64,000 bases of DNA, taken from positions 248,001-312,000 of the forward strand of contig DASZTW010000017.1 of assembly GCA_035547835.1 (NCBI GenBank), given 5' to 3'. Below, piece after piece: positions 1 to 64,000 of this stretch. The translations under genes were made by a program, and so were the position numbers. Origin of the DNA: Acidimicrobiales bacterium (GTDB lineage Bacteria; Actinomycetota; Acidimicrobiia; Acidimicrobiales; Iamiaceae). Position 1 is the stretch's first letter. The number at the start of each line of letters is the position of its first letter. The notes beneath the pieces were generated by a model. That model worked only from the letters and a program-made list of their open reading frames with translations, did not search any database and was not told the origin of the DNA.

Positions 1-456
1 AGCCGACAAGTTCAAGGTGCCGTCGGCCACGTTCACGTTGTCGGCGCTGTTCACGTAGCACGCCCGCGAGGGGCTGTCGCCGGCGACGATGCGGCTCGCC
101 TCGGTGGTCTGCCATGTCCAGCGGTTGGTGTCGAGGGCGTTGGCGTCGCCGGTGGAGGCGTCGAACTCGTCGTCGAAGGTGCACTGCCACGGCGTGCCGT
201 CGCTCTTGTAGATCGTGACGCCGCCGCAGGTCGGCGTGGTCGGTGGCACGGCGACCGTGGCGATCGGCGTGAACGACGAGGCTGCACTGCACTGGCCGAG
301 CAGCTGCTGCAACGGGTTGCACCCGGCCGACGCTGCCCGGCCTCTGGCCGACGCCGAGCTCGTCGCCGACGCGGCCCCGACCCCGCCGATCGCGCTGAGC
401 GCCATCAACGCGGCTGCGACCAACGCACCCGCCCCGGCTCGCCTCTTGTGCCCCAT
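1..456 (-). CDS. Secreted GH16-family glycosidase (beta-glucanase-like), 5' part only
   Basis: Reading leftwards from an ATG at 454-456, the frame stays open for 152 codons and runs off the window. Residues 1-33 look like a signal peptide: basic MGHKRR, a hydrophobic stretch rich in A, L and G, then an A-S-A cleavage region. A Ser/Thr/Pro-rich linker follows. After that come W-Q-C-T-F-D-D-E-F-D, A-L-D-T-N-R-W and a D-N-V-N-V-A-D-G-T-L-N-L motif, the usual start of GH16 concanavalin-like folds (laminarinases, beta-1,3-glucanases). The catalytic E-x-D-x-x-E lies outside the window. An in-frame ATG at 469-471 is an alternative start; 456 is preferred for its GGGGGTGG at good spacing. The role is inferred as extracellular polysaccharide hydrolysis. 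Confidence 0.72.
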   Translation of the reverse strand, partial: MGHKRRAGAGALVAAALMALSAIGGVGAASATSSASARGRAASAGCNPLQQLLGQCSAASSFTPIATVAVPPTTPTCGGVTIYKSDGTPWQCTFDDEFDASTGDANALDTNRWTWQTTEASRIVAGDSPSRACYVNSADNVNVADGTLNLSA

Positions 457-641
457 GGCGCCCACCCCCATTTTGTCCGTTTGGTGCGGTGAGCGTGGCA
501 CCCATCGGCGCGGGCCGCAACCGGTCCGCTGCGCCCCGGTCCTCCAACGCGCACGCGACGACGAGGCGCGCTCTGAGTTGCACGATTGCCAGCGGGCAAC
601 TCCAGGAGCCGACTTGGCAGCTTTGAGCATCCCCGCGTGGG

Positions 642-1670
642 CTACGGGGTGCCGATGCCGTGGGCGAGGAGGCTCTGGGCGCAGGCGACCACGGTCTCGG
701 CGGCGGGGCGGGGCTGCCAGCCGAGCACGCTTTGGGCTTTGGCGGTGGTGTGGCGGTTGCGGCGGCCGAGCGAGGGGGTGATGGAGCGGAGGCCTTCGTC
801 GCCGAAGCGGGCGGCGAGGCGCACGGCGAGGTCGGGGAGCTGGCGGGTGCGCACGCGTGACGCGGCGTCGCCGAGCTCGGCGCGCAGGGTGCGGGCGATG
901 TCGCGCATCCACACGAACTCGCCGGTGGCCAAGAACCGCTCCCCTGCCGCTTCGGGCACGGTGAGGGCGCGCAGGTGGGCGTCGGCGAGGTCGCGCACGT
1001 CGACGACTTCGAGGCCGATGCGGGGAACGCCGGGCATCTTGCCGGCGAGCATGCGGGCGATGACGCCGACCGAGCCGATGTTCGCGGTGGTCATGATGGG
1101 GCCGAGCACGGCACCGGGGAGCACGGTCACGAGCTCGGGTGCGTCGGCGGTGGTGGCGACGTGGTCCCATGCGGCCAGCTCGGCGACGGTCTTGGAGCGC
1201 CGGTACGGGATCAGGGTGGGGTCATTCGGGTCGGTCCACAGCGCCTCGTCGGTGACCCCCTCTTCGGCGTACGACGAGGGGCTGGCGGCGTTGGCGGCCG
1301 ACGTCATCACCACCCGCTGCACGCCAGCGCGGGTGGCGGCGCGCAGCACGCGGAGCGTGCCGTTGCGGGCGATGTCGACGGCTGCGTCGGCGTCGCCGGG
1401 CAGCCTGGCGCCGATGGGCGAGGCGACGTGGAGCACGTGGTCGACGCCGCGCATCGCGTCGTCCCAGCCGTCGTCGCTGGCGAGATCGGTGGAGGCGACT
1501 TCGATGGCGTCGACGTCGGCCACTTCGGACCGAGCTGCGTCGAGCACGCGCTGGCGGGCGTCGGCGCTGCGGACGGTGGCGCGCACCTGATAGCCGCGGC
1601 GGGCGAGCTCGGCGAGGCACCACCCGGCGATGTAGCCGGTGCCGCCGGTGACGAGCACCCGTTCAGACAC
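642..1670 (-). CDS. NAD(P)-dependent reductase of the dihydroflavonol-reductase/extended SDR type
   Basis: A 342-residue extended short-chain dehydrogenase. The Rossmann glycine motif T-G-G-T-G-Y-I-A-G starts at residue 8, and a Y-R-R-S-K variant of the catalytic Y-x-x-x-K lies near residue 175. The tail matches DFR-like aldehyde/ketone reductases. The start is GTG 1668-1670 (VSERVLVTGG). The open frame extends about 40 residues upstream, but that part is Ser/Pro/Arg-rich and overlaps the TetR gene. GTGTCTGA makes the start overlap the TetR stop by 8 bases, so the two are probably translationally coupled and co-transcribed. Substrate is unknown; reduction of a small aldehyde or ketone is inferred from the family. 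Confidence 0.85.
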   Translation of the reverse strand: MSERVLVTGGTGYIAGWCLAELARRGYQVRATVRSADARQRVLDAARSEVADVDAIEVASTDLASDDGWDDAMRGVDHVLHVASPIGARLPGDADAAVDIARNGTLRVLRAATRAGVQRVVMTSAANAASPSSYAEEGVTDEALWTDPNDPTLIPYRRSKTVAELAAWDHVATTADAPELVTVLPGAVLGPIMTTANIGSVGVIARMLAGKMPGVPRIGLEVVDVRDLADAHLRALTVPEAAGERFLATGEFVWMRDIARTLRAELGDAASRVRTRQLPDLAVRLAARFGDEGLRSITPSLGRRNRHTTAKAQSVLGWQPRPAAETVVACAQSLLAHGIGTP

Positions 1671-2394
1671 GGGCCCGTCCCGATCGCTGCCGAGGGCTGG
1701 CGGATCGAGCGGTCGGCTTGCGGCTGGCGGCCAGCTCGACCGTGCCGACGAGGTGGGTGAACAGCCCGTCGCGCACCAGCGTGGCGAACGCAACGGTGGG
1801 GAGGCCGCCGAACTCGGCGTTGACCTTGGCGATCTCGGGCGACGGGCGCTCGTAGCTCCACAGCGCCCCGGCGAGCACGGTGACGAGCCCGGCGAACGAC
1901 CGGGCCGACCGTGCGCTCAGCCCGGGAAGGCGCTGTTGCACCCAGGCCTGGAGACGGTCGGCGTTGGCGATGGCTTGGCGCTTCCAGTCGAGCGCGGCCC
2001 GCTCGGAGATGTTGCGCTCGAGCACGCCGGCCAGGTTGGCGAGCAGCTCGCACAGCAGGGGTCGTGCGGCGAGCGTGTCGGCCAGCGTCGAGGCGACGGC
2101 GCGCTCGGCGGCGTGCGCGGAGCGACGGCCACCGGGGGCGGTGGCGGCCTGGGTGTCGAGCTCGTCGAGCCAGTCGGACCACTCGGTGGTGAGCACGGTG
2201 AGGTAGATGGCTTCGCGGCTGTCGAAGTAGCGCAACACGTTCGACTTCGCGAGCCCCACCTCGGCGCTGATCTGGTTGAGGCTGACATCGGCGAGCCGCC
2301 GATCGGCGAGCAGCTCGCGTGCGACCGCAACGATGGCCGCCCGTCGCTCGGCCACCTGCTCGGGCCGCCGGGCACGTCGGAAGTCGGAGGGCAT
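1663..2394 (-). CDS. TetR/AcrR-family transcriptional repressor
   Basis: This 243-residue protein has a TetR-type helix-turn-helix at residues 12-60 (RRAAIVAVARELL, then SLNQISAEVGLAKSNVLRYF). The ligand-binding helical domain carries the W-x-D-W-L-D-E-L pattern of a TetR_C subfamily. It is the first gene of a two-gene minus-strand unit with the reductase, which it overlaps by 8 bases. A perfect 23-bp palindrome lies 10 bases before its ATG and overlaps a TATACT -10 hexamer. That predicts autorepression and control of the reductase gene, relieved by a small ligand, possibly the reductase substrate. The ATG is only 8 bases past the -10 box, so the transcript is probably leaderless. Confidence 0.88.
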   Translation of the reverse strand: MPSDFRRARRPEQVAERRAAIVAVARELLADRRLADVSLNQISAEVGLAKSNVLRYFDSREAIYLTVLTTEWSDWLDELDTQAATAPGGRRSAHAAERAVASTLADTLAARPLLCELLANLAGVLERNISERAALDWKRQAIANADRLQAWVQQRLPGLSARSARSFAGLVTVLAGALWSYERPSPEIAKVNAEFGGLPTVAFATLVRDGLFTHLVGTVELAASRKPTARSASPRQRSGRARV

Positions 2395-2404
2395 GCACAG
2401 CAGT

Positions 2405-2427
2405 ATAACAGACCAGTGGTCTGTTAT
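2405..2427. promoter_or_regulatory. 23-bp palindromic operator overlapping the TetR-gene promoter
   Basis: ATAACAGACCA and TGGTCTGTTAT form perfect 11-bp arms around a single G at 2416. On the minus strand the TATACT hexamer (2402-2407) partly overlaps the left arm, and the TetR ATG follows closely. Position and symmetry are typical of a TetR autoregulatory operator; binding is inferred. Confidence 0.75.
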
Positions 2428-2439
2428 TAACGGCGGCGG

Positions 2440-3717
2440 TCAGGTGACAACCGTCCGCCACAACCGATCAATCGGCATGACGTGGAGTCGGTCGTCGAAG
2501 GTGTAGGAGCGGGCACCGGTACTAAACGCCACGCCAGCGATGAAGCGGTCTCCGACCGAGTCGCGCAGCTTGTGCAAACCCCCGAGATGCTTGCCGGCGA
2601 CTCGCTCGTTGGCCTTCACCTCGAACGCCAACACCCCACCGTCGGAGAACTCGATGACGACGTCCACCTCGTCATCGTCGACGCGCCAATGGCCAAGGGT
2701 GACCGATTCGTCGAGCCATGACACCTGCTTGCGCAGCTCGCCTACCACGAACGTCTCGAGGAGGTGCCCGAACTCGGTCAGATGCGTTGGGTCGAGGGTG
2801 GCGAGCTTGGCGGCGCTGGAACCGAGCAGCCAGGCGGCGAGGCCCGAGTCGACAACATGCACCTTTGGTTGCTTGGCCGCCCGGGCCCGCAGTGACTTCC
2901 CCCATGCGGGTAGTCGATAGACCAGGAAGAGGTCTTCGAGGAGGCGAACGTAGCCGTCAATCGTCTCGCGATGTGCATCGAGACCCCGGGCGGCCGAAGC
3001 GACATTCAGGCTCTGCCCGGTTTGGCCGGCGAGCCGGTCGAGCAGATCGCGCAGCACCTGCCGTTGCCGCACCCGTGCGAGGTCCACGGCATCGCGTTCG
3101 ATGCTCAGGCGCACGTAGTCGTCGAACCAGCGCGCCCGAGCGGCGCCGCTCCGGCGGCGCGCCAGCGGGAAGCCGCCGGCCATCACACGCTTGACGTAGT
3201 CCTGCCGGGTCGTCGTCGACGTGGGATGCGCGGCCACGACGTCGGAGGGTGCCGCGCGAAGAGACACGAGGAGGTTCTCGGACACACCGTCGATCTCGCC
3301 TTGGGATAGGGGCAGGATCGTGAGCACGTGCATGCGCCCCGTGAGCGCTTGCGCCGTGCGAGGAATCGCGTCGTGCCGGGTCGATCCGGTGAGGACCGCC
3401 GTGCCTGGCTGCGCCCCCTCGCGGTTCAGTCGCGCCTTGATGGCATCAAGGATGTCGAGGGCCTTTTGATACTCGTCGACGCACAGTGGCGAGGGGCCGC
3501 CCGCCGCTGCCGCGGTGTTCGCCTGGACCGCCTCGAGCGTGGCCGGGTCGTCGAGATCGAGCACGGCGACGTCGCTGGCAGCGGCGAAAGCTCGCAGGAG
3601 CGTCGACTTGCCCACGGCACGCGGACCGTGCAGGGCGATCACCGGCTCGTCGATGATCAAGCGGTCCAGTACTTCGAGGAGCCGGCGCTCAACGATGCTC
3701 TCAGGGAACCCAGGCAC
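2440..3717 (-). CDS. AAA-family ATPase with DUF4143 C-terminal domain
   Basis: A 425-residue protein with Walker A G-P-R-A-V-G-K-S-T near residue 31, a V-L-D-L-D-D stretch, a Walker B-like C-V-D-E-Y and a sensor-like V-L-T-G-S. This is the AAA_14 domain arrangement. The C-terminal half is DUF4143-like: a winged-helix stretch near residues 225-260, then L-F-L-V-Y-R-L-P, a V-H-V-V-D-S-G-L-A-A-W-L segment and a nuclease-like E-F-S-D-G-G-V-L-A-F-E-V-K-A-N. Such proteins are widespread, often horizontally transferred, and of unknown cellular role; the D/E-x-K-like C-terminus hints at a nuclease fold. It lies upstream of the TetR gene in the same direction but 45 bases away with its own operator between them, so it is probably a separate unit. 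Confidence 0.85.
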   Translation of the reverse strand: MPGFPESIVERRLLEVLDRLIIDEPVIALHGPRAVGKSTLLRAFAAASDVAVLDLDDPATLEAVQANTAAAAGGPSPLCVDEYQKALDILDAIKARLNREGAQPGTAVLTGSTRHDAIPRTAQALTGRMHVLTILPLSQGEIDGVSENLLVSLRAAPSDVVAAHPTSTTTRQDYVKRVMAGGFPLARRRSGAARARWFDDYVRLSIERDAVDLARVRQRQVLRDLLDRLAGQTGQSLNVASAARGLDAHRETIDGYVRLLEDLFLVYRLPAWGKSLRARAAKQPKVHVVDSGLAAWLLGSSAAKLATLDPTHLTEFGHLLETFVVGELRKQVSWLDESVTLGHWRVDDDEVDVVIEFSDGGVLAFEVKANERVAGKHLGGLHKLRDSVGDRFIAGVAFSTGARSYTFDDRLHVMPIDRLWRTVVT

Positions 3718-3933
3718 GCAGGCATCCTACCCTGGCTACCGCACGCCATCCGTAATTTTTGAGCGCATCTATCCGGATATTTCGAGCAACCCTGTCCATA
3801 CTTTTCGAGCGCTCAAAGCGACCCGTACGACCTGGAGCGGCTGCTGCGCGAGCGTGGCATCGAGCGCGACTTCTGGTCGTGGCCCTGAGCCTGGCGAGCA
3901 CGGGGCGACGGCGGGCCCGGCGCCACCCTCCAC

Positions 3934-4974
3934 TCACCGCCGATCGTCGAAGCCGCTGGCGAGGTTCTCGGCGATCTCGGTGATGAGGTCGGCGGCTTCG
4001 AGGCCGGCGATGAGGTCGGGCGGGATGGCCTGCCCTCCGTGGACGGCGCCGAGCAGGTTGCCGGTGATGGAGCCGGTGGAATCGCTGTCGCCGGAGTGGT
4101 TCACCGCAAGCAGAAGCCCGTCGATCAGCGTGTCGGCCGTGAGCGCGCACGCGACGCTGATGGCCAGTGCTTCCTCGCCCGTCCAGCCGCCGCCGAGGCT
4201 CTCGAGGTCGGCAGGGGTGGGGCGGCCGCGCGCCGCGAGTGATCGGACGGCTTCGAGCGCGCCGGCGGGCTCTTCGTGGCCGGCCCAGCCCAACAGCTCG
4301 GCCATGGCGGCGTCGAGTGCCGTGTCGAGGTCGACGCCGTCGACGAGTTGTGCGACGACGCTGGCGAGCACCCCTGCCGACAGGTAGCCGCTGGGGTGGC
4401 CGTGGGTGAGCGCCGCGCAGGCCGCGCCGAGTCGAAATGGGTCGTCGGCACCGACGAGGCCGGCGGGGGCCGCCCGCATCACCCCGCCACACCCTTTCGA
4501 GTTGTTGATCGGCTCGTCGATCGAGCCCCGCGGACCACGGAGGAGCGAGCCCAGGCACGTGACGCCGGGAGCGCGGCGGTGGTGCAGCACCGCGTGCTCG
4601 ACGAGGCCAGCGCGAGGGTCGTGAGGCGCTGGTGAGCGCCACGCGGGCCACGGCTCGTCTTGTGTGGTCAGCCACCGCAGGTAGGCGTGCAGCACCTCGG
4701 TTTCCGCGTCGGTGTCGGATCCTCCGGCGGCACCTCCGCGAGCACGGAGCAACCCTTCGGCAGTGAACAGCGTCATCTGTGTGTCATCAGTGATTGCCCC
4801 GCCGTTGCGCCCGTACGCCGGCAGGTAGCCCGTCACGCCCTCCGCGCCGTGGTCGGCCTTGATCGCCGACCACGATGCGAACTCGATCGGCGCGCCGAGT
4901 GCGTCACCGACCGCACCGGCAAGCAGGGAGCCGAGCACGCGATCGCGCCTGGTGGGAACGGATGGTCGTGTCAT
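3934..4974 (-). CDS. ADP-ribosylglycohydrolase (DraG/MacroD-unrelated ARH family)
   Basis: A 346-residue ADP-ribosyl-glycohydrolase. The N-terminal D-R-V-L-G-S-L-L-A-G-A-V-G-D-A-L-G-A motif, the metal-binding D-D-T-Q-M-T (residue ~61), the G-C-G-G-V-M-R-A-A-P core and the C-terminal N-H-S-G-D-S-D-S-T-G-S-I-T-G-N-L-L-G metal site are all intact. The family removes ADP-ribose from arginine or other acceptors using a two-metal centre. Length is typical. In this setting it may reverse ADP-ribosylation by a toxin or phage enzyme, but no ADP-ribosyltransferase is next to it, so that is a guess. The next gene on the right (NERD) is divergent, sharing a roughly 270-base gap. Confidence 0.92.
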   Translation of the reverse strand: MTRPSVPTRRDRVLGSLLAGAVGDALGAPIEFASWSAIKADHGAEGVTGYLPAYGRNGGAITDDTQMTLFTAEGLLRARGGAAGGSDTDAETEVLHAYLRWLTTQDEPWPAWRSPAPHDPRAGLVEHAVLHHRRAPGVTCLGSLLRGPRGSIDEPINNSKGCGGVMRAAPAGLVGADDPFRLGAACAALTHGHPSGYLSAGVLASVVAQLVDGVDLDTALDAAMAELLGWAGHEEPAGALEAVRSLAARGRPTPADLESLGGGWTGEEALAISVACALTADTLIDGLLLAVNHSGDSDSTGSITGNLLGAVHGGQAIPPDLIAGLEAADLITEIAENLASGFDDRR

Positions 4975-5046
4975 GGCGGTGCGGTGGAAGTCATGCGCGC
5001 GGTGGGTGCTGGCCGGCTGTCAGGACAGACGGTACGCCGAGCGTGC

Positions 5047-5075
5047 GGTGATTTCCGCCAGCATGTCCTCATTTG
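5047..5075. repeat. 29-bp dispersed repeat, copy 1 (ahead of the NERD gene)
   Basis: GGTGATTTCCGCCAGCATGT followed by CCTCATTTG. It matches 26 of 29 positions with a second copy at 9046-9074. Both copies lie in the same orientation upstream of a defence-type gene. Function is unknown; a shared promoter/operator or a recombination footprint are possible. Confidence 0.6.
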
Positions 5076-5243
5076 GCACAACGAAGGTCTCGTGCTCCTC
5101 TGATTGATGGCGGTTCGGCACCGCCGGACCACGGAGCACCCGCAAACGACGCCCAACCGACGCGCGCGCCACGTCGGGACGTTTGACCCATCGATCCACC
5201 GGACGGTGGTGCCGATGTGGACGCGATGGCGGGAAGTCGGGTG

Positions 5244-6050
5244 ATGGCGTTGCGGCGGTCGGAGCGGTGTCGGCGGTGCGGGTACTTGATCCCGGCACAA
5301 ACCCGCGCCTGGTGGGATGCGGCAGAGAAGTCGGTGACCTGCTTGACGTGTTGGGAGTCGACAGCCGACTCGCGCGTGCGGCCGACGGCAGCGCCGCCCG
5401 CACCCACCGCTGGTGCTGGCTCGTCGGCCCAGCGCGAGTACGAGCGGCGACGGCAACGGCGAGAGGACGACGTCCGGGCCAAGCACCCGCACGTCGGTGG
5501 GCTGTTGCTGGCGGTCACCGACGAGCCGCAGAGCACCACGGCTTGGCGCCAAGGGGCCGCCGGCGAGCGCAAGCTCGCGGCTGCTCTCGACGAGGTGCCT
5601 GGGGTGCGCACGCTGCACGACCGCCGGCGCCCGGGCACCCGAGCCAACATCGACCACATCGCCATCTGCCCGTCGGGCGTGTTCGTGATCGATACCAAGC
5701 GCTACACGAAGGGGCAGATCCGTGCCCGCGACGTGGGTGGGTGGTTCAAACGGGACGTGCGCCTGTACGTGGGCTCGCGCGACTGCTCGAAGTTCGTCGG
5801 CGCGATGGCCAAGCAGGTTGACGCCGTGCAATCGGCGCTCGGTGACCTCGCACCAAGCGTGCCTGTGGTGCCGGTGCTGTGCTTCGTGGACGGCGACTGG
5901 AGCCTGTTCACCAAGCCCTTCACGATCGACGGCGTGTGGATCACCTGGGGCAAAGCGCTTCGCAAGCGCCTCACCCACCCCGGCCAACTCGGGAGCCGCT
6001 ACATCAATGCCGCCGCGACCGCACTCGAAGAGGGTCTGCCGCCGGCGTGA
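5244..6050 (+). CDS. Zinc-ribbon plus NERD (nuclease-related) domain protein
   Basis: About 268 residues from ATG 5244, chosen because GGGAAG lies 7 bases upstream; GTG 5217 and ATG 5226 are alternatives. A C-x2-C...C-x2-C zinc-ribbon (CRRCG, CLTCW) occupies residues 9-40, followed by an Arg-rich helical linker. The NERD domain begins at GAAGERKLAAALDEV (residue ~105), with R-A-N-I-D-H-I-A-I and V-F-V-I-D-T-K-R-Y: the D...D-x-K pattern of the restriction-endonuclease-like fold. The family is thought to act on DNA, but activity is unproven. It is the first of two plus-strand nuclease-like genes; the HNH gene follows 56 bases later. A decayed piece of a paralogous gene is found at 10197-10347. 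Confidence 0.82.
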   Translation: MALRRSERCRRCGYLIPAQTRAWWDAAEKSVTCLTCWESTADSRVRPTAAPPAPTAGAGSSAQREYERRRQRREDDVRAKHPHVGGLLLAVTDEPQSTTAWRQGAAGERKLAAALDEVPGVRTLHDRRRPGTRANIDHIAICPSGVFVIDTKRYTKGQIRARDVGGWFKRDVRLYVGSRDCSKFVGAMAKQVDAVQSALGDLAPSVPVVPVLCFVDGDWSLFTKPFTIDGVWITWGKALRKRLTHPGQLGSRYINAAATALEEGLPPA

Positions 6051-6106
6051 CGGCGCATGCTCGCGGCCGGGTCGGCCGAGACACCGACGAGACTCTCGGG
6101 TAGACC

Positions 6107-7207
6107 GTGGCGGTGGGCGTAGAGATGGACGGGGCGCGGATCGGTGAGCGGCTGCTGGCCGTGATCGACGAGGGTCGAAAGGTCGCCACGTACAAGCTCG
6201 CATTGATCTCGGCCTTGATGGACGCTGCAGCCGAACACGTCGACTCGACCGGGCGAGCACCTGACGTGCTGACGACTCGGCAGGTGGCCGAGCACGTCGT
6301 TCGCCTCTACCTCCCACAGGTTCGCGTGTTCGTCACGCTCGACGGCCGCGAGCGGGAGCTGCGCCAGATCACCGCGAAAGGCTCGGCGGTGCTCGGCCCG
6401 ATCCTGGCGTTGCACGTCGCGGCGCAGAACCGTCGCTGCCGCACGTTCCACGAAATCCGCACTCACCTACCTGATGAGCTCGACAACTGCCTCGACAAGG
6501 TGGAGGTGGGGTTCGCCAGGTACCCGCTGCTGCGTCTCCAGACGGTGGGTAGGCGGACTGACCCGTTCCTCTACGACGTCGATTGGGACGAGTCGGTGAC
6601 CCAGTCGCGCCTCCGGCGGCCCGACGGGAACCTCATTCGGTTCCAACCCGGCGCGGCGGACGAGCTGCTGCGCCTCGCTCCCCTGGTGCGGCCACTGGTG
6701 GAACTGCACTGGACGCGCATGGTCGCGGAGCTGAGCGGCATTGCCACCGAGGAGGCGAAGCTGCGCGAGCACCTGTTCGGCGCGTCGAGGGTGGCCTTCC
6801 CCGCGGCCTTGCGGTCGGGCTTGGCCGATCTGCACCAGGGCAGGTGCTTCTATTGCGGCCGCGCGTTGGGTCGACGCATCGAGGTGGACCATTTCATCCC
6901 GTGGTCGCGTTGGCCCAACGATGCCATCGAGAACTTGGTGCCGGCCGACGTCTGCAACAACCACAAGCGCGACTTCCTCCCGGCGCGGCGACACGTGGAG
7001 CATTGGGCGGAGCGGCTCGACCGCCGCGGGTCGGACTTGGCCAGCCTTGCGTCGAGCACCTCCTGGGCTGCCGAGCCCGACCGCACGTTGGCGCTCGCCC
7101 GTTCGACGTACGCCCACCTGCCGGAACGAACGCCGCTGTGGCTCCTCGGGTCAGAGTTCGCCGACGATGATCCGCGGAGCCTGGCCATGCTGTTGTCATC
7201 CGCTTGA
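6107..7207 (+). CDS. HNH endonuclease domain protein
   Basis: A 366-residue protein starting at GTG 6107 (ATG 6125 possible). The first two thirds match no domain I recognise and are mostly helical. A C-terminal HNH nuclease domain (residues ~245-300) has the zinc-knuckle C-F-Y-C-G, the catalytic V-D-H-F-I-P-W, N-L-V-P-A-D and C-N-N-H-K-R-D. All the H, N and H positions are present. Such long-headed HNH proteins occur in defence islands, where the N-terminal part is assumed to sense or bind a target. It lies downstream of the NERD gene in the same direction and may be co-transcribed. Confidence 0.85.
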   Translation: MAVGVEMDGARIGERLLAVIDEGRKVATYKLALISALMDAAAEHVDSTGRAPDVLTTRQVAEHVVRLYLPQVRVFVTLDGRERELRQITAKGSAVLGPILALHVAAQNRRCRTFHEIRTHLPDELDNCLDKVEVGFARYPLLRLQTVGRRTDPFLYDVDWDESVTQSRLRRPDGNLIRFQPGAADELLRLAPLVRPLVELHWTRMVAELSGIATEEAKLREHLFGASRVAFPAALRSGLADLHQGRCFYCGRALGRRIEVDHFIPWSRWPNDAIENLVPADVCNNHKRDFLPARRHVEHWAERLDRRGSDLASLASSTSWAAEPDRTLALARSTYAHLPERTPLWLLGSEFADDDPRSLAMLLSSA

Positions 7208-7225
7208 AGACCGTCCTCGCCCGGA

Positions 7226-7640
7226 TCAGGTCGTCCCCTGGGGCCCAGCGACCCGGCGCGAGATGTCGACGATGCGGCGACCGCGCTCCACCGCTCTGGC
7301 TGCCTCGGACCTGGGGATGTCATCTGGCTCGTACTCGGCGCGGGTCTTCATCGCCAGGAGCCGCCCCAACTCCTTGGCGAGCGCTACGCCGTCAGGGCCG
7401 GCCGTGCGCAAGAGCCGGATCGCCTCATCATTGGTCCTGGCCAGCGGCGCGGACGCCGAGGCGAATGCCGGTCACCGCGGCCGCCGCGTTGATGCCGGCG
7501 TGGATCGCGAGGCTGGTCGCCGCGATCGGGCGATCGGCATCTCGTTCCGCGGTAGCGGCCGACAGGTACTCCTCCGCCTTGGCCACATACGCCCGGACCT
7601 GGGCCGCCGTGACCGACCGGGTACGGGGCTGTTTAGGCAC
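7226..7640 (-). pseudogene. Frameshifted HEPN-domain partner of a nucleotidyltransferase toxin-antitoxin pair
   Basis: Starting at GTG 7638-7640, which overlaps the nucleotidyltransferase stop by 8 bases (GTGCCTAA), the frame encodes a HEPN-like protein: VTAAQVRAYVAKAEEYL, then SLAIHAGINAA. It stops at 7428 after A-A-G-Q-D-Q. The sequence continues in the next frame as E-A-I-R-L-L-R-T-A-G-P-D-G-V-A, L-L-A-M-K-T-R-A-E-Y-E-P-D-D-I and R-A-V-E-R-G-R-R-I-V to a stop at 7226. Removing one A from the CAATGATGAG stretch (near 7428-7432) would restore G-Q-D-H-D-E-A-I-R. This is therefore a one-base insertion, or a sequencing error. An intact protein would be about 137 residues. Confidence 0.8.
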
Positions 7641-8283
7641 TCCGCCGTCCACGGAGGGTCTCAAGCGGTACGCCGTGCACGATGACACCGTCGCGGAGGA
7701 CGTTGGCCCAGAGCTCTGCCGGGCGACGCAAACGCCGGGCGAGCTCGCCTTCATCGATCTCGATCACCTGAACGGCGTTGCCTGTGAGGCGCTGGGCCGC
7801 GGTGCGCCACCCGTCTGCGGAAGAGGCCCAGGGATCGTCGTCCTCGTCGACGTCGCTCGGACGGACGAGCACGATGTCCACGTCGCTCAGCGCATCCGCT
7901 TCACCTCGAGCAAGGGAGCCGAAGACAATCACGCTCACCGGAGTTGGGTCCATCTGGCCAGCGAGGGCGCCGAGCTGCTCGAGCACGCTCTCGCGGGATC
8001 GGCTGAGCGAACGAACCAGGCGCCCGGCCACGTGCTCATCGATCAGCGCGAAGAGGGCAGAGGGTGGTGCCTCTCGCCGCGCGACAAGGCCCAGGGCGAC
8101 GAGCTCTGGGAGCACCCGAGACGCTTGGGCAGGGCTGACCCCCGACAGGCGAGCGATGGTCCGCAGGTTCAGTTCAGCGGTGGTCTCGGCCAACACCGCC
8201 AGGATGCGTCCCTGCACGCCAGGGATGACGGCCTCGACCGGTCGCTGGAAGTCCACCGCGACAGGATAGGACACTGGACTCAC
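7633..8283 (-). CDS. Winged-helix plus MNT-type nucleotidyltransferase domain protein
   Basis: A 216-residue protein. Residues 20-75 form a winged-helix DNA-binding domain (RILAVLAETTAELNLRTIARL, SPAQASRVLPELVALGLV). Residues 110-190 form a minimal nucleotidyltransferase with V-F-G-S-L-A-R-G and S-D-V-D-I-V-L-V, the G-S...D-x-D signature. MNT proteins pair with HEPN proteins; in studied MntA-HepT pairs the MNT partner AMPylates and silences the HEPN RNase. The HEPN gene directly follows with an 8-base overlap but is frameshifted here. The start is GTG 8281-8283; GTG 8274 is also possible. The winged helix suggests autoregulation. Confidence 0.82.
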   Translation of the reverse strand: MSPVSYPVAVDFQRPVEAVIPGVQGRILAVLAETTAELNLRTIARLSGVSPAQASRVLPELVALGLVARREAPPSALFALIDEHVAGRLVRSLSRSRESVLEQLGALAGQMDPTPVSVIVFGSLARGEADALSDVDIVLVRPSDVDEDDDPWASSADGWRTAAQRLTGNAVQVIEIDEGELARRLRRPAELWANVLRDGVIVHGVPLETLRGRRSA

Positions 8284-8337
8284 AGATGAAACGATTGTCT
8301 CTTTTCTGAGAGCAACCTCGGCCGCGACCGACCCAGC

Positions 8338-8552
8338 TCAGGCGACTGGCGCGACCTTCGTCACCGAGTCGATGGGCATGGCGGCCGTGGCCGGCTCATC
8401 GACGATCGTTCCGCTCACCTCCTGCGTGAGCAGACAAGCACGTGGCGACGGGTGGGAGGGCCGTACACCTCCTGGACGGTGCCGCGCACGTCCTTCTCGA
8501 ACGCCCACGGAATGAGGACTTCGTCGCCGTAAGCGGGCTCGTTGTTCGCCAT
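8338..8552 (-). pseudogene. Frameshifted small conserved-type protein (about 71 residues when repaired)
   Basis: From ATG 8550-8552 (RBS GAGAGG) the frame gives M-A-N-N-E-P-A-Y-G-D-E-V-L-I-P-W and then G-T-V-Q-E-V-Y-G-P-P-T-R-R-H-V-L-V. It falls out of frame near 8425, and a neighbouring frame continues L-T-Q-E-V-S-G-T-I-V-D-E-P-A-T and P-I-D-S-V-T-K to a stop at 8338. A single missing base around GTCTGCTCACG explains the break. The repaired protein resembles small hypothetical proteins of the type I-P-W...G-T-V-x-E-V-Y-G-x-x-x-R-R-x-V that are commonly encoded next to HEPN-like genes; no function is known to me. It directly follows the HEPN fragment at 8566. Confidence 0.6.
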
Positions 8553-8565
8553 CGTCGTGCGCCTC

Positions 8566-8805
8566 TCACCACGGTGACGCGATGTCGAGCGCTTTCGCGA
8601 GCTCGACCGCCACCACTCGATCCATCGTATCCACCAGCCGGTTGAGCGACCGCCGGTGCGCACGGTAGGAGCCCAGCGTGGGCTTGACCTTGCCGGTCGC
8701 CACAGCATTGGCCAAGGTGTTCTCGTCGCCATGCGCGATGGCGTTCCTGAAGTCGACCAGCACGTCCCCAAGTCGGGAACGGGATCCACCAGTGCAGCCG
8801 ACCGG
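8566..8805 (-). pseudogene. 3' remnant of a RiboL-PSP-HEPN-like gene
   Basis: Only the C-terminal part of a HEPN-type protein remains: G-D-V-L-V-D-F-R-N-A-I-A-H-G-D-E, then K-P-T-L, Y-R-A-H-R-R-S-L-N-R-L and a stop at 8566. The R-N-x-x-A-H motif (R-x4-6-H class) is the catalytic signature of HEPN RNases. Upstream the frame is open for only about 14 more codons of doubtful sequence before meeting a 15-bp inverted repeat (8822-8860), where similarity ends. This looks like a gene cut off at its 5' side, with the break next to the palindrome. A GTG-initiated 65-residue peptide from 8763 is formally possible. Confidence 0.6.
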
Positions 8806-8821
8806 GCGACCCTCGCTTGTC

Positions 8822-8860
8822 GTGTGCGTGAAGTGGGCTGGGAGACCACTTCACGCACAC
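8822..8860. repeat. Perfect 15-bp inverted repeat with 9-nt loop
   Basis: GTGTGCGTGAAGTGG (8822-8836) pairs with CCACTTCACGCACAC (8846-8860) around GCTGGGAGA. There is no T-run after it, so it is not a canonical intrinsic terminator. It sits exactly where the truncated HEPN gene loses its 5' end, suggesting a palindromic mobile or intergenic element at a deletion or insertion boundary. Confidence 0.75.
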
Positions 8861-9045
8861 AGCTCGGCGGCCGGTAGGCGGGTGGCTGGCGCGGGACGGC
8901 CGTGGGTCACGGGGCGGCGCGGTGGTCCGGGCAGTGGCGGAGTTGGCAGCGGGGCTATACGAACAGGTGGTTTCGGCTGCGCCCCGCACGGCCTGAGCAG
9001 GAGTTTCGTGGCTGCCGCCGAAGCCGGCAGTAGGCCTGGAAGTCC

Positions 9046-9074
9046 GGTGATTTCTGCCGGAATGTCCTCATTTG
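9046..9074. repeat. 29-bp dispersed repeat, copy 2 (ahead of the EVE gene)
   Basis: GGTGATTTCTGCCGGAATGT followed by CCTCATTTG. Three mismatches to copy 1 at 5047-5075, same orientation. It ends 61 bases before the EVE-domain gene start, so a promoter or operator role is as plausible as a recombination scar. Confidence 0.6.
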
Positions 9075-9135
9075 TCGAGGGTTCCTGCCGATGGGAATCG
9101 GACGGCACGCGCGAAGCGCGTGAGAGGAGCAGACG

Positions 9136-10137
9136 ATGGGAACGGGCTTGGTGACGCTCGATGGAAGGCCGATCGCGGGCTGGCTCTTGAAGGCCGATCC
9201 GGCGATCTACGACCTCGAGGCGATGTTCGACCTCTACGGCGAGATCGACAATTGGTCGGTCCACCCGACGTATCGCATCCATCAGATGGACGCCGGCCAG
9301 CGGTGCTTCCTGTACGTAGGCAAAGGAGGCTCGTACGCGCAGGGCGCGATCGTCGCTGCCGGCGAGGTGACCGGCCCCGCATACCTCGACGAGGGTGGCA
9401 CCGACGGCCTCTGGATCGAGGGCGGCTACGGAGCACGGTGGTTCGTCCCCGTTGCGCTCCACCGACTGGCGACGCCTGTGCGCCGAGGCGACCTGAGCGC
9501 GGACCCTCGGCTTTCCAGCCTGGAGCTTCTGCGAGTGCCGCAGATGTCGAACCCCACCGTCATCCGGCCCGACGAGCTCGTGGCGCTCGATGAGTTCGAT
9601 CTTTCAGTCGTGGTGCCGACCGATGAACAGCGCGCGCGCCTCGAGACACGACGGACCATCGAATTGGACGACGACGAGCTTGTGGACGGGGACTACGACG
9701 AACTCGAAGAGCAGAGTCTCACGCTGTACGCAGCTGACCGCGACTGGTGGGTCGAAGGCGTGCGGGCGAAGGACGACCCCGGCCCGCACACGAAGTGGTG
9801 GGTGATCGAAACCGAGATCGACGAGCTCGACGGGGACGGCGACACGCTCTCCAGAATCGGCCCGTTCGAGTCCTTTGAGGTAGCTCTCGCTTCTCTCCTC
9901 GACCGGGCGCTCCAGTCGGACGGCGAGGGCATGCCCACCGGTGAGGACGAGCCTGATGAAGTCACGCTCTGCGCGAGCTATTCGTGTGCAGACGACTACT
10001 CCGACCTTGTTCGCCTCACGAACGACAAGTTCTGTCGCTACGCAGATCTGGAGAACGCCGTGATGGACGGCCTGGACGAGCCAGCCGAGATCTGGGGAGA
10101 TCTCCGCACCGCGGTTCTCGAGGCTGTCCCTGCTTGA
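9136..10137 (+). CDS. EVE-domain (PUA-like) protein, candidate modified-base reader
   Basis: A 333-residue protein with ATG at 9136 preceded by GAGAGGAG. Residues 14-145 fit the EVE fold: GWLLKADPAIYDL, G-E-I-D-N-W-S-V, M-D-A-G-Q-R-C-F-L-Y-V, Y-A-Q-G-A-I-V-A-A-G-E-V and a late L-L-R-V-P-Q-M-S-N-P-T-V. EVE domains bind modified bases in DNA or RNA and are often linked to modification-dependent restriction enzymes, which fits the neighbouring HNH, McrBC and SRA-type genes. The acidic C-terminal half (residues 160-333) is unrecognised and has no nuclease motif I can point to. It may supply recognition to a partner nuclease in trans; this is inference. Confidence 0.72.
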   Translation: MGTGLVTLDGRPIAGWLLKADPAIYDLEAMFDLYGEIDNWSVHPTYRIHQMDAGQRCFLYVGKGGSYAQGAIVAAGEVTGPAYLDEGGTDGLWIEGGYGARWFVPVALHRLATPVRRGDLSADPRLSSLELLRVPQMSNPTVIRPDELVALDEFDLSVVVPTDEQRARLETRRTIELDDDELVDGDYDELEEQSLTLYAADRDWWVEGVRAKDDPGPHTKWWVIETEIDELDGDGDTLSRIGPFESFEVALASLLDRALQSDGEGMPTGEDEPDEVTLCASYSCADDYSDLVRLTNDKFCRYADLENAVMDGLDEPAEIWGDLRTAVLEAVPA

Positions 10138-10196
10138 CGCTGGCGCCCAGCGCCCCGGAGTGGCCCGCTGAACAACAGCTCGCGCCGTTCGGACCT

Positions 10197-10347
10197 AGCA
10201 TCCACACGTCGGTGGCCCGTTGCTGGCGGCAACCGACGGGCGACAGAGCACCACGGCATGCCGCCAAGGCGCCGCAGGCGAGCGCGAGTTCGCTACAGCA
10301 CCCGACGAGGTGCCCGGCGTGCGCACCCTGCACGATCGGCTGCGCCC
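10197..10347 (+). pseudogene. Decayed fragment of a NERD-protein gene
   Basis: This 150-base stretch is clearly related to 5484-5634 inside the NERD gene. Shared peptide pieces are Q-S-T-T-A, R-Q-G-A-A-G-E-R and D-E-V-P-G-V-R-T-L-H-D-R. It has no start region, no catalytic D-x-K part and scattered substitutions. It shows that a second NERD copy once stood here, or that a segment of the first was copied, between the EVE gene and the membrane-protein gene. Confidence 0.75.
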
Positions 10348-10386
10348 AACTACTCAGATTGTGGCCGGCGTTGCCGATGCTGAGCC

Positions 10387-11058
10387 ATGGAACGGGCGGG
10401 CGCGGTGCTTCGGCCGCGCAAATTGAGCATGGCCCTCGTCGGAGTTGCGGCATTGGCAGTCGTGACAGTCGGGGTGTGGAAAGTGAACAGCCACACCGGC
10501 TCCACGACGGCGCTTCTCAGCGCCCCTCCGCCAGGCAGGGGGTTGGTAACGACAACGACCACAACGACCACAAGCGCACCGACCACCACTGTCGCGCCGA
10601 CGACCACGATCGCCCCGAGCGCGCAGATCGCGTCCGTACTCGATTTCCAGCCTGTCGGGGTGTACGTCGGACAGTACGAGGGCGACTACTACATGACCGT
10701 TGGCTTCCATATACATTCAAAGGCCGGCCAGCGAATCGTGGCCTATCAGGCGAGCATTCGGCTCTCGGCTACCGATTCGCTCGGACGGACGTATGTGATG
10801 GCGTTGCTGGACGACTGCACCGACCCACTCGATCCGGGTCAGGTACTCAACGGCAATGTCTCATCACTCGAACAGGCCGCCGACTCTGAACGAACGTGCG
10901 CCGCTGAGGAGTGGGATGCGAACCAATTCATCGCCGAGGAGATCGGGCTCTGGCGTGCATTGGAACACGGATCGACGCCGCACTACGACGTCACACTAAA
11001 CCGTGTGTCATTCGCCAACGGATCCGGCATCGGCACCGCGATCACCGGCACGCCGTAG
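10387..11058 (+). CDS. Membrane-anchored or secreted protein with Thr-rich linker, function unknown
   Basis: A 223-residue protein with a basic N-terminus (RPRK) and one hydrophobic segment at residues 15-32 (uncleaved anchor or signal peptide). A strikingly Thr-rich linker (residues ~55-78, an eight-Thr run then T-T-T-V-A-P-T-T-T) precedes an extracellular beta-rich domain of about 140 residues with three cysteines. The domain broadly resembles DUF4352-type extracellular domains, but no family is certain. ATG 10429 is an alternative start. Its 3' end overlaps the McrC gene by 17 bases in convergent orientation. The codon usage is host-like; its link to the surrounding defence genes may be accidental. 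Confidence 0.7.
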   Translation: MERAGAVLRPRKLSMALVGVAALAVVTVGVWKVNSHTGSTTALLSAPPPGRGLVTTTTTTTTSAPTTTVAPTTTIAPSAQIASVLDFQPVGVYVGQYEGDYYMTVGFHIHSKAGQRIVAYQASIRLSATDSLGRTYVMALLDDCTDPLDPGQVLNGNVSSLEQAADSERTCAAEEWDANQFIAEEIGLWRALEHGSTPHYDVTLNRVSFANGSGIGTAITGTP

Positions 11059-12274
11059 CCGCTAACGACGATCCAGGGATTGCTCTGGTCAGCGGCCGCA
11101 CCCAGGTCATGATCCGGTCGGCTAGGTCCTCCACCTGCTCAGCTACCTGCTCCGGTGGTCCGGCGAGGCTGATTGGGTACGTGCGAAGGACCTTGCCAGC
11201 GTGTCGGACGGTCACCACGTTCGTCGGTGTCTCGCCATCCGTGTCGCAGTAGATGAGCAGCCCCTCCGGCAAGTTCAACGCCGTCGCATAGGCGAGCAGC
11301 TGGAAGAAATCGGAGCTGTAGGCCGCGTCGCCCTTGAGCACCTTGTACTTCAGGTCTGCTACGTACACAGGCTCACCCATTCGATGAAACTCCAGATCTG
11401 GGCGCATCGGCACTCTTCCACCCTCACCGAGGTGGCGCATGGTCTGGGCGGCAACGGTGAGCTGCCCGGTCAGCAGCAGGCGCAGTCGTTCCGTCACAAA
11501 CTGCTCGAACAGCTTGTTCATGTCGAGAAGGAATGACTCTGCGCGTGTTCCCCCGGCGGTGTCGACGAGGGTTGATCGGTCGAGGATCAATCGCGCGAGT
11601 CGCAGAGCCGGCATGTAGTGCGCGTTGAGACGCGTCTCGGCTACCTGGTCGAGGTCCTCGGCGCGGACGTGCCGGTCGTCGACGGTGTCGAGGGCAACGA
11701 GTTGTCGGCGGAGAACCAGGCGGTCGATGGGCCGGACACGCTCGATGCGCACCGCGCGCCGGATTGCCGCCTTCAAATAGCGATTCTCCAACACATCGGG
11801 CGTGAACTCATCGAACTGACAGTCAACGGGAGCCAGCAGACCGCCGCGTGCGAACTGCCTGACGAGGTCAACCCGGCCCCGGAGGGCGACGAGCGGCTCG
11901 CGGTGCTCGCGATACGACCGGTAGCACCCGCGGGCGAGCGCGCCCTCCGCAGAGCGCGCGAAGAAGGCCACGACAGCGGGCAAGAGGTCGCCGACGGTCG
12001 CGTAGTCCGCGAATTGTCGGCGCCATGCCTTGTCAGGCAAGCCCACCTCGAGCAGGAACAAGAGATTGTCGAGTGCGATCTTCGGACGGATCCGAATCGC
12101 AAGCCCGTCGACCGAGACCGACCCAACCATTTGTGTGGCCTTCACCTGCCACATGCCGTCGACTGCATCGGGGCTGACGGCAACAGCGTTGGTGGCTGCG
12201 AGTGCACTGGCTTGGTGGCTGCTCATCGCAACCGTCCGTTCCTCGTACTCGCGCATGATGACGACTTCAGCCAT
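11042..12274 (-). CDS. mcrC: McrC-like nuclease subunit of a McrBC type IV restriction system
   Basis: A 410-residue protein. The N-terminal part (VSVDGLAIRIRPKI, NLLFLLEVG) and the middle (Y-R-x-x-R-E, L-V-A-L-R-G-R-V-D, N-R-Y-L-K-A-A-I) follow the McrC family. The C-terminal PD-(D/E)xK nuclease is intact: R-P-D-L-E-F, then V-A-D-L-K-Y-K, with F-F-Q-L-L-A-Y-A-T-A afterwards. McrC is the nuclease that cuts DNA once the McrB GTPase ring has translocated to it after recognising methylated or otherwise modified cytosines. It lies 20 bases downstream of mcrB in the same direction, the normal gene order. Confidence 0.9.
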   Translation of the reverse strand: MAEVVIMREYEERTVAMSSHQASALAATNAVAVSPDAVDGMWQVKATQMVGSVSVDGLAIRIRPKIALDNLLFLLEVGLPDKAWRRQFADYATVGDLLPAVVAFFARSAEGALARGCYRSYREHREPLVALRGRVDLVRQFARGGLLAPVDCQFDEFTPDVLENRYLKAAIRRAVRIERVRPIDRLVLRRQLVALDTVDDRHVRAEDLDQVAETRLNAHYMPALRLARLILDRSTLVDTAGGTRAESFLLDMNKLFEQFVTERLRLLLTGQLTVAAQTMRHLGEGGRVPMRPDLEFHRMGEPVYVADLKYKVLKGDAAYSSDFFQLLAYATALNLPEGLLIYCDTDGETPTNVVTVRHAGKVLRTYPISLAGPPEQVAEQVEDLADRIMTWVRPLTRAIPGSSLAATACR

Positions 12275-12294
12275 CTGCCAAATCCACAGCGGCT

Positions 12295-15200
12295 CTAGTC
12301 ACCTGCGTCGGCCATGCCAGGCTCGGCCGCATGCCCCGCCTCGCCGTCTGGTCCGCCCGTCGGAACAGCGGATCCCAACGGTTCGGACTGGTGCGCGCCG
12401 GCCTCGAGCGCCGCTGCCTCGGCCTCTTCCGCCTCGTCGAGTGTGTTCGCTCCGGCCGCACCGCGATAACGGCTCACCACCTCCGCGAACCGAAACTGCT
12501 CGATCTCCTCGTCGTGACCGTAGAACTGGTCCTCGATCAGCGGCTCGATGTTGGCCTTCCAGATCTTGGCGAGCGAAGCCTGGGTGAGATCCGGCTGCAT
12601 GAAGTAGCTCGGCCCGAGCTGCGCAGTGGGCCCCAACCTTTTCCGCAGCTCCTCGTTCACGCCCGCCACTAGGCCGCCAACCCACCTCACGCCTTGGTGC
12701 TCTTCGAGCCAGCGCTCAAGCAACCCCTCAATCGGCGGGCGATCGGGAAAGAACGGGATGAAGTCGAAACGTCGACGCATGGCAGCGTCAACCAACGCAA
12801 TTGAGCGGTCTGCCGTGTTCATGGTGGCGATGAAGCACAGGTTGGGCGGGAGAGTGAACTCCTCGTTGGGCCGGTACAGGGTACGCACCGCCTCATTCCG
12901 GTATTCGAGGAGATACAGCAGTTCCCCGAGTACCTTGGCTACGTTCGCTCGGTTCAACTCATCGATCACAAGGACGTGGCACCGCTGCGGAGCTTTGCGC
13001 GCGGCATCGGCGAGCAGCCGCAGTGGACCGTCGACGAGCTCGTAGGTCATTTGGCCATCCGCCACCTTGGGCCGGTAGCCCTCGAAGAAGTCCTCATATG
13101 AGGTGGAGGGGTGAAACTGGACGACGGCGCGCTCACCTTCGCCAGGCGCGAGGGCCGCGGCCAGGCGCTTGGCCACGAACGTCTTGCCCGTGCCCGGAGG
13201 GCCGTAGAACACAACCTGCTTTCGACTCTTCGGATTGTTGATCTCGAGCGTTGCTGCGATATCGGCGAGGAACGCCCGATCGAGATAAAGCTCGGACGCG
13301 GCGACCGTCAGCGGGTCGAGCGCAGACTCGACGTCCTCGGGCTCGTCGGGCTCGTCGCGGTTGGCGTCCAGCCCGACGAATGCGCAGAAGTCAGACCACT
13401 CTTCGTTGCTCCAGCCGCTCGGCGGCTCGCCCGCGTATCTCGTGACCGTCCACACCACGCTCTGGGCATCGAGTCGGTCGCGCAACGGATAGGACCACGA
13501 GGCGCTCGCCTCGATCAGCTCGTCGAGGAACTGGCTGATGAAGCCGTACAGGTCGGCAGAGCTTGACGTTGCAGGCTCGGGCTGCCATCCGATCAGCCTC
13601 CAGGACTGGCGGAACGGAGTTACCTTCATCGGAGGGTGCTCAGCCCAGCCAAGCGCCATTAGGAGGAAGCTCCCCAGGTTCAGGCGCTTGCCAAGGGTCG
13701 CGACGCCGGTCACCCGAGCCAGGAGGTCGAATTCGCGCATGCCTGCTTCCGCGTCCGGCGAGGTCCAGAGCCCTTCGACGGCCGACAGCGCTGCGTCGGG
13801 ATCGCTCTCTACCCAACTCGTCCAGTCAGCCTTCAGCCGCCAGCTCACGAGGTTCTGAGCGGGGCTATCGAGTTCGCCGGTCACCCGGTCGAGAAGGTCC
13901 GCACTGTTACGGCCGAGGTCTCGGCGAAGCGCCGCCAAGCGTTCGCCTGCATCCACCTTGTAGTTGCGCTCCCACTCGTCGAAGTCCGGATGCGCGTGGA
14001 AGCGCTCCGCCCACTTCAGATACTCCGACCATCCGTCGCTTCGTTCGGGCTCGTCCGCGTTTTCGGTGTCCAGTTGGACCAGATTGTCGAGCAGGGGCCG
14101 CGTTGCCGCGGCCGCCTCGACAACCGCCGCGCGGACGTCGAGGTCAGCAAGCTCAGACCGTGTGAACCAGCGGGCGTAGATGAGCTCGCCAGGCATCCCA
14201 CCTACAAAGCCGAGGTCGTCGCCGCGTTTGGAACCGCGTGCCCCGATCAGCCGGTACCCGGGGAGCCCGGCCGCTTCGAACGTGCCAACAATCTGTTCCC
14301 AGACCTCTCCTTTGAACCAACCTGGTCTCAGCCCAATGGCCACGCCGCTCGCGTTGAGCCAGAGCCTCACGCCGAGTCCGCCATGGCCCTTCACCGCCCA
14401 GTTCGCCCAAAGGTCAGAGCGGGGGCGGTCCTCGCTCCAGTGGCGCGAAAGCCGACTCGGCGCGAGGTCTCGCCCGGCTGCCTCCGAGACGGCTTCGGCG
14501 ATCTCGGCCGCGATGTACGAGCCCACGCTGACCAGCGCGGCGGCGTTTTGTTCGAGTTCGTCGGGCGCAACCGAATCGACCTCGATGCCGAACGAGCACC
14601 GGTCCGCTAGAGACTCGTCGAGGAATACGGGTCGGCGCTGTCCCCACCACGACGCGGTGTTCTCAAACCTGATGAAGTCATCGTCCACCTCGCGGATTCG
14701 TTCGATTGCCACGAGGTAGCGCTCAATGGGCACAGTCGGAAGCGGCTCTCCAATGAGGTACGCAAGGAACTCGCCGACACTCCGCCAAAGCACCGGCCAC
14801 GTGCCGTGGTCTTGCAGTGCCCAGAAGTAGGAGAGGAGGAACGGCGAGCGGCCGGGGGCCGGGTGGTGGCCGGACTTCACCGATTCCACGTAGTCCACGA
14901 AACCTTGAAGCTTCTCCCGCGCCTCGGGCAGCCCTGACGGCGCGACAAGTGAGGCCGCTAGTAGTTGAGCGAACTCGGGATGCGCGTCAGACGTCTTGGC
15001 AAGCTGGTGGACGAACATCTGCCCCGATGCTCCGTCGAAGGCGAGCGTCTCAGGCTTCCTCGCCCAAAGCTGCAGGGCGGAGGTGAACGCTCCTACATCA
15101 CCGTCTCCCTGCAGTCTCTGAAGGATCTCCAAGGCTTCGTCGGCGCTCGCGACGAAACCGTCATTCGCGGCTCGCCGGTCGGTCACCTCGCCGGGGTCCG

Positions 15201-15615
15201 CTTCCCAACGCGACGCGTGGGCTTCATACCATCGGCGTCGTAGCGCGAGCTCAGGGGCCTGCGGTTGGTTCCGTCCGGCCCCCATCGGCGTGCCGTCAAC
15301 TGACTTCCAGTCCAACCATCCGTTCGCTGAACGACCGAGGAGTACCTCGGCGGCCTGGCTCGGAGAGCTGAACGTGGTGTCTCGCGTCATGCGCAGCCGG
15401 GATCCGTCAACCACCAAAATCCCGTCTGCTCGGAGCCGGCTCCGCAACTTGCTGCTGCCAACCGGCATCGATGGCACCTCGCTGGCACGGGCGTAGGCGC
15501 CCGCTCGAACAGTGAAGTCAGTGCCGCTCCCCGGGTTGCCGGTGCCCTCAGCGTCAGGCCCTCTGAGGTGAAAGGCTCCCTCTGCGCTGCCGGCCACGTC
15601 GCCATCTCCCGCCAT
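12295..15615 (-). CDS. mcrB: McrB-like AAA+ GTPase with DUF4357-like and extra N-terminal domains
   Basis: About 1106 residues from ATG 15613-15615, chosen for its GGGGAG ribosome site; earlier in-frame ATGs lack one. The C-terminal AAA+ module has Walker A G-P-P-G-T-G-K-T, Walker B L-V-I-D-E-L-N-R-A-N, the McrB signature T-M-N-T-A-D-R-S-I and R-R-R-F-D-F. That makes it the motor of a McrBC complex. Residues ~60-100 resemble DUF4357 (SPSQAAEVLLGRSANGWLDW), a small domain often found on nucleases. A long central region (residues 110-700) is probably the DNA-reading part and is much larger than in E. coli McrB. It is first in an operon with mcrC. Confidence 0.85.
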   Translation of the reverse strand: MAGDGDVAGSAEGAFHLRGPDAEGTGNPGSGTDFTVRAGAYARASEVPSMPVGSSKLRSRLRADGILVVDGSRLRMTRDTTFSSPSQAAEVLLGRSANGWLDWKSVDGTPMGAGRNQPQAPELALRRRWYEAHASRWEADPGEVTDRRAANDGFVASADEALEILQRLQGDGDVGAFTSALQLWARKPETLAFDGASGQMFVHQLAKTSDAHPEFAQLLAASLVAPSGLPEAREKLQGFVDYVESVKSGHHPAPGRSPFLLSYFWALQDHGTWPVLWRSVGEFLAYLIGEPLPTVPIERYLVAIERIREVDDDFIRFENTASWWGQRRPVFLDESLADRCSFGIEVDSVAPDELEQNAAALVSVGSYIAAEIAEAVSEAAGRDLAPSRLSRHWSEDRPRSDLWANWAVKGHGGLGVRLWLNASGVAIGLRPGWFKGEVWEQIVGTFEAAGLPGYRLIGARGSKRGDDLGFVGGMPGELIYARWFTRSELADLDVRAAVVEAAAATRPLLDNLVQLDTENADEPERSDGWSEYLKWAERFHAHPDFDEWERNYKVDAGERLAALRRDLGRNSADLLDRVTGELDSPAQNLVSWRLKADWTSWVESDPDAALSAVEGLWTSPDAEAGMREFDLLARVTGVATLGKRLNLGSFLLMALGWAEHPPMKVTPFRQSWRLIGWQPEPATSSSADLYGFISQFLDELIEASASWSYPLRDRLDAQSVVWTVTRYAGEPPSGWSNEEWSDFCAFVGLDANRDEPDEPEDVESALDPLTVAASELYLDRAFLADIAATLEINNPKSRKQVVFYGPPGTGKTFVAKRLAAALAPGEGERAVVQFHPSTSYEDFFEGYRPKVADGQMTYELVDGPLRLLADAARKAPQRCHVLVIDELNRANVAKVLGELLYLLEYRNEAVRTLYRPNEEFTLPPNLCFIATMNTADRSIALVDAAMRRRFDFIPFFPDRPPIEGLLERWLEEHQGVRWVGGLVAGVNEELRKRLGPTAQLGPSYFMQPDLTQASLAKIWKANIEPLIEDQFYGHDEEIEQFRFAEVVSRYRGAAGANTLDEAEEAEAAALEAGAHQSEPLGSAVPTGGPDGEAGHAAEPGMADAGD

Positions 15616-16504
15616 CGCTGCTCCCCTAGGTAGCCCCATCCCAGTCGAGCACATCTGGCCGCGTTACGTCTGCGGGGTGCAGATCCCGCCGGCTTGCAGG
15701 CGACAGCCCCACCGCTCGGCGCGTACCGCCAGCAGGCCACTCAAGCAGCGGGACCCCATGAGACCAACTCCAACCGGGCGTCTCGGCGTTCGACGGGCCT
15801 GACCTCTGGAAGACCGACTCCCGTCACGTGGTCGGGTTCGAGGACGTGATCCTCCGTATGTTCAGGCCTCTATTGCGGGCTGGCTGGGGTCAGTGCGGCG
15901 CGGTTGGAGGAGTTCCGCCATCGAGCCGTCGGAGTCGGGAAGGTCCACACGACGCTCGAACGGCATTCACTGCGTGATTCAACCGTTCCGGTGAGTGTTC
16001 CACCACACCTTTCGACGGTGGGCTCGGGGGGACGCGGTGAAAGCGAGCACGTCGGTCCTCGCATCTCACATCGACGCGACGGCGAGAGGGAACCGCTCGG
16101 CGAGTGTCAGCCTCGTCCCAGCGCGCCGCGTTGGCGGCGAGGTCGGTGAGCGTGAAGATCGACCGGAATTCACTAACGACACCCCGCGAAGTGCCGAGAC
16201 TGCACGCTCATTTCTGAACCAGGCACGTTTCGTAAGCTCCGCGCGATGTCACCGAGGACCGGTATGGTCCGGGCATGGGCGGTCATCTCGCTGACGTGGA
16301 CAAGAGCGTCCCCTCGGACGCGCTCGGCCGACTGCACCTGCGCGAGGCGATCACGTGGACCCTTGGTCACGATCTTCGGACCATGTCTAGCCGGCTCCAA
16401 CATCGTTCGGTGGTGGCGTGTCACTTGTTCGCGCCCCGTGGCCGCTGGGCTACCGGTGGACGCTGCTCGACGGCACAGTCCTATCCATTCCAAGGAGGAT
16501 CAGT
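15616..16504. other. Long gap between the McrBC and TIR genes, no supported gene
   Basis: About 890 bases in which all frames give short, compositionally odd peptides. A frame at 15763-15870 (plus) reads P-D-L-W-K-T-D-S-R-H-V-V-G-F-E-D-V and could be a gene scrap, but it has no start and I cannot name it. Near 16260 there is a GGACC/GGTCC inverted pair around GGTAT. The end of the gap carries the strong ribosome site of the TIR gene. It probably contains the divergent promoters of mcrB and the TIR gene. Confidence 0.5.
16492..16499 (+). promoter_or_regulatory. Strong Shine-Dalgarno site fixing the TIR gene start
   Basis: AAGGAGGA lies 5 bases before GTG 16505, an almost perfect anti-16S match. 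It decides the start against an upstream ATG at 16418, which would add 29 residues of different composition. Confidence 0.8.
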
Positions 16505-17695
16505 GTGAGTGAGTTCGCCGCATTCTGGAGCTATGTTCACGAAGACGACGACGCCGAAGGTGGCAGAATCCGCGCCTTGGCTACCTTTCTGGAGAAACGT
16601 GTTCAACTGCTGACCGGTTCGGCCTTCTCAATTTTCATCGATAGCGACTCTCTCGCCTGGGGCGATGAATGGGCGGACAGGATCGACGAGGCACTGGTGA
16701 AGACAACATTCTTCGTGCCGGTGGTGACACCTCGATATTTCCAGAGCGCTAGCTGTCGGGAAGAGCTAATAAAGTATTCGACGGCGGCGAAGCGAACAGG
16801 GCTGACTGAGCTCATCATGCCTATCCACTATGTAACGGTCTCGGGTATGGATTCTGCAGAACATTCCGGTGACGAGTTGGTCGACCTGATGCGTACATAT
16901 CAATGGGAAGACTTCCGAGAGGTTGCCCTCGAGGATCCGAACTCCAGCAACTACCGCAAGGCAGTCCAGAACCTCGCGACACAGCTTATTGACCGAGCCA
17001 AGACTGCCGACTCGAAGCCGGCAAGTTTGATGGCAAAAGCGAACGAACCGCAAGCACAAGAGGCATTGGCGCGGAATGACGACCTGCCTGTAGACGATGA
17101 TACCGGCCCTGGGCTAGCAGATGTCTTGGCCGACGGCGAGACTGCCTTGACACAATTTGCAGAAATCTTTACGGAGCTTGGGCCGCTGATAGAGGGGATT
17201 GGCAACCGCATTGAGCAAGCGACTGCGGACGTAGAGGCGAATGACAAGAAGGGCAAGGGATTTGCCGGTCGTATACTAGTATTTCGACGTCTTGCATCGG
17301 AGCTTGATGAACCCGTAGATAGTGTCGAGACTCTGGCTCACGCTGCCTTAGATCGACTGCTGACAATCAGTCCTATGATGACCCTCTTGATGCAGCTACT
17401 GCGATCAGAGCCGACGCAGATTGCCGAAACGATACCCACTTTTGTTGATCCACTCCAGAGCATGGTGGCCTCCGCCGAAGAGGGCCTCGCGTCAGCGGAG
17501 CAGATGGCAGAGGAGGTGGGAAGGATCGCCTCGATGTCCAAGGACTTGAGACCACCGGCAAGACGACTAGAACGCTCCCTACGCCAGCTGGTCGACACAA
17601 GAACACTCTTCCGCTCATGGTCGCAAGAGGCCGGTGAGCTAAGAGCGCTTGCGGCCGCGCAGAAAGAAGCGATCAGCCCATCGGGTGGAAGCTAG
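16505..17695 (+). CDS. TIR-domain protein with helical C-terminal domain
   Basis: A 396-residue protein. Residues 4-150 form a TIR (or TIR-like, SEFIR-type) domain: F-A-A-F-W-S-Y-V-H-E-D-D, F-S-I-F-I-D-S-D-S-L-A-W-G, F-F-V-P-V-V-T-P-R-Y-F, S-C-R-E-E-L and L-I-M-P-I-H-Y. The S-C-R-E-E-L glutamate matches the position of the catalytic Glu of NAD-cleaving TIRs. The rest (residues 200-396) is almost all helix with amphipathic stretches, no transmembrane segment and no recognised sensor. Base composition is visibly less GC-rich, with AT-containing codons such as AAA, ATA and TTT, so it was probably acquired recently. Abortive-infection NAD hydrolysis is the family expectation. Confidence 0.8.
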   Translation: MSEFAAFWSYVHEDDDAEGGRIRALATFLEKRVQLLTGSAFSIFIDSDSLAWGDEWADRIDEALVKTTFFVPVVTPRYFQSASCREELIKYSTAAKRTGLTELIMPIHYVTVSGMDSAEHSGDELVDLMRTYQWEDFREVALEDPNSSNYRKAVQNLATQLIDRAKTADSKPASLMAKANEPQAQEALARNDDLPVDDDTGPGLADVLADGETALTQFAEIFTELGPLIEGIGNRIEQATADVEANDKKGKGFAGRILVFRRLASELDEPVDSVETLAHAALDRLLTISPMMTLLMQLLRSEPTQIAETIPTFVDPLQSMVASAEEGLASAEQMAEEVGRIASMSKDLRPPARRLERSLRQLVDTRTLFRSWSQEAGELRALAAAQKEAISPSGGS

Positions 17696-17852
17696 TTGCC
17701 TCGGTCAGCAGCCTATGTTGCGACGTGACGGCCTCACCTCCTCGACCGCCCTGTGGGTGTGGACGCAAAGGCCAACGTCAGCGCGCCACGCCGGGCACCG
17801 CCGATTGAACGTTCACAATCGGTTCAACTGAATCACGAGAAGGGCGAGGTTG

Positions 17853-20672
17853 ATGGCCACGGGGAAGGCGGCGTTGTCGCTCATCGCGCCGGGGGCGCAG
17901 GTGGTTGTGCGCGACGAAGAATGGCTGGTGCGAGCCGTTCAGTCGACGCGCGCCGATGGGCTGATGGTGCGCGTGATCGGCACTTCGGAGCTGGTGCGCG
18001 ACCAGGAAGCAACGTTCTTCACCGAGCTCGACGACGTGCAGGCGCTGCGCCCGGAGGACACCCGCCTGGTTGCCGACGACACCCCCCACTTCCGACGGAG
18101 CCGCCTGTACTTGGAGGCGTTGCTCCGCAAGACACCGCTGCCGATGGGCGAGTCGCGGCTCGCGGTTGGCCACCGCCAGCTGCTCGACGAGCTCGACTAC
18201 CAGCGCAGGCCGGTGCAGGTCGCGCTGGAGGCGCTACGGCCGCGGCTGCTCATCGCCGATGCGGTCGGGCTTGGCAAGACGCTCGAGGTGGGGATGCTGC
18301 TGTCGGAGCTGATCCACCGGGGCCGTGGTGAACGCATCCTCGTGGTGACTCCGCAGCACATCCTCGAACAGTTCCAGCTCGAGTTGTGGACGCGCTTTGC
18401 GATCCCGCTGGTGCGCCTTGACTCCGAAGGCATCCAGCGAGTGCGCCAGAAGATCCCGGCCACCCGCAATCCGTTCACGTTCTACAAGCGGGCGATCATC
18501 TCGATCGACACGCTCAAGAACACGGGCCGGTACCGCCATCACCTCGAGGGGATCCGCTGGGACGCGGTGGTGATCGACGAGTGCCACAGCCTCATCAACC
18601 AGGGCACGCTGAACAACCAGCTCGCACGGGTGTTGGCGCCTCGCACGGAGGCGTTGATCCTGACGAGCGCCACCCCGCACAATGGCAAGCCGGAGTCTTT
18701 CGCGGAGCTGGTGCGGATGCTCGATCCCACTGCGATCGCCGACCCCTCGTCGTACGAACGGCGAGATATCGAGCATCTCTACGTGCGGCGACACAAGCAC
18801 TCCAACGAGGTGTCGGCAGAGGTGGGCAGCGCGTGGGCCGATCGGCTCGACCCGGTGGGCGTCCACGCAAACGCCACCGCTCCGGAAGAAGCGGTCTTCG
18901 ACGAGCTGGCTGATGTGTGGCTCCGCCCAACCTCTGGCAGCGCGCCCAGCAAGGGCAGGGGCCGCAGCTTGTTCCCGTACACGCTCCTCAAGGCGTTCTT
19001 GTCGTCGCACCATGCCGCTGCCGAGACGATCGCGAATCGACGCAAGACGCTCGCCTCGTCGGTGCCCGACGACCCCGACGCCGAGGCCGAGGACGTTGCC
19101 CTCGAGCGCCTCGCTGGCCTGGTCGACAGCATCGACGACGAGTCCGCCTCGAAACTGGCCGCGCTGGCGTCGTGCCTGCGGGAGATCGGCATCGGTCGAG
19201 GAAGTTCCACCCGAGCCGTCATCTTCTCGGAGCGGCACGCCACGCTCGAGTGGTTGGCCAGCACCTTGCCGCCCTTGCTCAAGTTGAGCGCGGGTGCCGT
19301 TCGCGTGCTGCATGGCAGCCTCGCCGACGTCGACCAGCAAGACATCGTGGAGGAGTTCGCGCTTGCCGACAGCAAGGTGCGGCTGCTGCTCACCGGCGAC
19401 ATCGCGTCGGAGGGCGTGAACTTGCACCGCGAGTGCCACCACCTCATCCACTTCGACCTTCCGTGGTCGCTCATCCGCATCGAGCAGCGCAACGGCCGGA
19501 TCGACCGCTACGGGCAGCGCCACAACCCGGACATCAGAGCGGTGCTGTTGCGCACCGCCAACGACAAGATCGGCGGCGACCTCGACGTGCTCGACAAGCT
19601 CCTCGACAAGGAGCACGCCGCGCACAAAGCCTTGGGGGATGCTGGGTCGCTGATGGGCCTGCACTCTGCCAAGGAGGAAGAGGACAAGATCACGCAGGCC
19701 GTCGCCGATGGCGAAGAGATCGATGAGGTGGTGCCCGACTCGCCCGCGGAGTTCGACCTGCTGATGGCGATCGCTGGGGACTCGGCCACCGACCCGGTGG
19801 AAACGACGGGCACCCTCAGCCTGTTCGCGAACGACGCGGAGTTCGTCGACGAAGCGATCCACGAGGTGTTCGAGGACCCGAACGAGTCGCTTGACGTGCA
19901 CCGTGAGCCCGAGCACGAGCTGCTCTCGTTCGTGCCTCCGGAGGATCTGCGCCGGCGACTGGAGGTGTTGCCGCAGAGCTACCTCAAGGAACGCAAGGTG
20001 CTCGAGCGCGTGAAGGTCACGTCGAGCCGGACGGTGGCTGAGGAGTCGCTTCGCCTCGCCCGCGAGAGCTCCGACTCGTTGTGGCCCGAGGTCGTGCACC
20101 TCTCGTCGCAGCACCCGTTGGTGGACTGGTTGTCCGACAAGTTGCTGGTGGAGCTCGGCCGCAATGAGGCACCGGTGCTGATCGGCGCGGTTGAGTCGCC
20201 GACGTTCTTGGTGCAGGGGGTGTACTCGAATCGTCGCGGTCAGGCCACGGTCGTGGAGTGGTTCGCCGTCGACGGCTTGCCGGACCACGCGCGCGTCCGG
20301 TCCATCAGGGAGGTGCTCGACAGCGCCGGCGTGGGGCCCACGATGGCGAACCCAGGTCCAGCGGCTCAGTTGGCGTCGCTCGAAACGCTTGTGCCCGCTG
20401 CCGTCGAAGCAGGCCGACGCCACATGGGCGACGTGAAGGCGGACCGCACCGCTTCGGTGGCGGCCCGTCTCCGCGATCACCAACGGCGCTTGTCGGCGTG
20501 GCGCAAGACGTCGAAGGCGCTCATCGGTGACCTCTCGGCTGAACGCACCCGCGCCCGCCGCGCGCAAGAGGTCGACGACATCACCGCTGGCACCGAAGCC
20601 CTGATCGAGTCGCTCGAGACGGCTGGCGGTCCGTTGGTGCGCGTGGTCGCGGTGATCGCGAGCGGCTCATGA
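17853..20672 (+). CDS. SNF2-family helicase, DrmD-like, first gene of the DISARM-like operon
   Basis: A 939-residue protein; ATG 17853 has GGGCGAGG upstream and a TTG lies just before it. The SF2 SNF2 core has Walker A A-D-A-V-G-L-G-K-T (residue ~134), the DExx box V-V-I-D-E-C-H-S (residue ~240), T-S-A-T-P-H-N-G-K, and in the second RecA lobe G-D-I-A-S-E-G-V-N-L with Q-R-N-G-R-I-D-R-Y-G-Q (residue ~545). This is the HepA/RapA-type arrangement of DrmD in class 1 DISARM. The 3' third is unrecognised and probably contacts partners. Its stop overlaps the next start (ATGA), so synthesis of the first two subunits is coupled. Confidence 0.85.
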   Translation: MATGKAALSLIAPGAQVVVRDEEWLVRAVQSTRADGLMVRVIGTSELVRDQEATFFTELDDVQALRPEDTRLVADDTPHFRRSRLYLEALLRKTPLPMGESRLAVGHRQLLDELDYQRRPVQVALEALRPRLLIADAVGLGKTLEVGMLLSELIHRGRGERILVVTPQHILEQFQLELWTRFAIPLVRLDSEGIQRVRQKIPATRNPFTFYKRAIISIDTLKNTGRYRHHLEGIRWDAVVIDECHSLINQGTLNNQLARVLAPRTEALILTSATPHNGKPESFAELVRMLDPTAIADPSSYERRDIEHLYVRRHKHSNEVSAEVGSAWADRLDPVGVHANATAPEEAVFDELADVWLRPTSGSAPSKGRGRSLFPYTLLKAFLSSHHAAAETIANRRKTLASSVPDDPDAEAEDVALERLAGLVDSIDDESASKLAALASCLREIGIGRGSSTRAVIFSERHATLEWLASTLPPLLKLSAGAVRVLHGSLADVDQQDIVEEFALADSKVRLLLTGDIASEGVNLHRECHHLIHFDLPWSLIRIEQRNGRIDRYGQRHNPDIRAVLLRTANDKIGGDLDVLDKLLDKEHAAHKALGDAGSLMGLHSAKEEEDKITQAVADGEEIDEVVPDSPAEFDLLMAIAGDSATDPVETTGTLSLFANDAEFVDEAIHEVFEDPNESLDVHREPEHELLSFVPPEDLRRRLEVLPQSYLKERKVLERVKVTSSRTVAEESLRLARESSDSLWPEVVHLSSQHPLVDWLSDKLLVELGRNEAPVLIGAVESPTFLVQGVYSNRRGQATVVEWFAVDGLPDHARVRSIREVLDSAGVGPTMANPGPAAQLASLETLVPAAVEAGRRHMGDVKADRTASVAARLRDHQRRLSAWRKTSKALIGDLSAERTRARRAQEVDDITAGTEALIESLETAGGPLVRVVAVIASGS

Positions 20673-23600
20673 TCTTCGACAGCATCACGAACAGAGGTGA
20701 GTTCTTCTCCGATCACTACCTCGACGCGCTGATCGGCAACGATCTCGCTGGGCTGCGCAAGCGTTGGGACGACGAGGAGGGCCGCGGCCAGTCGACCGCC
20801 CGCACGCGTGTGCGCTCGCTCGCCGCGGAGTTCTACCGGGCAAAGACCCAGGTGGTCGAAGGAACCGCAGCCGCGCATGACGACAACCTTCGGGAACTGC
20901 ACGACCGGGTGCTCGAAGCCCTCGGCTTCGGCCCCAAGCGACAATCGATCGAGCCGGTGCGCGGGGGCGTCGAAACACTCACGTTCGAGGTAGCCCACGC
21001 AGAAGCGACACCGACCGGGTTGCTGCTCGTGGCGTTGGATCTCGGCTTCACCACCACGCTCGACGCCGCACTCGATCCCGACGCGGCAGGCCGCGTGTTG
21101 AGCCCGGTGCTGAGCGACGGCAAGGTGCTCCGCAAAGACCGCTTGTCGACGTTGCCGGTCAGCGACGTGGTGGCCGCGCTCTTCGCTGTGGACGAGCCAC
21201 CGCGCTACGTGCTGTTGCTCGCCGGCGTCGTGGTGGTGCTCGCCGACCGGGCGAAGTGGGGCGAAGGGCGGTTCCTGGCCGTCGACCTCGACCTCGCGCT
21301 CAGCCGTCACGACACCAAGGCGAAAGGCGAACTGGAGACGGTGGCCGCATTGTTCTCTGCCGACGCGCTGGTGCCAGTCGATGGCACCTCGGTGCTCGAC
21401 GGGCTGGTGAGCTCCTCGCAGAAGCACGCCGTTGGCGTGTCGAAGGACTTGCGCGACGGCATTCGCCAGTCGATCGAGCTGCTCGCCAATGAGGTCATCC
21501 AACAGCGGCTTGCGGCCAACCGAGCCGTGTACAACGTGCCCCACCTGGCGACCGACCTCACCCGCGAGTCGCTGCGGTTCCTGTACCGACTGCTGTTCCT
21601 GCTGTACGCGGAGACCCGGCCCGAGCTCGGCATCTTGCCGCTCGATCACCCCGAGTACGTGCAGGGCTATGGGCTCGACCGCCTCCGCGAGCTGGCGCTC
21701 ACCAAGCTCACCAGCGACAAGGCACGCAACGGCAGCCACCTCCACGAGTCGCTGAACCTGCTGTTCCGACTGGTGAACGACGGCTACCACGCAGTGCACG
21801 CGGAGCAGGCGATGCTCACCGACCTTCCCGGCGAGATGTCCGAAACCGAAGGGCTGCGCTTCGAGCCATTGCACTCCACGTTGTTCGATCCGGCGGCCAC
21901 GCCGCTGCTCGACGGCGTGCGCCTGCGCAACGACTGCCTCCAGCAGGTGTTGGCGTTGTTGTTGTTGTCGAAGGAGCGCAAGGGCCGCGAGCGCGGGTTC
22001 GTGTCGTACGCGCAGCTCGGCATCAACCAGCTCGGCGCGGTGTACGAGGGCCTGATGGCCTACTCCGGGTTCTTCGCCGATGAAGACCTGTACGAAGTGG
22101 CCAAGGGCGGCGACCCCGACAAGGGCACGTGGATGGTGCCTGTCGCACAGGCCGACGCGTATGACGACGACGTGTTCGTACGGCGCGACGACCCGCAGAC
22201 GGGCCGGCAAACTCGCGTGCGCCATCCCAAGGGGTCGTTCGTGTTCCGGCTCTCGGGCCGCGACCGGCAGCGCAGCGCGAGTTACTACACGCCTGAAGTG
22301 CTCACGCAATGTGTGGTGAAGCACTCCCTTGCCGAGCTGCTCGACCAGGACGGAGAGACCACGCCGGCGGAGCGGATCCTCGGCCTCACAGTGTGCGAGC
22401 CCGCGCTTGGCTCGGGTGCGTTCGTGAACGAGGCCATCAACCAGCTCGCGGCCGAATACCTGCGGCGCCGCCAAGATGAGCTCGCCGAGCTGATCGACCC
22501 CGACCAGTACACCGCCGAGCTGCAGAAGGTGAAGGCCCACCTCGCGCTCCACCAGTGCTACGGGGTTGACCTCAACGCCACGGCAGTGGAGCTGGCAGAG
22601 GTGTCGCTGTGGCTCAACGCCATGCACCCAGGCCTCCAGGCACCGTGGTTCGGCCTGCACCTGCGGCGCGGCAACTCGCTGATCGGCGGCCGCCGCGCCG
22701 TGTACCAGCGAGCGCAGCTCGCCAAGAGCGAGTGGTTGAAGCGCCCGCCGACGCCACGCCCGCTCGGCGCAGAGCCGTTAGCCGACGGCGAGATCCACCA
22801 CTTCTTGCTGCCCGCCCACGGCTGGGCCGCAGTCGGCGACGCGAAGGAAGCCAAGGAGCTCCGCTCCGACGATGCCAAAGCCCTGCGCGACTGGCGCAAA
22901 GCCGTCACCAATCCACCGAGCAAGCGCGACGCCGACCGGCTCGTGGCCCTGGCCCGCCGCGCGGAGGACCTCTGGGGACGCGCACAGCAGGTTCTCGAAC
23001 GAGCCGAAGCCGACCTGCGCCGACCGATCCAGATCTGGGGTGCAACCCAAAGTGCCTCCAGCTCGCCGCTGAGTCGCGCCGCGCTGGAGACCCTCCTGCA
23101 GGACCCCGAATCCGCGCTTGGGCGACTCCGGCTCGTGATGAACGCCTGGTGCGCGCTGTGGTTCTGGCCCATCGTCGGGCGCGACGGGGCCGAGCGGCCC
23201 GTGCCGCCAAGTTTCAGCGAGTGGCTCGACACGATCGAGGCCATCCTCGGCGTCGATGACGCACACAAGCCGCCAGGCCAGCTCAACCTCTTCGACGATT
23301 TCGAAGCGATGCTGCAACGCGACCGCCAGCTCACCCTCGAGTTCGGCAGCCGCCCGATCCCCGATGTGTTGGCCAGCCATCCCTGGCTGCTCGAGGCGCA
23401 AGTGATCGCGGAGCGCGAAGGCTTCTTCCACTGGGAGCTCGAGTTCGCGCCGGTCTTCGAGCGAGGTGGCTTCGATCTCCAGGTCGGCAACCCGCCGTGG
23501 GTCCGGCTTGATTGGAAGGACGACATCACGCTTGCCGAGTTCGACCCCTGGTTCGGGTTGACCGACAAAGCCCCGGAGGCGCGGCGCCGTGAGCGGCGCG

Positions 23601-25339
23601 CTGACGTGCTCTCGGATGGGCCAGCCGAGGGCGTCTACCTGCGAGAGGTAGGGGACAGCGCGGGCCTCACAGCGAACCTTGGTTCGGCAGTTGAACGGCC
23701 GGTGCTCTCCGGCATCCGCACGAATCTCTACATGGTGTTCATGGACACGGTCTGGCGGCACGCGTCAGCGGCGGGGGTTTCCGGTCTGCTCCATCCCGAG
23801 AGCCACTTCACCGACCCAAAGGGCGGGCCCCTTCGCCGAGGCGCCTACCACCGGCTGCGGCGGCACTGGCAATTCTTGAACGGGCTGTTCCTCTTTGATG
23901 ACATCAATCACAAGACGATCTTTGGCGTCCACATCTATGGGCCACAGCAGCATGCAGAGTTCCTTCAGATGTCATACCTGCAGTCGCCCGACATGGTGGA
24001 TGGGTCGCTCGAGCACGATGGGTCCGGCGAGGTTCCGGGGATCCAATACCCCTCGGGGGGCTGGGATCTTCGGCCGCATCGGGCGCGCGTGGTCACCGTG
24101 GACGAGCCGGTGTTGGCGTCGTGGGCGCTGTTGTTCGACGAACCGGGGACTCCGGCGGACGAAGCCCGGCTGCTGCGGCCGGTGACGACCGCCGACCTCG
24201 AAGCGTTGGTCGTGCTCGCCAACCAACCCACCCGTCTCGCCGATCACAAGTACCACTGGACGCCGGGATTCAACGAGACGAATGCCAAGACCGACGGGAC
24301 GATCATCTGGGAGACGAAGATCCCGGACTCCTGGGATGAGGTGATCCTGCAGGGTCCCCACTTCACGGTGGCCACGCCGTTCGCCAAGCAGCCGAACGAG
24401 CACTGCAAGCACAACCAGGACTACAGCGCCTGGGACCTCGAGACGCTTCCTGAACGGGTGATCCCCCGCACCAACTACCAGCGAACCTGCGACCGCGACA
24501 CCTACGAGTCCCGCATCGACCACTGGAACGGCCGCCCGTCCACTGACTATTGGCGGCACGTGCACCGTGAGATGACGCAACCCGGGCTCGAGCGATCCGT
24601 GCAGGGTGCTGTGCTTGCCCCTGGTCCACTGCACATCCATGCGTGCTTGACATACGGTTTCGATGATCAGGCATCGCTCGTCCGATTTGCCGGCCTGATG
24701 AGCAGCATCCCGATCGACTACCTGTTTAAGGCGTCGGGCGCGGGACACGTCGCGGAGCACCAGCTGAAGCGTGTTCCGCTGCCCAACCGCTCGGCCTACG
24801 ACGCGGCTCTTGCCTCGCGAACCCTGCGACTCAACTGCCTCACGGCCGACTACGCACCGCTTTGGGAGGAGCTCTACGACCCGACCTGGAACGACGACGC
24901 CTGGACAGACCCAACGTCCATGCGGCCCCCGCTCGGCGACGTGGGGCCACGCTGGACGATGGCCACGCCGTTGCGAACAGACTACGACCGACGGATGGCG
25001 CTGGTGGAGATCGACGCCCTGGCTGCGCTGATGCTGGGCCTGACGGCCGAACAGCTCTGCGCGATGTATCGCACGCAGTTCGCGGTGCTGCGCAAGTACG
25101 AGTACGGAATGGTGTTCGACGCGCAGGGTCGCAAGATCGCCAAAGATCACCAGACGGCCGGTGTCAACCAGCAGAAGGGCGACTACGAGCGGGTGCAGGC
25201 GTTCATCGCGGGCGACGATGTTGATGTTGCGCCGTACGAGCCACCGTTCACGCGTCCCGACCGCGAGAAGGAGATGACGCAGGCCTACGAGGTGTTCCAA
25301 CGGCGCTACGGCGGCGGATCGGCGGCAGCGAGCTCATGA
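20669..25339 (+). CDS. Large Eco57I-type N6-adenine DNA methyltransferase, DrmMI-like
   Basis: A 1556-residue protein. Motif X-like S-A-S-Y-Y-T-P-E-V-L (residue ~537), the SAM-binding C-E-P-A-L-G-S-G-A-F-V (residue ~577) and the catalytic N-P-P-W-V-R (residue ~940) define a gamma-class N6-adenine methyltransferase of the Eco57I/PglX type. The C-terminal 500 residues probably hold target recognition (F-N-E-T-N-A-K-T and later). The N-terminal 500 residues begin with F-F-S-D-H-Y-L; no nuclease motif was assigned there, so a type IIG activity cannot be excluded. It is longer than typical DrmMI. It overlaps both neighbours by four bases (ATGA). Role: self-marking of host DNA by adenine methylation, inferred. 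Confidence 0.87.
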   Translation: MIFDSITNRGEFFSDHYLDALIGNDLAGLRKRWDDEEGRGQSTARTRVRSLAAEFYRAKTQVVEGTAAAHDDNLRELHDRVLEALGFGPKRQSIEPVRGGVETLTFEVAHAEATPTGLLLVALDLGFTTTLDAALDPDAAGRVLSPVLSDGKVLRKDRLSTLPVSDVVAALFAVDEPPRYVLLLAGVVVVLADRAKWGEGRFLAVDLDLALSRHDTKAKGELETVAALFSADALVPVDGTSVLDGLVSSSQKHAVGVSKDLRDGIRQSIELLANEVIQQRLAANRAVYNVPHLATDLTRESLRFLYRLLFLLYAETRPELGILPLDHPEYVQGYGLDRLRELALTKLTSDKARNGSHLHESLNLLFRLVNDGYHAVHAEQAMLTDLPGEMSETEGLRFEPLHSTLFDPAATPLLDGVRLRNDCLQQVLALLLLSKERKGRERGFVSYAQLGINQLGAVYEGLMAYSGFFADEDLYEVAKGGDPDKGTWMVPVAQADAYDDDVFVRRDDPQTGRQTRVRHPKGSFVFRLSGRDRQRSASYYTPEVLTQCVVKHSLAELLDQDGETTPAERILGLTVCEPALGSGAFVNEAINQLAAEYLRRRQDELAELIDPDQYTAELQKVKAHLALHQCYGVDLNATAVELAEVSLWLNAMHPGLQAPWFGLHLRRGNSLIGGRRAVYQRAQLAKSEWLKRPPTPRPLGAEPLADGEIHHFLLPAHGWAAVGDAKEAKELRSDDAKALRDWRKAVTNPPSKRDADRLVALARRAEDLWGRAQQVLERAEADLRRPIQIWGATQSASSSPLSRAALETLLQDPESALGRLRLVMNAWCALWFWPIVGRDGAERPVPPSFSEWLDTIEAILGVDDAHKPPGQLNLFDDFEAMLQRDRQLTLEFGSRPIPDVLASHPWLLEAQVIAEREGFFHWELEFAPVFERGGFDLQVGNPPWVRLDWKDDITLAEFDPWFGLTDKAPEARRRERRADVLSDGPAEGVYLREVGDSAGLTANLGSAVERPVLSGIRTNLYMVFMDTVWRHASAAGVSGLLHPESHFTDPKGGPLRRGAYHRLRRHWQFLNGLFLFDDINHKTIFGVHIYGPQQHAEFLQMSYLQSPDMVDGSLEHDGSGEVPGIQYPSGGWDLRPHRARVVTVDEPVLASWALLFDEPGTPADEARLLRPVTTADLEALVVLANQPTRLADHKYHWTPGFNETNAKTDGTIIWETKIPDSWDEVILQGPHFTVATPFAKQPNEHCKHNQDYSAWDLETLPERVIPRTNYQRTCDRDTYESRIDHWNGRPSTDYWRHVHREMTQPGLERSVQGAVLAPGPLHIHACLTYGFDDQASLVRFAGLMSSIPIDYLFKASGAGHVAEHQLKRVPLPNRSAYDAALASRTLRLNCLTADYAPLWEELYDPTWNDDAWTDPTSMRPPLGDVGPRWTMATPLRTDYDRRMALVEIDALAALMLGLTAEQLCAMYRTQFAVLRKYEYGMVFDAQGRKIAKDHQTAGVNQQKGDYERVQAFIAGDDVDVAPYEPPFTRPDREKEMTQAYEVFQRRYGGGSAAASS

Positions 25340-28300
25340 TCCCGTCGCTCGTCGCCGATGAGGTGCGCGCTGCGGTCGTCGAGTACCTGTCGACGACCTT
25401 CGCGCTCAGCGACGACGAGACCCGTCGGGCGCTCACCGAGTTCCTGAGTGACGAGACCGACGGCATCTTCCGCGGCCCCTACCTCCGGGTACGCACACCA
25501 TTTCGATCAGTAGGCACCGACTGGGAGCCGCCGATCGATTGGCTCCCCGACGGGTTCGCTCCCTACATCCACCAGGCACGCGCCTTCGAACGGCTGTCGT
25601 CGCTCGACCACGCCCCGCAGCCCACGATCGTCACGACCGGAACCGGGTCGGGTAAGACCGAGTCGTTCCTGTATCCGATCCTCGACCACTGCGTGCGAGC
25701 CCACGCCCACGGCGAACAAGGCGTGAAAGCGCTGCTGCTGTACCCGATGAACGCGCTGGCCACCGACCAAGCGCGCCGTCTCGCCGAACTGCTGCGCAAC
25801 GACCCGGGGTTGGTCGGGCTCACCGCTGGCATCTACATCGGCAGCGAAGGCGGCCGGCACACCACGCTCGGCCCCGATCACCTCGTCGACGATCGCAACA
25901 CGCTGCGGGCAAACCCGCCCGACATCTTGTTGACCAACTACAAGATGCTCGACTTCTTGTTGCTCCGCCGCGAAGACCGCGACTTGTGGGTGTCGAACCC
26001 CGCCGGCGCCCTGCGCTACATCGTGCTCGACGAGTTCCACACCTACGACGGCGCACAGGGAACCGACGTGGCGATGCTGCTGCGGCGCCTCGGCGTCACC
26101 ACCGGCCACGCCGAGCCTGGACGGCCCCTCGGTTCCATCACCCCTGTGGCCACCTCGGCCACGCTCGGCTCGGGGCACGCTGCCGGCGATGCGCTCCGCG
26201 AGTTCGCCGAGCGCGTCTTCGGCACACCGTTCACCGGCGACGCGCTTATCGGTGAGCAACGACAGACAGCCGAGGAAGCGTGCGGCATCACCGACTACGA
26301 GCTGCCGATCCCCGATGTGGCCGACATCCTCGAGGTCGCCGACGACGACCTCGACGCACTCGCGATGGGGTTCACCGGCGAGAGTGCACCACTCGACCCA
26401 GTGACGCTCGGCTCCAAGCTGTTGTCGCACACGTTGACACGAGCCGTGTTGAGCGCTGTCGGTGAGCAGAGCAAGTCATGGGCTGAAGCCGTGGAGTCGG
26501 TGGTGACCCGAGCACCGAACTGGGGCGCGGCATTGCAACGTGATCCAGCGGCCGTCGGCGAAGCCCTGTCGCGCTACCTCGCCTTGCTGGCCGTCGCTCG
26601 CCGCGCCGCCCCTTCAGGAGACCAGCGGCCGCTGTTCAGCATCGAGGTGCAGCTCTGGGTGCGAGAAGTATCCCGCCTGCTTCGCTCCGTCAGCCCGTCG
26701 CCCCGGTTCCGGTGGTCTGACAGCGCGGTCCCCGAAGACGACGCCGACCCGGCGCCTGAGCTGCCGTCGATCTACTGCCGCCACTGCGGCCGAGCCGGCT
26801 GGATGGCTGTGCACTCCGAGTTCGACGGGGGCATCCGCTTCGAGGCAGGCCAGGCCTACACCCAGTCGATGCAGAGCCCAGCCAGGAACCGGGCCCTGGT
26901 CCGCGCCACCGAGGACGAACCCGATGTGCGGCACCTCGACCCGCAGCGGCAGACCCTCGTTGGGACCGCCACCGAGACGACCATCCCTGTGCTCGTCACC
27001 CCAGGCGACGACCAGGCCCGCCGTTCGGAGTGCCCGTCGTGCGGGCAGGCCGAAGGGATCCGATTCCTCGGGTCGCGGGTGGCCAGCCTTGCGTCGGTGT
27101 GCATCACGCAACTGTTCGGCTCGAACCTCGTCTACCAGGAGGAGCGCAAGCTCCTGGCGTTCACCGACTCGGTGCAAGACGCGTCGCACCGCGCAGCCTT
27201 CTTCGCCGGGCGGACCTACCGCTTCAACTTCCGCACTCGGCTGGCCGAGATCGTGCAACAGCACGGCCAGCTCCCGCTGCACGACCTCGGCGGGGAAGTG
27301 CTCGCCGAAGCCGGCGATGATCCCGCGGCCATCCATGCGCTCACCCCACCCGACCTGCTGCGACACCCCACCGTGCGCACCCTGTGGACCGATGCCCCGA
27401 TCGCCGCCGGTCGCGACGTGCTCGAACAGCGGCTCAGCCTCGAAGCGGACCTGGAGCTCGGGCTGCGCTCGACAATGGGCCGCACCCTCGAGCTCACCCG
27501 CGTCGTGGCCGCCCGAGTCGACCTGCAGCACCTCACCGAGCTTGCCGACCTGGTGGCCGAAGCCCACCAGCACCTCACGGGCAACCAAGTGCTCGCCGAT
27601 ACCGTGCCCGGCTACGAGGTGTACGTGCGCGGCCTGGTAGAGCGCCTTCGCCTACGTGGCGCGATCTTCCACCCGTGGCTCAAGCCCTATGTGAACGACG
27701 ACGGCAACGTGTGGCGTATCTGGGGCGGCCGACCCGACGGCATGCTCGCCTTCCCCCAAGGCGTGAGCCGGCCCGCATTCGCAACCACTGGGCCCGCCAC
27801 TGCCGGGAGCAAGGGCGCGTCGTTCGACTCGATCACCGCGCTGGGCTCGACGCCCTCGTGGGCAGTCGACTGGGCGATCCGCTGCCTCGGCGTGACGCCC
27901 CAAGAGGGACGTGACCTGAACCTCCGCGCGTACGAGCTCCTCGCCGCCGAGGGCGTGCTCGACGCACGAACCACCGCCGGTCACCACACCCTCTACGGCC
28001 TCGACCCACACCTCATCGTCGTCACGAGCATCGACGACGACCTCGCCGAGGAGGCCATGGTGCGATGCCCAGTGTGCGTGGGCCACCATGCCGTCGCGCC
28101 CGACCAGCTCGTGCACTGGGAAGGCACGCCCTGCCTGAGATACCGCTGCCCCGGTCGCTATACCGCCGCGCCACCCGAGCCCTCGAACTTCTACCGCACC
28201 CTCTACCGCTCCGGGGCGATGCGGCGCGTGGTCACCGACGAGCACACCGGCCTGCTCGACCGCCCCGACCGCGAGCGAATCGAGAGCGCCTTCAAGGCCG

Positions 28301-31300
28301 GCACTGACCCCGACGCGCCCAACGTGCTCACCTGCACGCCCACCATGGAGCTCGGCATCGACATCGGTGACCTATCCGCTGTGATGCTCACTTCGGTGCC
28401 GCGCTCGCCCGCCTCGTACATCCAGCGGGTCGGCCGCGCGGGACGGCTCACCGGCAACTCGTTCGTGGCCGCTGTCATGCCCACCGAACCGCGGGCGCTC
28501 TACTACCTCGCCGACCCCGAGCAGATGATCGCGGGCGAAGTGCGGCCCCCGAGCTGCTACCTCGACGCCGTCGAGATCCTCTGCCGTCAGTACCTCGCCT
28601 TCCTGATCGACCGGACCGCGACCGGATCGGTGCCCGCCCCTCCCCTGTCGAATCGGATCGGCGACCTCATGCGCACCGGCCTCGACCCCGGAGGCTGGCT
28701 CCGAGCAGTGCTCGACTCGAGCACCACCGACCCTGCCCACGTCGAATCGTTCCTGGCGCAGTTCGGCGACGAGGTGAGCCCCGAGAGCGCCGACGCAGTC
28801 CGACGCTTCGCCGACGGCGGCATCGAGCTCGCCGCGAAGACCGCCGCCGAGGACTGGAACGAGCGGCTCGCGGATCTCGGCCGGCGACGCGACCGACTGA
28901 AAGCCGGCATCGACAAGCTCGAAGAGCTCAAGCACCGAGACGACGACCAAGAAGGAGACCTCAAGCGCCTCAAGGGAGAACGCCGAGCGGTCATCGACAT
29001 GATGCGGCGCGACCGCCAGGAGTACTCACTCAGCGCGCTCGAACGCCTCGGACTGCTGCCGAACTACGAGCTGATCGACGATGCCACGGAGCTCGAAGCG
29101 TCGCTGTGGTCCTACGACGAGACCGGCGGCTTCCAAGTCGACAACTACCAGTACCAACGACCGGCGAGCATCGCCCTCAGTGAGTTCGCGCCCGCGAACA
29201 GCTTCTACGTGCGCGGCCACAAGCTGCTGATCGACGCGCTCGACATCGGCACGTCGATCGAGCTGCTCTACGAGCGATGGCGCCTCTGCCCCGAGTGCGG
29301 CTTTGGTGCCGACGAGAACAGCCGGAGCACCTGGAGCGAGTGCCCGCGCTGCGGCACGACGGCTATCGCCGACGCCGGCGCGGCCCACCAACTGCTGCGG
29401 TTCCGTCGTTCGTATTGCTCCGACTCGGAGGAACGGGCGCGGGTCTACGACGAAACCGACGATCGCGAACGGGTCTCCTACAACATCGTGCAGTCAGTCG
29501 ACGTGGACCCAGTCGACGTCGTGGAAGCACACGAGCACAAGCATGTGACCTTCGGGATGGAGATGGCCCGAGCCGCCACGATCCGCACCCTCAACCTGGG
29601 GCCGTCCACCTGGAACGGCGAGCGGACGATGATCGCCGGTCAGGAAGCAACCGCGCCGCGCTTTCGCACCTGTCGCTATTGCGGAGCCGTCTACGGCGCT
29701 CGCCGCAAAGGCGAGATCGAGCATCGCGGGTGGTGCCAAGTGCGTTCAGGGGCGCGCACCGAAGCCTGGGATCATCCCGTGCTCATCCACGAGATGCGCA
29801 CCGAGGCGGTGCGCTTGCTCCTGCCTGTCTCGACGTTCGAGGTCGACGAGCGCCTCGCCAGCTTCAAAGGCGCGCTGCTTCTGGGCTTGCGGCTCGACTT
29901 CGGGGGCGAACCGGAGCACCTCCAGATCATCACGGCCGACCACCCAGGCTCTGGCGGACCCGGTCGGCGCCGCTTCCTCGTGCTGCATGACACCGTGCCG
30001 GGCGGCACCGGCTACTTGGCCCGGCTGGCCGACCCAGACCGCCTCGCGCACATCCTGCGCACAGCCCGCGAGGCGATCTCGCGGTGCCCGTGCCGCGACG
30101 AGGGCAAGCTCGCCTGCCACCGTTGTCTGCTCGCGGGCGTGGCGCCCCGCGAGATCGGGCGGGTTTCACGAACGCTGGCGCTCGAGCTGCTCGATGAGCT
30201 CCTCGAGCCTTGGGAGTTCGACCGCGTGGCCAGCGTCGCCGAGATCAAGATCGGCGGGCTCGAAGAGTCCGAACTGGAGCGACGGTTCAAAGTCGCCTTC
30301 AAAGCGTGGGCAGCCAAGACCAGCACCGGTGATCCGATCGAGGCCACCATCACGTCCAAACCACGACCCGGCGGCCGCGAAGCACTCGAGCTGCGGCTCA
30401 CCACGGCCGACGACACCTGCCGGTGGCTCATCGAAGAGCAATGCGATCTCGACACCGACCCTCCGACACGACCGGACTACCTCATCGTTCGCCAAGACGA
30501 CGTGTCGCCGGCAGTCGCCGTCTACCTCGACGGCTTCCAGTACCACGCCTCACCCGAGAACTGCGTGCTCGCCGGCGACGCCATCAAGCGCCGAGGCGTA
30601 CGAGCCGCCGGGCACCTCGTGTGGAGCCTGACCTGGCGCGACGTGCTCGCATTCCACGAGGCGACAGAAGCCGCGGTCACATCCCCACCGCCCGATAAAC
30701 GGCTCCTCACACGAGACGGTCGCCGCACCGCACAGGACGTCCACCACCAGCTCGGCGACGGAACACTTGACGTGGCCGCAGCGGACCACAACCCGATGCG
30801 GCTTCTGATCGAGTTCCTCGCCAAGCCCGACATGGAGTCCTGGGAACAACTTGCCGCATCGGTGAGTGCCGGCCTCGCCCGGCAAGGGTCCCAACAAGCC
30901 GCTGCCCAGGCCGAGTGTGCTGCGGTGTTGCGCGCTGCACTTCACCTCCAGCCCTCCCCGTCGACCGCTGGCGAAGGCTTGGTGACGGCGGCCGCGCAGA
31001 TTGCAGAAGGCCTCCCGGTGACGGCAATCCTTGATGCTCGGGCCGAGGTGGGTGGCCAGGCTGCGCAACGCTGGACCGTCGTCGCGACGATTGACGACCG
31101 CCCCGAAGCGCTGCGTGAACCGGAACATCCAGCGCGATGGGGCGCGTGGCTGCAATTGGCAAATGTGCTGCAGTTCCTCCGCCGGGATCGCCAGGCCTGG
31201 TTCACCGCGGTGAGCGAGGCCGACTCGATCGACATCGACGACTTCGATGTGGTGTTGTCGCCGTTCACGCCGGTGCTAACAGAGTCCGAGGCGTCGCCCG

Positions 31301-31602
31301 ACGGACCTGGCGACGCCGCCCGCGAGGAGCTCGACCTGATCGTCGACCATGCAGCGCGCGCGCTGGTCGAGCAAGTTCTCGCGGTCGGGGGGCCAATCCC
31401 GGAGGCGGGCTACGAACCGGGCGGCACCGACGGGTGGCTGCTGGAGGTTGCGTGGCCAGCGCAGCGCGTCGCGGTGCTTGCGGCGGGGGCGCACGACGAT
31501 GCCGCCCTCACCGCGTGGCTGACTGCTCACGATTGGGAAGCGCGGCCCGCCAACGCGTGGACGGCCGATGAGCTCAGGTCGTGCATCGAGGAGCGCAGCT
31601 GA
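25336..31602 (+). CDS. Giant DEAD/DEAH helicase + DUF1998 + nuclease-fold fusion (DrmA-DrmB/DruE-like)
   Basis: A 2088-residue protein. N-terminal helicase lobe: T-G-T-G-S-G-K-T (residue ~100), L-D-E-F-H-T-Y-D-G (residue ~231) and T-S-A-T-L-G-S-G. Second lobe: T-M-E-L-G-I-D-I-G-D-L and Q-R-V-G-R-A-G-R (residue ~1030). Between the lobes and after lie CxxC zinc sites (YCRHCG, CPSCG, CPVC, CPECG, CPRCG, CRYCG). DUF1998 follows at residues ~1500-1610, with L-H-D-T-V-P-G-G-T-G-Y and a C-x-C...C-x2-C cluster. Residues ~1640-1770 resemble Vsr/DUF559-type nucleases: R-P-D-Y-L-I, V-A-V-Y-L-D-G-F-Q-Y-H-A and W-S-L-T-W-R-D-V. DISARM keeps DrmA and DrmB separate; Druantia DruE is a comparable single giant. 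The last 300 residues are unrecognised. Confidence 0.85.
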   Translation: MIPSLVADEVRAAVVEYLSTTFALSDDETRRALTEFLSDETDGIFRGPYLRVRTPFRSVGTDWEPPIDWLPDGFAPYIHQARAFERLSSLDHAPQPTIVTTGTGSGKTESFLYPILDHCVRAHAHGEQGVKALLLYPMNALATDQARRLAELLRNDPGLVGLTAGIYIGSEGGRHTTLGPDHLVDDRNTLRANPPDILLTNYKMLDFLLLRREDRDLWVSNPAGALRYIVLDEFHTYDGAQGTDVAMLLRRLGVTTGHAEPGRPLGSITPVATSATLGSGHAAGDALREFAERVFGTPFTGDALIGEQRQTAEEACGITDYELPIPDVADILEVADDDLDALAMGFTGESAPLDPVTLGSKLLSHTLTRAVLSAVGEQSKSWAEAVESVVTRAPNWGAALQRDPAAVGEALSRYLALLAVARRAAPSGDQRPLFSIEVQLWVREVSRLLRSVSPSPRFRWSDSAVPEDDADPAPELPSIYCRHCGRAGWMAVHSEFDGGIRFEAGQAYTQSMQSPARNRALVRATEDEPDVRHLDPQRQTLVGTATETTIPVLVTPGDDQARRSECPSCGQAEGIRFLGSRVASLASVCITQLFGSNLVYQEERKLLAFTDSVQDASHRAAFFAGRTYRFNFRTRLAEIVQQHGQLPLHDLGGEVLAEAGDDPAAIHALTPPDLLRHPTVRTLWTDAPIAAGRDVLEQRLSLEADLELGLRSTMGRTLELTRVVAARVDLQHLTELADLVAEAHQHLTGNQVLADTVPGYEVYVRGLVERLRLRGAIFHPWLKPYVNDDGNVWRIWGGRPDGMLAFPQGVSRPAFATTGPATAGSKGASFDSITALGSTPSWAVDWAIRCLGVTPQEGRDLNLRAYELLAAEGVLDARTTAGHHTLYGLDPHLIVVTSIDDDLAEEAMVRCPVCVGHHAVAPDQLVHWEGTPCLRYRCPGRYTAAPPEPSNFYRTLYRSGAMRRVVTDEHTGLLDRPDRERIESAFKAGTDPDAPNVLTCTPTMELGIDIGDLSAVMLTSVPRSPASYIQRVGRAGRLTGNSFVAAVMPTEPRALYYLADPEQMIAGEVRPPSCYLDAVEILCRQYLAFLIDRTATGSVPAPPLSNRIGDLMRTGLDPGGWLRAVLDSSTTDPAHVESFLAQFGDEVSPESADAVRRFADGGIELAAKTAAEDWNERLADLGRRRDRLKAGIDKLEELKHRDDDQEGDLKRLKGERRAVIDMMRRDRQEYSLSALERLGLLPNYELIDDATELEASLWSYDETGGFQVDNYQYQRPASIALSEFAPANSFYVRGHKLLIDALDIGTSIELLYERWRLCPECGFGADENSRSTWSECPRCGTTAIADAGAAHQLLRFRRSYCSDSEERARVYDETDDRERVSYNIVQSVDVDPVDVVEAHEHKHVTFGMEMARAATIRTLNLGPSTWNGERTMIAGQEATAPRFRTCRYCGAVYGARRKGEIEHRGWCQVRSGARTEAWDHPVLIHEMRTEAVRLLLPVSTFEVDERLASFKGALLLGLRLDFGGEPEHLQIITADHPGSGGPGRRRFLVLHDTVPGGTGYLARLADPDRLAHILRTAREAISRCPCRDEGKLACHRCLLAGVAPREIGRVSRTLALELLDELLEPWEFDRVASVAEIKIGGLEESELERRFKVAFKAWAAKTSTGDPIEATITSKPRPGGREALELRLTTADDTCRWLIEEQCDLDTDPPTRPDYLIVRQDDVSPAVAVYLDGFQYHASPENCVLAGDAIKRRGVRAAGHLVWSLTWRDVLAFHEATEAAVTSPPPDKRLLTRDGRRTAQDVHHQLGDGTLDVAAADHNPMRLLIEFLAKPDMESWEQLAASVSAGLARQGSQQAAAQAECAAVLRAALHLQPSPSTAGEGLVTAAAQIAEGLPVTAILDARAEVGGQAAQRWTVVATIDDRPEALREPEHPARWGAWLQLANVLQFLRRDRQAWFTAVSEADSIDIDDFDVVLSPFTPVLTESEASPDGPGDAAREELDLIVDHAARALVEQVLAVGGPIPEAGYEPGGTDGWLLEVAWPAQRVAVLAAGAHDDAALTAWLTAHDWEARPANAWTADELRSCIEERS

Positions 31603-33713
31603 TGCCCAAGTTGGTCATCTCCAGCGAGGGCCTCAGCGACTTCGGCGACCTGCCCAAGCCGCAGCGAGCCAAGGTCCGCGACGTGTTCGCCAAGTTCCAA
31701 GCACACCAACACGCCGGGCTCCACCTCGAGAAGCTCGAAAACCCCAAAGACCCTCGCGTTCGCACCATCCGCATCGACCAGCAATACCGCGGGATCGTGA
31801 TGGCGCCCGACCAGGGCGACACCTTCACGCTCGTCCGCGTGCTCACTCACGACAAAGCCGACAACTGGGTGAGCCGCAACACGTTTCGCGTGAACGAGGC
31901 AACGGGTGCGCTCGAAGTCCAGGACCTGGTCGCGATCCAGGAGCTCGGCGCTGAGGTAGTAGGTGAGTCCACAACACCGGCCACGTTGTTCGTGGGGCGC
32001 TCGGACAAAGACTTCCAGCAGCTTGGCATCCCCGCCGAGCTCATCCCGCTGATTCGCACCATCAGCGACGACGCTCAGCTCGACGCACTGGCCACACTGC
32101 TCACACCAGGCCAGGAGATCGCCCTCACCGGCCTCGCCACGGGTGCAACCGTTGAGGAGATCTGGGCCGAGCTGGTGGCCGACGAAGACCCAGGCGCCGT
32201 CGACACCGACGACCTCGATGCCGCGCTGGAACGGCCCGTCACACGAGCCGGTTTCTTCGTCACCGCCGACCTCGAAGAGCTGCAAGAAGTGTTGGACCAG
32301 CCGTTCGCGGCGTGGCGGGTGTTCCTCCATCCCGACCAACGGCGCTTGGCCTACCGCCGGGAGTACAACGGCCCCGTACGCGTCACCGGAGGCGCCGGAA
32401 CCGGCAAGACGACCGTTGCGCTGCACCGTGCCCGCGCCCTCGCCGAGCTGGGCTCCCCCGATGAGCACCGCATCTTGTTCACGACCTTCACCCGGAGCCT
32501 CACCGCCGCCATCGAGGAACAACTACGGCTGCTTGGGGGGCCAGCACTCGCAAATCGGGTCGACGTCATCAACGTCGACCGCCTCGCCGCACAGATCGTG
32601 CGTGAAGCTGAAGGCCGAGCGCCCCGCCTCGCAACCGACGACGAGGTCCGCGAGCTGTGGCGCGACGTTGTCGACGAGAACGGCACCCCGTTCACACCCA
32701 CGTTCCTCGACCAAGAGTGGCGCCACGTGGTGCTCGGCCAGGGCCTCGCCGACCGAGACACCTACTTGACCGCAGCCCGGCCCGGTCGGGGCGTGCGGCT
32801 CACGCGGCGCCAACGGATCCAGGTGTGGCGGTGCGTTGAGGACTTCACGAACCGCCTCGTGGGCTCCTCGCGACGGACGCACCTCCAACTCGCTGACGCT
32901 GCCGCCAGCGCGCTCCAAGCCAGATCGGTGAAGCCGTACGACCACGTGCTGGTGGACGAGGCGCAAGACCTCCACCCCGCGCAGTGGCGCATGCTGCGCG
33001 CCGCCGTGGCGGTCGACACCAAGAACGACATGTTCATCGTGGGCGACACGCACCAGCGCATCTACGACAACCGGGTCACCCTCTCGCGGGTGGGCATCAA
33101 CGTGCGCGGGCGGTCGCGTCGGCTCCGGATCAACTACCGGACTACGCACGAGATCCTGCGCTGGTCACTCGGCCTCCTGCGCGGGGAAGCCTTCGATGAC
33201 ATGGACGACTCCACCGACACGCTCGAGGGCTACCGGTCACAGATGCACGGCGCGGCCCCGACGGTCGAGGGGTATCCCTCGACTGCCCAGGAGCTCGCGG
33301 CCATGGCCGGCGCGGTGCAGGCATGGCTCGACGCCGGCGTCGCTCCTGGCGAGATCGGTATCGCTGCCCGTACCCGCGACCGCTGCACGGTGGCCGTGCA
33401 GGCACTCGAAGGGGCCGGGATCGCGGCCGTGGTGCGCGAACGCGACAAGGAGATCCCGCCCGATCGGATCGCCGTAGCCACGATGCACCAGATGAAGGGC
33501 CACGAGTTCCGATGCGTCGCCATCGTCGACGCGAGCGAAGGGCAGGTCCCCTCTCCCTACGCCCTGACCCCCGAGGCAGTCGACCCAACAGAGCACGCCA
33601 ACGACCTAAAACAAGAGCGCAGCCTGCTCTACGTCGCCTGCACCCGTGCTCGCGACGACCTGCGAATCAGCTGGTCCGGCGCACCCAGCGAGTTCCTCGC
33701 ACCCCTGCTCTGA
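31602..33713 (+). CDS. UvrD-like SF1 helicase with RelE-like N-terminal domain
   Basis: A 703-residue protein. ATG 31602 shares its A with the stop of the previous gene (TGATG) and has GAGGAG upstream, so it is coupled to the operon. Residues 1-95 resemble RelE/YafQ-type small beta domains (HLEKLENPKDPRVRTIRI, Y-R-G-I-V, L-V-R-V-L-T-H-D-K-A-D-N-W). Residues 255-703 form an SF1A helicase: G-G-A-G-T-G-K-T (residue ~263), L-V-D-E-A-Q-D-L-H-P (residue ~449), G-D-T-H-Q-R-I-Y, T-M-H-Q-M-K-G-H-E-F and Y-V-A-C-T-R-A-R-D-D-L. It is not part of canonical DISARM, and its position as last coupled gene suggests a DNA-unwinding or processing role in this system. Confidence 0.85.
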   Translation: MPKLVISSEGLSDFGDLPKPQRAKVRDVFAKFQAHQHAGLHLEKLENPKDPRVRTIRIDQQYRGIVMAPDQGDTFTLVRVLTHDKADNWVSRNTFRVNEATGALEVQDLVAIQELGAEVVGESTTPATLFVGRSDKDFQQLGIPAELIPLIRTISDDAQLDALATLLTPGQEIALTGLATGATVEEIWAELVADEDPGAVDTDDLDAALERPVTRAGFFVTADLEELQEVLDQPFAAWRVFLHPDQRRLAYRREYNGPVRVTGGAGTGKTTVALHRARALAELGSPDEHRILFTTFTRSLTAAIEEQLRLLGGPALANRVDVINVDRLAAQIVREAEGRAPRLATDDEVRELWRDVVDENGTPFTPTFLDQEWRHVVLGQGLADRDTYLTAARPGRGVRLTRRQRIQVWRCVEDFTNRLVGSSRRTHLQLADAAASALQARSVKPYDHVLVDEAQDLHPAQWRMLRAAVAVDTKNDMFIVGDTHQRIYDNRVTLSRVGINVRGRSRRLRINYRTTHEILRWSLGLLRGEAFDDMDDSTDTLEGYRSQMHGAAPTVEGYPSTAQELAAMAGAVQAWLDAGVAPGEIGIAARTRDRCTVAVQALEGAGIAAVVRERDKEIPPDRIAVATMHQMKGHEFRCVAIVDASEGQVPSPYALTPEAVDPTEHANDLKQERSLLYVACTRARDDLRISWSGAPSEFLAPLL

Positions 33714-33721
33714 GGCCCCGC

Positions 33722-34084
33722 CTACGGGATGGAGATCACCAGGTCTGGCCGACCGAGCTGCCTGCACACCTCGTTGGCCACCCGGGCGTCGTCCTCCATC
33801 CCGATCGGGCTCTGCACGTCGTTCTCGTCGTCGTCCGTCAAGATGAAGTACTCGATCCCGGCCCGCAGCGTGGCGCGCTGAGCCGGGTCCAGCTGCTCCG
33901 AGCCCTCGAGAAGCGTGCTGTAGAGGGCCGCAATCGAGCGAGCCAGATCCAGCTCCAAGAACTCGTGATCGAAGCTCTGCTCATCGAGCACGTCGAGATG
34001 CGTCGCGATCCGCGTCTGCAACAGCCGCAAGTCGACCACCGAAGTGGGCGCCTTCATCGCCGTGAACGCCGCCATCTCATCCAT
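33722..34084 (-). CDS. Small acidic protein of unknown function at the end of the defence operon
   Basis: A 120-residue protein; ATG 34082-34084 is chosen for a GGAGG five bases upstream (an ATG at 34108 would add eight residues). It is acidic and helical with no membrane segment. The C-terminal pattern G-I-E-Y-F-I-L-T-D-D-D-E-N-D, S-P-I-G-M-E-D-D-A-R-V and L-G-R-P-D-L-V-I faintly recalls DUF1232 (YkvA-like), but I would not assign that family. It is convergent with the helicase operon, with stop codons 8 bases apart. It could belong to the following SRA-nuclease transcript, as both are minus strand. Confidence 0.6.
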   Translation of the reverse strand: MDEMAAFTAMKAPTSVVDLRLLQTRIATHLDVLDEQSFDHEFLELDLARSIAALYSTLLEGSEQLDPAQRATLRAGIEYFILTDDDENDVQSPIGMEDDARVANEVCRQLGRPDLVISIP

Positions 34085-34217
34085 CTCAGCCTCCGCCCAA
34101 GACCCCATCAGGTTCCATCGGCCACCGAACCCCGCCGTTGAGCCGAAGCGAGTGTAGGCACGACACCTCGATCAGGCGCTGCAACGTCTCCACTTGTCGA
34201 CACGGCCACCAGACGCG

Positions 34218-35153
34218 TCACACGAAGAGGCGATCGAGCTCACCCGGCCACACCAACCTCACGCCGCTCTGCCTGCAGACCGACTCCCAACGTTCATCGG
34301 TCGGCTCGCGGCCGACCACGAGCGCCGGCGACGCGGGGAACCCAGCCCGAATGAGCGTGTCTTGGTGATCAAGCGCTTGGCCAAGGCCGAGGGCAAGCTC
34401 ATGGTCCTCATCGGCTTGCTCGAACGACTTGACCTCGGCAACGACCCACCCGTCGCCGCGCTGCCAAGCGAGGTCGAAGTCGGGGTCGCCTGGGCCGGAG
34501 GAGAGCGGACTCGAACCAGCAGCCCTCACGGCAGCCGCTACCTCGTCGCGGAACGACACGGTGTCGGCCAGAGCCCGGCCCGCACCGGACGGGCCGGCAT
34601 CGACGAGCGGGCTCGGCTCAAAGCGGTACGGAGTCACGAGGGTTGGCGAGCGCGGAGCAACCAACCGGCGAGGTCCCGCGCTCGAGCTCGGCTCGATGGC
34701 TCCCGTCGGCAGGAGCCGGAACACGATGACCTGTCGCTCGCTGCCCGTACCCGGGTCTGTCGCAGTGGCCTTGTACCAGGCGCTCCGATGGGGCATCTCG
34801 AACTCGCCGGCGTACTGCACCTCACCGCGAAGCCCCCAGAACAACCGCAGTGCGCGCCCGTCAGCCCGGTGATCTCGCACCGCCGCGTTGTGGCCGTACA
34901 TCTCCTGATTGCCGAGGTCGCCCAGCCCGGTGTAGTGAAACTCGAGACCGTGCCAGTGATCCGGACACCCGGCCGGGACGGCCTCAGGATCAGAGAACAG
35001 GAGGATGTTCGCGGTCTGACCCGACGGCGCGATGCGGCCGCCTGGCGCGCCGCCGTATCGGTCGTGCACCTTGCGGCGCGTAATCAGCTGCCCTGGCACC
35101 AATCGCCAGGGCACGACCTGCGCCGTCAAGCTCGCCCACCTTTGCGCCGCCAC
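34218..35153 (-). CDS. Modification-dependent restriction enzyme: ScoMcrA-like SRA domain plus PD-(D/E)xK-type nuclease
   Basis: A 311-residue protein from GTG 35151-35153 (a TTG just upstream and other starts are possible). Residues ~15-150 resemble the SRA-like domain of ScoMcrA-type enzymes: R-K-V-H-D-R-Y-G-G, G-R-I-A-P-S, N-I-L-L-F-S-D-P, F-H-Y-T-G-L-G-D-L-G-N-Q-E-M, N-A-A-V-R-D-H and G-R-A-L-R-L-F-W. The C-terminal part has D-P-D-F-D-L-A-W...W-V-V-A-E-V-K-S-F, the D...E-x-K core of a restriction-endonuclease fold instead of ScoMcrA's HNH. SRA domains flip and read modified bases, so type IV restriction of modified (phage) DNA is expected. This adds to McrBC and the EVE protein in the same island. 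Confidence 0.78.
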   Translation of the reverse strand: MAAQRWASLTAQVVPWRLVPGQLITRRKVHDRYGGAPGGRIAPSGQTANILLFSDPEAVPAGCPDHWHGLEFHYTGLGDLGNQEMYGHNAAVRDHRADGRALRLFWGLRGEVQYAGEFEMPHRSAWYKATATDPGTGSERQVIVFRLLPTGAIEPSSSAGPRRLVAPRSPTLVTPYRFEPSPLVDAGPSGAGRALADTVSFRDEVAAAVRAAGSSPLSSGPGDPDFDLAWQRGDGWVVAEVKSFEQADEDHELALGLGQALDHQDTLIRAGFPASPALVVGREPTDERWESVCRQSGVRLVWPGELDRLFV

Positions 35154-35492
35154 CAAGGTCGCACCGCTCCTTCACCATGTGCCATCCGCCTGACAGCCAC
35201 ACTCTTCGTGTCGCGCATCGGACAGTGGTGCAAGATCTTGAGACCGCGCGGCGGAGCAGGAGTCGTCCGGGGCTGACAGCAGCCCTCCCGAACCCCGAGG
35301 TGATCGCAAGCGCGTGAGTCTGACCCAGGTCAAGCAGGCCAGCTCAGCGGCGCGACCGCCGAGCGATGCGGCCGTATCGATCCGCCCCTATCGCTGCCCT
35401 TGGCACAGCTGCGAGGCGGTCGCGCTTGAATCGCAGCGGGTGGCCGAGCGTGGCGCGCAGTGTGTGCAGCGCCGGCAAGCACAGGCAAAGCT
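35154..35492. other. Gap between the SRA-nuclease gene and a frameshifted plus-strand gene
   Basis: About 340 bases; frames on both strands give only short, Arg/Ser/Pro-rich peptides. No tRNA, inverted repeat or clear promoter seen. It separates the defence island from the following mixed accessory region and should hold the promoter of the SRA-nuclease gene. Confidence 0.5.
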
Positions 35493-35851
35493 GTGAACGT
35501 GACCGAGAGCAGGGCGAACGACAGCACCGGAGGCATCCCTGTGCCGCCCGCTGGCACCCCGTGGCACGAGCTGACCCGCTTTGCGCTTTCATGGAATGCT
35601 TACGACCGCTACCGAAGCCCGGAACGTTGGGAGATGCGGCGAATGGTGCCGCGAAAGCCTGGCGCGAGACCGGTGCGCTTCCCGACGACCTGAGTCTGTT
35701 GCGATCATTCCTATTCTTCGAGCAGCGCCGCTACCGGCACTTCGATGGCGAGCCCAAGGGCAGGAGCCGCGCCTACATCGACGCCCTTCTCACCGCCATC
35801 GCTGAGCTCAGCGGCGGCACCGTGCCGGACCCGCCCGACCCGCTGCCCTGA
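35493..35851 (+). pseudogene. Frameshifted small protein gene (about 119 residues when repaired)
   Basis: From GTG 35493 the frame reads V-N-V-T-E-S, then P-W-H-E-L-T-R-F-A-L-S-W-N-A-Y-D-R-Y-R-S-P-E-R. A different frame then carries on as L-G-D-A-A-N-G-A-A-K-A-W-R-E-T-G-A-L-P-D-D-L, S-F-L-F-F-E-Q-R-R-Y-R-H-F and A-Y-I-D-A-L-L-T-A-I to a stop at 35851. The switch lies near 35630, where one base is missing (GAACGTTGGGAG). Both halves look coding and join into a continuous small protein of a type found as hypothetical proteins in related bacteria. Real decay and a sequence error are both possible. Confidence 0.7.
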
Positions 35852-35876
35852 CGGAACAACCGGCGAGCCAGTCGTA

Positions 35877-36344
35877 CTACGCCTCCGTCGCCCGCCACTG
35901 GCGGAGACGCTCGATCACGGCGGCCAGCGTGCCATCGGCCAGCGCATTGGCGATCGTCCCGTCACAGAAGCGCTCGCCGCGAACGAGCGTGGTCAGCGTG
36001 CGCGCCGCGTCAGCCACCGACCCGGGTGCCACGGCACCGGTGTCGCGGCGGCCGTGTCGATCCGCCCACGCCATCCAGTCGAACGGGTAGTCGCAGACCA
36101 GGTCGCCGAGGAGGCGGATCACCGCGTCGACGCGCGGGCTGTACGCCGGCCACGGAAACGAGAGCACCTGCGTCTCGTTCCCGTCCGCGTCCGCACGGTT
36201 CGACGGCCCGCCGCCTTCCCAAGCCACGTCCGGGTCGGCTGGCTCGAGCTCGTCGAATGCCGCGAACAACTCTTCCCACCACGTGGCGGGCCGCGCCGAG
36301 AGCGCAGCCTCGATCTCCCGGTCGGTCAGCTCGCTGTCAGCCAC
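35877..36344 (-). CDS. DUF6508 family protein
   Basis: A 155-residue protein starting at GTG 36344 with GAGGG at good spacing. The central F-P-W-P-A-Y-S-P-R-V-D-A-V, F-D-W-M-A-W and the late T-T-L-V-R-G-E-R-F-C-D-G-T-I-A are the conserved marks of the DUF6508 family. No catalytic role is known. No membrane segment. It is the last gene of a possible three-gene minus-strand unit with a 39-residue ORF and a lipoprotein. Confidence 0.75.
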   Translation of the reverse strand: MADSELTDREIEAALSARPATWWEELFAAFDELEPADPDVAWEGGGPSNRADADGNETQVLSFPWPAYSPRVDAVIRLLGDLVCDYPFDWMAWADRHGRRDTGAVAPGSVADAARTLTTLVRGERFCDGTIANALADGTLAAVIERLRQWRATEA

Positions 36345-36353
36345 GACGTGCCC

Positions 36354-36473
36354 TCATCTCTCCTCGACCAACGGCCTGCCCACCGCCTCACGCACGTCCT
36401 CGGCTCGGCAAGCCTCGACGCACGTCAACGCATCGACGGCCGCTTCGAGCTGGTCGCGGAATGGCGCCGGCAC
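36354..36473 (-). CDS. Possible 39-residue coupled small protein
   Basis: GTG 36471-36473 shares a base with the lipoprotein stop (TAGTG), and its stop lies 9 bases before the DUF6508 start, so it fits exactly between two coupled genes. The peptide is acidic and helical (FRDQLEAAVDALTCVEACRA, then E-D-V-R-E-A-V-G). No homologue comes to mind. The tight spacing supports translation; the short length is the main doubt. Confidence 0.35.
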   Translation of the reverse strand: MPAPFRDQLEAAVDALTCVEACRAEDVREAVGRPLVEER

Positions 36474-37099
36474 TAGCCAGCCATGCGTTGCGCTGCCTTG
36501 GTGGCGAAGTCCTGAGCCTGGTCGGCATCGGGCGTGTAGTCCACGCTGAACACCGTGGCCGTGAGCCCGTCTCGCTGCGTAACCACGACGTAGCCGCCGG
36601 CGGTGAGCTGTTCTCCATCCTGCTCGATGTCGATGGTCGCGGAGAAGGCCGCGGACTCGTCGCCGATGGTGGGAAACGATGCCGGCTTGATCGTCCACTT
36701 GGCCGAGGCGCCATCGGCCTTCGTCGTGAATGACGTGCACTTGGCCATGAGGGCCTTGATGTCGGCCATGGCTCCCGAGGGATTGGTGTAACGAGAGACA
36801 TCCTCGCTCATCGTCGGGAAACCGCTGGGGTCACCGAACGATACGTATGCCTTGGCTTCGCGCCCCGCGATGCCCTTCAGCCCATCGTTCACACAGGAGC
36901 TCGCTGTCGGGGCGGTGTCCTCCACCCAGCCGGTCGGCATGTCGCTGAGGCGAAGAAGGCGATCGGAGAGGCTCGAGCCCGAGCTATCGCTCGAGGCCGC
37001 CGTGCTCGAAGACGCCGTCGTGTTTCCGGCCTTGCCGCCACTCGAACTGCATCCGGCCACAGCCACCGCAAGACAGAGGATCACGAGTGCCCGCTTCAT
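36473..37099 (-). CDS. Putative lipoprotein, function unknown
   Basis: A 208-residue protein from ATG 37097-37099: M-K-R-A-L-V-I-L-C-L-A-V-A-V-A-G-C gives a type II signal peptide with lipobox V-A-G-C. A Ser/Thr/Gly-rich linker follows, then one extracellular domain of about 150 residues (LLRLSDMPTGWVEDT, W-T-I-K-P-A-S-F-P-T-I-G-D-E-S, V-V-V-T-Q-R-D-G-L). The pattern is that of actinobacterial PknH-sensor-like or LpqN-like outer domains, though I cannot name the family. The frame is open for 79 more codons upstream (to 37336); that part would put the signal peptide in the middle and was excluded. Confidence 0.75.
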   Translation of the reverse strand: MKRALVILCLAVAVAGCSSSGGKAGNTTASSSTAASSDSSGSSLSDRLLRLSDMPTGWVEDTAPTASSCVNDGLKGIAGREAKAYVSFGDPSGFPTMSEDVSRYTNPSGAMADIKALMAKCTSFTTKADGASAKWTIKPASFPTIGDESAAFSATIDIEQDGEQLTAGGYVVVTQRDGLTATVFSVDYTPDADQAQDFATKAAQRMAG

Positions 37100-37520
37100 C
37101 GCCGTGGAACCTACCGCGGGCACCACGGCGCGGCCCCTGAGGTGATCCACCACTTCAGCGGGTGGGATCTGCCGAACAACCTCAGCCGCCTTGTCGCCGT
37201 CTGACCAGTCGCTGGTGGCGTCGGCGTCGCCGAGCAGCGCCTGGATCCGTCGCTTCAGCGCAAACGCCCCACTCAACCGCTTCCCGGCGTTCCACTTCAC
37301 GAACCCCGCTCCACGAAACGACCGTCCTGCCATCACCCACCTCCGTCACGTCTCCCGGGAGAAGTACGCGTCGGCCGTGACCACGACGGTCACATCCAGC
37401 CGACGCAGCTCGTACGTCTGCGCGTAAGTTCCCGGCATGGACGGCACGGAGGCAACCTCGCCGGCGTCGCGGCTGCCAGCGACACCAACGACAGCCCACC
37501 AAGGCCGGCGAGCGAGTCGG

Positions 37521-38003
37521 ATGACCACAGCGCTGGTCACGGTCGCGGTCGCGGGAACGCTCGTCGCTGCCTGCAGCTCATCGGGCTCAACGGCCGCGTC
37601 GTCGCCCGATCCGGCGTTCGCCCAGAAGGGCAACGCCATCTGCAGCCGCTACAACGACACGCTCGGCCCCCTCGGTGCGAAGGCAGCACTGTCGTTCCAA
37701 AGCGGCGACACCGCCGCCGCAATCAGCGCTGTCGACCAAGAAGCCGAGCTCCTCGGGCGTGAAGTCGACGAGCTCGACGCACTGCACGGCACCGACTCGC
37801 AAGAGACGAACTTGGGCAAGGCGCTCGATCTGACGCGGCACCAGGTCGAGCTCGCGAAACAGATCGCCGACGCGCTCCGCAAGAACGACCTCGACGCGGC
37901 CGGCAAGGCCGTCGATCAGTCAAACGGGCTCAACGCGCCGGCCGACGCGGCCTTCCGCGCCGCCGGCCTCGACGGCTGCACCCTCGAGTCGCACACCGGC
38001 TGA
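37521..38003 (+). CDS. Putative lipoprotein with helical extracellular domain
   Basis: A 160-residue protein from ATG 37521: M-T-T-A-L-V-T-V-A-V-A-G-T-L-V-A-A-C-S, lipobox V-A-A-C. A Ser-rich linker precedes a helical domain with two cysteines (A-I-C-S-R-Y-N-D near the start, D-G-C-T-L near the end), likely disulfide-bonded. This layout recurs in actinobacterial small lipoproteins of unknown role. Longer in-frame starts (37437) would bury the signal sequence. Confidence 0.72.
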   Translation: MTTALVTVAVAGTLVAACSSSGSTAASSPDPAFAQKGNAICSRYNDTLGPLGAKAALSFQSGDTAAAISAVDQEAELLGREVDELDALHGTDSQETNLGKALDLTRHQVELAKQIADALRKNDLDAAGKAVDQSNGLNAPADAAFRAAGLDGCTLESHTG

Positions 38004-38173
38004 CACACAACCGGCCCGGGCCGAACCGCCTCAGCTCTCGACCTGGTTCCCGTAGGGCCAGACCTGACCACCCGAACCGAATCGGCCCCAACGACGGTCA
38101 GCGCGGCTCGCTACCCTGGGATCGCTCGAAGGCCCGCGGCCGCCCTCTGGTACGAACCACGCAAGGAAGCCGC

Positions 38174-38578
38174 ATGACCGACGAACGTTCCCGTCACCAG
38201 CTGTACGTCACCTTGGAGGAACACCTCGGTGAACACCAAGCCGACACCCTGATGGAGCTCCTCCCACCCGTCGGCTGGGCCGACGTCGCCACCAAACACG
38301 ACCTCCACGCCCTCGAAGAACGCATCGACCACCGCTTCGACGCCGTCGACCACCGCTTCGACGCGATGGAGAAGCGCTTCGACCTCCGCTTCGCCGCGAT
38401 GGACGAACGATTCGACCTCCGCTTCGCCGCGATGGACGAACGATTCGACCTCCGCCTCGAAACTGTGGCCACCAAAGACGACCTGGCAGCACTGCAACGC
38501 TCGATGATCACCACGATGATCGCCCTGTTCGGCACGTTCGCGGCCGTCATCCTCACCGTCGTCACCCTGATCCACTGA
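38174..38578 (+). CDS. Coiled-coil protein with C-terminal membrane anchor (DUF1640-like), copy 1
   Basis: A 134-residue protein: a soluble helical head (residues 1-45), then repeated short units of the type R-F-D-A-M-E/R-F-D-L-R-F-A-A-M-D-E (residues 46-95), of which two 36-base units are identical. A T-K-D-D-L-A-A-L-Q segment and a C-terminal transmembrane helix (TMIALFGTFAAVILTVVTLI) follow. This resembles DUF1640-type tail-anchored coiled coils; function unknown. A paralogue at 43406-43714 is nearly identical over the first 50 residues and the immediate upstream DNA, but lacks the repeat units. AAGGAAG lies before the ATG. Confidence 0.78.
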   Translation: MTDERSRHQLYVTLEEHLGEHQADTLMELLPPVGWADVATKHDLHALEERIDHRFDAVDHRFDAMEKRFDLRFAAMDERFDLRFAAMDERFDLRLETVATKDDLAALQRSMITTMIALFGTFAAVILTVVTLIH

Positions 38579-38692
38579 CCGCCCAGCACCGGCGCCACCG
38601 CGGCGAGCTCGTGGGACGGATCGCCGGTGTAGCCGCCGAGGGGCAACGCGCCACCGAGGTCGGCGTCGGCGAAGAACATCACCTACTACTAT

Positions 38693-38944
38693 ATGAGCAT
38701 GCTCGATCGTCGACTCCAGGTCCTCGTCGACGACGACCGCTGGGCACGACTCGAACAAGAAGCAGCGCGGCGTGGCGTGGCCATCGCGGTGCTCGTCCGC
38801 GAAGCGATCGACGAGCGATTTCCGGGAAACGCCGACGAACGTCGAGCGGCCATCGACACGGTGCTCGACGCCGAGCCCATGGACGTCCCCGACCCGAGCG
38901 ATCTCCGCCGCGAACTAGACAGCATCCGCAGTCGCTCCGCGTGA
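38693..38944 (+). CDS. Ribbon-helix-helix type antitoxin of a VapBC-like pair
   Basis: An 83-residue protein: L-D-R-R-L-Q-V-L-V-D-D-D-R-W-A-R-L-E-Q-E-A-A-R-R-G is a typical ribbon-helix-helix start (strand then two helices), followed by an acidic tail likely to wrap the toxin. Its stop overlaps the toxin start (GTGA). No Shine-Dalgarno is evident, and a TACTACTAT element just before ATG 38693 suggests a leaderless transcript. The palindrome GAGCATGCTC (38695-38704) lies right over the start and could be part of the autoregulatory operator. ATG 38699 is an alternative start. Confidence 0.78.
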   Translation: MSMLDRRLQVLVDDDRWARLEQEAARRGVAIAVLVREAIDERFPGNADERRAAIDTVLDAEPMDVPDPSDLRRELDSIRSRSA

Positions 38945-39375
38945 TCCTCCTCGACACCACGATGTTGGTGTACGCGGTGGGTGTCGACCACCCGCTCCGT
39001 GATCCCGCACGCGCACTCTTTGCGCGGATCCGCGATGGCGACGTGCGCGCGACCACCACCCTCGAAGCCCTCCAGGAGTTCGCACACGTCCGGGCTCGCC
39101 GCCGCTCACGAAGCGACGCGGCCGCCCTCGCAAAGGCGTTCGGCGTCAGCCTGTCCCCACTCCTCCGTCTCGAGGAGGTCGACCTCCTCGAGGGTCTCGA
39201 GCTCTTCAGCTCGACGTCGGCGCTCGGCCCATTCGACGCGGTCCTGGCATCGGCCGCCCGCCGAAGAGACTGGGCCGTGGCGTCGGCCGACCGCGCGTTC
39301 GGCGACGTCGCCGGCCTGCGCGCGCTCGACCCGTCAGACCCATCGTTCATCGATCAGGTCCGCGCCACCCGATAG
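38941..39375 (+). CDS. VapC-like PIN-domain RNase toxin
   Basis: A 144-residue PIN protein starting at GTG 38941, which overlaps the antitoxin stop by four bases. The acidic residues are in place: L-L-D-T-T-M-L-V-Y-A, T-L-E-A-L-Q-E-F, F-D-A-V-L-A-S-A and A-S-A-D-R-A-F. These form the metal-dependent RNase site of VapC toxins, which usually cut tRNA or rRNA when the antitoxin is degraded. The module appears complete and probably active. Confidence 0.85.
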   Translation: MILLDTTMLVYAVGVDHPLRDPARALFARIRDGDVRATTTLEALQEFAHVRARRRSRSDAAALAKAFGVSLSPLLRLEEVDLLEGLELFSSTSALGPFDAVLASAARRRDWAVASADRAFGDVAGLRALDPSDPSFIDQVRATR

Positions 39376-39558
39376 CGCCGGGTCGTAATCCGGTTCGATC
39401 GTCCGCCGGTGTCGGCGCCGCGAGGCTCTTGTGGCGCAGGAGCTCGATGCGGGGATGGTCCCACGGGTCGCACGGCGGAGCTGCGCGGCCATCGAGGCGG
39501 CGGCCACCTCGGCGGGGCCTCGACGGCTCGCCGCGATCGGGCCGCCCGACGCAGCGGG

Positions 39559-40389
39559 TCAGCCCACCGGGACGATGGCCGTGAGCTTGGTCTTCGCGTC
39601 GCCGGCGTACGCGTGGAAGTGAAGCTTGCCGCCGAGATGGGCGTTCCGGAAGGTGATGGTCTGCGTGGCTGTGGCACCCGGCGCGATGTCGCCCGTGAAC
39701 GCGGTGTCGGGCACCGACAGGTCGAACAGGTGCCCATCGGCGCCGACGTACGTGGAGGCGAGCGTGCCGTTCCCCAACGCTTGTGAGCCATGGTTGGTCA
39801 CGTCGACCACGAGCACGAGCCCGCTGTGGGCCGACTGGTACGCGGCCTGCAAGGTGACCGTCATCGACCCGGTGGTCACGGGTTGGCCGGCGCCGCGGAT
39901 GCGCTGGTCGAGCGCCACGCCGGCCACGTCGAAGCCGGTCACCCGGTCGTGGTCGTCGACCTCGATGTGGTCGTAGTCGGTGCAGTCGCCCTTCGACGCG
40001 TGCGGGCAGAACCGAACGCGGTCGCCGTCATAGCTGACCGACCCGTCACCGGTGGCGGCGCTCGCCTCCAAATACTGCAGATAGAGCCGGGCCGGCGACC
40101 CGGGGGCTGCCGTCGCCTCCGACCGGTGCAACACAGCCGGCTTGCCGGCCGCCACGGCGTCGAAGTACGTCTTCCACGGCTTCGCCCCGGATCGGCCACC
40201 GCCGCCGCTCGAGCACCCCACCGCCAGCGCCGCGAGCACCGCCAGCACCGCGACCAGCACCAGCCCGGCCCTCGCCCCCGTCGCCCGCACGCGTCGGCGC
40301 GCGTGGGGGCCCGCCGGTGGGCCATCGAGGCGTGCGTGCAGGCCACGGCGCAGCAGCGAACGGTCTGGCCTAAAGCGGGGAGGGGTCAT
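39559..40389 (-). CDS. Putative lipoprotein with DUF4352-like beta domain
   Basis: A 276-residue protein from ATG 40387-40389, with CAGGGAAAG upstream. An unusually long basic N-terminal region (about 38 residues) precedes the hydrophobic stretch V-L-V-A-V-L-A-V-L-A-A-L-A-V-G-C, lipobox A-V-G-C. A Gly/Ser linker, a helical part and a C-terminal beta domain follow (TLQAAYQSAHSGLVLVVDV, L-F-D-L-S-V-P-D-T-A-F, G-A-T-A-T-Q-T-I-T-F). The last domain resembles DUF4352/Telomeric-repeat-factor-like extracellular folds. The frame is open a further 120 codons upstream but reads as low-complexity. Confidence 0.68.
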   Translation of the reverse strand: MTPPRFRPDRSLLRRGLHARLDGPPAGPHARRRVRATGARAGLVLVAVLAVLAALAVGCSSGGGGRSGAKPWKTYFDAVAAGKPAVLHRSEATAAPGSPARLYLQYLEASAATGDGSVSYDGDRVRFCPHASKGDCTDYDHIEVDDHDRVTGFDVAGVALDQRIRGAGQPVTTGSMTVTLQAAYQSAHSGLVLVVDVTNHGSQALGNGTLASTYVGADGHLFDLSVPDTAFTGDIAPGATATQTITFRNAHLGGKLHFHAYAGDAKTKLTAIVPVG

Positions 40390-40678
40390 CACCACGGTCT
40401 TTCCCTGTGGGGCATCGACTGGCCCCTTACCCACTCCCGCCCGACCTGAACGCCGGCGCCCGCTCACACTCGACCCGTCCGGCCCATCGTGCATCGACCG
40501 CGACACTGCAACGCGCTCGATGGGGCCGCAGGTCGGCGCAGGAGGAGCTGTTTTCCGGGAGCGCGCAGCGCGGACCGACCAAACCCGCGGTTGGCGGACC
40601 CGGCCGGTGCGTGCCCGGATCGGCGGCCCAGCGAGCTCGGACAGAGCACTGTCACAGGCCGTGCCTACGGTCGATGCC

Positions 40679-41059
40679 ATGACCAACACACCTGACAACT
40701 CATGGTTCGGCGGTTGGGAGTCCGCTCCGACGGTGGGGCCGATGTCGGTCAACGCTGACGGCGTCTTGACCGAGGTTCGATTGATCGGCGGCCAAGAGGT
40801 GATCGTCCACTACGACGATGTTGTGCCCGAGTCCGACTTCACCACCGTTGACGGCATCCCGGTCACGACCCCGGTGCGAACGCTGATCGACCTGGCCCCC
40901 GACGTCGACCAATCGCACCTCGACGCCATGGTCGACGACGTGCTTGCCCGTGGGCTGGCGACCGAAGCCGAGGCTCGTGCCCGCATCGCCCAGCCCGACA
41001 TACGCAACCGAGTCGGCGCCAAGCTGCTCCGCAGCGCACTCGACCGTCGCCACACCTGA
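40679..41059 (+). CDS. AbiEi-related antitoxin-like protein lacking an HTH
   Basis: A 126-residue protein. The core V-H-Y-D-D-V-V-P, then G-I-P-V-T-T-P-V-R-T-L-I-D-L-A-P, L-D-A-M-V-D-D-V-L-A-R-G-L and R-V-G-A-K-L-L-R-S matches the middle of type IV AbiEi-family antitoxins and DUF559-linked proteins. The usual N-terminal helix-turn-helix is missing, no AbiEii toxin is adjacent, and no endonuclease tail follows. It may be a shortened remnant or a solo regulator. Confidence 0.6.
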   Translation: MTNTPDNSWFGGWESAPTVGPMSVNADGVLTEVRLIGGQEVIVHYDDVVPESDFTTVDGIPVTTPVRTLIDLAPDVDQSHLDAMVDDVLARGLATEAEARARIAQPDIRNRVGAKLLRSALDRRHT

Positions 41060-41174
41060 GCCGTGTCCGGTGCCACGGGTCCGGTGTCTCGCGGCTACCG
41101 GACGCCGGACACACGTGGCAGCCGCCGACGCGGCGTGGCTGGGTACCGAGCTCGCCCGCTGACCTCGACCGTCC

Positions 41175-41219
41175 GATCCATCATGCTATCAGTCGTCTCG
41201 CCTGATAGCATGATGGATC
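41175..41219. promoter_or_regulatory. Perfect 18-bp inverted repeat directly before a VapBC pair
   Basis: GATCCATCATGCTATCAG (41175-41192) and its exact complement (41202-41219) flank nine bases, and the right arm ends at the base before ATG 41220. This is the expected place for a VapB/VapBC autorepressor operator. No Shine-Dalgarno is present, so the mRNA is probably leaderless, with the promoter inside the palindrome. Confidence 0.8.
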
Positions 41220-41516
41220 ATGAAGCAGTTGCTACTCCGAGTTCCTGAGGAACTTCACCAACGGCTCACCGAACGAGCTCGGCGCAGCGGCCGCAGCGTG
41301 AACGCCGTCGCGAACGAGATCCTCGACGCGGCTGCCGACGTCGACCAAGGCGGACGCCGCGAGCGTCTCCGTGCCCGCGCCACGGCCGTTGGCGTAGCCC
41401 GACCCGAACCCGGGCCGTCGGTGCGCACAGCCCGACGACGACGCGCCATCTCCTCGACACGCGGGATCGGACCGGTGGTCGACCGGCTCCTGGCCGAAGA
41501 CCGCGAGCGAGGGTGA
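41220..41516 (+). CDS. Arc/FitA-type antitoxin of a VapBC pair
   Basis: A 98-residue protein: M-K-Q-L-L-L-R-V-P-E-E-L-H-Q-R-L-T-E-R-A followed by S-V-N-A-V-A-N-E-I-L-D is an Arc/MetJ-like ribbon-helix-helix, as in FitA/VapB antitoxins. The C-terminal tail is Arg-rich. It overlaps the toxin gene by four bases (GTGA) and is preceded by a perfect 18-bp inverted repeat. Confidence 0.82.
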   Translation: MKQLLLRVPEELHQRLTERARRSGRSVNAVANEILDAAADVDQGGRRERLRARATAVGVARPEPGPSVRTARRRRAISSTRGIGPVVDRLLAEDRERG

Positions 41517-41953
41517 TCGCTTACGTCGACTCCTCGGTGCTCGCGCGCGCCTACTTCGCCGACGAAGCGGGACACGACGCAGCGAGCGCCCTCCTCGACG
41601 ACACGGAGGTCGCGCTCGTCACCGGCACGTGGAGCCGCATCGAGGTCTCCGGTGCCATCGTGCGCGCGTGCCGAACCGGCCGGGGCGACGCGGCCGCGCT
41701 GCTCGACCTGCTCGACGCCGACCTGTCAGTCGACGGCCCGGTCACCGTCGTCGCCGCCGACCAGCACGACATCGAGAGCCGGGCGCTCGACCTGGTGCGC
41801 AACCACGGCATCCGGGCGATGGATGCCTGGCACCTCGCCGTGGCCGCGATCACCCTGCCCACGCTCGCCGAGCCCGCCGAGCAACAGGCATTCGCCACCC
41901 GGGATCAAGCCCGGGGCGAGGTTGCCGCCACCTTGGGTCTCACCGTCATCTGA
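41513..41953 (+). CDS. VapC-like PIN-domain RNase toxin
   Basis: A 146-residue PIN protein from GTG 41513. Acidic site residues are visible: A-Y-V-D-S-S-V-L-A-R-A, S-R-I-E-V-S-G-A, A-M-D-A-W-H-L-A-V-A and A-T-R-D-Q-A. This is the subfamily with the M-D-x-x-H-L motif. Full length and apparently intact. Its 3' end overlaps by 8 bases the end of a truncated oxidoreductase gene on the other strand, so the module appears to have landed inside, or replaced the end of, that gene. Confidence 0.85.
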   Translation: MIAYVDSSVLARAYFADEAGHDAASALLDDTEVALVTGTWSRIEVSGAIVRACRTGRGDAAALLDLLDADLSVDGPVTVVAADQHDIESRALDLVRNHGIRAMDAWHLAVAAITLPTLAEPAEQQAFATRDQARGEVAATLGLTVI

Positions 41954-42137
41954 CCGCGATCGACGCACCCCAGCCAGCGCCGGGATCGCGTCCCGCCAAC
42001 GTGCCCGCGTCGACACCCACCTTGTCGGGCGAGTGCACCCAACAGCCCACCAGCTCGAGGTCGGGGTGGGCGGCCACGCCGCCGATCGCGGCACGACCAA
42101 CCCCGCCCGTCGCCCACTGGATCACCCGATACGTCAC
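41946..42137 (-). pseudogene. 5' remnant of an NAD(P)-dependent diaminopentanoate-dehydrogenase-like gene
   Basis: Starting at GTG 42135-42137 (overlapping the panE-like stop, GTGA) the frame gives V-T-Y-R-V-I-Q-W-A-T-G-G-V-G-R-A-A-I and then H-P-D-L-E-L-V-G-C-W-V-H-S-P-D-K-V-G-V-D-A-G. That is the N-terminal Rossmann part of a dihydrodipicolinate-reductase-fold enzyme normally around 350 residues. It stops after 63 residues at the edge of the VapC gene. The last residues (about W-G-A-S-I-A-V-R) no longer fit the family. Confidence 0.78.
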
Positions 42138-43132
42138 GACCGCTCCCCGCCTTGCGTCGCGTCGGTGCCGTGGTTCAGCTGGTCGAGGATCTCGTCCTCG
42201 CTCAGCTCGCCCGGGCGCTCGTGACCCCTCGCCAAGTCGCGGGCCAGGCGCTGCACCAACTCGTTGGCCGGCGTGGGCACCCCGTGCAGGCGGCCGAGCA
42301 GCACGATCTCGCCGTTGAGGTAGTCGGTCTCGATGTCGCCGGTGCCGCGGGCCAAGCTCTGCCACGACGACCCGCCCGCGTGCCGACGACCGTCGATCTC
42401 GCCCATCTGCAACTGCTTGCCGCGCCGCTCACGATCCTCCTCCACGGTCGCCACGTCGATCCCCGCCGCCGTCAGCACCGCGTCGCCTTCCGCCACCAGC
42501 ATCTTCGCCAACGGCCCGAACCGGGCCTTCGGGCCACACGCCGCCTCGGCCGCGTTGGCCAAGTTCGTCAACAGCTTGCGGTACTTCCACCGCGCGATGT
42601 CGGGCGTGGGCGACGACGTGAACGTGGCCGATCGGAACGCCGCCGCCACCGCCTCCGTCGTCTCGTTCGTGCCCGACGGGTAACGGCCCACGTGCAACAA
42701 CCCGGTGATCGGCGTGGACCACGCTTGCACCACGCCCGGGTCCACGAACGTGGCCGGCATGTTCACGTTCACCGCCTGCACATCGGCGAACAGCCGCAAC
42801 ATCGCCCGCTCGTTCGCCACTCCGTTTTGCAGGCACACCACCGGCACCTGCGGCGCCACTGCCACCAGGTCGGCCAGCGCCGCCTCGGTGTGCTGGCTCT
42901 TCACCGCCACGTGCACCACGTCGTCGGTCCGCCAGTCGACTTCGCCCACGTGCCCCACCGCCGGGATGGCAAGCGTGGCAACCCCGGCCGGCGACTCCAC
43001 GCGCAGCCCGTCGCGCCGGATCGCCTCGAGGTGCGCACCCCGCGCGATCAGCACCACCTCGTGGCCGTCCTCGAACAACCGGCCGCCCACCACCCCACCG
43101 ATCGCCCCCGCCCCGAGCACCACATGTCGCAT
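42134..43132 (-). CDS. 2-dehydropantoate 2-reductase family (PanE/ApbA-like)
   Basis: A 332-residue protein: N-terminal Rossmann motif V-V-L-G-A-G-A-I-G-G-V-V-G-G, then V-V-L-I-A-R-G, V-K-S-Q-H-T-E-A-A-L and V-C-L-Q-N-G-V-A-N-E of the ketopantoate reductase fold, with a helical C-terminal domain (A-R-W-K-Y-R-K-L-L-T-N-L-A-N-A). True PanE reduces ketopantoate with NADPH in pantothenate synthesis; many paralogues act on other 2-oxoacids, so the substrate is not assigned. It shared an operon with the dehydrogenase whose 5' stub follows. Confidence 0.87.
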   Translation of the reverse strand: MRHVVLGAGAIGGVVGGRLFEDGHEVVLIARGAHLEAIRRDGLRVESPAGVATLAIPAVGHVGEVDWRTDDVVHVAVKSQHTEAALADLVAVAPQVPVVCLQNGVANERAMLRLFADVQAVNVNMPATFVDPGVVQAWSTPITGLLHVGRYPSGTNETTEAVAAAFRSATFTSSPTPDIARWKYRKLLTNLANAAEAACGPKARFGPLAKMLVAEGDAVLTAAGIDVATVEEDRERRGKQLQMGEIDGRRHAGGSSWQSLARGTGDIETDYLNGEIVLLGRLHGVPTPANELVQRLARDLARGHERPGELSEDEILDQLNHGTDATQGGERS

Positions 43133-43405
43133 CGACGATCAGCCTGCCACCCGGCCTGCCGTCGGGCCGGGCGGCGGCGCGGTGCGGGCGCGCCCGCGGG
43201 CGCGGCCATCCGGGTGGGCAAGCGAGCATCTCGGGAGGGCACGGGAGACTTGCGATCTGGCGCGAGAACCAGGGCTTCCGGCCTATCACCTTGATCTCGC
43301 TTTCCGCTGAGCCGCCCCAGGCCAACCGTCGGACCCGATGACTACCCTGGTAGGTGCTCGAAGGCCGCGGCCTTCCTCTGAATCGGAACCACAGAAGGAA
43401 GCCGC

Positions 43406-43714
43406 GTGACCGACGAACGATCTCGGCACCAGCTCTACGTCACCTTGGAGGAACACCTCGGTGCACACGAAGCCGACACCCTGATGGAGCTCCTCCCACC
43501 CGTCGGCTGGGCCGACGTCGCCACCAAACACGACCTCCACGCCCTCGAGCAACGCATCGACCTCCGCTTCGACGCCATGGAAGCGACGTTCGCAACCAAA
43601 GAGGACCTGGCTGCGCTGCAACGCTCCATGGTCACCACGATGATCACCACGATGGTCGCCCTGCTCGGCACCTTCTCAGCCGTCATCCTCACCGCCATCG
43701 CCCTCATCCGCTGA
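43406..43714 (+). CDS. Coiled-coil protein with C-terminal membrane anchor (DUF1640-like), copy 2
   Basis: A 102-residue paralogue of the protein at 38174. The first 50 residues differ at only a few positions and the DNA is almost identical, including a TACCCTGG...CTCGAAGGC region upstream and the AAGGAAG ribosome site. The start is GTG 43406 where copy 1 has ATG. The middle repeat units of copy 1 are missing, and a different transmembrane helix (TTMVALLGTFSAVILTAIAL) ends the protein. Function unknown. Confidence 0.76.
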   Translation: MTDERSRHQLYVTLEEHLGAHEADTLMELLPPVGWADVATKHDLHALEQRIDLRFDAMEATFATKEDLAALQRSMVTTMITTMVALLGTFSAVILTAIALIR

Positions 43715-43801
43715 CCGCACCGCCCCGCTGCGGTCACGGCTGGGGCGTACACGATCGAGCCCGGAGAGTCGGGAACCTGCGGGTCTGGCACCGCTGCACT
43801 G

Positions 43802-44275
43802 CTAGGGCGGTGGAGGGTCGAACAAGGCCAACTCCCCCGAGTCCGGGGCCTCGAAGACAGTGATCCACTCGTCGAGGTGAGCACGGCGGATCGGCTGCTC
43901 GACCCAAGGCGGTGAGGCATTCCGCGTTGCGATACGTCGCCAGAGCTCATCGGCGGGCACATCGAGGTAGTGCAGTTCGACACCAACGTCCAAGCGGCGA
44001 GCGACCGCCCGCATCTCGTCGCGTTCCGCCCGGGCCCAAAGCCCGAAGTCGAGCACGACGCTCAACCCCAAGCCGAGAATCTGCTGTGCCAAGCGCCAGA
44101 GCTCCTGCTCCATCTTGACGCTCGTGGGCGTGTCCCAGGGGCTCGAGCCAACGGCCCAGAGCCACTCATCCTTCGTCAGGCGCACGGCGCTCCGTCGGAC
44201 GGCAAGCTCCTGTGCCAGCGTCGTCTTGCCCGCCCCAGGCAGGCCGCAGGTCAGCAGCAATCGGGCACCGGTCAT
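43802..44275 (-). CDS. P-loop kinase-like ATPase (AAA_33/zeta-toxin-like fold)
   Basis: A 157-residue protein from ATG 44273-44275 (44329 would add 18 residues). Walker A L-L-T-C-G-L-P-G-A-G-K-T-T lies at residues 8-18; V-R-L-T-K-D-E-W-L-W, V-V-L-D-F-G-L-W-A-R-A-E-R and Y-L-D-V-P-A-D-E-L-W-R-R-I follow. This is the small-molecule/antibiotic kinase-like P-loop family annotated as AAA family ATPase; the substrate is unknown. No partner gene is coupled to it. Expected to be cytosolic. Confidence 0.82.
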   Translation of the reverse strand: MTGARLLLTCGLPGAGKTTLAQELAVRRSAVRLTKDEWLWAVGSSPWDTPTSVKMEQELWRLAQQILGLGLSVVLDFGLWARAERDEMRAVARRLDVGVELHYLDVPADELWRRIATRNASPPWVEQPIRRAHLDEWITVFEAPDSGELALFDPPPP

Positions 44276-44427
44276 GTCGCGCGAGTCCAGCAGCTGGGGC
44301 GTGGTTGCGAGGCGCAGCTTCCCGGTCACGGCTGTGGCGTACGGGTGACCGTGCCGCCAGCCGGCGGCGCTCGCCGGTCACCGGCGCACCGATCCCCCTC
44401 GACACGTGACTGAAAGCGGGCCCGAGC

Positions 44428-45042
44428 ATGAGCGACACACCTTCCCCACCCGCGGGCTGGTACCGCGACCCGACCGACCCTGGCCGCTCGCGCTGGTGGG
44501 ACGGCCACCAATGGAGCAACCAACAGGCGCCGCCTCCCCCGCAGAACGGCCCGCAACCACCGGCACCCGGAGTGAGCTTCGATCCGAGTGCGACCGCCGA
44601 CCGACTGCCTGCGGAGAAGCGCCGACGCGGCTGGGTCGTCGCCGGGGTCGCCGTCGCGATTGCCGTCGCGCTGGGGCTCGGCGTTTGGCTCATCGCCGGA
44701 CGATCGGGGTCGATGACAGCGACGATCCACGGCACGTTCGTGCTCCACGGCGACTACGACTCGCTCAGCACCGACGCACTCGGCTGCATCGGCGACGGCG
44801 GGTACGGCGACATCAACTCGTCGACTTCGGTGGTGCTGACCAACAAAGAAGGCAAGGAGGTCGACCGCGCTCCACTCGGCCCCGGATCGCTCGACGGCGA
44901 CGACTGCACGTTCCACTTCACGCTGAAGGCCACCAAGGGCTCTGACTACTACCTCATCACCATCAGCCACCGCGGCCAGCAGCAATACACCTGGAAGGAG
45001 CTCACCGAGCCCGATGCCGTGTCCATCGAGCTCGGCGACTGA
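44428..45042 (+). CDS. DUF2510 membrane protein
   Basis: A 204-residue protein. Residues 8-32 are a DUF2510 motif (P-P-A-G-W-Y-R-D-P, W-W-D-G-H-Q-W), a cytoplasmic tag common in actinobacterial membrane proteins. A Pro-rich linker, one transmembrane helix (GWVVAGVAVAIAVALGLGVW) and an extracellular domain of about 110 residues with two cysteines follow. Function unknown. Confidence 0.82.
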   Translation: MSDTPSPPAGWYRDPTDPGRSRWWDGHQWSNQQAPPPPQNGPQPPAPGVSFDPSATADRLPAEKRRRGWVVAGVAVAIAVALGLGVWLIAGRSGSMTATIHGTFVLHGDYDSLSTDALGCIGDGGYGDINSSTSVVLTNKEGKEVDRAPLGPGSLDGDDCTFHFTLKATKGSDYYLITISHRGQQQYTWKELTEPDAVSIELGD

Positions 45043-45298
45043 CACCGCCGTCCCGCCCGACCTCCTCACGGCACTCGCGGCCTGAGCGCCACTTCCGCTC
45101 CGACGCGGCCGACGGGCCGCGCGCCGCGTCGAGCGGTTTGGCGGTCTCGGCAGAACAGCCGGCTGCGCCGACACCGACACCTTCGACAAGCGTGCTGCAC
45201 GAGCCCGCACCATGCGACTGCTCCGTACCCCGATGCGGCGCACCACGCCCTCGTGGTGGCCCGCCAACAAGGAACACGCCGCCACACCTGCTGATCGG

Positions 45299-45907
45299 TC
45301 ACCGCTCACCGCCGCGCCGCATCCGCGCGAACACGGCACGCAACAGCACGGCGAACGCCAGGACACCGGCTGCGGTCGGTGCCTGCGAATCGAATCCGGT
45401 GGCCGCGAGCGAGGCCGACGGCGCACGCTTGGCGCCCGCGTCGTGCTTCGCCGCCGACACCTGCCCGGCCGCGCCCTCCATCTCGATCTCCCGCTCCACC
45501 TTGTCGATGTAGCCCTCGTCGATGTGACCCCGGGTCGGCATCAGGCCATCGAACGTCACGCCGAGCCGCACCGTGTCGAACCCGAGGTCGGCGATTCCCT
45601 TGGCCACCTCGGCGTCGAGGCCGCCAGGCACGTCCGGCATGATGTACGGCGGCACCTTGCGCACGAGGTTCACGCCACGCAACAACAACGCCCGGCCGTA
45701 CTGGTCGCGCACCCACGGGCCGTCGACCACGAACGGCGGCCCAGTGCCCGTACCCACTGAGCCGACGGGCTGCGCGGCCGGAGCCGCACCCGCCGCGCCC
45801 AGCGACCCGACGACCAGGCCCACCAGTCCGACGACCAACGCGAGCCCGATCAGCACCGACTTGTTTGGCCCGTTCCTTTCGGATTCCGAAAGAAGCGAGC
45901 CAAACAT
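45299..45907 (-). pseudogene. GH5 (endoglycoceramidase-like) surface protein with an in-frame internal deletion
   Basis: The frame is open for 202 residues from ATG 45905-45907. A signal or anchor segment (residues 12-40) is followed by the start of a GH5 barrel: W-V-R-D-Q-Y-G-R-A-L-L-L-R-G-V-N-L-V, P-G-G-L-D-A-E-V-A-K-G-I-A-D-L-G-F-D-T-V-R-L-G-V and I-D-E-G-Y-I-D-K-V-E. It then jumps straight to a surface-anchor tail: A-S-L-A-A-T-G-F-D-S, a hydrophobic stretch and R-M-R-R-G-G-E-R. L-A-A-T-G resembles the LAxTG signal of actinobacterial class E sortases. The rest of the barrel, including both catalytic glutamates, is missing. It could still make a small secreted protein, but not a glycosidase. 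Confidence 0.72.
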
Positions 45908-46102
45908 CGCGGGTGACCCGTCCCGGCGATGGTCGCACACCTGCCGTCACCACGATCCAGACCATCCAAGGGTTCGCCACGTGCGCGCCCGCCGCGAACG
46001 TCGACCGCCGGCAACGAGCACGACTCGCCCACAAGCAGCACACTGCGGGGTGGCACGGACCATCCGTGACCGAGCTACAGCCAGCGGGCGAGAGGTGGAG
46101 CG

Positions 46103-46771
46103 ATGGCGGAAACCGTGATGGGCAGGAACCCACGCGACATGGCGCTGCTGCAGCAGGCCATCGACTACGTGGGGCGAGAGCACGCGGACGACCTCCGCAA
46201 AGGCACGAACATCCCCTATGTCGCGCACTTGTGGTCGGTGGGCGCCCTCGTGCTCGAGCACGGCGGCGACGACCATCAGGCCGCGGCCGGCCTCCTGCAC
46301 GACGTGGTCGAGGACCACGGCGGGCAACGCCAACTCGACCGGGTCCGCGCAACGTTCGGCGACGACATCGCCGACATCGTGGCCGCGCTGTCCGACAGCC
46401 TCGCCGACACCGAAAAGGGTGACCAGAAGCCGCCGTGGGACGTGCGCAAACAGACGTACCTCGCCCACCTCGGCCGCGTCGACGAGCGCATCGCGCTGGT
46501 GTCGGCATGCGACAAGCTCCACAACTTGCGGGCGATCGTGTCGGACTACCGCGAGATCGGCCCGCAGCTGTGGGACCGCTTCAAAGTGCACGACCCCGCC
46601 AAGCACCTCTGGTACTACACGAGCCTCGTCGACACCCTGGCGCCGAAGGTCGCCGGGCAGGCACCCGGTCTGGCCGTCGAGCTCATCCGCTCGCTCGACG
46701 ACCTGCGCACGCTCCTCGCCACGAAGGAGCCGGGGTCGCTGGCGGCGCCCTGGTCGCCCGACCTCGCCTGA
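46103..46771 (+). CDS. HD-domain protein, SpoT/RelA hydrolase-like
   Basis: A 222-residue protein with an HD phosphohydrolase domain: Y-V-A-H-L-W-S-V, A-A-G-L-L-H-D-V-V-E-D-H and C-D-K-L-H-N-L-R-A-I. These H...HD...D motifs are those of the small alarmone hydrolase and RelA/SpoT hydrolase group. It lacks synthetase and regulatory domains, so it could hydrolyse (p)ppGpp or a related nucleotide. No toxin-type synthetase lies nearby. Stand-alone gene. Confidence 0.85.
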   Translation: MAETVMGRNPRDMALLQQAIDYVGREHADDLRKGTNIPYVAHLWSVGALVLEHGGDDHQAAAGLLHDVVEDHGGQRQLDRVRATFGDDIADIVAALSDSLADTEKGDQKPPWDVRKQTYLAHLGRVDERIALVSACDKLHNLRAIVSDYREIGPQLWDRFKVHDPAKHLWYYTSLVDTLAPKVAGQAPGLAVELIRSLDDLRTLLATKEPGSLAAPWSPDLA

Positions 46772-46876
46772 GCGCCGCGCCACCGCTGCCGGCGCGGGCG
46801 GGGCCGAGGTGTGCGTTGCCGGCTGCATCCACCTGAGCGACACCAACACACCGAGCAGCGCACCTCAGCCGCCATG

Positions 46877-46893
46877 TGCAACTTGTGGTTGCA
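46877..46893. promoter_or_regulatory. TGCAAC inverted repeat, upstream operator 1 of the SRPBCC/ArsR operon
   Basis: TGCAAC and GTTGCA with a five-base spacer, related to the stronger site 13 bases downstream. Probably bound by the ArsR repressor encoded at the end of the operon. Confidence 0.6.
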
Positions 46894-46905
46894 TATCTCC
46901 GCCAG

Positions 46906-46928
46906 ATGTGCAACTATCAGTTGCACAT
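46906..46928. promoter_or_regulatory. Perfect palindrome ATGTGCAACT-ATC-AGTTGCACAT, operator 2 of the SRPBCC/ArsR operon
   Basis: Ten-base arms around ATC, ending 6 bases before the AGGAGGT ribosome site of the first SRPBCC gene. This TGCAACT-n-AGTTGCA form is seen ahead of many ArsR-SRPBCC operons, so autoregulation by the ArsR at 47915 is likely. Confidence 0.75.
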
Positions 46929-46947
46929 CCCACAGGAGGTACCAGCC

Positions 46948-47400
46948 ATGGAAAGCATCCGGCACCAGATGGAGATCACGGCGCCGATCGACACCGTGTT
47001 CAAGGCCGTCGCCACCCCCGAGGGTGTGGCGAGCTGGTGGAGTCGCGACGTCCGCGGTACCGGCGGGCAAGGCGGCAAGCTCGAGATCTGGTTCGGCGGC
47101 GACGCGCCGTCGGCCACGATGGAGCTCGTCGACATCACTCGCCCCGAGCGGGTGCAGTGGAACGTGATCCAAGGCCCCGACGAGTGGGTCGGCCACCCGA
47201 TCAGGTTCGAGCTCCGCGAGGTCGACGGCAAGGTGATCGTGAACTTCGCCCACGAGTGGGACGAGCCGTGCGACTTCATGCACCATTGCTCGACGTCGTG
47301 GGGCTTCTACCTGTTCAGCCTCAAGGCCCAGCTCGAGTCCGGCAAGGGCGTGCCCTGGCCCGACAGCAACACCAAGCCCCTGGAGGTCACCCGACTGTGA
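46948..47400 (+). CDS. SRPBCC (AHSA1-like) domain protein 1
   Basis: A 150-residue START/Bet v1-like protein from ATG 46948, fixed by AGGAGGT seven bases upstream; the longer frame crosses the operator and was rejected. Conserved I-T-A-P-I-D-T-V-F-K-A-V-A-T-P-E-G-V-A-S-W-W starts the fold. These proteins bind hydrophobic ligands or act as Hsp90-ATPase-activator-like proteins; no ligand is known. Its stop overlaps the next start (GTGA). Confidence 0.85.
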   Translation: MESIRHQMEITAPIDTVFKAVATPEGVASWWSRDVRGTGGQGGKLEIWFGGDAPSATMELVDITRPERVQWNVIQGPDEWVGHPIRFELREVDGKVIVNFAHEWDEPCDFMHHCSTSWGFYLFSLKAQLESGKGVPWPDSNTKPLEVTRL

Positions 47401-47918
47401 GCACCACCGACCTCACCATCGACCACGAGATCATGGTCGACGCGCCCATCGACATCGTCTGGGCCACCATCACCACGCCCGACCAGATCGCGCAGTGGTT
47501 CGCCGAGATCCCCGACCTCGACCTGCGGCCCGGCGGCGAAGGCACGTTCATCATCAAGGACGGCCCACCGGAACCCGTGCACGCGCCGATGAAGGTCGAG
47601 ACCGTCGACCCGCCCACCACCTTCTCGTTCCGCTGGGCGCACCCCGACGGCGAAGACCCGGTGCCCGGCCGCAGCGTGCTCGTCACGTTCACCCTCGAGT
47701 CCCGCGGCGACGCCCGCACCCACCTGCGCGTCACCGAGGCCGGCGTCGAGTCGATCCATTGGAACGACGATGACAAGGCTGAGTTCGCCAAGGGCCACAA
47801 CGAGGGCTGGCCCAACTTCTTGAACCGGTTGGCCGCGTTGGCCGGCGGGGGGTCGACGGACGGCATGCCCGCTGGCACCCCCGGCACTGGCGATGCCGAG
47901 GACGGCGCGCCCACGTGA
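47397..47918 (+). CDS. SRPBCC (AHSA1-like) domain protein 2
   Basis: A 173-residue protein from GTG 47397, overlapping the first SRPBCC gene by four bases. I-D-H-E-I-M-V-D-A-P-I-D-I-V-W-A-T-I-T-T starts the fold, and F-R-W-A-H-P and H-N-E-G-W-P-N-F-L-N-R-L mark its end; a Gly/Thr-rich tail follows. The pair with protein 1 may have arisen by duplication. It overlaps the ArsR gene (GTGA). Confidence 0.85.
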   Translation: MSTTDLTIDHEIMVDAPIDIVWATITTPDQIAQWFAEIPDLDLRPGGEGTFIIKDGPPEPVHAPMKVETVDPPTTFSFRWAHPDGEDPVPGRSVLVTFTLESRGDARTHLRVTEAGVESIHWNDDDKAEFAKGHNEGWPNFLNRLAALAGGGSTDGMPAGTPGTGDAEDGAPT

Positions 47919-48271
47919 CCGACGAGGTCGACGAGGTCGACGACGGGCTGTGGTCGGCCATCGCCGACCCGTCTCGCCGCCGCGTGATCGACCTGCTCGT
48001 GCGCGGCGGCGAGGCGACCGCCAGCTCGCTCGCCGACCAGGTCCCCTTCACCCGCCAAGCCGTCGCCAAACACCTCGGGGTCTTGGAGGCGGCCGGCCTC
48101 GTCACCCGCCACCGCGAGGGAAGGGAGGTCCGGTTCCGCGTCGACCCCACCCGTCTCGGCGACGCCTCCGACACCCTCGCCGAAGTGGCCAACGACTGGG
48201 ACCGCCGCCTCGCCGCCATCAAACGGCTCGCCGAAGCCGCCCACCAAGGCGCCCGACGCGCCGGCGACTGA
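47915..48271 (+). CDS. ArsR-family repressor (SdpR-type autorepressor)
   Basis: A 118-residue winged-helix regulator from GTG 47915: L-W-S-A-I-A-D-P-S-R-R-R-V-I-D-L-L, F-T-R-Q-A-V-A-K-H-L-G-V-L-E-A-A-G-L-V and G-R-E-V-R-F-R-V. No metal-binding cysteines are present, as in the SdpR group that travels with SRPBCC proteins. Last of a three-gene coupled operon with two TGCAAC palindromes at its head, its likely binding sites. Confidence 0.88.
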   Translation: MTDEVDEVDDGLWSAIADPSRRRVIDLLVRGGEATASSLADQVPFTRQAVAKHLGVLEAAGLVTRHREGREVRFRVDPTRLGDASDTLAEVANDWDRRLAAIKRLAEAAHQGARRAGD

Positions 48272-48316
48272 AGGGCCGGGCGTCGACCAAGCAGCCAGCG
48301 TTGCGCGGCTCAGTCG

Positions 48317-48724
48317 CTACGGAGCGGCGAGTTGCACCGTCGGGAAGTGGGCGCGCTAGCGCCCCGCATCGCGTGTGAGCAACACCAACCCGGCGACCGC
48401 CGCGTGCGCCCAGATGAAGAAGTCCCGCAACGGCGACATCTTGGGCCCCCTTCGACGCCGACGCCCGACGGATGCCTTCGCGGCGAGACTCGCCGCCTCC
48501 CACGGGACCGCCGCCCGTCGAAGGTCGGTTGCCGGCAAAGCCGCCTCGACGTCCTCGATCCGACTGAATCGCACCGACATCTCCGCGTAGACGACCGGGT
48601 TGATGCACAACGGCCCAGTGTCCGCCACACGAGCCAAGGCATCTGACGACCACCGCCCCCACTCGGCGTCGTCGGTCAGCACGTCGAGCAACACGTTGCT
48701 GTCGACGGGCCTTGCCGTAGCCAC
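48317..48724 (-). pseudogene. PIN-domain toxin gene with a premature amber codon
   Basis: From GTG 48722-48724 the frame encodes R-P-V-D-S-N-V-L-L-D-V-L-T-D-D, then Y-A-E-M-S-V-R-F, F-F-I-W-A-H-A-A-V-A and L-L-T-R-D-A-G-R, a VapC-type PIN domain. TAG at 48356-48358 ends it at residue 122. The same frame continues after TAG as R-A-H-F-P-T-V-Q-L-A-A-P to TAG at 48317-48319, which is the family's normal end (R-Y-R-x-x-F-P-T-V-x-L-I-A-P). A TAC to TAG change is the simplest explanation. No antitoxin gene lies upstream; the enoyl-CoA hydratase is divergent. The shortened protein may still fold. Confidence 0.75.
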
Positions 48725-48739
48725 GGACGGTCGTACACT
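48712..48739 (+). promoter_or_regulatory. Putative promoter of the enoyl-CoA hydratase gene
   Basis: TTGCCG (48712-48717) and TACACT (48734-48739) with a 16-base spacer, 38 bases before ATG 48777. It overlaps the first codons of the divergent PIN gene. Read by eye only. Confidence 0.45.
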
Positions 48740-48776
48740 CCGAACCCGCCCGTTGGAACTGCGAGGAGGCGGCGCC

Positions 48777-49610
48777 ATGCCCGACACTGGCTTCGACACG
48801 ATCCAGACCGAGCGACGCGGTGAGGTGCTGGTCATCACGCTCGACCGGCCCGACCGGCTCAACGCGTGGACCCCCCACATGTCCGAGGAGCTGTGCACGG
48901 CGATCGGCGACGCCAACGCCGCGGCCGACATCGGCGCCATCGTCATGACCGGTGGCGGCCGTGCGTTCTGCGCCGGTGCCGACATGCGCGACACGTTCTC
49001 GGCTCGCCTCGAAGGCAACGACCCGGGCGCCGACACCGCCAACGGCCAAGGCGGCATGCCCGCCGGACTCGACTGGGTGGCGTTCTGCCGCGGCTCCAAG
49101 CCGCTGCTCGCCGCGGTGAACGGCGCGGCGGTCGGCGTCGGCATGACCATGGTGTTGCCGTTCGACGTGATCCTCGCGTCGCCGAACGCCAAGTTCTCCA
49201 TGGCGTTCATCAAGGTGGGTCTGGTGCCCGAGCTGGCGTCGACCCACTTCCTCGTGCAGCGCATGGGGTTCGGTCGGGCGAGCGCCATGACCCTGTCGGG
49301 CCAGATGCTCTCGGGCGAGACCGCCTTCGCGTCGGGCCTGGTCGACGTGCTGGTCGAGCCCGACGCGCTGGTGGACCAGGCCGTCGAGCTCGCCACGTCG
49401 ATCGCTGCCAACCCCGCGCCGCAGCTCCAGATGATCAAGGAGCTGTTCACCGCCAACGCCTGCGAGACCGACCTCGACCGCGTGCAATCGCTCGAGTCGA
49501 AGTACCTCCGTCAGTGCTGGGAATCGCCCGAGCACGCCGAGGCCGTCTCGGCCTTCCTGGCCAAACGTCCCCCGCAGTTCCCGCCCCGCCAAGCCGTCGG
49601 CACCCGCTGA
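48777..49610 (+). CDS. Enoyl-CoA hydratase/isomerase family protein
   Basis: A 277-residue crotonase-fold protein; ATG 48777 has GAGGAGG upstream. Signature segments: V-L-V-I-T-L-D-R-P-D-R-L-N-A-W-T, G-G-G-R-A-F-C-A-G-A-D-M, P-L-L-A-A-V-N-G-A-A-V-G-V-G-M-T-M and A-F-I-K-V-G-L-V-P-E-L-A-S-T-H-F-L. The oxyanion-hole A-G-A-D-M and the V-P-E glutamate are kept, consistent with hydratase or isomerase activity in fatty-acid beta-oxidation. Single gene with its own promoter. Confidence 0.9.
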   Translation: MPDTGFDTIQTERRGEVLVITLDRPDRLNAWTPHMSEELCTAIGDANAAADIGAIVMTGGGRAFCAGADMRDTFSARLEGNDPGADTANGQGGMPAGLDWVAFCRGSKPLLAAVNGAAVGVGMTMVLPFDVILASPNAKFSMAFIKVGLVPELASTHFLVQRMGFGRASAMTLSGQMLSGETAFASGLVDVLVEPDALVDQAVELATSIAANPAPQLQMIKELFTANACETDLDRVQSLESKYLRQCWESPEHAEAVSAFLAKRPPQFPPRQAVGTR

Positions 49611-49743
49611 CGCGCCCGGCGCCGGCGGCCACCCGCCACCGGCCACCCGATCGCCGGCCACCCGATCGCCCAAGCAGAGCCCCCGCCCCCGCCATCGCCT
49701 CGAACCAGTTGTCGGTCACGGCCGCGGGCGGCATCGTGGGGCG

Positions 49744-50085
49744 ATGCCCAAGACCCTCGAAGGAACCGTCGCGCTCGTCACCGGGGCGAGCAGCGGCATC
49801 GGCGAAGCGACCGCGGAGGCCCTCGTCGGCGCGTTCGGCGAGTCGCTGCGCCAGGAAGTCACCGAGCGCCATGTGCGGGTCAGCATCGTCGAGCCGGGCG
49901 CCGTCGACACCGAGTTGCCCACCCACCTGAGCGAGGCGGCCCTCGCCAACATGGCTCAACGGTTCGGCAACGTCGAGCGGCTCGCGGCCACCGACATCGC
50001 CGACGCCATCACGTTCGTCGTCACCCGCCCACGTCACATGGCCGTCAACGAGGTCCTCATCCGCCCGACCGAGCAACAAGGCTGA
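49744..50085 (+). pseudogene. Short-chain dehydrogenase with an in-frame internal deletion
   Basis: The 113-residue frame starts like a classical SDR (V-A-L-V-T-G-A-S-S-G-I-G-E-A-T-A-E-A-L). At residue ~28 it jumps to the late part of the fold (G-A-F-G-E-S-L-R-Q-E-V, V-S-I-V-E-P-G-A-V-D-T-E-L). Missing are the N-N-A-G strand, the catalytic Ser and the Y-x-x-x-K pair, about 120-130 residues that normally lie between. The nucleotide-binding start and the C-terminus are joined in frame, so it can be translated but should not work as an oxidoreductase. Confidence 0.78.
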
Positions 50086-50143
50086 CCGACCGCGAGCGCC
50101 GCGCCTCGGGAACCGTACGGCCACGGTCAGCGTCGAAGCCGGT

Positions 50144-50650
50144 ATGCAACGTGGCATCTCTACTCTCGTGGTGCTCACCTTCGGGGCGGCGCTGGCGCTG
50201 CTCGCCGGGTGCACGCCGGGCGGCGACGGGCTCACAGTCCGCACGTCGACGACGCGATCCTCGCCCACCCTGCTCGGCGGTGCGACGGTCGAGTACCACG
50301 AGGTCGCGGTCGTGTCCGAGACCGGTGGCGGGTCCTCACCCACGGCGGGGCCCACTGGGCGCGCCGCGAAGCTCGACACACCTGGCCGGATCGACGCGTT
50401 CACCGGGCAGTTCAGCCGCCCGCTGGCCGACAAGGTGCGCACCGCGCTGGCCGAGGCCGAGGTGGCCCCCGGTGAGGTGGTCGTCGGGCAAGTGATCGGC
50501 TACGGATGCCACGGCGCCGAGATCGTCGGCGTGCACCTCGTCGCTGACGGCCTGCTGATCAGCGGCTCGTCCACCCACGGCGCCAACGAGGAGTGCTACG
50601 CGCCGATCACCACCGTCGCCCTGATCAGCGTCGACGCCGACACTGCGTGA
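50144..50650 (+). CDS. Putative lipoprotein, function unknown
   Basis: A 168-residue protein. M-Q-R-G-I-S-T-L-V-V-L-T-F-G-A-A-L-A-L-L-A-G-C gives lipobox L-A-G-C. A Thr/Ser/Gly linker leads to a compact domain (F-S-R-P-L-A-D-K-V-R-T-A-L, G-E-V-V-V-G-Q-V-I-G-Y-G-C-H, N-E-E-C-Y-A-P) with two cysteines that could pair. No family recognised. Confidence 0.75.
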   Translation: MQRGISTLVVLTFGAALALLAGCTPGGDGLTVRTSTTRSSPTLLGGATVEYHEVAVVSETGGGSSPTAGPTGRAAKLDTPGRIDAFTGQFSRPLADKVRTALAEAEVAPGEVVVGQVIGYGCHGAEIVGVHLVADGLLISGSSTHGANEECYAPITTVALISVDADTA

Positions 50651-50807
50651 CCAGACCGCACGCCACCCGCGCCGGGCCCCGGTCCCCGCGAGCGGCCACG
50701 CGGTGGTGGTCGACGGCGATGTGCGCGGGTTCGCGCGGCGACCTGGCAGGGTGTCGAGGGCTCCCCTTGCCGTACGCCGACCGACCCGCCCGTGGAGGTA
50801 GCGCAAC

Positions 50808-51587
50808 ATGACGACCGATCTCGACGTGTCGGTGACCGGCGAAGGGCGCACCGTCATCTGGACGCACGGCCTCACCAGCAGCCGGGCCGGCGAGGACGAG
50901 GCCCGCATGTTCCCCTGGCCCGACCTCGGCGTGGCGCGTTGGGTGCGCTACGACGCCCGCGGCCACGGGCGCTCATCCGCGCCGACCAGCGACGACGACT
51001 GTCGGTGGGACCGGCTCGCCACCGACCTGTTCGCCGTGGCCGACGCCGTCGGCGCCGACCGGTTCATCGCCGGCGGCGCGTCGATGGGCTGCGCCACCAG
51101 CCTCCACGCCGTGTACCAGCATCCCGAGCGCATCGACGGTCTGCTCCTGGTGATCCCGCCCACCGCGTGGGGCACCCGCCGCGCGCAAGTCGACCAGTAC
51201 CTCCACGGCGCCGCGCTGCTCGACGCAGGCGACATCGACGGCTACCTCGCCAGCCTCGACGAAGCACTGCTGCCGCCGATGTTCGCCGAATGGGCCGACC
51301 AGGTCCGCCAGGCTCGACGTGAGCAGCTCGCCGACGCCGACCTGCCGTCGCTGGCCCGGGTGCTGCGCGCCGCCGGCGCGTCGGACCTGCCGCCCCTCGA
51401 GGCATTCCAACGCGTTGCCGTGCCCACCTTGATCCTGGCCTGGGCCGGCGACCCCGGGCACCCTGTTTCGACCGCGGAAGCCCTGGCCGGCACGATCCCC
51501 CATGCCGAGCTGTTCGTAGCCGACACGGTGACCGACGTGTTCGCCTGGCGCGACCGCGTCGCCGCCTGGCTCGCCACCGTCGACTGA
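50808..51587 (+). CDS. Alpha/beta hydrolase, possibly lacking the catalytic histidine
   Basis: A 259-residue protein with the alpha/beta hydrolase core: V-I-W-T-H-G-L-T-S-S-R (oxyanion region), R-Y-D-A-R-G-H-G-R-S, the nucleophile elbow G-G-A-S-M-G-C and the acid strand P-T-L-I-L-A-W-A-G-D. The final strand, which normally carries the catalytic His (H-x-x-x-x-E-x-P), reads L-F-V-A-D-T-V-T-D-V-F-A-W-R-D here, with no His in that place; G-D-P-G-H-P nearby has one. Either another His serves or the protein is not a classical esterase. Substrate unknown. Confidence 0.82.
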   Translation: MTTDLDVSVTGEGRTVIWTHGLTSSRAGEDEARMFPWPDLGVARWVRYDARGHGRSSAPTSDDDCRWDRLATDLFAVADAVGADRFIAGGASMGCATSLHAVYQHPERIDGLLLVIPPTAWGTRRAQVDQYLHGAALLDAGDIDGYLASLDEALLPPMFAEWADQVRQARREQLADADLPSLARVLRAAGASDLPPLEAFQRVAVPTLILAWAGDPGHPVSTAEALAGTIPHAELFVADTVTDVFAWRDRVAAWLATVD

Positions 51588-51785
51588 TGGGGGTCGACCG
51601 GTCCGGGAGGACCTGGTTCCGAGCCGCTGGCCGGTGAGCACTTGCGTCGACAGGGACCTTTGGACCTCCGAGCGCCCGGCCGCCACGGCCGACTTGGCGC
51701 CCGCGCCCGCCTCCCACCCAGCCAGGCACCAACCCGCGCCCCGGCCCGGGCGGCGGCCCGGCGGCCCGGCGGCCCGGCGGCCGGC

Positions 51786-52262
51786 TCAGCGCTCGGTCAC
51801 GACCCGCACCGCATCGCGGTGCCAGATGCGGGCGCTCACGTACCGGCGGTCGCCGATCTCGTAGCCGAGCGCGCCGTAGAAGTCGAGCGCGGCCTCCTGC
51901 ACCGATAGCTCCAAGCGCACCGACCGAGGCTCGCCGCCGCCGTGGTCGACCAAGGCCCGCTCCTCGGCCGCGTCCATCAGCAGTCGCCCGACCCCGCGGC
52001 GGCGCGCGTCGCGGCGGACCGCCACCCGGGTCACGTGCACCACACCGGGTTGGGCGGGGTCGCTGAGCAGCCGGACGGTACCGAGGTCGTCGCCGGTATC
52101 GGTGTCGACCGCGAGCAGGTGCACCGTGCCGGGCGTGTGGTCGAGGTCGTCGAGCTCCTCGTCGGGACGCACGTCCTGCTCGTCGACGAACACCTCGAAG
52201 CGGATCACACGAGCCCGCGCCACCCCGGCGTCGTCGCCGACCTCGATCACCTCGACCGCCAC
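51786..52262 (-). CDS. GNAT-family N-acetyltransferase
   Basis: About 158 residues from GTG 52260-52262; the frame is open further upstream but that part is Arg/Gly-rich. F-E-V-F-V-D-E-Q-D-V-R-P-D-E-E-L-D-D-L-D-H begins an ElaA/GNAT fold, V-T-R-V-A-V-R-R-D-A-R-R-R-G-V-G-R-L-L-M-D is the acetyl-CoA-binding motif A, and A-L-D-F-Y-G-A-L-G-Y-E-I is motif B. Acceptor unknown. A GGCGGCCCG-type short tandem repeat lies just past its stop (51749-51783). Confidence 0.84.
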   Translation of the reverse strand: MAVEVIEVGDDAGVARARVIRFEVFVDEQDVRPDEELDDLDHTPGTVHLLAVDTDTGDDLGTVRLLSDPAQPGVVHVTRVAVRRDARRRGVGRLLMDAAEERALVDHGGGEPRSVRLELSVQEAALDFYGALGYEIGDRRYVSARIWHRDAVRVVTER

Positions 52263-52377
52263 GCTCCGCAGTCTGCCGCGCTCCGCAGTCTGCCGCGCCC
52301 GCCGCGCCCCCGGCCCCTGGCCGCGGCCCCTGACTCCCGCCCCCTCTGACCGCCGTCGCCCACCCCAACCCCACCCT

Positions 52378-52422
52378 GCTGTGAGCACCTGACCACCGTA
52401 GAGGTGGTTATCTGCTCACAGC
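52378..52422. repeat. 45-bp palindromic element, copy 1
   Basis: GCTGTGAGCA...TGCTCACAGC outer arms, an inner CCACC/GGTGG stem with loop GTAGA, and a conserved five-base mismatch (CCTGA opposite TTATC) between the stems. A second copy starts 62 bases on. It lies after the cca stop on the same strand and may end that transcript. Confidence 0.8.
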
Positions 52423-52439
52423 ACGAGACGCCATTCCCT

Positions 52440-52484
52440 GCTGTGAGCACCTGACCACCGTGGAGGTGGCTATCTGCTCACAGC
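52440..52484. repeat. 45-bp palindromic element, copy 2
   Basis: Same as copy 1 except for the loop (GTGGA) and one stem base (CTATC for TTATC). The arms are identical, and the compensated design suggests that the folded form, not only the sequence, is conserved. Confidence 0.8.
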
Positions 52485-52504
52485 AGCGAGGGGGGGTTGA
52501 CGGG

Positions 52505-53881
52505 TCAGGGGCGGGCGGACCACCAGGCGTCGAGGCGGCGGGTGGCTTCTTCGGTACCCAAGGGACCCTCGTCGAGGCGGAGCTCGAGCAAGTACCGCAA
52601 GGCTTCGCCGACCTCCGGGCCCGGCGCGATCCCGAGGTGAGCCATCACCGCATCGCCGTCGAGATCGGGGCGGATGCTCGCCAGCTCCTCACGCTCGCGC
52701 AACTCCTCGATCCGAGCCTCGAGCTCGTCCATCCGGCGCTCCAACGCCCTCACTTTGCGTTGGTTGCGCGTCGTGCAGTCGCATCGGGTCAGCTCGAGCA
52801 GATCGGTGAGAAGCGGACCGGCATCGGTGACGAACCGGCGGACCGCCGAATCGGTCCAACCCATCGAGTACGTGTGGAACCGCAGGTGGAGGTAGACGAG
52901 GCGGCTGATCGCATCGACATCGTCGTTGGCGTACCGCAACGCCCGCAGCCGGTCGCGGGCCATGCGGGCGCCGACCACCTCGTGGTGGTGGAAGCTGACG
53001 CCCTTGGGGCCGAACTCGCGGGTGTTCGGCTTTCCCACGTCGTGCAACAGCGCGGCCAGACGCAACCGTTTGCGGGCGCTGGTCTTGGCGACAACGGCGA
53101 TGGTGTGCGCGAGCACGTCCTTGTGGTGGTGGATCGGGTCCTGCTCGAGGCGCATCGCCGGCAGCTCCGGCAAGATGTGGTCGGCTAGGCCGGTGCCAAC
53201 CAGGAACCACAGCCCGGCCGACGGGTCGGGCACCACCAACAACTTGTCGAGCTCGTCGCGCACCCGCTCGGCCGACACGATCTCGATGCGGCCGGCCAAC
53301 CGCTTCACGGCGTCGAGCAGCCCTTCGTCGGGTTCCAAGCCGTATCCCGCGATGAACCGCGCGGCTCGCAACATGCGCAACGGGTCGTCGGTGAAGGACT
53401 CGTCGGGGCTCAACGGGGTGCGAAGGCGACCGGCTGCGAGATCGGCCGCGCCGTCGAACGGATCCACCAACTGCGGCTCGGGCACCGACAGCGCCATGGC
53501 GTTCACCGTGAAGTCGCGACGCGACAAGTCGGTCTCGACGCGGGTTGAGAACTGCACGTCGGGCTTGCGCGAATCGGGGCGATAGGCCTCCGCCCGGTGC
53601 GTGGTGATCTCGACGACCCGACCGCCGACATTGGCGCCGATCGTGCCGAACCGCTCGCCTTGGGTCCACACCGCCGACGCCAACGGGCCCACGATCTCGC
53701 GGGTGCGGGCGGGCAACGCGTCAGTGGTCAGGTCGATGTCGGCGGCTTCGGACAGTTCGAGCCCGAGGAGCTGGTCGCGGACGATGCCGCCCACCAGGTA
53801 CAGACGTGCTCCGGCCGCCTCGAACGCCTCGGCGAGGGGACGAACCTCGTCGAGTACCGGCTGCAAGCGGGCGGGGATCAC
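52505..53881 (-). CDS. cca: CCA tRNA nucleotidyltransferase
   Basis: A 458-residue enzyme from GTG 53879-53881. The class II nucleotidyltransferase head has L-V-G-G-I-V-R-D-Q-L-L-G and D-I-D-L-T-T-D-A, E-I-T-T-H-R-A-E-A-Y-R, the R-R-D-F-T-V-N-A-M-A motif and D-P-F-D-G-A-A-D-L. D-D-P-L-R-M-L-R-A-A-R-F follows. An HD domain (H-H-H-K-D-V-L-A-H-T, L-L-H-D-V-G-K-P) comes next, as in the mycobacterial PcnA type. It adds or repairs the 3' CCA end of tRNAs. Its position ahead of the DUF6049-sigM-trxB block matches the Mycobacterium arrangement. Confidence 0.94.
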   Translation of the reverse strand: MIPARLQPVLDEVRPLAEAFEAAGARLYLVGGIVRDQLLGLELSEAADIDLTTDALPARTREIVGPLASAVWTQGERFGTIGANVGGRVVEITTHRAEAYRPDSRKPDVQFSTRVETDLSRRDFTVNAMALSVPEPQLVDPFDGAADLAAGRLRTPLSPDESFTDDPLRMLRAARFIAGYGLEPDEGLLDAVKRLAGRIEIVSAERVRDELDKLLVVPDPSAGLWFLVGTGLADHILPELPAMRLEQDPIHHHKDVLAHTIAVVAKTSARKRLRLAALLHDVGKPNTREFGPKGVSFHHHEVVGARMARDRLRALRYANDDVDAISRLVYLHLRFHTYSMGWTDSAVRRFVTDAGPLLTDLLELTRCDCTTRNQRKVRALERRMDELEARIEELREREELASIRPDLDGDAVMAHLGIAPGPEVGEALRYLLELRLDEGPLGTEEATRRLDAWWSARP

Positions 53882-53917
53882 GTCGAACCACGCTACTTGG
53901 CGGCTCCCGCAACCCCG

Positions 53918-54955
53918 TCAGCCGTGGGCGCCGCCGCTGCCTCCCTCGTCGGCCAGGCGCCGCCGGGCGTCGACCACCCGGTCGACCACGTCGGTCTCGG
54001 GACCGTGGGCCGACGGCGGCTCGGGCCGGTAGCGCTCACCGAGCAACGCGGCCAGGCTCGCCCCGACCGACTGGGCCAAGGCGTCGAGGTCGTAGCCGCC
54101 TTCGAGGAACAACAACCGTTGGCCCGACGGAGCAAGGGCGAGCAGGTCGGCGGTGATGTCGCCGAAGTCGCCAGCCGTCAGACCGAGTTGCGTGAGCGGA
54201 TCGGCCCGGTGGCCGTCGTAGCCCGCCGACAGCAACAGCCAGGTGGGTTCGAACGACGCCGCGAACGGCACCACCACCCGCTCGATGCCGTCGCGCACGA
54301 CGTCGCCGGTGGCGCCGGGCGGCAGCGGGAAGTTGATGGTGGTGCCGAGACCCTCGTCGGCGCCCATCTCGTCGATCGCGCCGGTGCCGGGGTACAGCGG
54401 CCACTCGTGGAATGACACGTACGCCACCTGCGGGCTGCGCCAGAACATCGCCTGGGTGCCGTTGCCGTGATGGGCGTCGTAGTCGACGACCAGCACCCGT
54501 TCGCCCCGCCCGGCCAGGTGCGCGGCCGCCACCGCGACGTTGTTGAACAAGCAAAAGCCCATGGCCCGCGTGGGCAAGGCATGGTGGCCGGGCGGCCGAA
54601 CTGCGCAGAACGCCGCGTCGCCTTCGCCGGCGTCGAGCGCCTCGATCGCCGTGAGGCCCGCGCCGGCCGCCAGCAACGCTGCTTCGCCTGACCCGACGCT
54701 GGCGGTGGTGTCGGCATCGAGGTGGCCGCCGCCGGCCGCGCAGAAGCGTTCGATCGACTCGACGTACGCGCGTGGGTGGACGACGGACAGGTCCTCCTCG
54801 GTCGCGGCCCGCGGCACCAAGGGCTGGATCGCCTCATCGAGCCCCGCCCGGTGGATGCCCGCGCGAACCGCGTCGAGTCGGGCCGGACGCTCGGGATGCC
54901 CGGCGCCGGTCTCGTGCTCCCAGAACCGAGGGTGCGAAGCGAGCAGCAGCGTCAT
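53918..54955 (-). CDS. Histone-deacetylase-family (AcuC/HDAC-like) deacetylase
   Basis: A 345-residue protein: H-P-E-R-P-A-R-L start, F-C-A-V-R-P-P-G-H-H-A active-site histidines, F-C-L-F-N-N-V-A-V-A-A, V-L-V-V-D-Y-D-A-H-H-G-N-G-T-Q zinc ligands and L-L-S-A-G-Y-D-G-H. All metal and catalytic residues seem present. Bacterial members remove acetyl groups from lysines, polyamines or metabolites; the target is not known here. Lies 36 bases upstream of cca on the same strand, so the two probably form an operon. Confidence 0.92.
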   Translation of the reverse strand: MTLLLASHPRFWEHETGAGHPERPARLDAVRAGIHRAGLDEAIQPLVPRAATEEDLSVVHPRAYVESIERFCAAGGGHLDADTTASVGSGEAALLAAGAGLTAIEALDAGEGDAAFCAVRPPGHHALPTRAMGFCLFNNVAVAAAHLAGRGERVLVVDYDAHHGNGTQAMFWRSPQVAYVSFHEWPLYPGTGAIDEMGADEGLGTTINFPLPPGATGDVVRDGIERVVVPFAASFEPTWLLLSAGYDGHRADPLTQLGLTAGDFGDITADLLALAPSGQRLLFLEGGYDLDALAQSVGASLAALLGERYRPEPPSAHGPETDVVDRVVDARRRLADEGGSGGAHG

Positions 54956-55122
54956 CCGCTCGGGACCCTACCCGCCGGTCGTGGCGGCGGCCGACGAGGG
55001 GCGCCCTGGGTCGTTCGCATCACGCGGCACCCGGGGCGCCTCTATCCTCGACGGGTCGTGAGATCGTCGTTCTCCACCCATCCGGGCGTTCGCCTCGGTC
55101 GCGCTGCCGAGGAGCGCGAACC

Positions 55123-55833
55123 GTGACCAACACCGCCTCGCGGGGTCGGGTCCGCCTCCGCATCGGCCCGTGGCACGGTGACGACCACGTGGTGCTCGTC
55201 GCGCCGATGCCCGACTCGCTGCCGCCGACGGTCGACGTGGTCAGCGACTGTTGCCGCCAGCTCGCCCGTCGCGGGGTGGAACGGGTGGTGACCGGCGCGC
55301 TCGGACCCGACGAGCAGCGGCCGTTCCTCGAGGCCGGCTTCACCGAACACGAACGTCTCCATCTCCTCGCCCACGACCTCGTCCACCTGCCGCACATCGA
55401 GACGGTGGCCCACCTCCGCCGCGCGCGACGCCACGATCGGCCCACAGTCCTCGACATCGACTCCCTGGCCTTCGACGAGTTCTGGCGGCTCGACGATGCC
55501 GGGCTCACCGACGCCATCTCGGCCACACCGGTCGCGCGGTTCCGGGTGGCGGTCGTCGGCAACGAGATCGTCGGCTATGCGGTCTGCGGCCGGGCGGCCA
55601 CCCGCGGCTACGTCCAACGACTCGCGGTCCATCCGGCTTGGCGCGCCAAAGGGGTCGGCGCGGCGCTCGTCGTCGACGGCCTGGCCTGGATGCGCCGACA
55701 CCGCTGCACCCAGGCGATGGTCAACACGCAGCTCGCCAACGACCGGGCGCTGGCGCTGTACCAGTCACTGGGCTTCGAGCCACAAGTCGGGGGCCTGGTC
55801 GTCTTGACCCGCACCCTCGACAGGTCGACCTGA
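55123..55833 (+). CDS. GNAT-family N-acetyltransferase (RimI-like)
   Basis: A 236-residue protein from GTG 55123, with GAGGAG upstream. The N-terminal half is a degenerate GNAT-like or unrelated domain. The C-terminal half has V-G-Y-A-V-C-G, Y-V-Q-R-L-A-V-H-P-A-W-R-A-K-G-V-G-A-A-L-V (motif A) and V-N-T-Q-L-A-N-D-R-A-L-A-L-Y-Q-S-L-G-F (motif B). Its place next to DUF6049 corresponds to an acetyltransferase often seen there in actinobacteria. It is followed five bases later by the DUF6049 gene, so they are probably co-transcribed. Confidence 0.86.
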   Translation: MTNTASRGRVRLRIGPWHGDDHVVLVAPMPDSLPPTVDVVSDCCRQLARRGVERVVTGALGPDEQRPFLEAGFTEHERLHLLAHDLVHLPHIETVAHLRRARRHDRPTVLDIDSLAFDEFWRLDDAGLTDAISATPVARFRVAVVGNEIVGYAVCGRAATRGYVQRLAVHPAWRAKGVGAALVVDGLAWMRRHRCTQAMVNTQLANDRALALYQSLGFEPQVGGLVVLTRTLDRST

Positions 55834-55838
55834 ACCCG

Positions 55839-58055
55839 ATGAGGAACCGGCGGGCGACCCCGGCGATCACCTCACGCACCACGCACCACGCGCTGCTGGT
55901 GGCACTCGCGGTCGGGTTGCTGGCCGTGATGCTGGTCCCCTCGCTGCCCGCGCCGCCCTCGGCCGCCGCGCCCTCCGGTGCCCGCCAGTCAGCCACGACG
56001 CCAACCCTCGAATTGAAGTCCCAGCCGGTGTGGGTGAACCCGGCGGCGCCCACCACCGTCACCGTCTCGATCGCCGGCGCACCGGCCGGAAGCAAGGTCC
56101 GGGCGCAGCTCCACGACCGCATCACGAGCCGCTTTGCCTTGCACAGCAACCGACCTGCGGAACAGACGCCGGTCACCTGCGCGCACTCCACGACCGTCGC
56201 CGGCCTCGACGGCGCGACGACGGGCGACGCGACCATCACGATCCGCATCACCGACAAGGACAAGCCGCAGCTCACCGATGGCTGCCCGCGCGGCGACGGC
56301 GTGTACCCCCTGCGGGTGTGGGTCGACGACGGCAGCGGCCACATGCTCGGCAGCCCGTTGGTCACGTACTTGTTGCTGGCGGCCACCGCGCCGGCAAGCT
56401 CGACGGCGACGGGCACCAGCGGCACCACCACCTCGCCGGCAGGAACCGGAACCGCATCCACGTCCAACCCGTCGTCCAACGCGCTGGGCGTCGCTCTGCT
56501 CCTGCCGCTCGGCGACAGCCCGACAATCGACAGCCAGGGGCGCCGCCGCCTCGACACCCGAACCCGCGCCACGATCACCAACGTCGTCGACGTCCTGCAA
56601 GGTCCGGCTGGCACGTACGGAACCGGTGCGTATCCCGTCACGCTCGCGCCTTCGCCCGACACGTTCGACTCGCTCGCCGCCGTTCCCCAGCTCCGACGCG
56701 ACCTCCAAGACGTTGCCACCGCACGCGGTCGCCAAGTCGTGCCCGGCCCGTACATCCGCGTCGACCAACCGGCCCTGGTGCGCGACGCCCGGCTTTCGAG
56801 CCTGCTCGACGAAGAGCTCACCACCGGGCAAGCCGCACTGGCGTCGCTCGGCACGACGGATTCGCTCACCGACTCGACGTGGATCGCCGGATCCGACCTC
56901 GACCCGGTAGCCCTCACGTGGCTGCGCGCCCGCGGGATCCGTCGCGTCCTGATCCCCGAGACGGCGACCGGCGTCGCCAACGACGCGCCCACCGCCACCC
57001 ACGCGTTCAAGCTGCGCGACGACCGGAGCGGCGCCATGCGAGGGGTCGTGATGGACTCGGCGTTGAGCGACGAGCTGGGCGACCGCGACCCACGGCTGGG
57101 AATCCAACAGGTGCTCGCCGACCTCACGCTCATCGCCAACCAGTCGAGGAGCACCCGCGACCCGAGCGAGGGCGTGGTGCTTGCCGCGCCCCGCCACTGG
57201 TCGCCGTCGGCCACGACGTTGCGCACGTTGCTCGACGCGCTGGCCGCCGCGCCGGCGGTGCTCCGGCCGGTCACCGTCAACACGTTGTTCAGCCAGTCGG
57301 ACGACACGTCCGCGCTCGGCTCCGCACGCACCTTGTCGGGACGGCCTCCCTCGACCACCGCTCTGCGGCGGGCGGTCGACAGCGCCGATCGTTCCATCGA
57401 GAGCTACCAGAGCGTGGTTGCCCCCAGCCGCTCGCCCGGCACCGCCACCGCCACTGCCATCCGCCAACTCGATGCGCTCGAGCTCCGACGGCGGATCGGC
57501 GTGTACGAGGGCTTCGACACCGCGACGCAACGGCGCTACCTCGGCGCGATCGCCAAGCAGGTCGCACAGAACCTCGACCAGATCACCATCCCGGGCGGCC
57601 AGAAGGTCACCCTCACCGCCCGCACCGCGAAAGTGCCGTTCACGATCCGCAACGGCACCGGGGTCCCGGTCGACGTGGTCGTCATCGCCGAGGGCAGCGA
57701 GCGCGTGAAGTTCGAGTCCGGCCAGGAGCAGAACGTCCACATCGAGGGTGAGAGCGCGCGGGTCGACCTCAAGGTCCACGTGCGCACGTCGGGCGACATC
57801 CCGGTCCGGATCCGCCTCCTCACACCCGGCGGCGCCGAGGAGATCACCAGCGCCCGCATCACTGTTCGCTCCACGGTCGTGTCGGGTGTGGGGTTGATCC
57901 TCACGATCGGCGCGCTGGCGTTCCTCCTCATCTGGTGGGTGAGCCACTGGCGCTCGAATCGCAAGCCACCCAAGGGTCGCCACGCCCGGCCGCGCAAAGG
58001 CGCCGCGCCTCGCGACCTGTCGAACGAGCCCGAGCCTTCGCAACCGGCGGGCTGA
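55839..58055 (+). CDS. DUF6049 family secreted/membrane protein (Rv3909-like)
   Basis: A 738-residue protein from ATG 55839: a signal or anchor segment (residues 15-40, V-A-L-A-V-G-L-L-A-V-M-L-V), a large extracellular part beginning L-K-S-Q-P-V-W-V-N-P, and a C-terminal transmembrane helix (VGLILTIGALAFLLIWWV) with a short basic tail rich in R, K and P. This is the layout of DUF6049 proteins such as Rv3909, which sit upstream of mviN/murJ and are thought to serve the cell envelope. The function is not established. MurJ itself does not follow here. Confidence 0.85.
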   Translation: MRNRRATPAITSRTTHHALLVALAVGLLAVMLVPSLPAPPSAAAPSGARQSATTPTLELKSQPVWVNPAAPTTVTVSIAGAPAGSKVRAQLHDRITSRFALHSNRPAEQTPVTCAHSTTVAGLDGATTGDATITIRITDKDKPQLTDGCPRGDGVYPLRVWVDDGSGHMLGSPLVTYLLLAATAPASSTATGTSGTTTSPAGTGTASTSNPSSNALGVALLLPLGDSPTIDSQGRRRLDTRTRATITNVVDVLQGPAGTYGTGAYPVTLAPSPDTFDSLAAVPQLRRDLQDVATARGRQVVPGPYIRVDQPALVRDARLSSLLDEELTTGQAALASLGTTDSLTDSTWIAGSDLDPVALTWLRARGIRRVLIPETATGVANDAPTATHAFKLRDDRSGAMRGVVMDSALSDELGDRDPRLGIQQVLADLTLIANQSRSTRDPSEGVVLAAPRHWSPSATTLRTLLDALAAAPAVLRPVTVNTLFSQSDDTSALGSARTLSGRPPSTTALRRAVDSADRSIESYQSVVAPSRSPGTATATAIRQLDALELRRRIGVYEGFDTATQRRYLGAIAKQVAQNLDQITIPGGQKVTLTARTAKVPFTIRNGTGVPVDVVVIAEGSERVKFESGQEQNVHIEGESARVDLKVHVRTSGDIPVRIRLLTPGGAEEITSARITVRSTVVSGVGLILTIGALAFLLIWWVSHWRSNRKPPKGRHARPRKGAAPRDLSNEPEPSQPAG

Positions 58056-58149
58056 TCGGGCCGAGGTAACGACCCGGCGGATCCGCGGGTCGGACGGGAA
58101 CCATCACTGCGCACTCGACCGCTCCGTCCCAGCCCCGAGGAAGTTCCCC

Positions 58150-58992
58150 ATGCCAGGCGTCCACCTCGTCACTGACAGCTCCTGCGACCTGCCCGACGAT
58201 CTCGTCGAGGAGTTCGGCATCACGATCGTCCCGTTGACGATCCGGTTCGGCCAGGAGGAGTTCGTCGACCGTGAAGAGCTCAGCGCCTCGGACTTCTACA
58301 AGAAGATGGCCTCGACACCGGAGTTGCCAGAGACTGCCGCACCCGCCCCCGGCAAGTTCGAAGCGGCGTTCCGAGCCGCCAAAGAGGCCGGCGCCGACGG
58401 CGTCATCTGCATCAACCTGTCGTCGAAGTTCTCGGCCACCATGGCGTCGGCCCAGAACGCGGCTCGCGCGGTGGAGGGCGACCTCGACGTGCGGGTCGTC
58501 GACTCCCGGTCGGTGACCATGGGCCTCGGCAACCAGCTCGTGGCGGTCGGCGAAGCCGCACGCGATGGCGCGTCGCTCGACGACCTCGAGCAGCTGGCGG
58601 TGTCGCTCAGCGAACGGACCCGCGTCTTCGGCGGCCTCGACACGCTCGAGAACCTGAAGAAGGGCGGCCGCATCGGTAGCGCAAAGGCGCTGCTCGGCAC
58701 CATGCTCGCCTTCAAGCCGGTCGTCGATGTCTCCACAGGCGAGGTGGTCGAAGCCGCCAAGCCGCGCACCCGCACCAAGCAGCTCCAGTGGTTGCGCGAC
58801 AAGTTGTTCGAGCAGGAGCACATCGAGCGGGTCTCGGTCGTGCACGGCGACGCGCCCGACCTCGACGCCTTTCTCGAGCTCCTCGCCCCCCGCTACCCGC
58901 GCGATCAGGTGAGCATCGGCAGCATCGGGCCGGTCATCGGCACCCACGGCGGGCCGCGCGTGATCGGCGTCTGCTGGCAGATCCCCGCCTGA
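58150..58992 (+). CDS. DegV family fatty-acid-binding protein
   Basis: A 280-residue DegV protein: V-T-D-S-S-C-D-L-P-D-D-L, V-P-L-T-I-R-F-G, S-T-P/T-x-P-x-P region with T-P-E-L-P-E-T-A-A-P, I-C-I-N-L-S-S-K-F-S-A-T, V-V-D-S-R-S-V-T-M-G and L-K-K-G-G-R-I-G. DegV proteins bind fatty acids; in Gram-positive bacteria the FakB members present them to the FakA kinase. No fakA lies here. It stands where murJ is normally found in related genomes. Confidence 0.92.
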   Translation: MPGVHLVTDSSCDLPDDLVEEFGITIVPLTIRFGQEEFVDREELSASDFYKKMASTPELPETAAPAPGKFEAAFRAAKEAGADGVICINLSSKFSATMASAQNAARAVEGDLDVRVVDSRSVTMGLGNQLVAVGEAARDGASLDDLEQLAVSLSERTRVFGGLDTLENLKKGGRIGSAKALLGTMLAFKPVVDVSTGEVVEAAKPRTRTKQLQWLRDKLFEQEHIERVSVVHGDAPDLDAFLELLAPRYPRDQVSIGSIGPVIGTHGGPRVIGVCWQIPA

Positions 58993-59121
58993 GCGCACAC
59001 GCGACCGGCCGCCCCGGCGGCGAGCCGAGCCAGCACGGGACCTGGACGGGCACACCCGCGCCGGTCCGGCGGCACCGCCGTCGCGACCAGGCCTCGGCGG
59101 AGCACTAGCGTTTGCGCTGTC

Positions 59122-60791
<1,670 letters not shown>

Positions 60792-60795
<4 letters not shown>

Positions 60796-61520
60796 CCGCG
60801 CCAAGCGGCGCGGCGGATGACCCCACCGACCGATCCCTTCCGTCACTGGAACCCGCCGGCGACGCGCACTCGGGCAACCGAGCTCGGCGGACGGTCCGCG
60901 CCGCGGGCGCCGCTGCCGTCACCAGCGCCGACGAGCCTGCCCTCGTCGTGGCCGCCCGCCACGGTGACCGCGACGCACTCGAGCAGCTGCTGCGCCTCCA
61001 CCAGCCGCGCCTCCACACCCTGTGCCGGCGGCTGTGCCAGAACCCCACCGACGCACTCGACGCCTTGCAGGACGCGCTGATCGCGATCGTGCGCGGCCTG
61101 CCCAACTTCGACGGCCGCGCGTCGTTCCGGACCTGGACCTACCGGGTCACCACGAACGCCTGCCTCGACGAGCTGCGGCGACGCCACCGTCGCCCCCTCA
61201 CGCTCGGCGAGCTCGCAGAGGTCCCGGTGGCCCACGAGCACGACCGGCCCGAAGCGATGGTCGATCGGGTCGACATCGACCGAGCGCTCGGCGAGCTCGC
61301 GCCCGACTTCCGGATCGCCGTCGTGCTGCGCGACTTGTGCCGCCTCGATTACGCCGAGATCGCCGATGTGCTCGACCTGCCACCCGGGACGGTCCGCTCC
61401 CGGATCTCGCGCGGCCGCGCGGCGCTGGCCGAGTTGCTGACTCCCACCGAAGACGCACCGGCGCCCGGCGCGCCCGGGAACCAGACCGGCCCCGACGAAC
61501 GTCCTATGAGCACGCCATGA
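60792..61520 (+). CDS. ECF RNA polymerase sigma factor, SigM-like
   Basis: A 242-residue protein with an N-terminal extension of about 48 residues. Sigma-2 (L-L-R-L-H-Q-P-R-L, D-A-L-D-A-L-Q-D-A-L-I-A-I, F-R-T-W-T-Y-R-V-T-T-N-A-C-L-D-E-L-R-R-R) and sigma-4 (F-R-I-A-V-V-L-R-D-L, Y-A-E-I-A-D-V-L-D-L-P-P-G-T-V-R-S-R-I-S-R-G-R) are complete. Start ATG 60792 overlaps the kinase stop (ATGA) and its stop overlaps the next gene (ATGA). The position before trxB matches mycobacterial sigM, which responds to stress. Confidence 0.9.
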
Positions 61521-62533
61521 CCGACGAACACGAGTTTCCACCAGCTTCGGGCCGGCCTCCGAGCGACGACGACCTGCTGTCCGACGTCCTCGACGACGCG
61601 GCCACCCCCGCCGAGGTCGACCAGGTCATGGGCGACCCGGCGCTTGCCGCGCGACTCGAGCACTACCGCGCCATCCGCGATGCCATCGCCGAGCCCGTCG
61701 AGCCGCTCACCGAGGCCACGGCCAACCACGTCATCGACCAAGCGCTCGAGGAGTTCGACCTGCAGACCGCCGCGGTCGACGACGATGCCGACGACAGCGA
61801 GGGCATGGCCACCTGGACCGGCGAGCTGCCGGTCTGGTCCGACCACCAGGGCCCGGGTCGACCCGTGTCGCGCAAGCAGCGCCGGGCGACCCGTCCACCC
61901 GCGGCGGCCCGACGCCACCGCCGTCGCATCCCACCGATGGCCATCGCTGCCGCGCTGGTCCTGCTGGCGGGCGCCGGCTTGTTCCTCGCGCTCACCGGAC
62001 GCAACTCCGGCAAGCCGAGCGCGCAACGCAACACCAGCGCCAACTCGTCGACGACGAGCAGCGCACCGTCCGGTGCCACCTCCAACGCCATGGGCAAGGG
62101 CGCCGCGTCGAGCAGTGCGCAGCTCACGTCGAAGTACGACAACGCCGGCGCCGCGCCGAGCGCCGGCAGCGCGAGCGCCTCGCCGGCCGCCGGCTTCCTC
62201 GGCACCTTCGCCGGCGACGACGACCTCAACCAGGCGCTCACCCACCTCGACCCGAAGACGCTGCTCCCCGCTGGCACCGACCGGTCCCTGCAGCAGCGCG
62301 CGGCGGGGTTCGTGCCGTCCCAAGCCGAGATCAACCGCTGCGACCCGGTCGTGCGCGGCCACATCGCGCGGGCGCTGACCAGCCGCCTCGCCGTGGGCGG
62401 TGCGACCTCGGCCGGGCGCAACCTGCTGGTGATGTCCTACGACGCGCCCGCCACCACCTCGAAGCCCGCAGCCGTGCTCGTGATCGTGGCGTCCAACACC
62501 AGCTGCTACCCCGTCCTGACCCAAGTCCACTGA
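61517..62533 (+). CDS. Putative transmembrane anti-sigma factor
   Basis: A 338-residue protein from ATG 61517, translationally coupled to the sigma gene. Acidic N-terminal part (D-D-D-L-L-S-D-V-L-D-D-A-A-T-P-A-E-V) with a helical segment, as in many anti-sigma N-termini but without a zinc-binding H-x3-C-x2-C. One transmembrane helix near residues 140-160 (PPMAIAAALVLLAGAGLFLA) and a Ser/Ala/Thr-rich outer linker with a short folded end (I-N-R-C-D-P-V-V-R-G-H) follow. Function assigned from gene order and topology. Confidence 0.78.
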   Translation: MTDEHEFPPASGRPPSDDDLLSDVLDDAATPAEVDQVMGDPALAARLEHYRAIRDAIAEPVEPLTEATANHVIDQALEEFDLQTAAVDDDADDSEGMATWTGELPVWSDHQGPGRPVSRKQRRATRPPAAARRHRRRIPPMAIAAALVLLAGAGLFLALTGRNSGKPSAQRNTSANSSTTSSAPSGATSNAMGKGAASSSAQLTSKYDNAGAAPSAGSASASPAAGFLGTFAGDDDLNQALTHLDPKTLLPAGTDRSLQQRAAGFVPSQAEINRCDPVVRGHIARALTSRLAVGGATSAGRNLLVMSYDAPATTSKPAAVLVIVASNTSCYPVLTQVH

Positions 62534-62570
62534 CCAGGTCCACTGACCAGGTCCACTGACCAAGTCCACT
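62521..62570. repeat. 13-bp tandem repeat over the anti-sigma stop codon
   Basis: CCAAGTCCACTGA followed by two copies of CCAGGTCCACTGA and a partial CCAAGTCCACT: about 3.8 units of 13 bases. The first unit contains the gene stop codon (TGA 62531-62533), so the array probably grew from the 3' end by slippage. Confidence 0.8.
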
Positions 62571-62595
62571 CCGCCCCGCGCCCTCGAGGTCCCGT

Positions 62596-62753
62596 GCTGT
62601 GAGCACTCGGGACCTGCGCGGATGGGTCGCCCGAGTCGCGGGTCACCGTTCGATTCGCCAGGCCGCACCTGGCGAACAGGCCCGTGTTGATGGGTCGGCT
62701 CGCCTATCGGCCCGCCTCCTCAGCCACGCACACGGTGCTCAAGTGCTCACAGC
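62596..62753. repeat. 158-bp palindromic element with nested hairpin
   Basis: GCTGTGAGCACT (62596-62607) and AGTGCTCACAGC (62742-62753) are perfect 12-bp arms. Inside lies TTCGCCAGG-ccgca-CCTGGCGAA (62654-62676), a perfect 9-bp hairpin. The outer arms share GCTGTGAGCA with the elements at 52378 and 52440. No open frame of significance inside. It fills the gap between the anti-sigma gene and a convergent membrane-protein gene. Confidence 0.72.
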
Positions 62754-62763
62754 GGGTCGGGGG

Positions 62764-63207
62764 TCACGCGCTGCGACGACGGCGACCGGGCCAGGGTCCG
62801 GCTCGCAGCCAGCCGACCACCACCGCGATGGCCGCGGCCAACCAGGCCATGGCGGGGAAAGGATCGAGGCCGCGACTCGAGGAGAACCACCCGGCCAGCA
62901 GCAGCCCACCCGCGCTGGCCACGACCGTGACTGCTCCGCTGATCACGCTGCGACCCTTGGCCGCTGCCACGCAGACCTCACCCAGCAACAGCGGCGTCAA
63001 CACACCCGCCAGCGGCGGGAACCACCCGTGGAACTCGTACTCGCCGAGCACGGGACCGGCCAACGCACCCAGCGCCAGCGTGGCAAGCCAACCGAGCAAC
63101 GCTCGGGGTGCCACCGGCAAGTCGGCCGACGCGTCACTCGGACCCTTCGGGCGCCGGACGGGGCCGGACGGGTCGCGCGGGGTCGGCGAACCAGTACCGG
63201 GCGACAT
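62764..63207 (-). CDS. Small integral membrane protein (about four helices)
   Basis: A 147-residue protein: Pro-rich N-terminus, then hydrophobic stretches L-L-G-W-L-A-T-L-A-L-G-A-L-A-G, P-L-A-G-V-L-T-P-L-L-L-G, V-T-V-V-A-S-A-G-G-L-L-L-A-G and M-A-W-L-A-A-A-I-A-V-V-V-G-W-L, ending with a basic tail. Convergent with the anti-sigma gene. No family or function recognised. Confidence 0.72.
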   Translation of the reverse strand: MSPGTGSPTPRDPSGPVRRPKGPSDASADLPVAPRALLGWLATLALGALAGPVLGEYEFHGWFPPLAGVLTPLLLGEVCVAAAKGRSVISGAVTVVASAGGLLLAGWFSSSRGLDPFPAMAWLAAAIAVVVGWLRAGPWPGRRRRSA

Positions 63208-63269
63208 GACCGTCGAGCGTACCGGCGGGTCCCCCCGCCCTGGGAGCGTCGGCCCGTTAGTCTGGCCGG

Positions 63270-63599
63270 ATGCCCGATTCGGTCACGTCCTCACCCGCCA
63301 AATCGGCCGCCGGAAGCGAGCAGTGGCCGAGCGAGGCCGCCGACTTCGTGGTGCGCACCGTCGGCACGGTGCGCGACAAGACGACCGGACCCGCCATCAA
63401 GGGCGCTCGGGCGGCGGTGTTCGGCATGTTCGCGGCGCTGGTCGGCCTGGCGTTGCTGGTGCTGTTCGCGATCGCGTTGGTCCGCGTCATCACCGTCTAC
63501 ATGCCCCACGAGAAGGTCTGGCCGGCCGATCTGATCGTCGGCGGCGTCTTTTCGGTCGCGGGGATCGCGCTGTGGACCCGCACCCGGGCGCGGCCCTGA
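63270..63599 (+). CDS. Small two-helix membrane protein upstream of trxB
   Basis: A 109-residue protein: polar N-terminal 45 residues with a basic helix, then two transmembrane helices (AAVFGMFAALVGLALLVLFA and a second one, L-I-V-G-G-V-F-S-V-A-G-I-A-L-W). The shape resembles phage-holin-superfamily-III-like or YtxH-type proteins often seen here in actinobacteria. Function unknown. Confidence 0.75.
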   Translation: MPDSVTSSPAKSAAGSEQWPSEAADFVVRTVGTVRDKTTGPAIKGARAAVFGMFAALVGLALLVLFAIALVRVITVYMPHEKVWPADLIVGGVFSVAGIALWTRTRARP

Positions 63600-63722
63600 G
63601 CCCGACCCGCCCGGCCACCGCGGCGTGGCGGGACCAGTGCCACAGCGCCACCCCCTCGCTGGCGGAATATGGGCACCGGTGCGCACGGTTGCAGGGGTCC
63701 GGACCGCGCCTCTGGGAGCGAC

Positions 63723-64000
63723 ATGGAAGCCACTGACGTCCACAACGTGATCATCATCGGGTCGGGTCCGTCCGGGCTGACCGCCGCGATCTACACCGGC
63801 CGCGCCAACCTCGATCCCCTGCTGCTCGAGGGTGAGCTCGTCTCCAACACCGACCAGCCAGGTGGCCAGCTCATGCTCACCACCGAGGTCGAGAACTTCC
63901 CAGGATTCCGCGACGGGATCATGGGGCCCGCATTGATGACCGAGATGCGCGCCCAGGCCTGCCGGTTCGGCACCGATGTGCGCACCGAGCGCGTGAGCCG
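63723..64000 (+). CDS. trxB: Thioredoxin-disulfide reductase, 5' part only
   Basis: From ATG 63723 the frame runs off the window after 92 codons. [20 protein letters not shown] is the FAD-binding motif, and [17 protein letters not shown] is the hallmark of TrxB. The C-x-x-C redox site is outside. It keeps thioredoxin reduced with NADPH; trxA is expected next. Confidence 0.93.

What the first reader, a model, noticed from the sequence alone, without database searches (positions are those of the whole stretch)
17853..33713. DISARM-like operon with fused DrmA-DrmB-nuclease and an added RelE-UvrD helicase
Four genes coupled by ATGA, ATGA and TGATG overlaps encode a SNF2 helicase, a giant N6-adenine methyltransferase, a DEAD/DEAH-DUF1998-nuclease fusion and an SF1 helicase. 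Seen: all motifs listed in the features. Known: class 1 DISARM is drmD-drmMI-drmA-drmB-drmC, with separate DrmA and DrmB and a PLD nuclease DrmC; Druantia has a single giant DruE but no SNF2 or adenine methylase. Inference: this is a hybrid or sister system in which the PLD nuclease has been replaced by a C-terminal Vsr/DUF559-like nuclease and a dedicated UvrD helicase.
Basis: partly seen in the sequence, partly recalled or inferred. Interest (0 to 1): 0.9.

Follow-up and report, generated by a model that had tools for sequence, protein, structure and literature searches.

The report
ARMADA type II anti-phage operon
The four genes form a complete copy of ARMADA type II, a bacterial anti-virus system already described and tested in E. 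coli, here in an actinobacterial lineage; the operon is therefore a new member of a known system rather than a new one.

Summary
In detail: four co-directional genes at 17853-33713, coupled by ATGA, ATGA and TGATG overlaps, encode an SNF2 helicase, a large NPPW methyltransferase, a fused DEAD/DUF1998 helicase with a C-terminal nuclease, and a RelE-UvrD protein. All four proteins align with the E. coli ATCC 8739 operon (30-44% identity), and all eight residues mutated in the published E. coli work are conserved. It is not DISARM (no separate DrmB, no PLD DrmC, scores far below the cut-offs) and not Druantia III. The A-B-C-D order recurs across several phyla. Within the window's order it is patchy (8 of 298 genomes), as expected of a transferred defence system. 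A side result may be new: in relatives the armB|armC junction is a hotspot for nested cargo, often other defence genes (21 of 56 loci, against 1 of 42 and 4 of 76 at the other junctions). The window's own junction is empty.

The parts
17853..20672 (+). armA: BrxHII/DrmD/RapA-like SNF2 helicase, 939 aa
   Evidence: Pfam SNF2-rel_dom and Helicase_C; DrmD 293 bits in PADLOC; 39% identity to E. coli ATCC 8739 ArmA, with K142 and D242 matching the tested K136 and D236
20669..25339 (+). armB: PglX/type IIG-like N6-adenine DNA methyltransferase, 1556 aa
   Evidence: Eco57I domain; PADLOC REase_MTase_IIG 1144 bits over the full length; G581 and NPPW N941 match E. coli G605 and N971
25336..31602 (+). 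armC: YprA/DruE-type DEAD helicase fused to the DUF1998 (MZB) module and C-terminal nuclease domains, 2088 aa
   Evidence: DEAD, Helicase_C, MZB; K107 and D232 match E. coli K110 and D234; alignment A1
30265..30834 (+). predicted active Vsr-like PD-(D/E)xK nuclease domain of ArmC (about residues 1644-1833; E1648, D1714, D1732-G1733, H1737, D1748)
   Evidence: conservation over 35 relatives; hhalign to an annotated Vsr, E 1.3e-6 over 28 columns; I-Bth0305I catalytic domain Z 5.8
31333..31599 (+). second, predicted inactive nuclease-like domain at the ArmC C-terminus (about residues 2000-2088)
   Evidence: structural match to 3hrl, endonuclease-like protein, Z 7.7, 81 of 94 residues; lacks the D...DG...H residues of the first domain (sequence)
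31602..33713 (+). armD: RelE-fold domain fused to a GajB/UvrD-type SF1 helicase, 703 aa
   Evidence: UvrD-helicase and UvrD_C; K269 and D452 match E. coli K266 and D454
31602..31928 (+). RelE-fold N-terminal domain of ArmD (about residues 1-109)
   Evidence: AlphaFold model pLDDT 90, PDB hits nearly all RelE/YoeB/YafQ

Best explanation
The operon is a complete ARMADA type II anti-phage system. Most likely mechanism: ArmB methylates adenines in the host genome at a specific motif and also takes part in sensing. ArmA (SNF2) and ArmC (YprA helicase) load on and move along unmodified or otherwise foreign DNA. The Vsr-like nuclease at the end of ArmC cuts it, and ArmD, a RelE-fold domain on a UvrD helicase, processes the DNA or acts as a further effector. 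Shown elsewhere (E. coli, PMC12458937): anti-phage activity, need for all four genes, need for most of the ATPase and methylase motifs, and a direct, non-abortive mode. Shown here: the same gene set, order, fusions and catalytic residues. Inferred: methylation as self-mark, DNA cleavage by the Vsr domain, and any role of the RelE fold.
For: Gene order, overlaps and domain content equal the published type II. All four proteins align with the E. coli ATCC 8739 operon, one of the two tested strains (A 39%, B 37%, D 38% in long alignments; C 44% and 30% in two pieces covering its N-terminus and residues 479-1842), and all eight tested residues are conserved. The ArmC ending fits the published active Vsr followed by inactive nuclease domains. 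The ArmD N-terminus has the RelE fold. A-B-C-D order in Tsukamurella, Streptomyces, E. coli, Pseudanabaena and Martelella plasmids and across genome loci. Patchy in the order (8 of 298 genomes), next to McrBC, an association reported for this cassette (PMC12458937, PMC11090510).
Against: The order of action and the self/non-self rule are unknown; loss of ArmB abolishes protection in E. coli, so the methylase is more than a protective mark. The Vsr assignment rests on conserved residues and weak matches; Foldseek alone gave nothing convincing. The RelE catalytic cluster is not clearly conserved (only R57, R63 and G102 are invariant in that domain), so RNase activity is doubtful. No expression or phage data for this organism.
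Confidence: 0.95

Rival explanations
1. A divergent class 1 DISARM in which drmA and drmB have fused and drmC has been lost.
For: ArmA scores with DrmD (293 bits PADLOC, 323 bits NCBIfam) and ArmB with DrmMI (170 bits).
Against: DrmD and DrmA are far below the NCBIfam cut-offs (610 and 999). ArmC's best PADLOC match is DruE, not DrmA. No separate DUF1998 gene or PLD nuclease in the operon. ArmD is constant and not a DISARM part.
Confidence: 0.02
2. A Druantia type III-like system with a DruE helicase and extra genes.
For: ArmC's best PADLOC hit is DruE3 (305 bits).
Against: Only the helicase cores match DruE of E. coli ATCC 8739 (103 and 66 bits), against 530 and 230 bits for ArmC of the same strain. 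No druH; no PLD domain among the Pfam matches of the C-terminus.
Confidence: 0.02
3. A type IIG restriction-modification enzyme (gene 2) with neighbouring helicases by chance.
For: Gene 2 matches a PADLOC REase_MTase_IIG profile over its whole length at 1144 bits.
Against: The methylase sits in the same helicase operon across phyla. No nuclease domain was matched in gene 2. The PADLOC profile probably collects ArmB proteins under an automatic label (inference).
Confidence: 0.01

Closest known systems
ARMADA type II (Bell et al. 2025, PMC12458937; E. coli NCTC 12900 and ATCC 8739)
   Same: Four genes armA-armB-armC-armD in the same strict order, same fusions, same catalytic residues, Vsr-type nuclease on ArmC, RelE domain on ArmD, McrBC neighbourhood, patchy distribution
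   Different: About 30-44% identity to the E. coli proteins; host is probably a Solirubrobacterales-like actinobacterium (a close named relative of the operon is in Candidatus Siliceabacter); neighbours are McrBC and a TIR gene instead of Zorya and Druantia III
DISARM class 1
   Same: SNF2 helicase, PglX-like methylase and a YprA-type helicase with a DUF1998 module
   Different: DISARM splits DrmA and DrmB and has a PLD nuclease DrmC; no RelE-UvrD gene; profile scores below cut-off
Druantia type III
   Same: Large fused DruE-type helicase, nearest to ArmC
   Different: DruH partner and PLD nuclease domains; no SNF2 helicase or methylase; low similarity outside the helicase cores
BREX with embedded auxiliary effectors (PMC12839542)
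   Same: Precedent for extra nuclease effectors placed inside a core defence operon, as seen at armB|armC in relatives
   Different: Different core proteins (PglZ, BrxC and others)

Membership tests
ARMADA type II | Gene order BrxHII-like helicase, PglX-like methylase, YprA-like helicase, then GajB-like helicase | tested here: met
ARMADA type II | Fused YprA helicase with DUF1998 and a C-terminal Vsr-type nuclease | tested here: met
   DEAD, Helicase_C and MZB in one ORF; Vsr-like motif conserved and matched to an annotated Vsr; structural support weak
ARMADA type II | RelE-like domain at the N-terminus of ArmD | tested here: met
   AlphaFold model and PDB matches
ARMADA type II | Residues whose mutation abolishes or lowers E. 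coli protection | tested here: met
   all eight conserved in the window
ARMADA type II | YprA helicase falls in the type II clade of the tree | not tested
   no tree built; inferred from pairwise scores and gene order
ARMADA type II | Direct, non-abortive anti-phage activity | not testable with these tools
   needs phage challenge
DISARM class 1 | DrmD at or above the equivalog cut-off | tested here: not met
   NF038317 323 bits against 610
DISARM class 1 | Separate drmA and drmB genes | tested here: not met
   helicase and DUF1998 are in one 2088-aa ORF
DISARM class 1 | PLD nuclease DrmC in the operon | tested here: not met
   no PLD match in the four proteins
Druantia type III | DruH partner and DruE with PLD nuclease | tested here: not met
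   no PLD match in the ArmC C-terminus; no DruH among the operon's PADLOC matches

The most novel reading that the evidence does not exclude
ARMADA type II works as a carrier for other defence genes: its armB|armC junction is a recurrent, often operon-coupled insertion point for unrelated defence modules (NsnABC, ShosA-like, Mokosh, pAgo-like, GmrSD/HEC-06, HEC-01, AbiD and others), perhaps as backups that fire when ARMADA is blocked. The window's copy has the empty junction. The hotspot is well supported in the sample; a functional link is speculation.
Probability: 0.3. Interest if true: 0.55.

Novelty: new member of a known kind. Interest (0 to 1): 0.3.

Why it matters
It independently recovers ARMADA type II from raw sequence and shows it in another actinobacterial lineage with all tested catalytic residues kept, so the E. 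coli mutational results can be carried over as predictions. The PADLOC version used names the parts as DrmD, type IIG methylase, DruE and GajB, so such operons are easily misfiled. The junction hotspot gives a simple place to look for further defence genes.

Tried and rejected
Plain Foldseek of the 488-residue ArmC ending gave no convincing match; the second look gave moderate ones. HMM search of the same region against PDB sequences returned mainly designed repeat proteins, taken as artefact. No relative in the phage collection at E 1e-30. Tested whether the TIR gene 16418-17695 belongs to the system: no homologue near any ARMADA locus fetched, so rejected. Tested whether 'CD-only' loci are a separate two-gene system: armB was found in 10 of 11 of those genomes, in several upstream beyond a large insert, so rejected in the main; Corynebacterium riegelii lacks armB. 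Tested whether inserts arise by duplication of the armB or armC ends: traces in 3 of 21 only.

Full report
Observation. The window holds four co-directional ORFs at 17853-20672, 20669-25339, 25336-31602 and 31602-33713, joined by ATGA, ATGA and TGATG. Pfam finds SNF2/Helicase_C, an Eco57I-type methylase, DEAD/Helicase_C/MZB, and UvrD domains in that order.

Identity. PADLOC labels the parts DrmD, REase_MTase_IIG, DruE and GajB/UvrD-like, which is why the operon looks like a hybrid. A literature search found the exact match: ARMADA type II, described by Bell et al. 2025 (PMC12458937). [quoted passage not shown] It reports protection of E. coli, need for all four genes, and a non-abortive mode.

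Test of membership. The operon of E. coli ATCC 8739, one of the two tested strains, was fetched. ArmA, ArmB and ArmD align over most of their length (39%, 37% and 38% identity); ArmC aligns in two pieces (44% over its N-terminal 323 residues and 30% over residues 479-1842), while E. coli DruE of the neighbouring Druantia III matches only in the helicase cores. All eight residues mutated in the paper are conserved: ArmA K142 and D242, ArmB G581 and N941, ArmC K107 and D232, ArmD K269 and D452. The mutants were made in the NCTC 12900 system; the residue numbers fall on the expected motifs in ATCC 8739 without shift.

Nuclease and RelE domains. The ArmC ending keeps E1648, D1714, G1733, H1737 and D1748 in all 35 relatives aligned, and D1732 in 34 of 35. 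A profile comparison with an annotated Vsr protein gives E 1.3e-6, though over 28 columns only. In the AlphaFold model (pLDDT 88) the first domain resembles the I-Bth0305I catalytic domain (Z 5.8) and the last one an endonuclease-like protein (Z 7.7); both values are moderate, and plain Foldseek was negative. This fits the published layout of an active Vsr domain followed by inactive nuclease domains. The ArmD N-terminus models as a RelE fold with high confidence, and its top PDB matches are nearly all RelE, YoeB and YafQ toxins. The catalytic residues of RelE are not clearly kept, so its activity is open.

Against DISARM and Druantia. DrmD and DrmA scores are below the NCBIfam cut-offs; helicase and DUF1998 are fused; no PLD nuclease was matched in the operon. 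The system is therefore neither DISARM nor Druantia III, though it probably works on similar lines.

Distribution. The four-gene order is seen on plasmids of Tsukamurella, Streptomyces, E. coli, Pseudanabaena and Martelella (in the Tsukamurella record armC is annotated as two genes). In E. coli, 518 of 5426 complete genomes hold a close relative of the plasmid armC. Among 80 loci from one scan of species genomes, 39 show A-B-C-D directly and armD follows armC in 76 of 77 measurable loci. In the window's own order 8 of 298 genomes carry a relative of ArmC, counting the window's own. McrBC lies next to the operon in the window and in three relatives, in different orientations; the association is noted in PMC11090510 and PMC12458937. 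A close named relative of ArmC (49%) is in Candidatus Siliceabacter (Solirubrobacterales).

Side result. In relatives the armB|armC junction carries an insert of more than 500 bp in 21 of 56 measurable loci, against 1 of 42 at armA|armB and 4 of 76 at armC|armD (Fisher p 2e-5 and 3e-6). Three further loci appear to have inserts of about 11-12 kb (contig numbers matched by coordinates). Of the 21, about twelve have cargo that is co-directional and fills the gap like part of the operon. The cargo is varied: NsnA and NsnC, NsnB-like, ShosA-like, PDC-S08, pAgo-like, HEC-06/GmrSD-type, HEC-01, PDC-S28, MkoA and MkoB (Mokosh), TmtA; AbiD sits before armC in one locus without armB. The sample is the best 80 hits and not corrected for relatedness, so the p-values are indicative. 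The text of the ARMADA paper that I read does not mention it (and sections read); its supplement was not available. BREX operons are known to hold embedded effectors (PMC12839542).

Mechanism. Best reading: ArmB marks host DNA and helps sense; ArmA and ArmC translocate on foreign DNA; the ArmC Vsr domain cuts; ArmD assists or adds a second effector. Only the requirement for the genes and motifs is shown, in E. coli; the rest is inference.

Verdict. A well-formed new member of a known system. Interest is modest for the operon itself and somewhat higher for the junction hotspot.

Noticed in passing
L037, L048, L053, L061, L066, L073, L074, L094, L095, L097, L099, L102, L104, L109 and others, between armB and armC: armB|armC junction holds inserts over 500 bp in 21 of 56 loci, far more than the other two junctions; cargo is varied and often matches other defence systems.
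   Followed up: partly
window 16418-17695 (+): TIR-domain protein (FxsC-like N-terminal region) directly upstream of armA on the same strand; no homologue near other ARMADA loci fetched.
   Followed up: partly
window 11042-15654 (-): McrC and a 1119-aa McrB with an N-terminal DUF4357 domain, divergent from armA; McrBC also adjoins ARMADA in L020, L044 and L120.
   Followed up: partly
window 2440-10137: DUF4143 AAA ATPase, ADP-ribosylglycohydrolase, HNH protein and EVE-domain protein beside the defence genes.
   Followed up: no
L014:1-6416 and 22380-24173: Tsukamurella plasmid: a UvrD, a helicase and a separate DUF1998 gene lie just upstream of the ARMADA operon and an extra UvrD just downstream, as if a second split YprA-type cassette were stacked on it.
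   Followed up: no
L122:8991-17681: armC and armD relatives in a same-order genome are broken over several frames, a likely decaying or misassembled copy.
   Followed up: no
L118/L119 (G577): Partial extra copies of the armB 3' and 5' ends lie near the operon, with armB and armC about 4 kb apart.
   Followed up: partly
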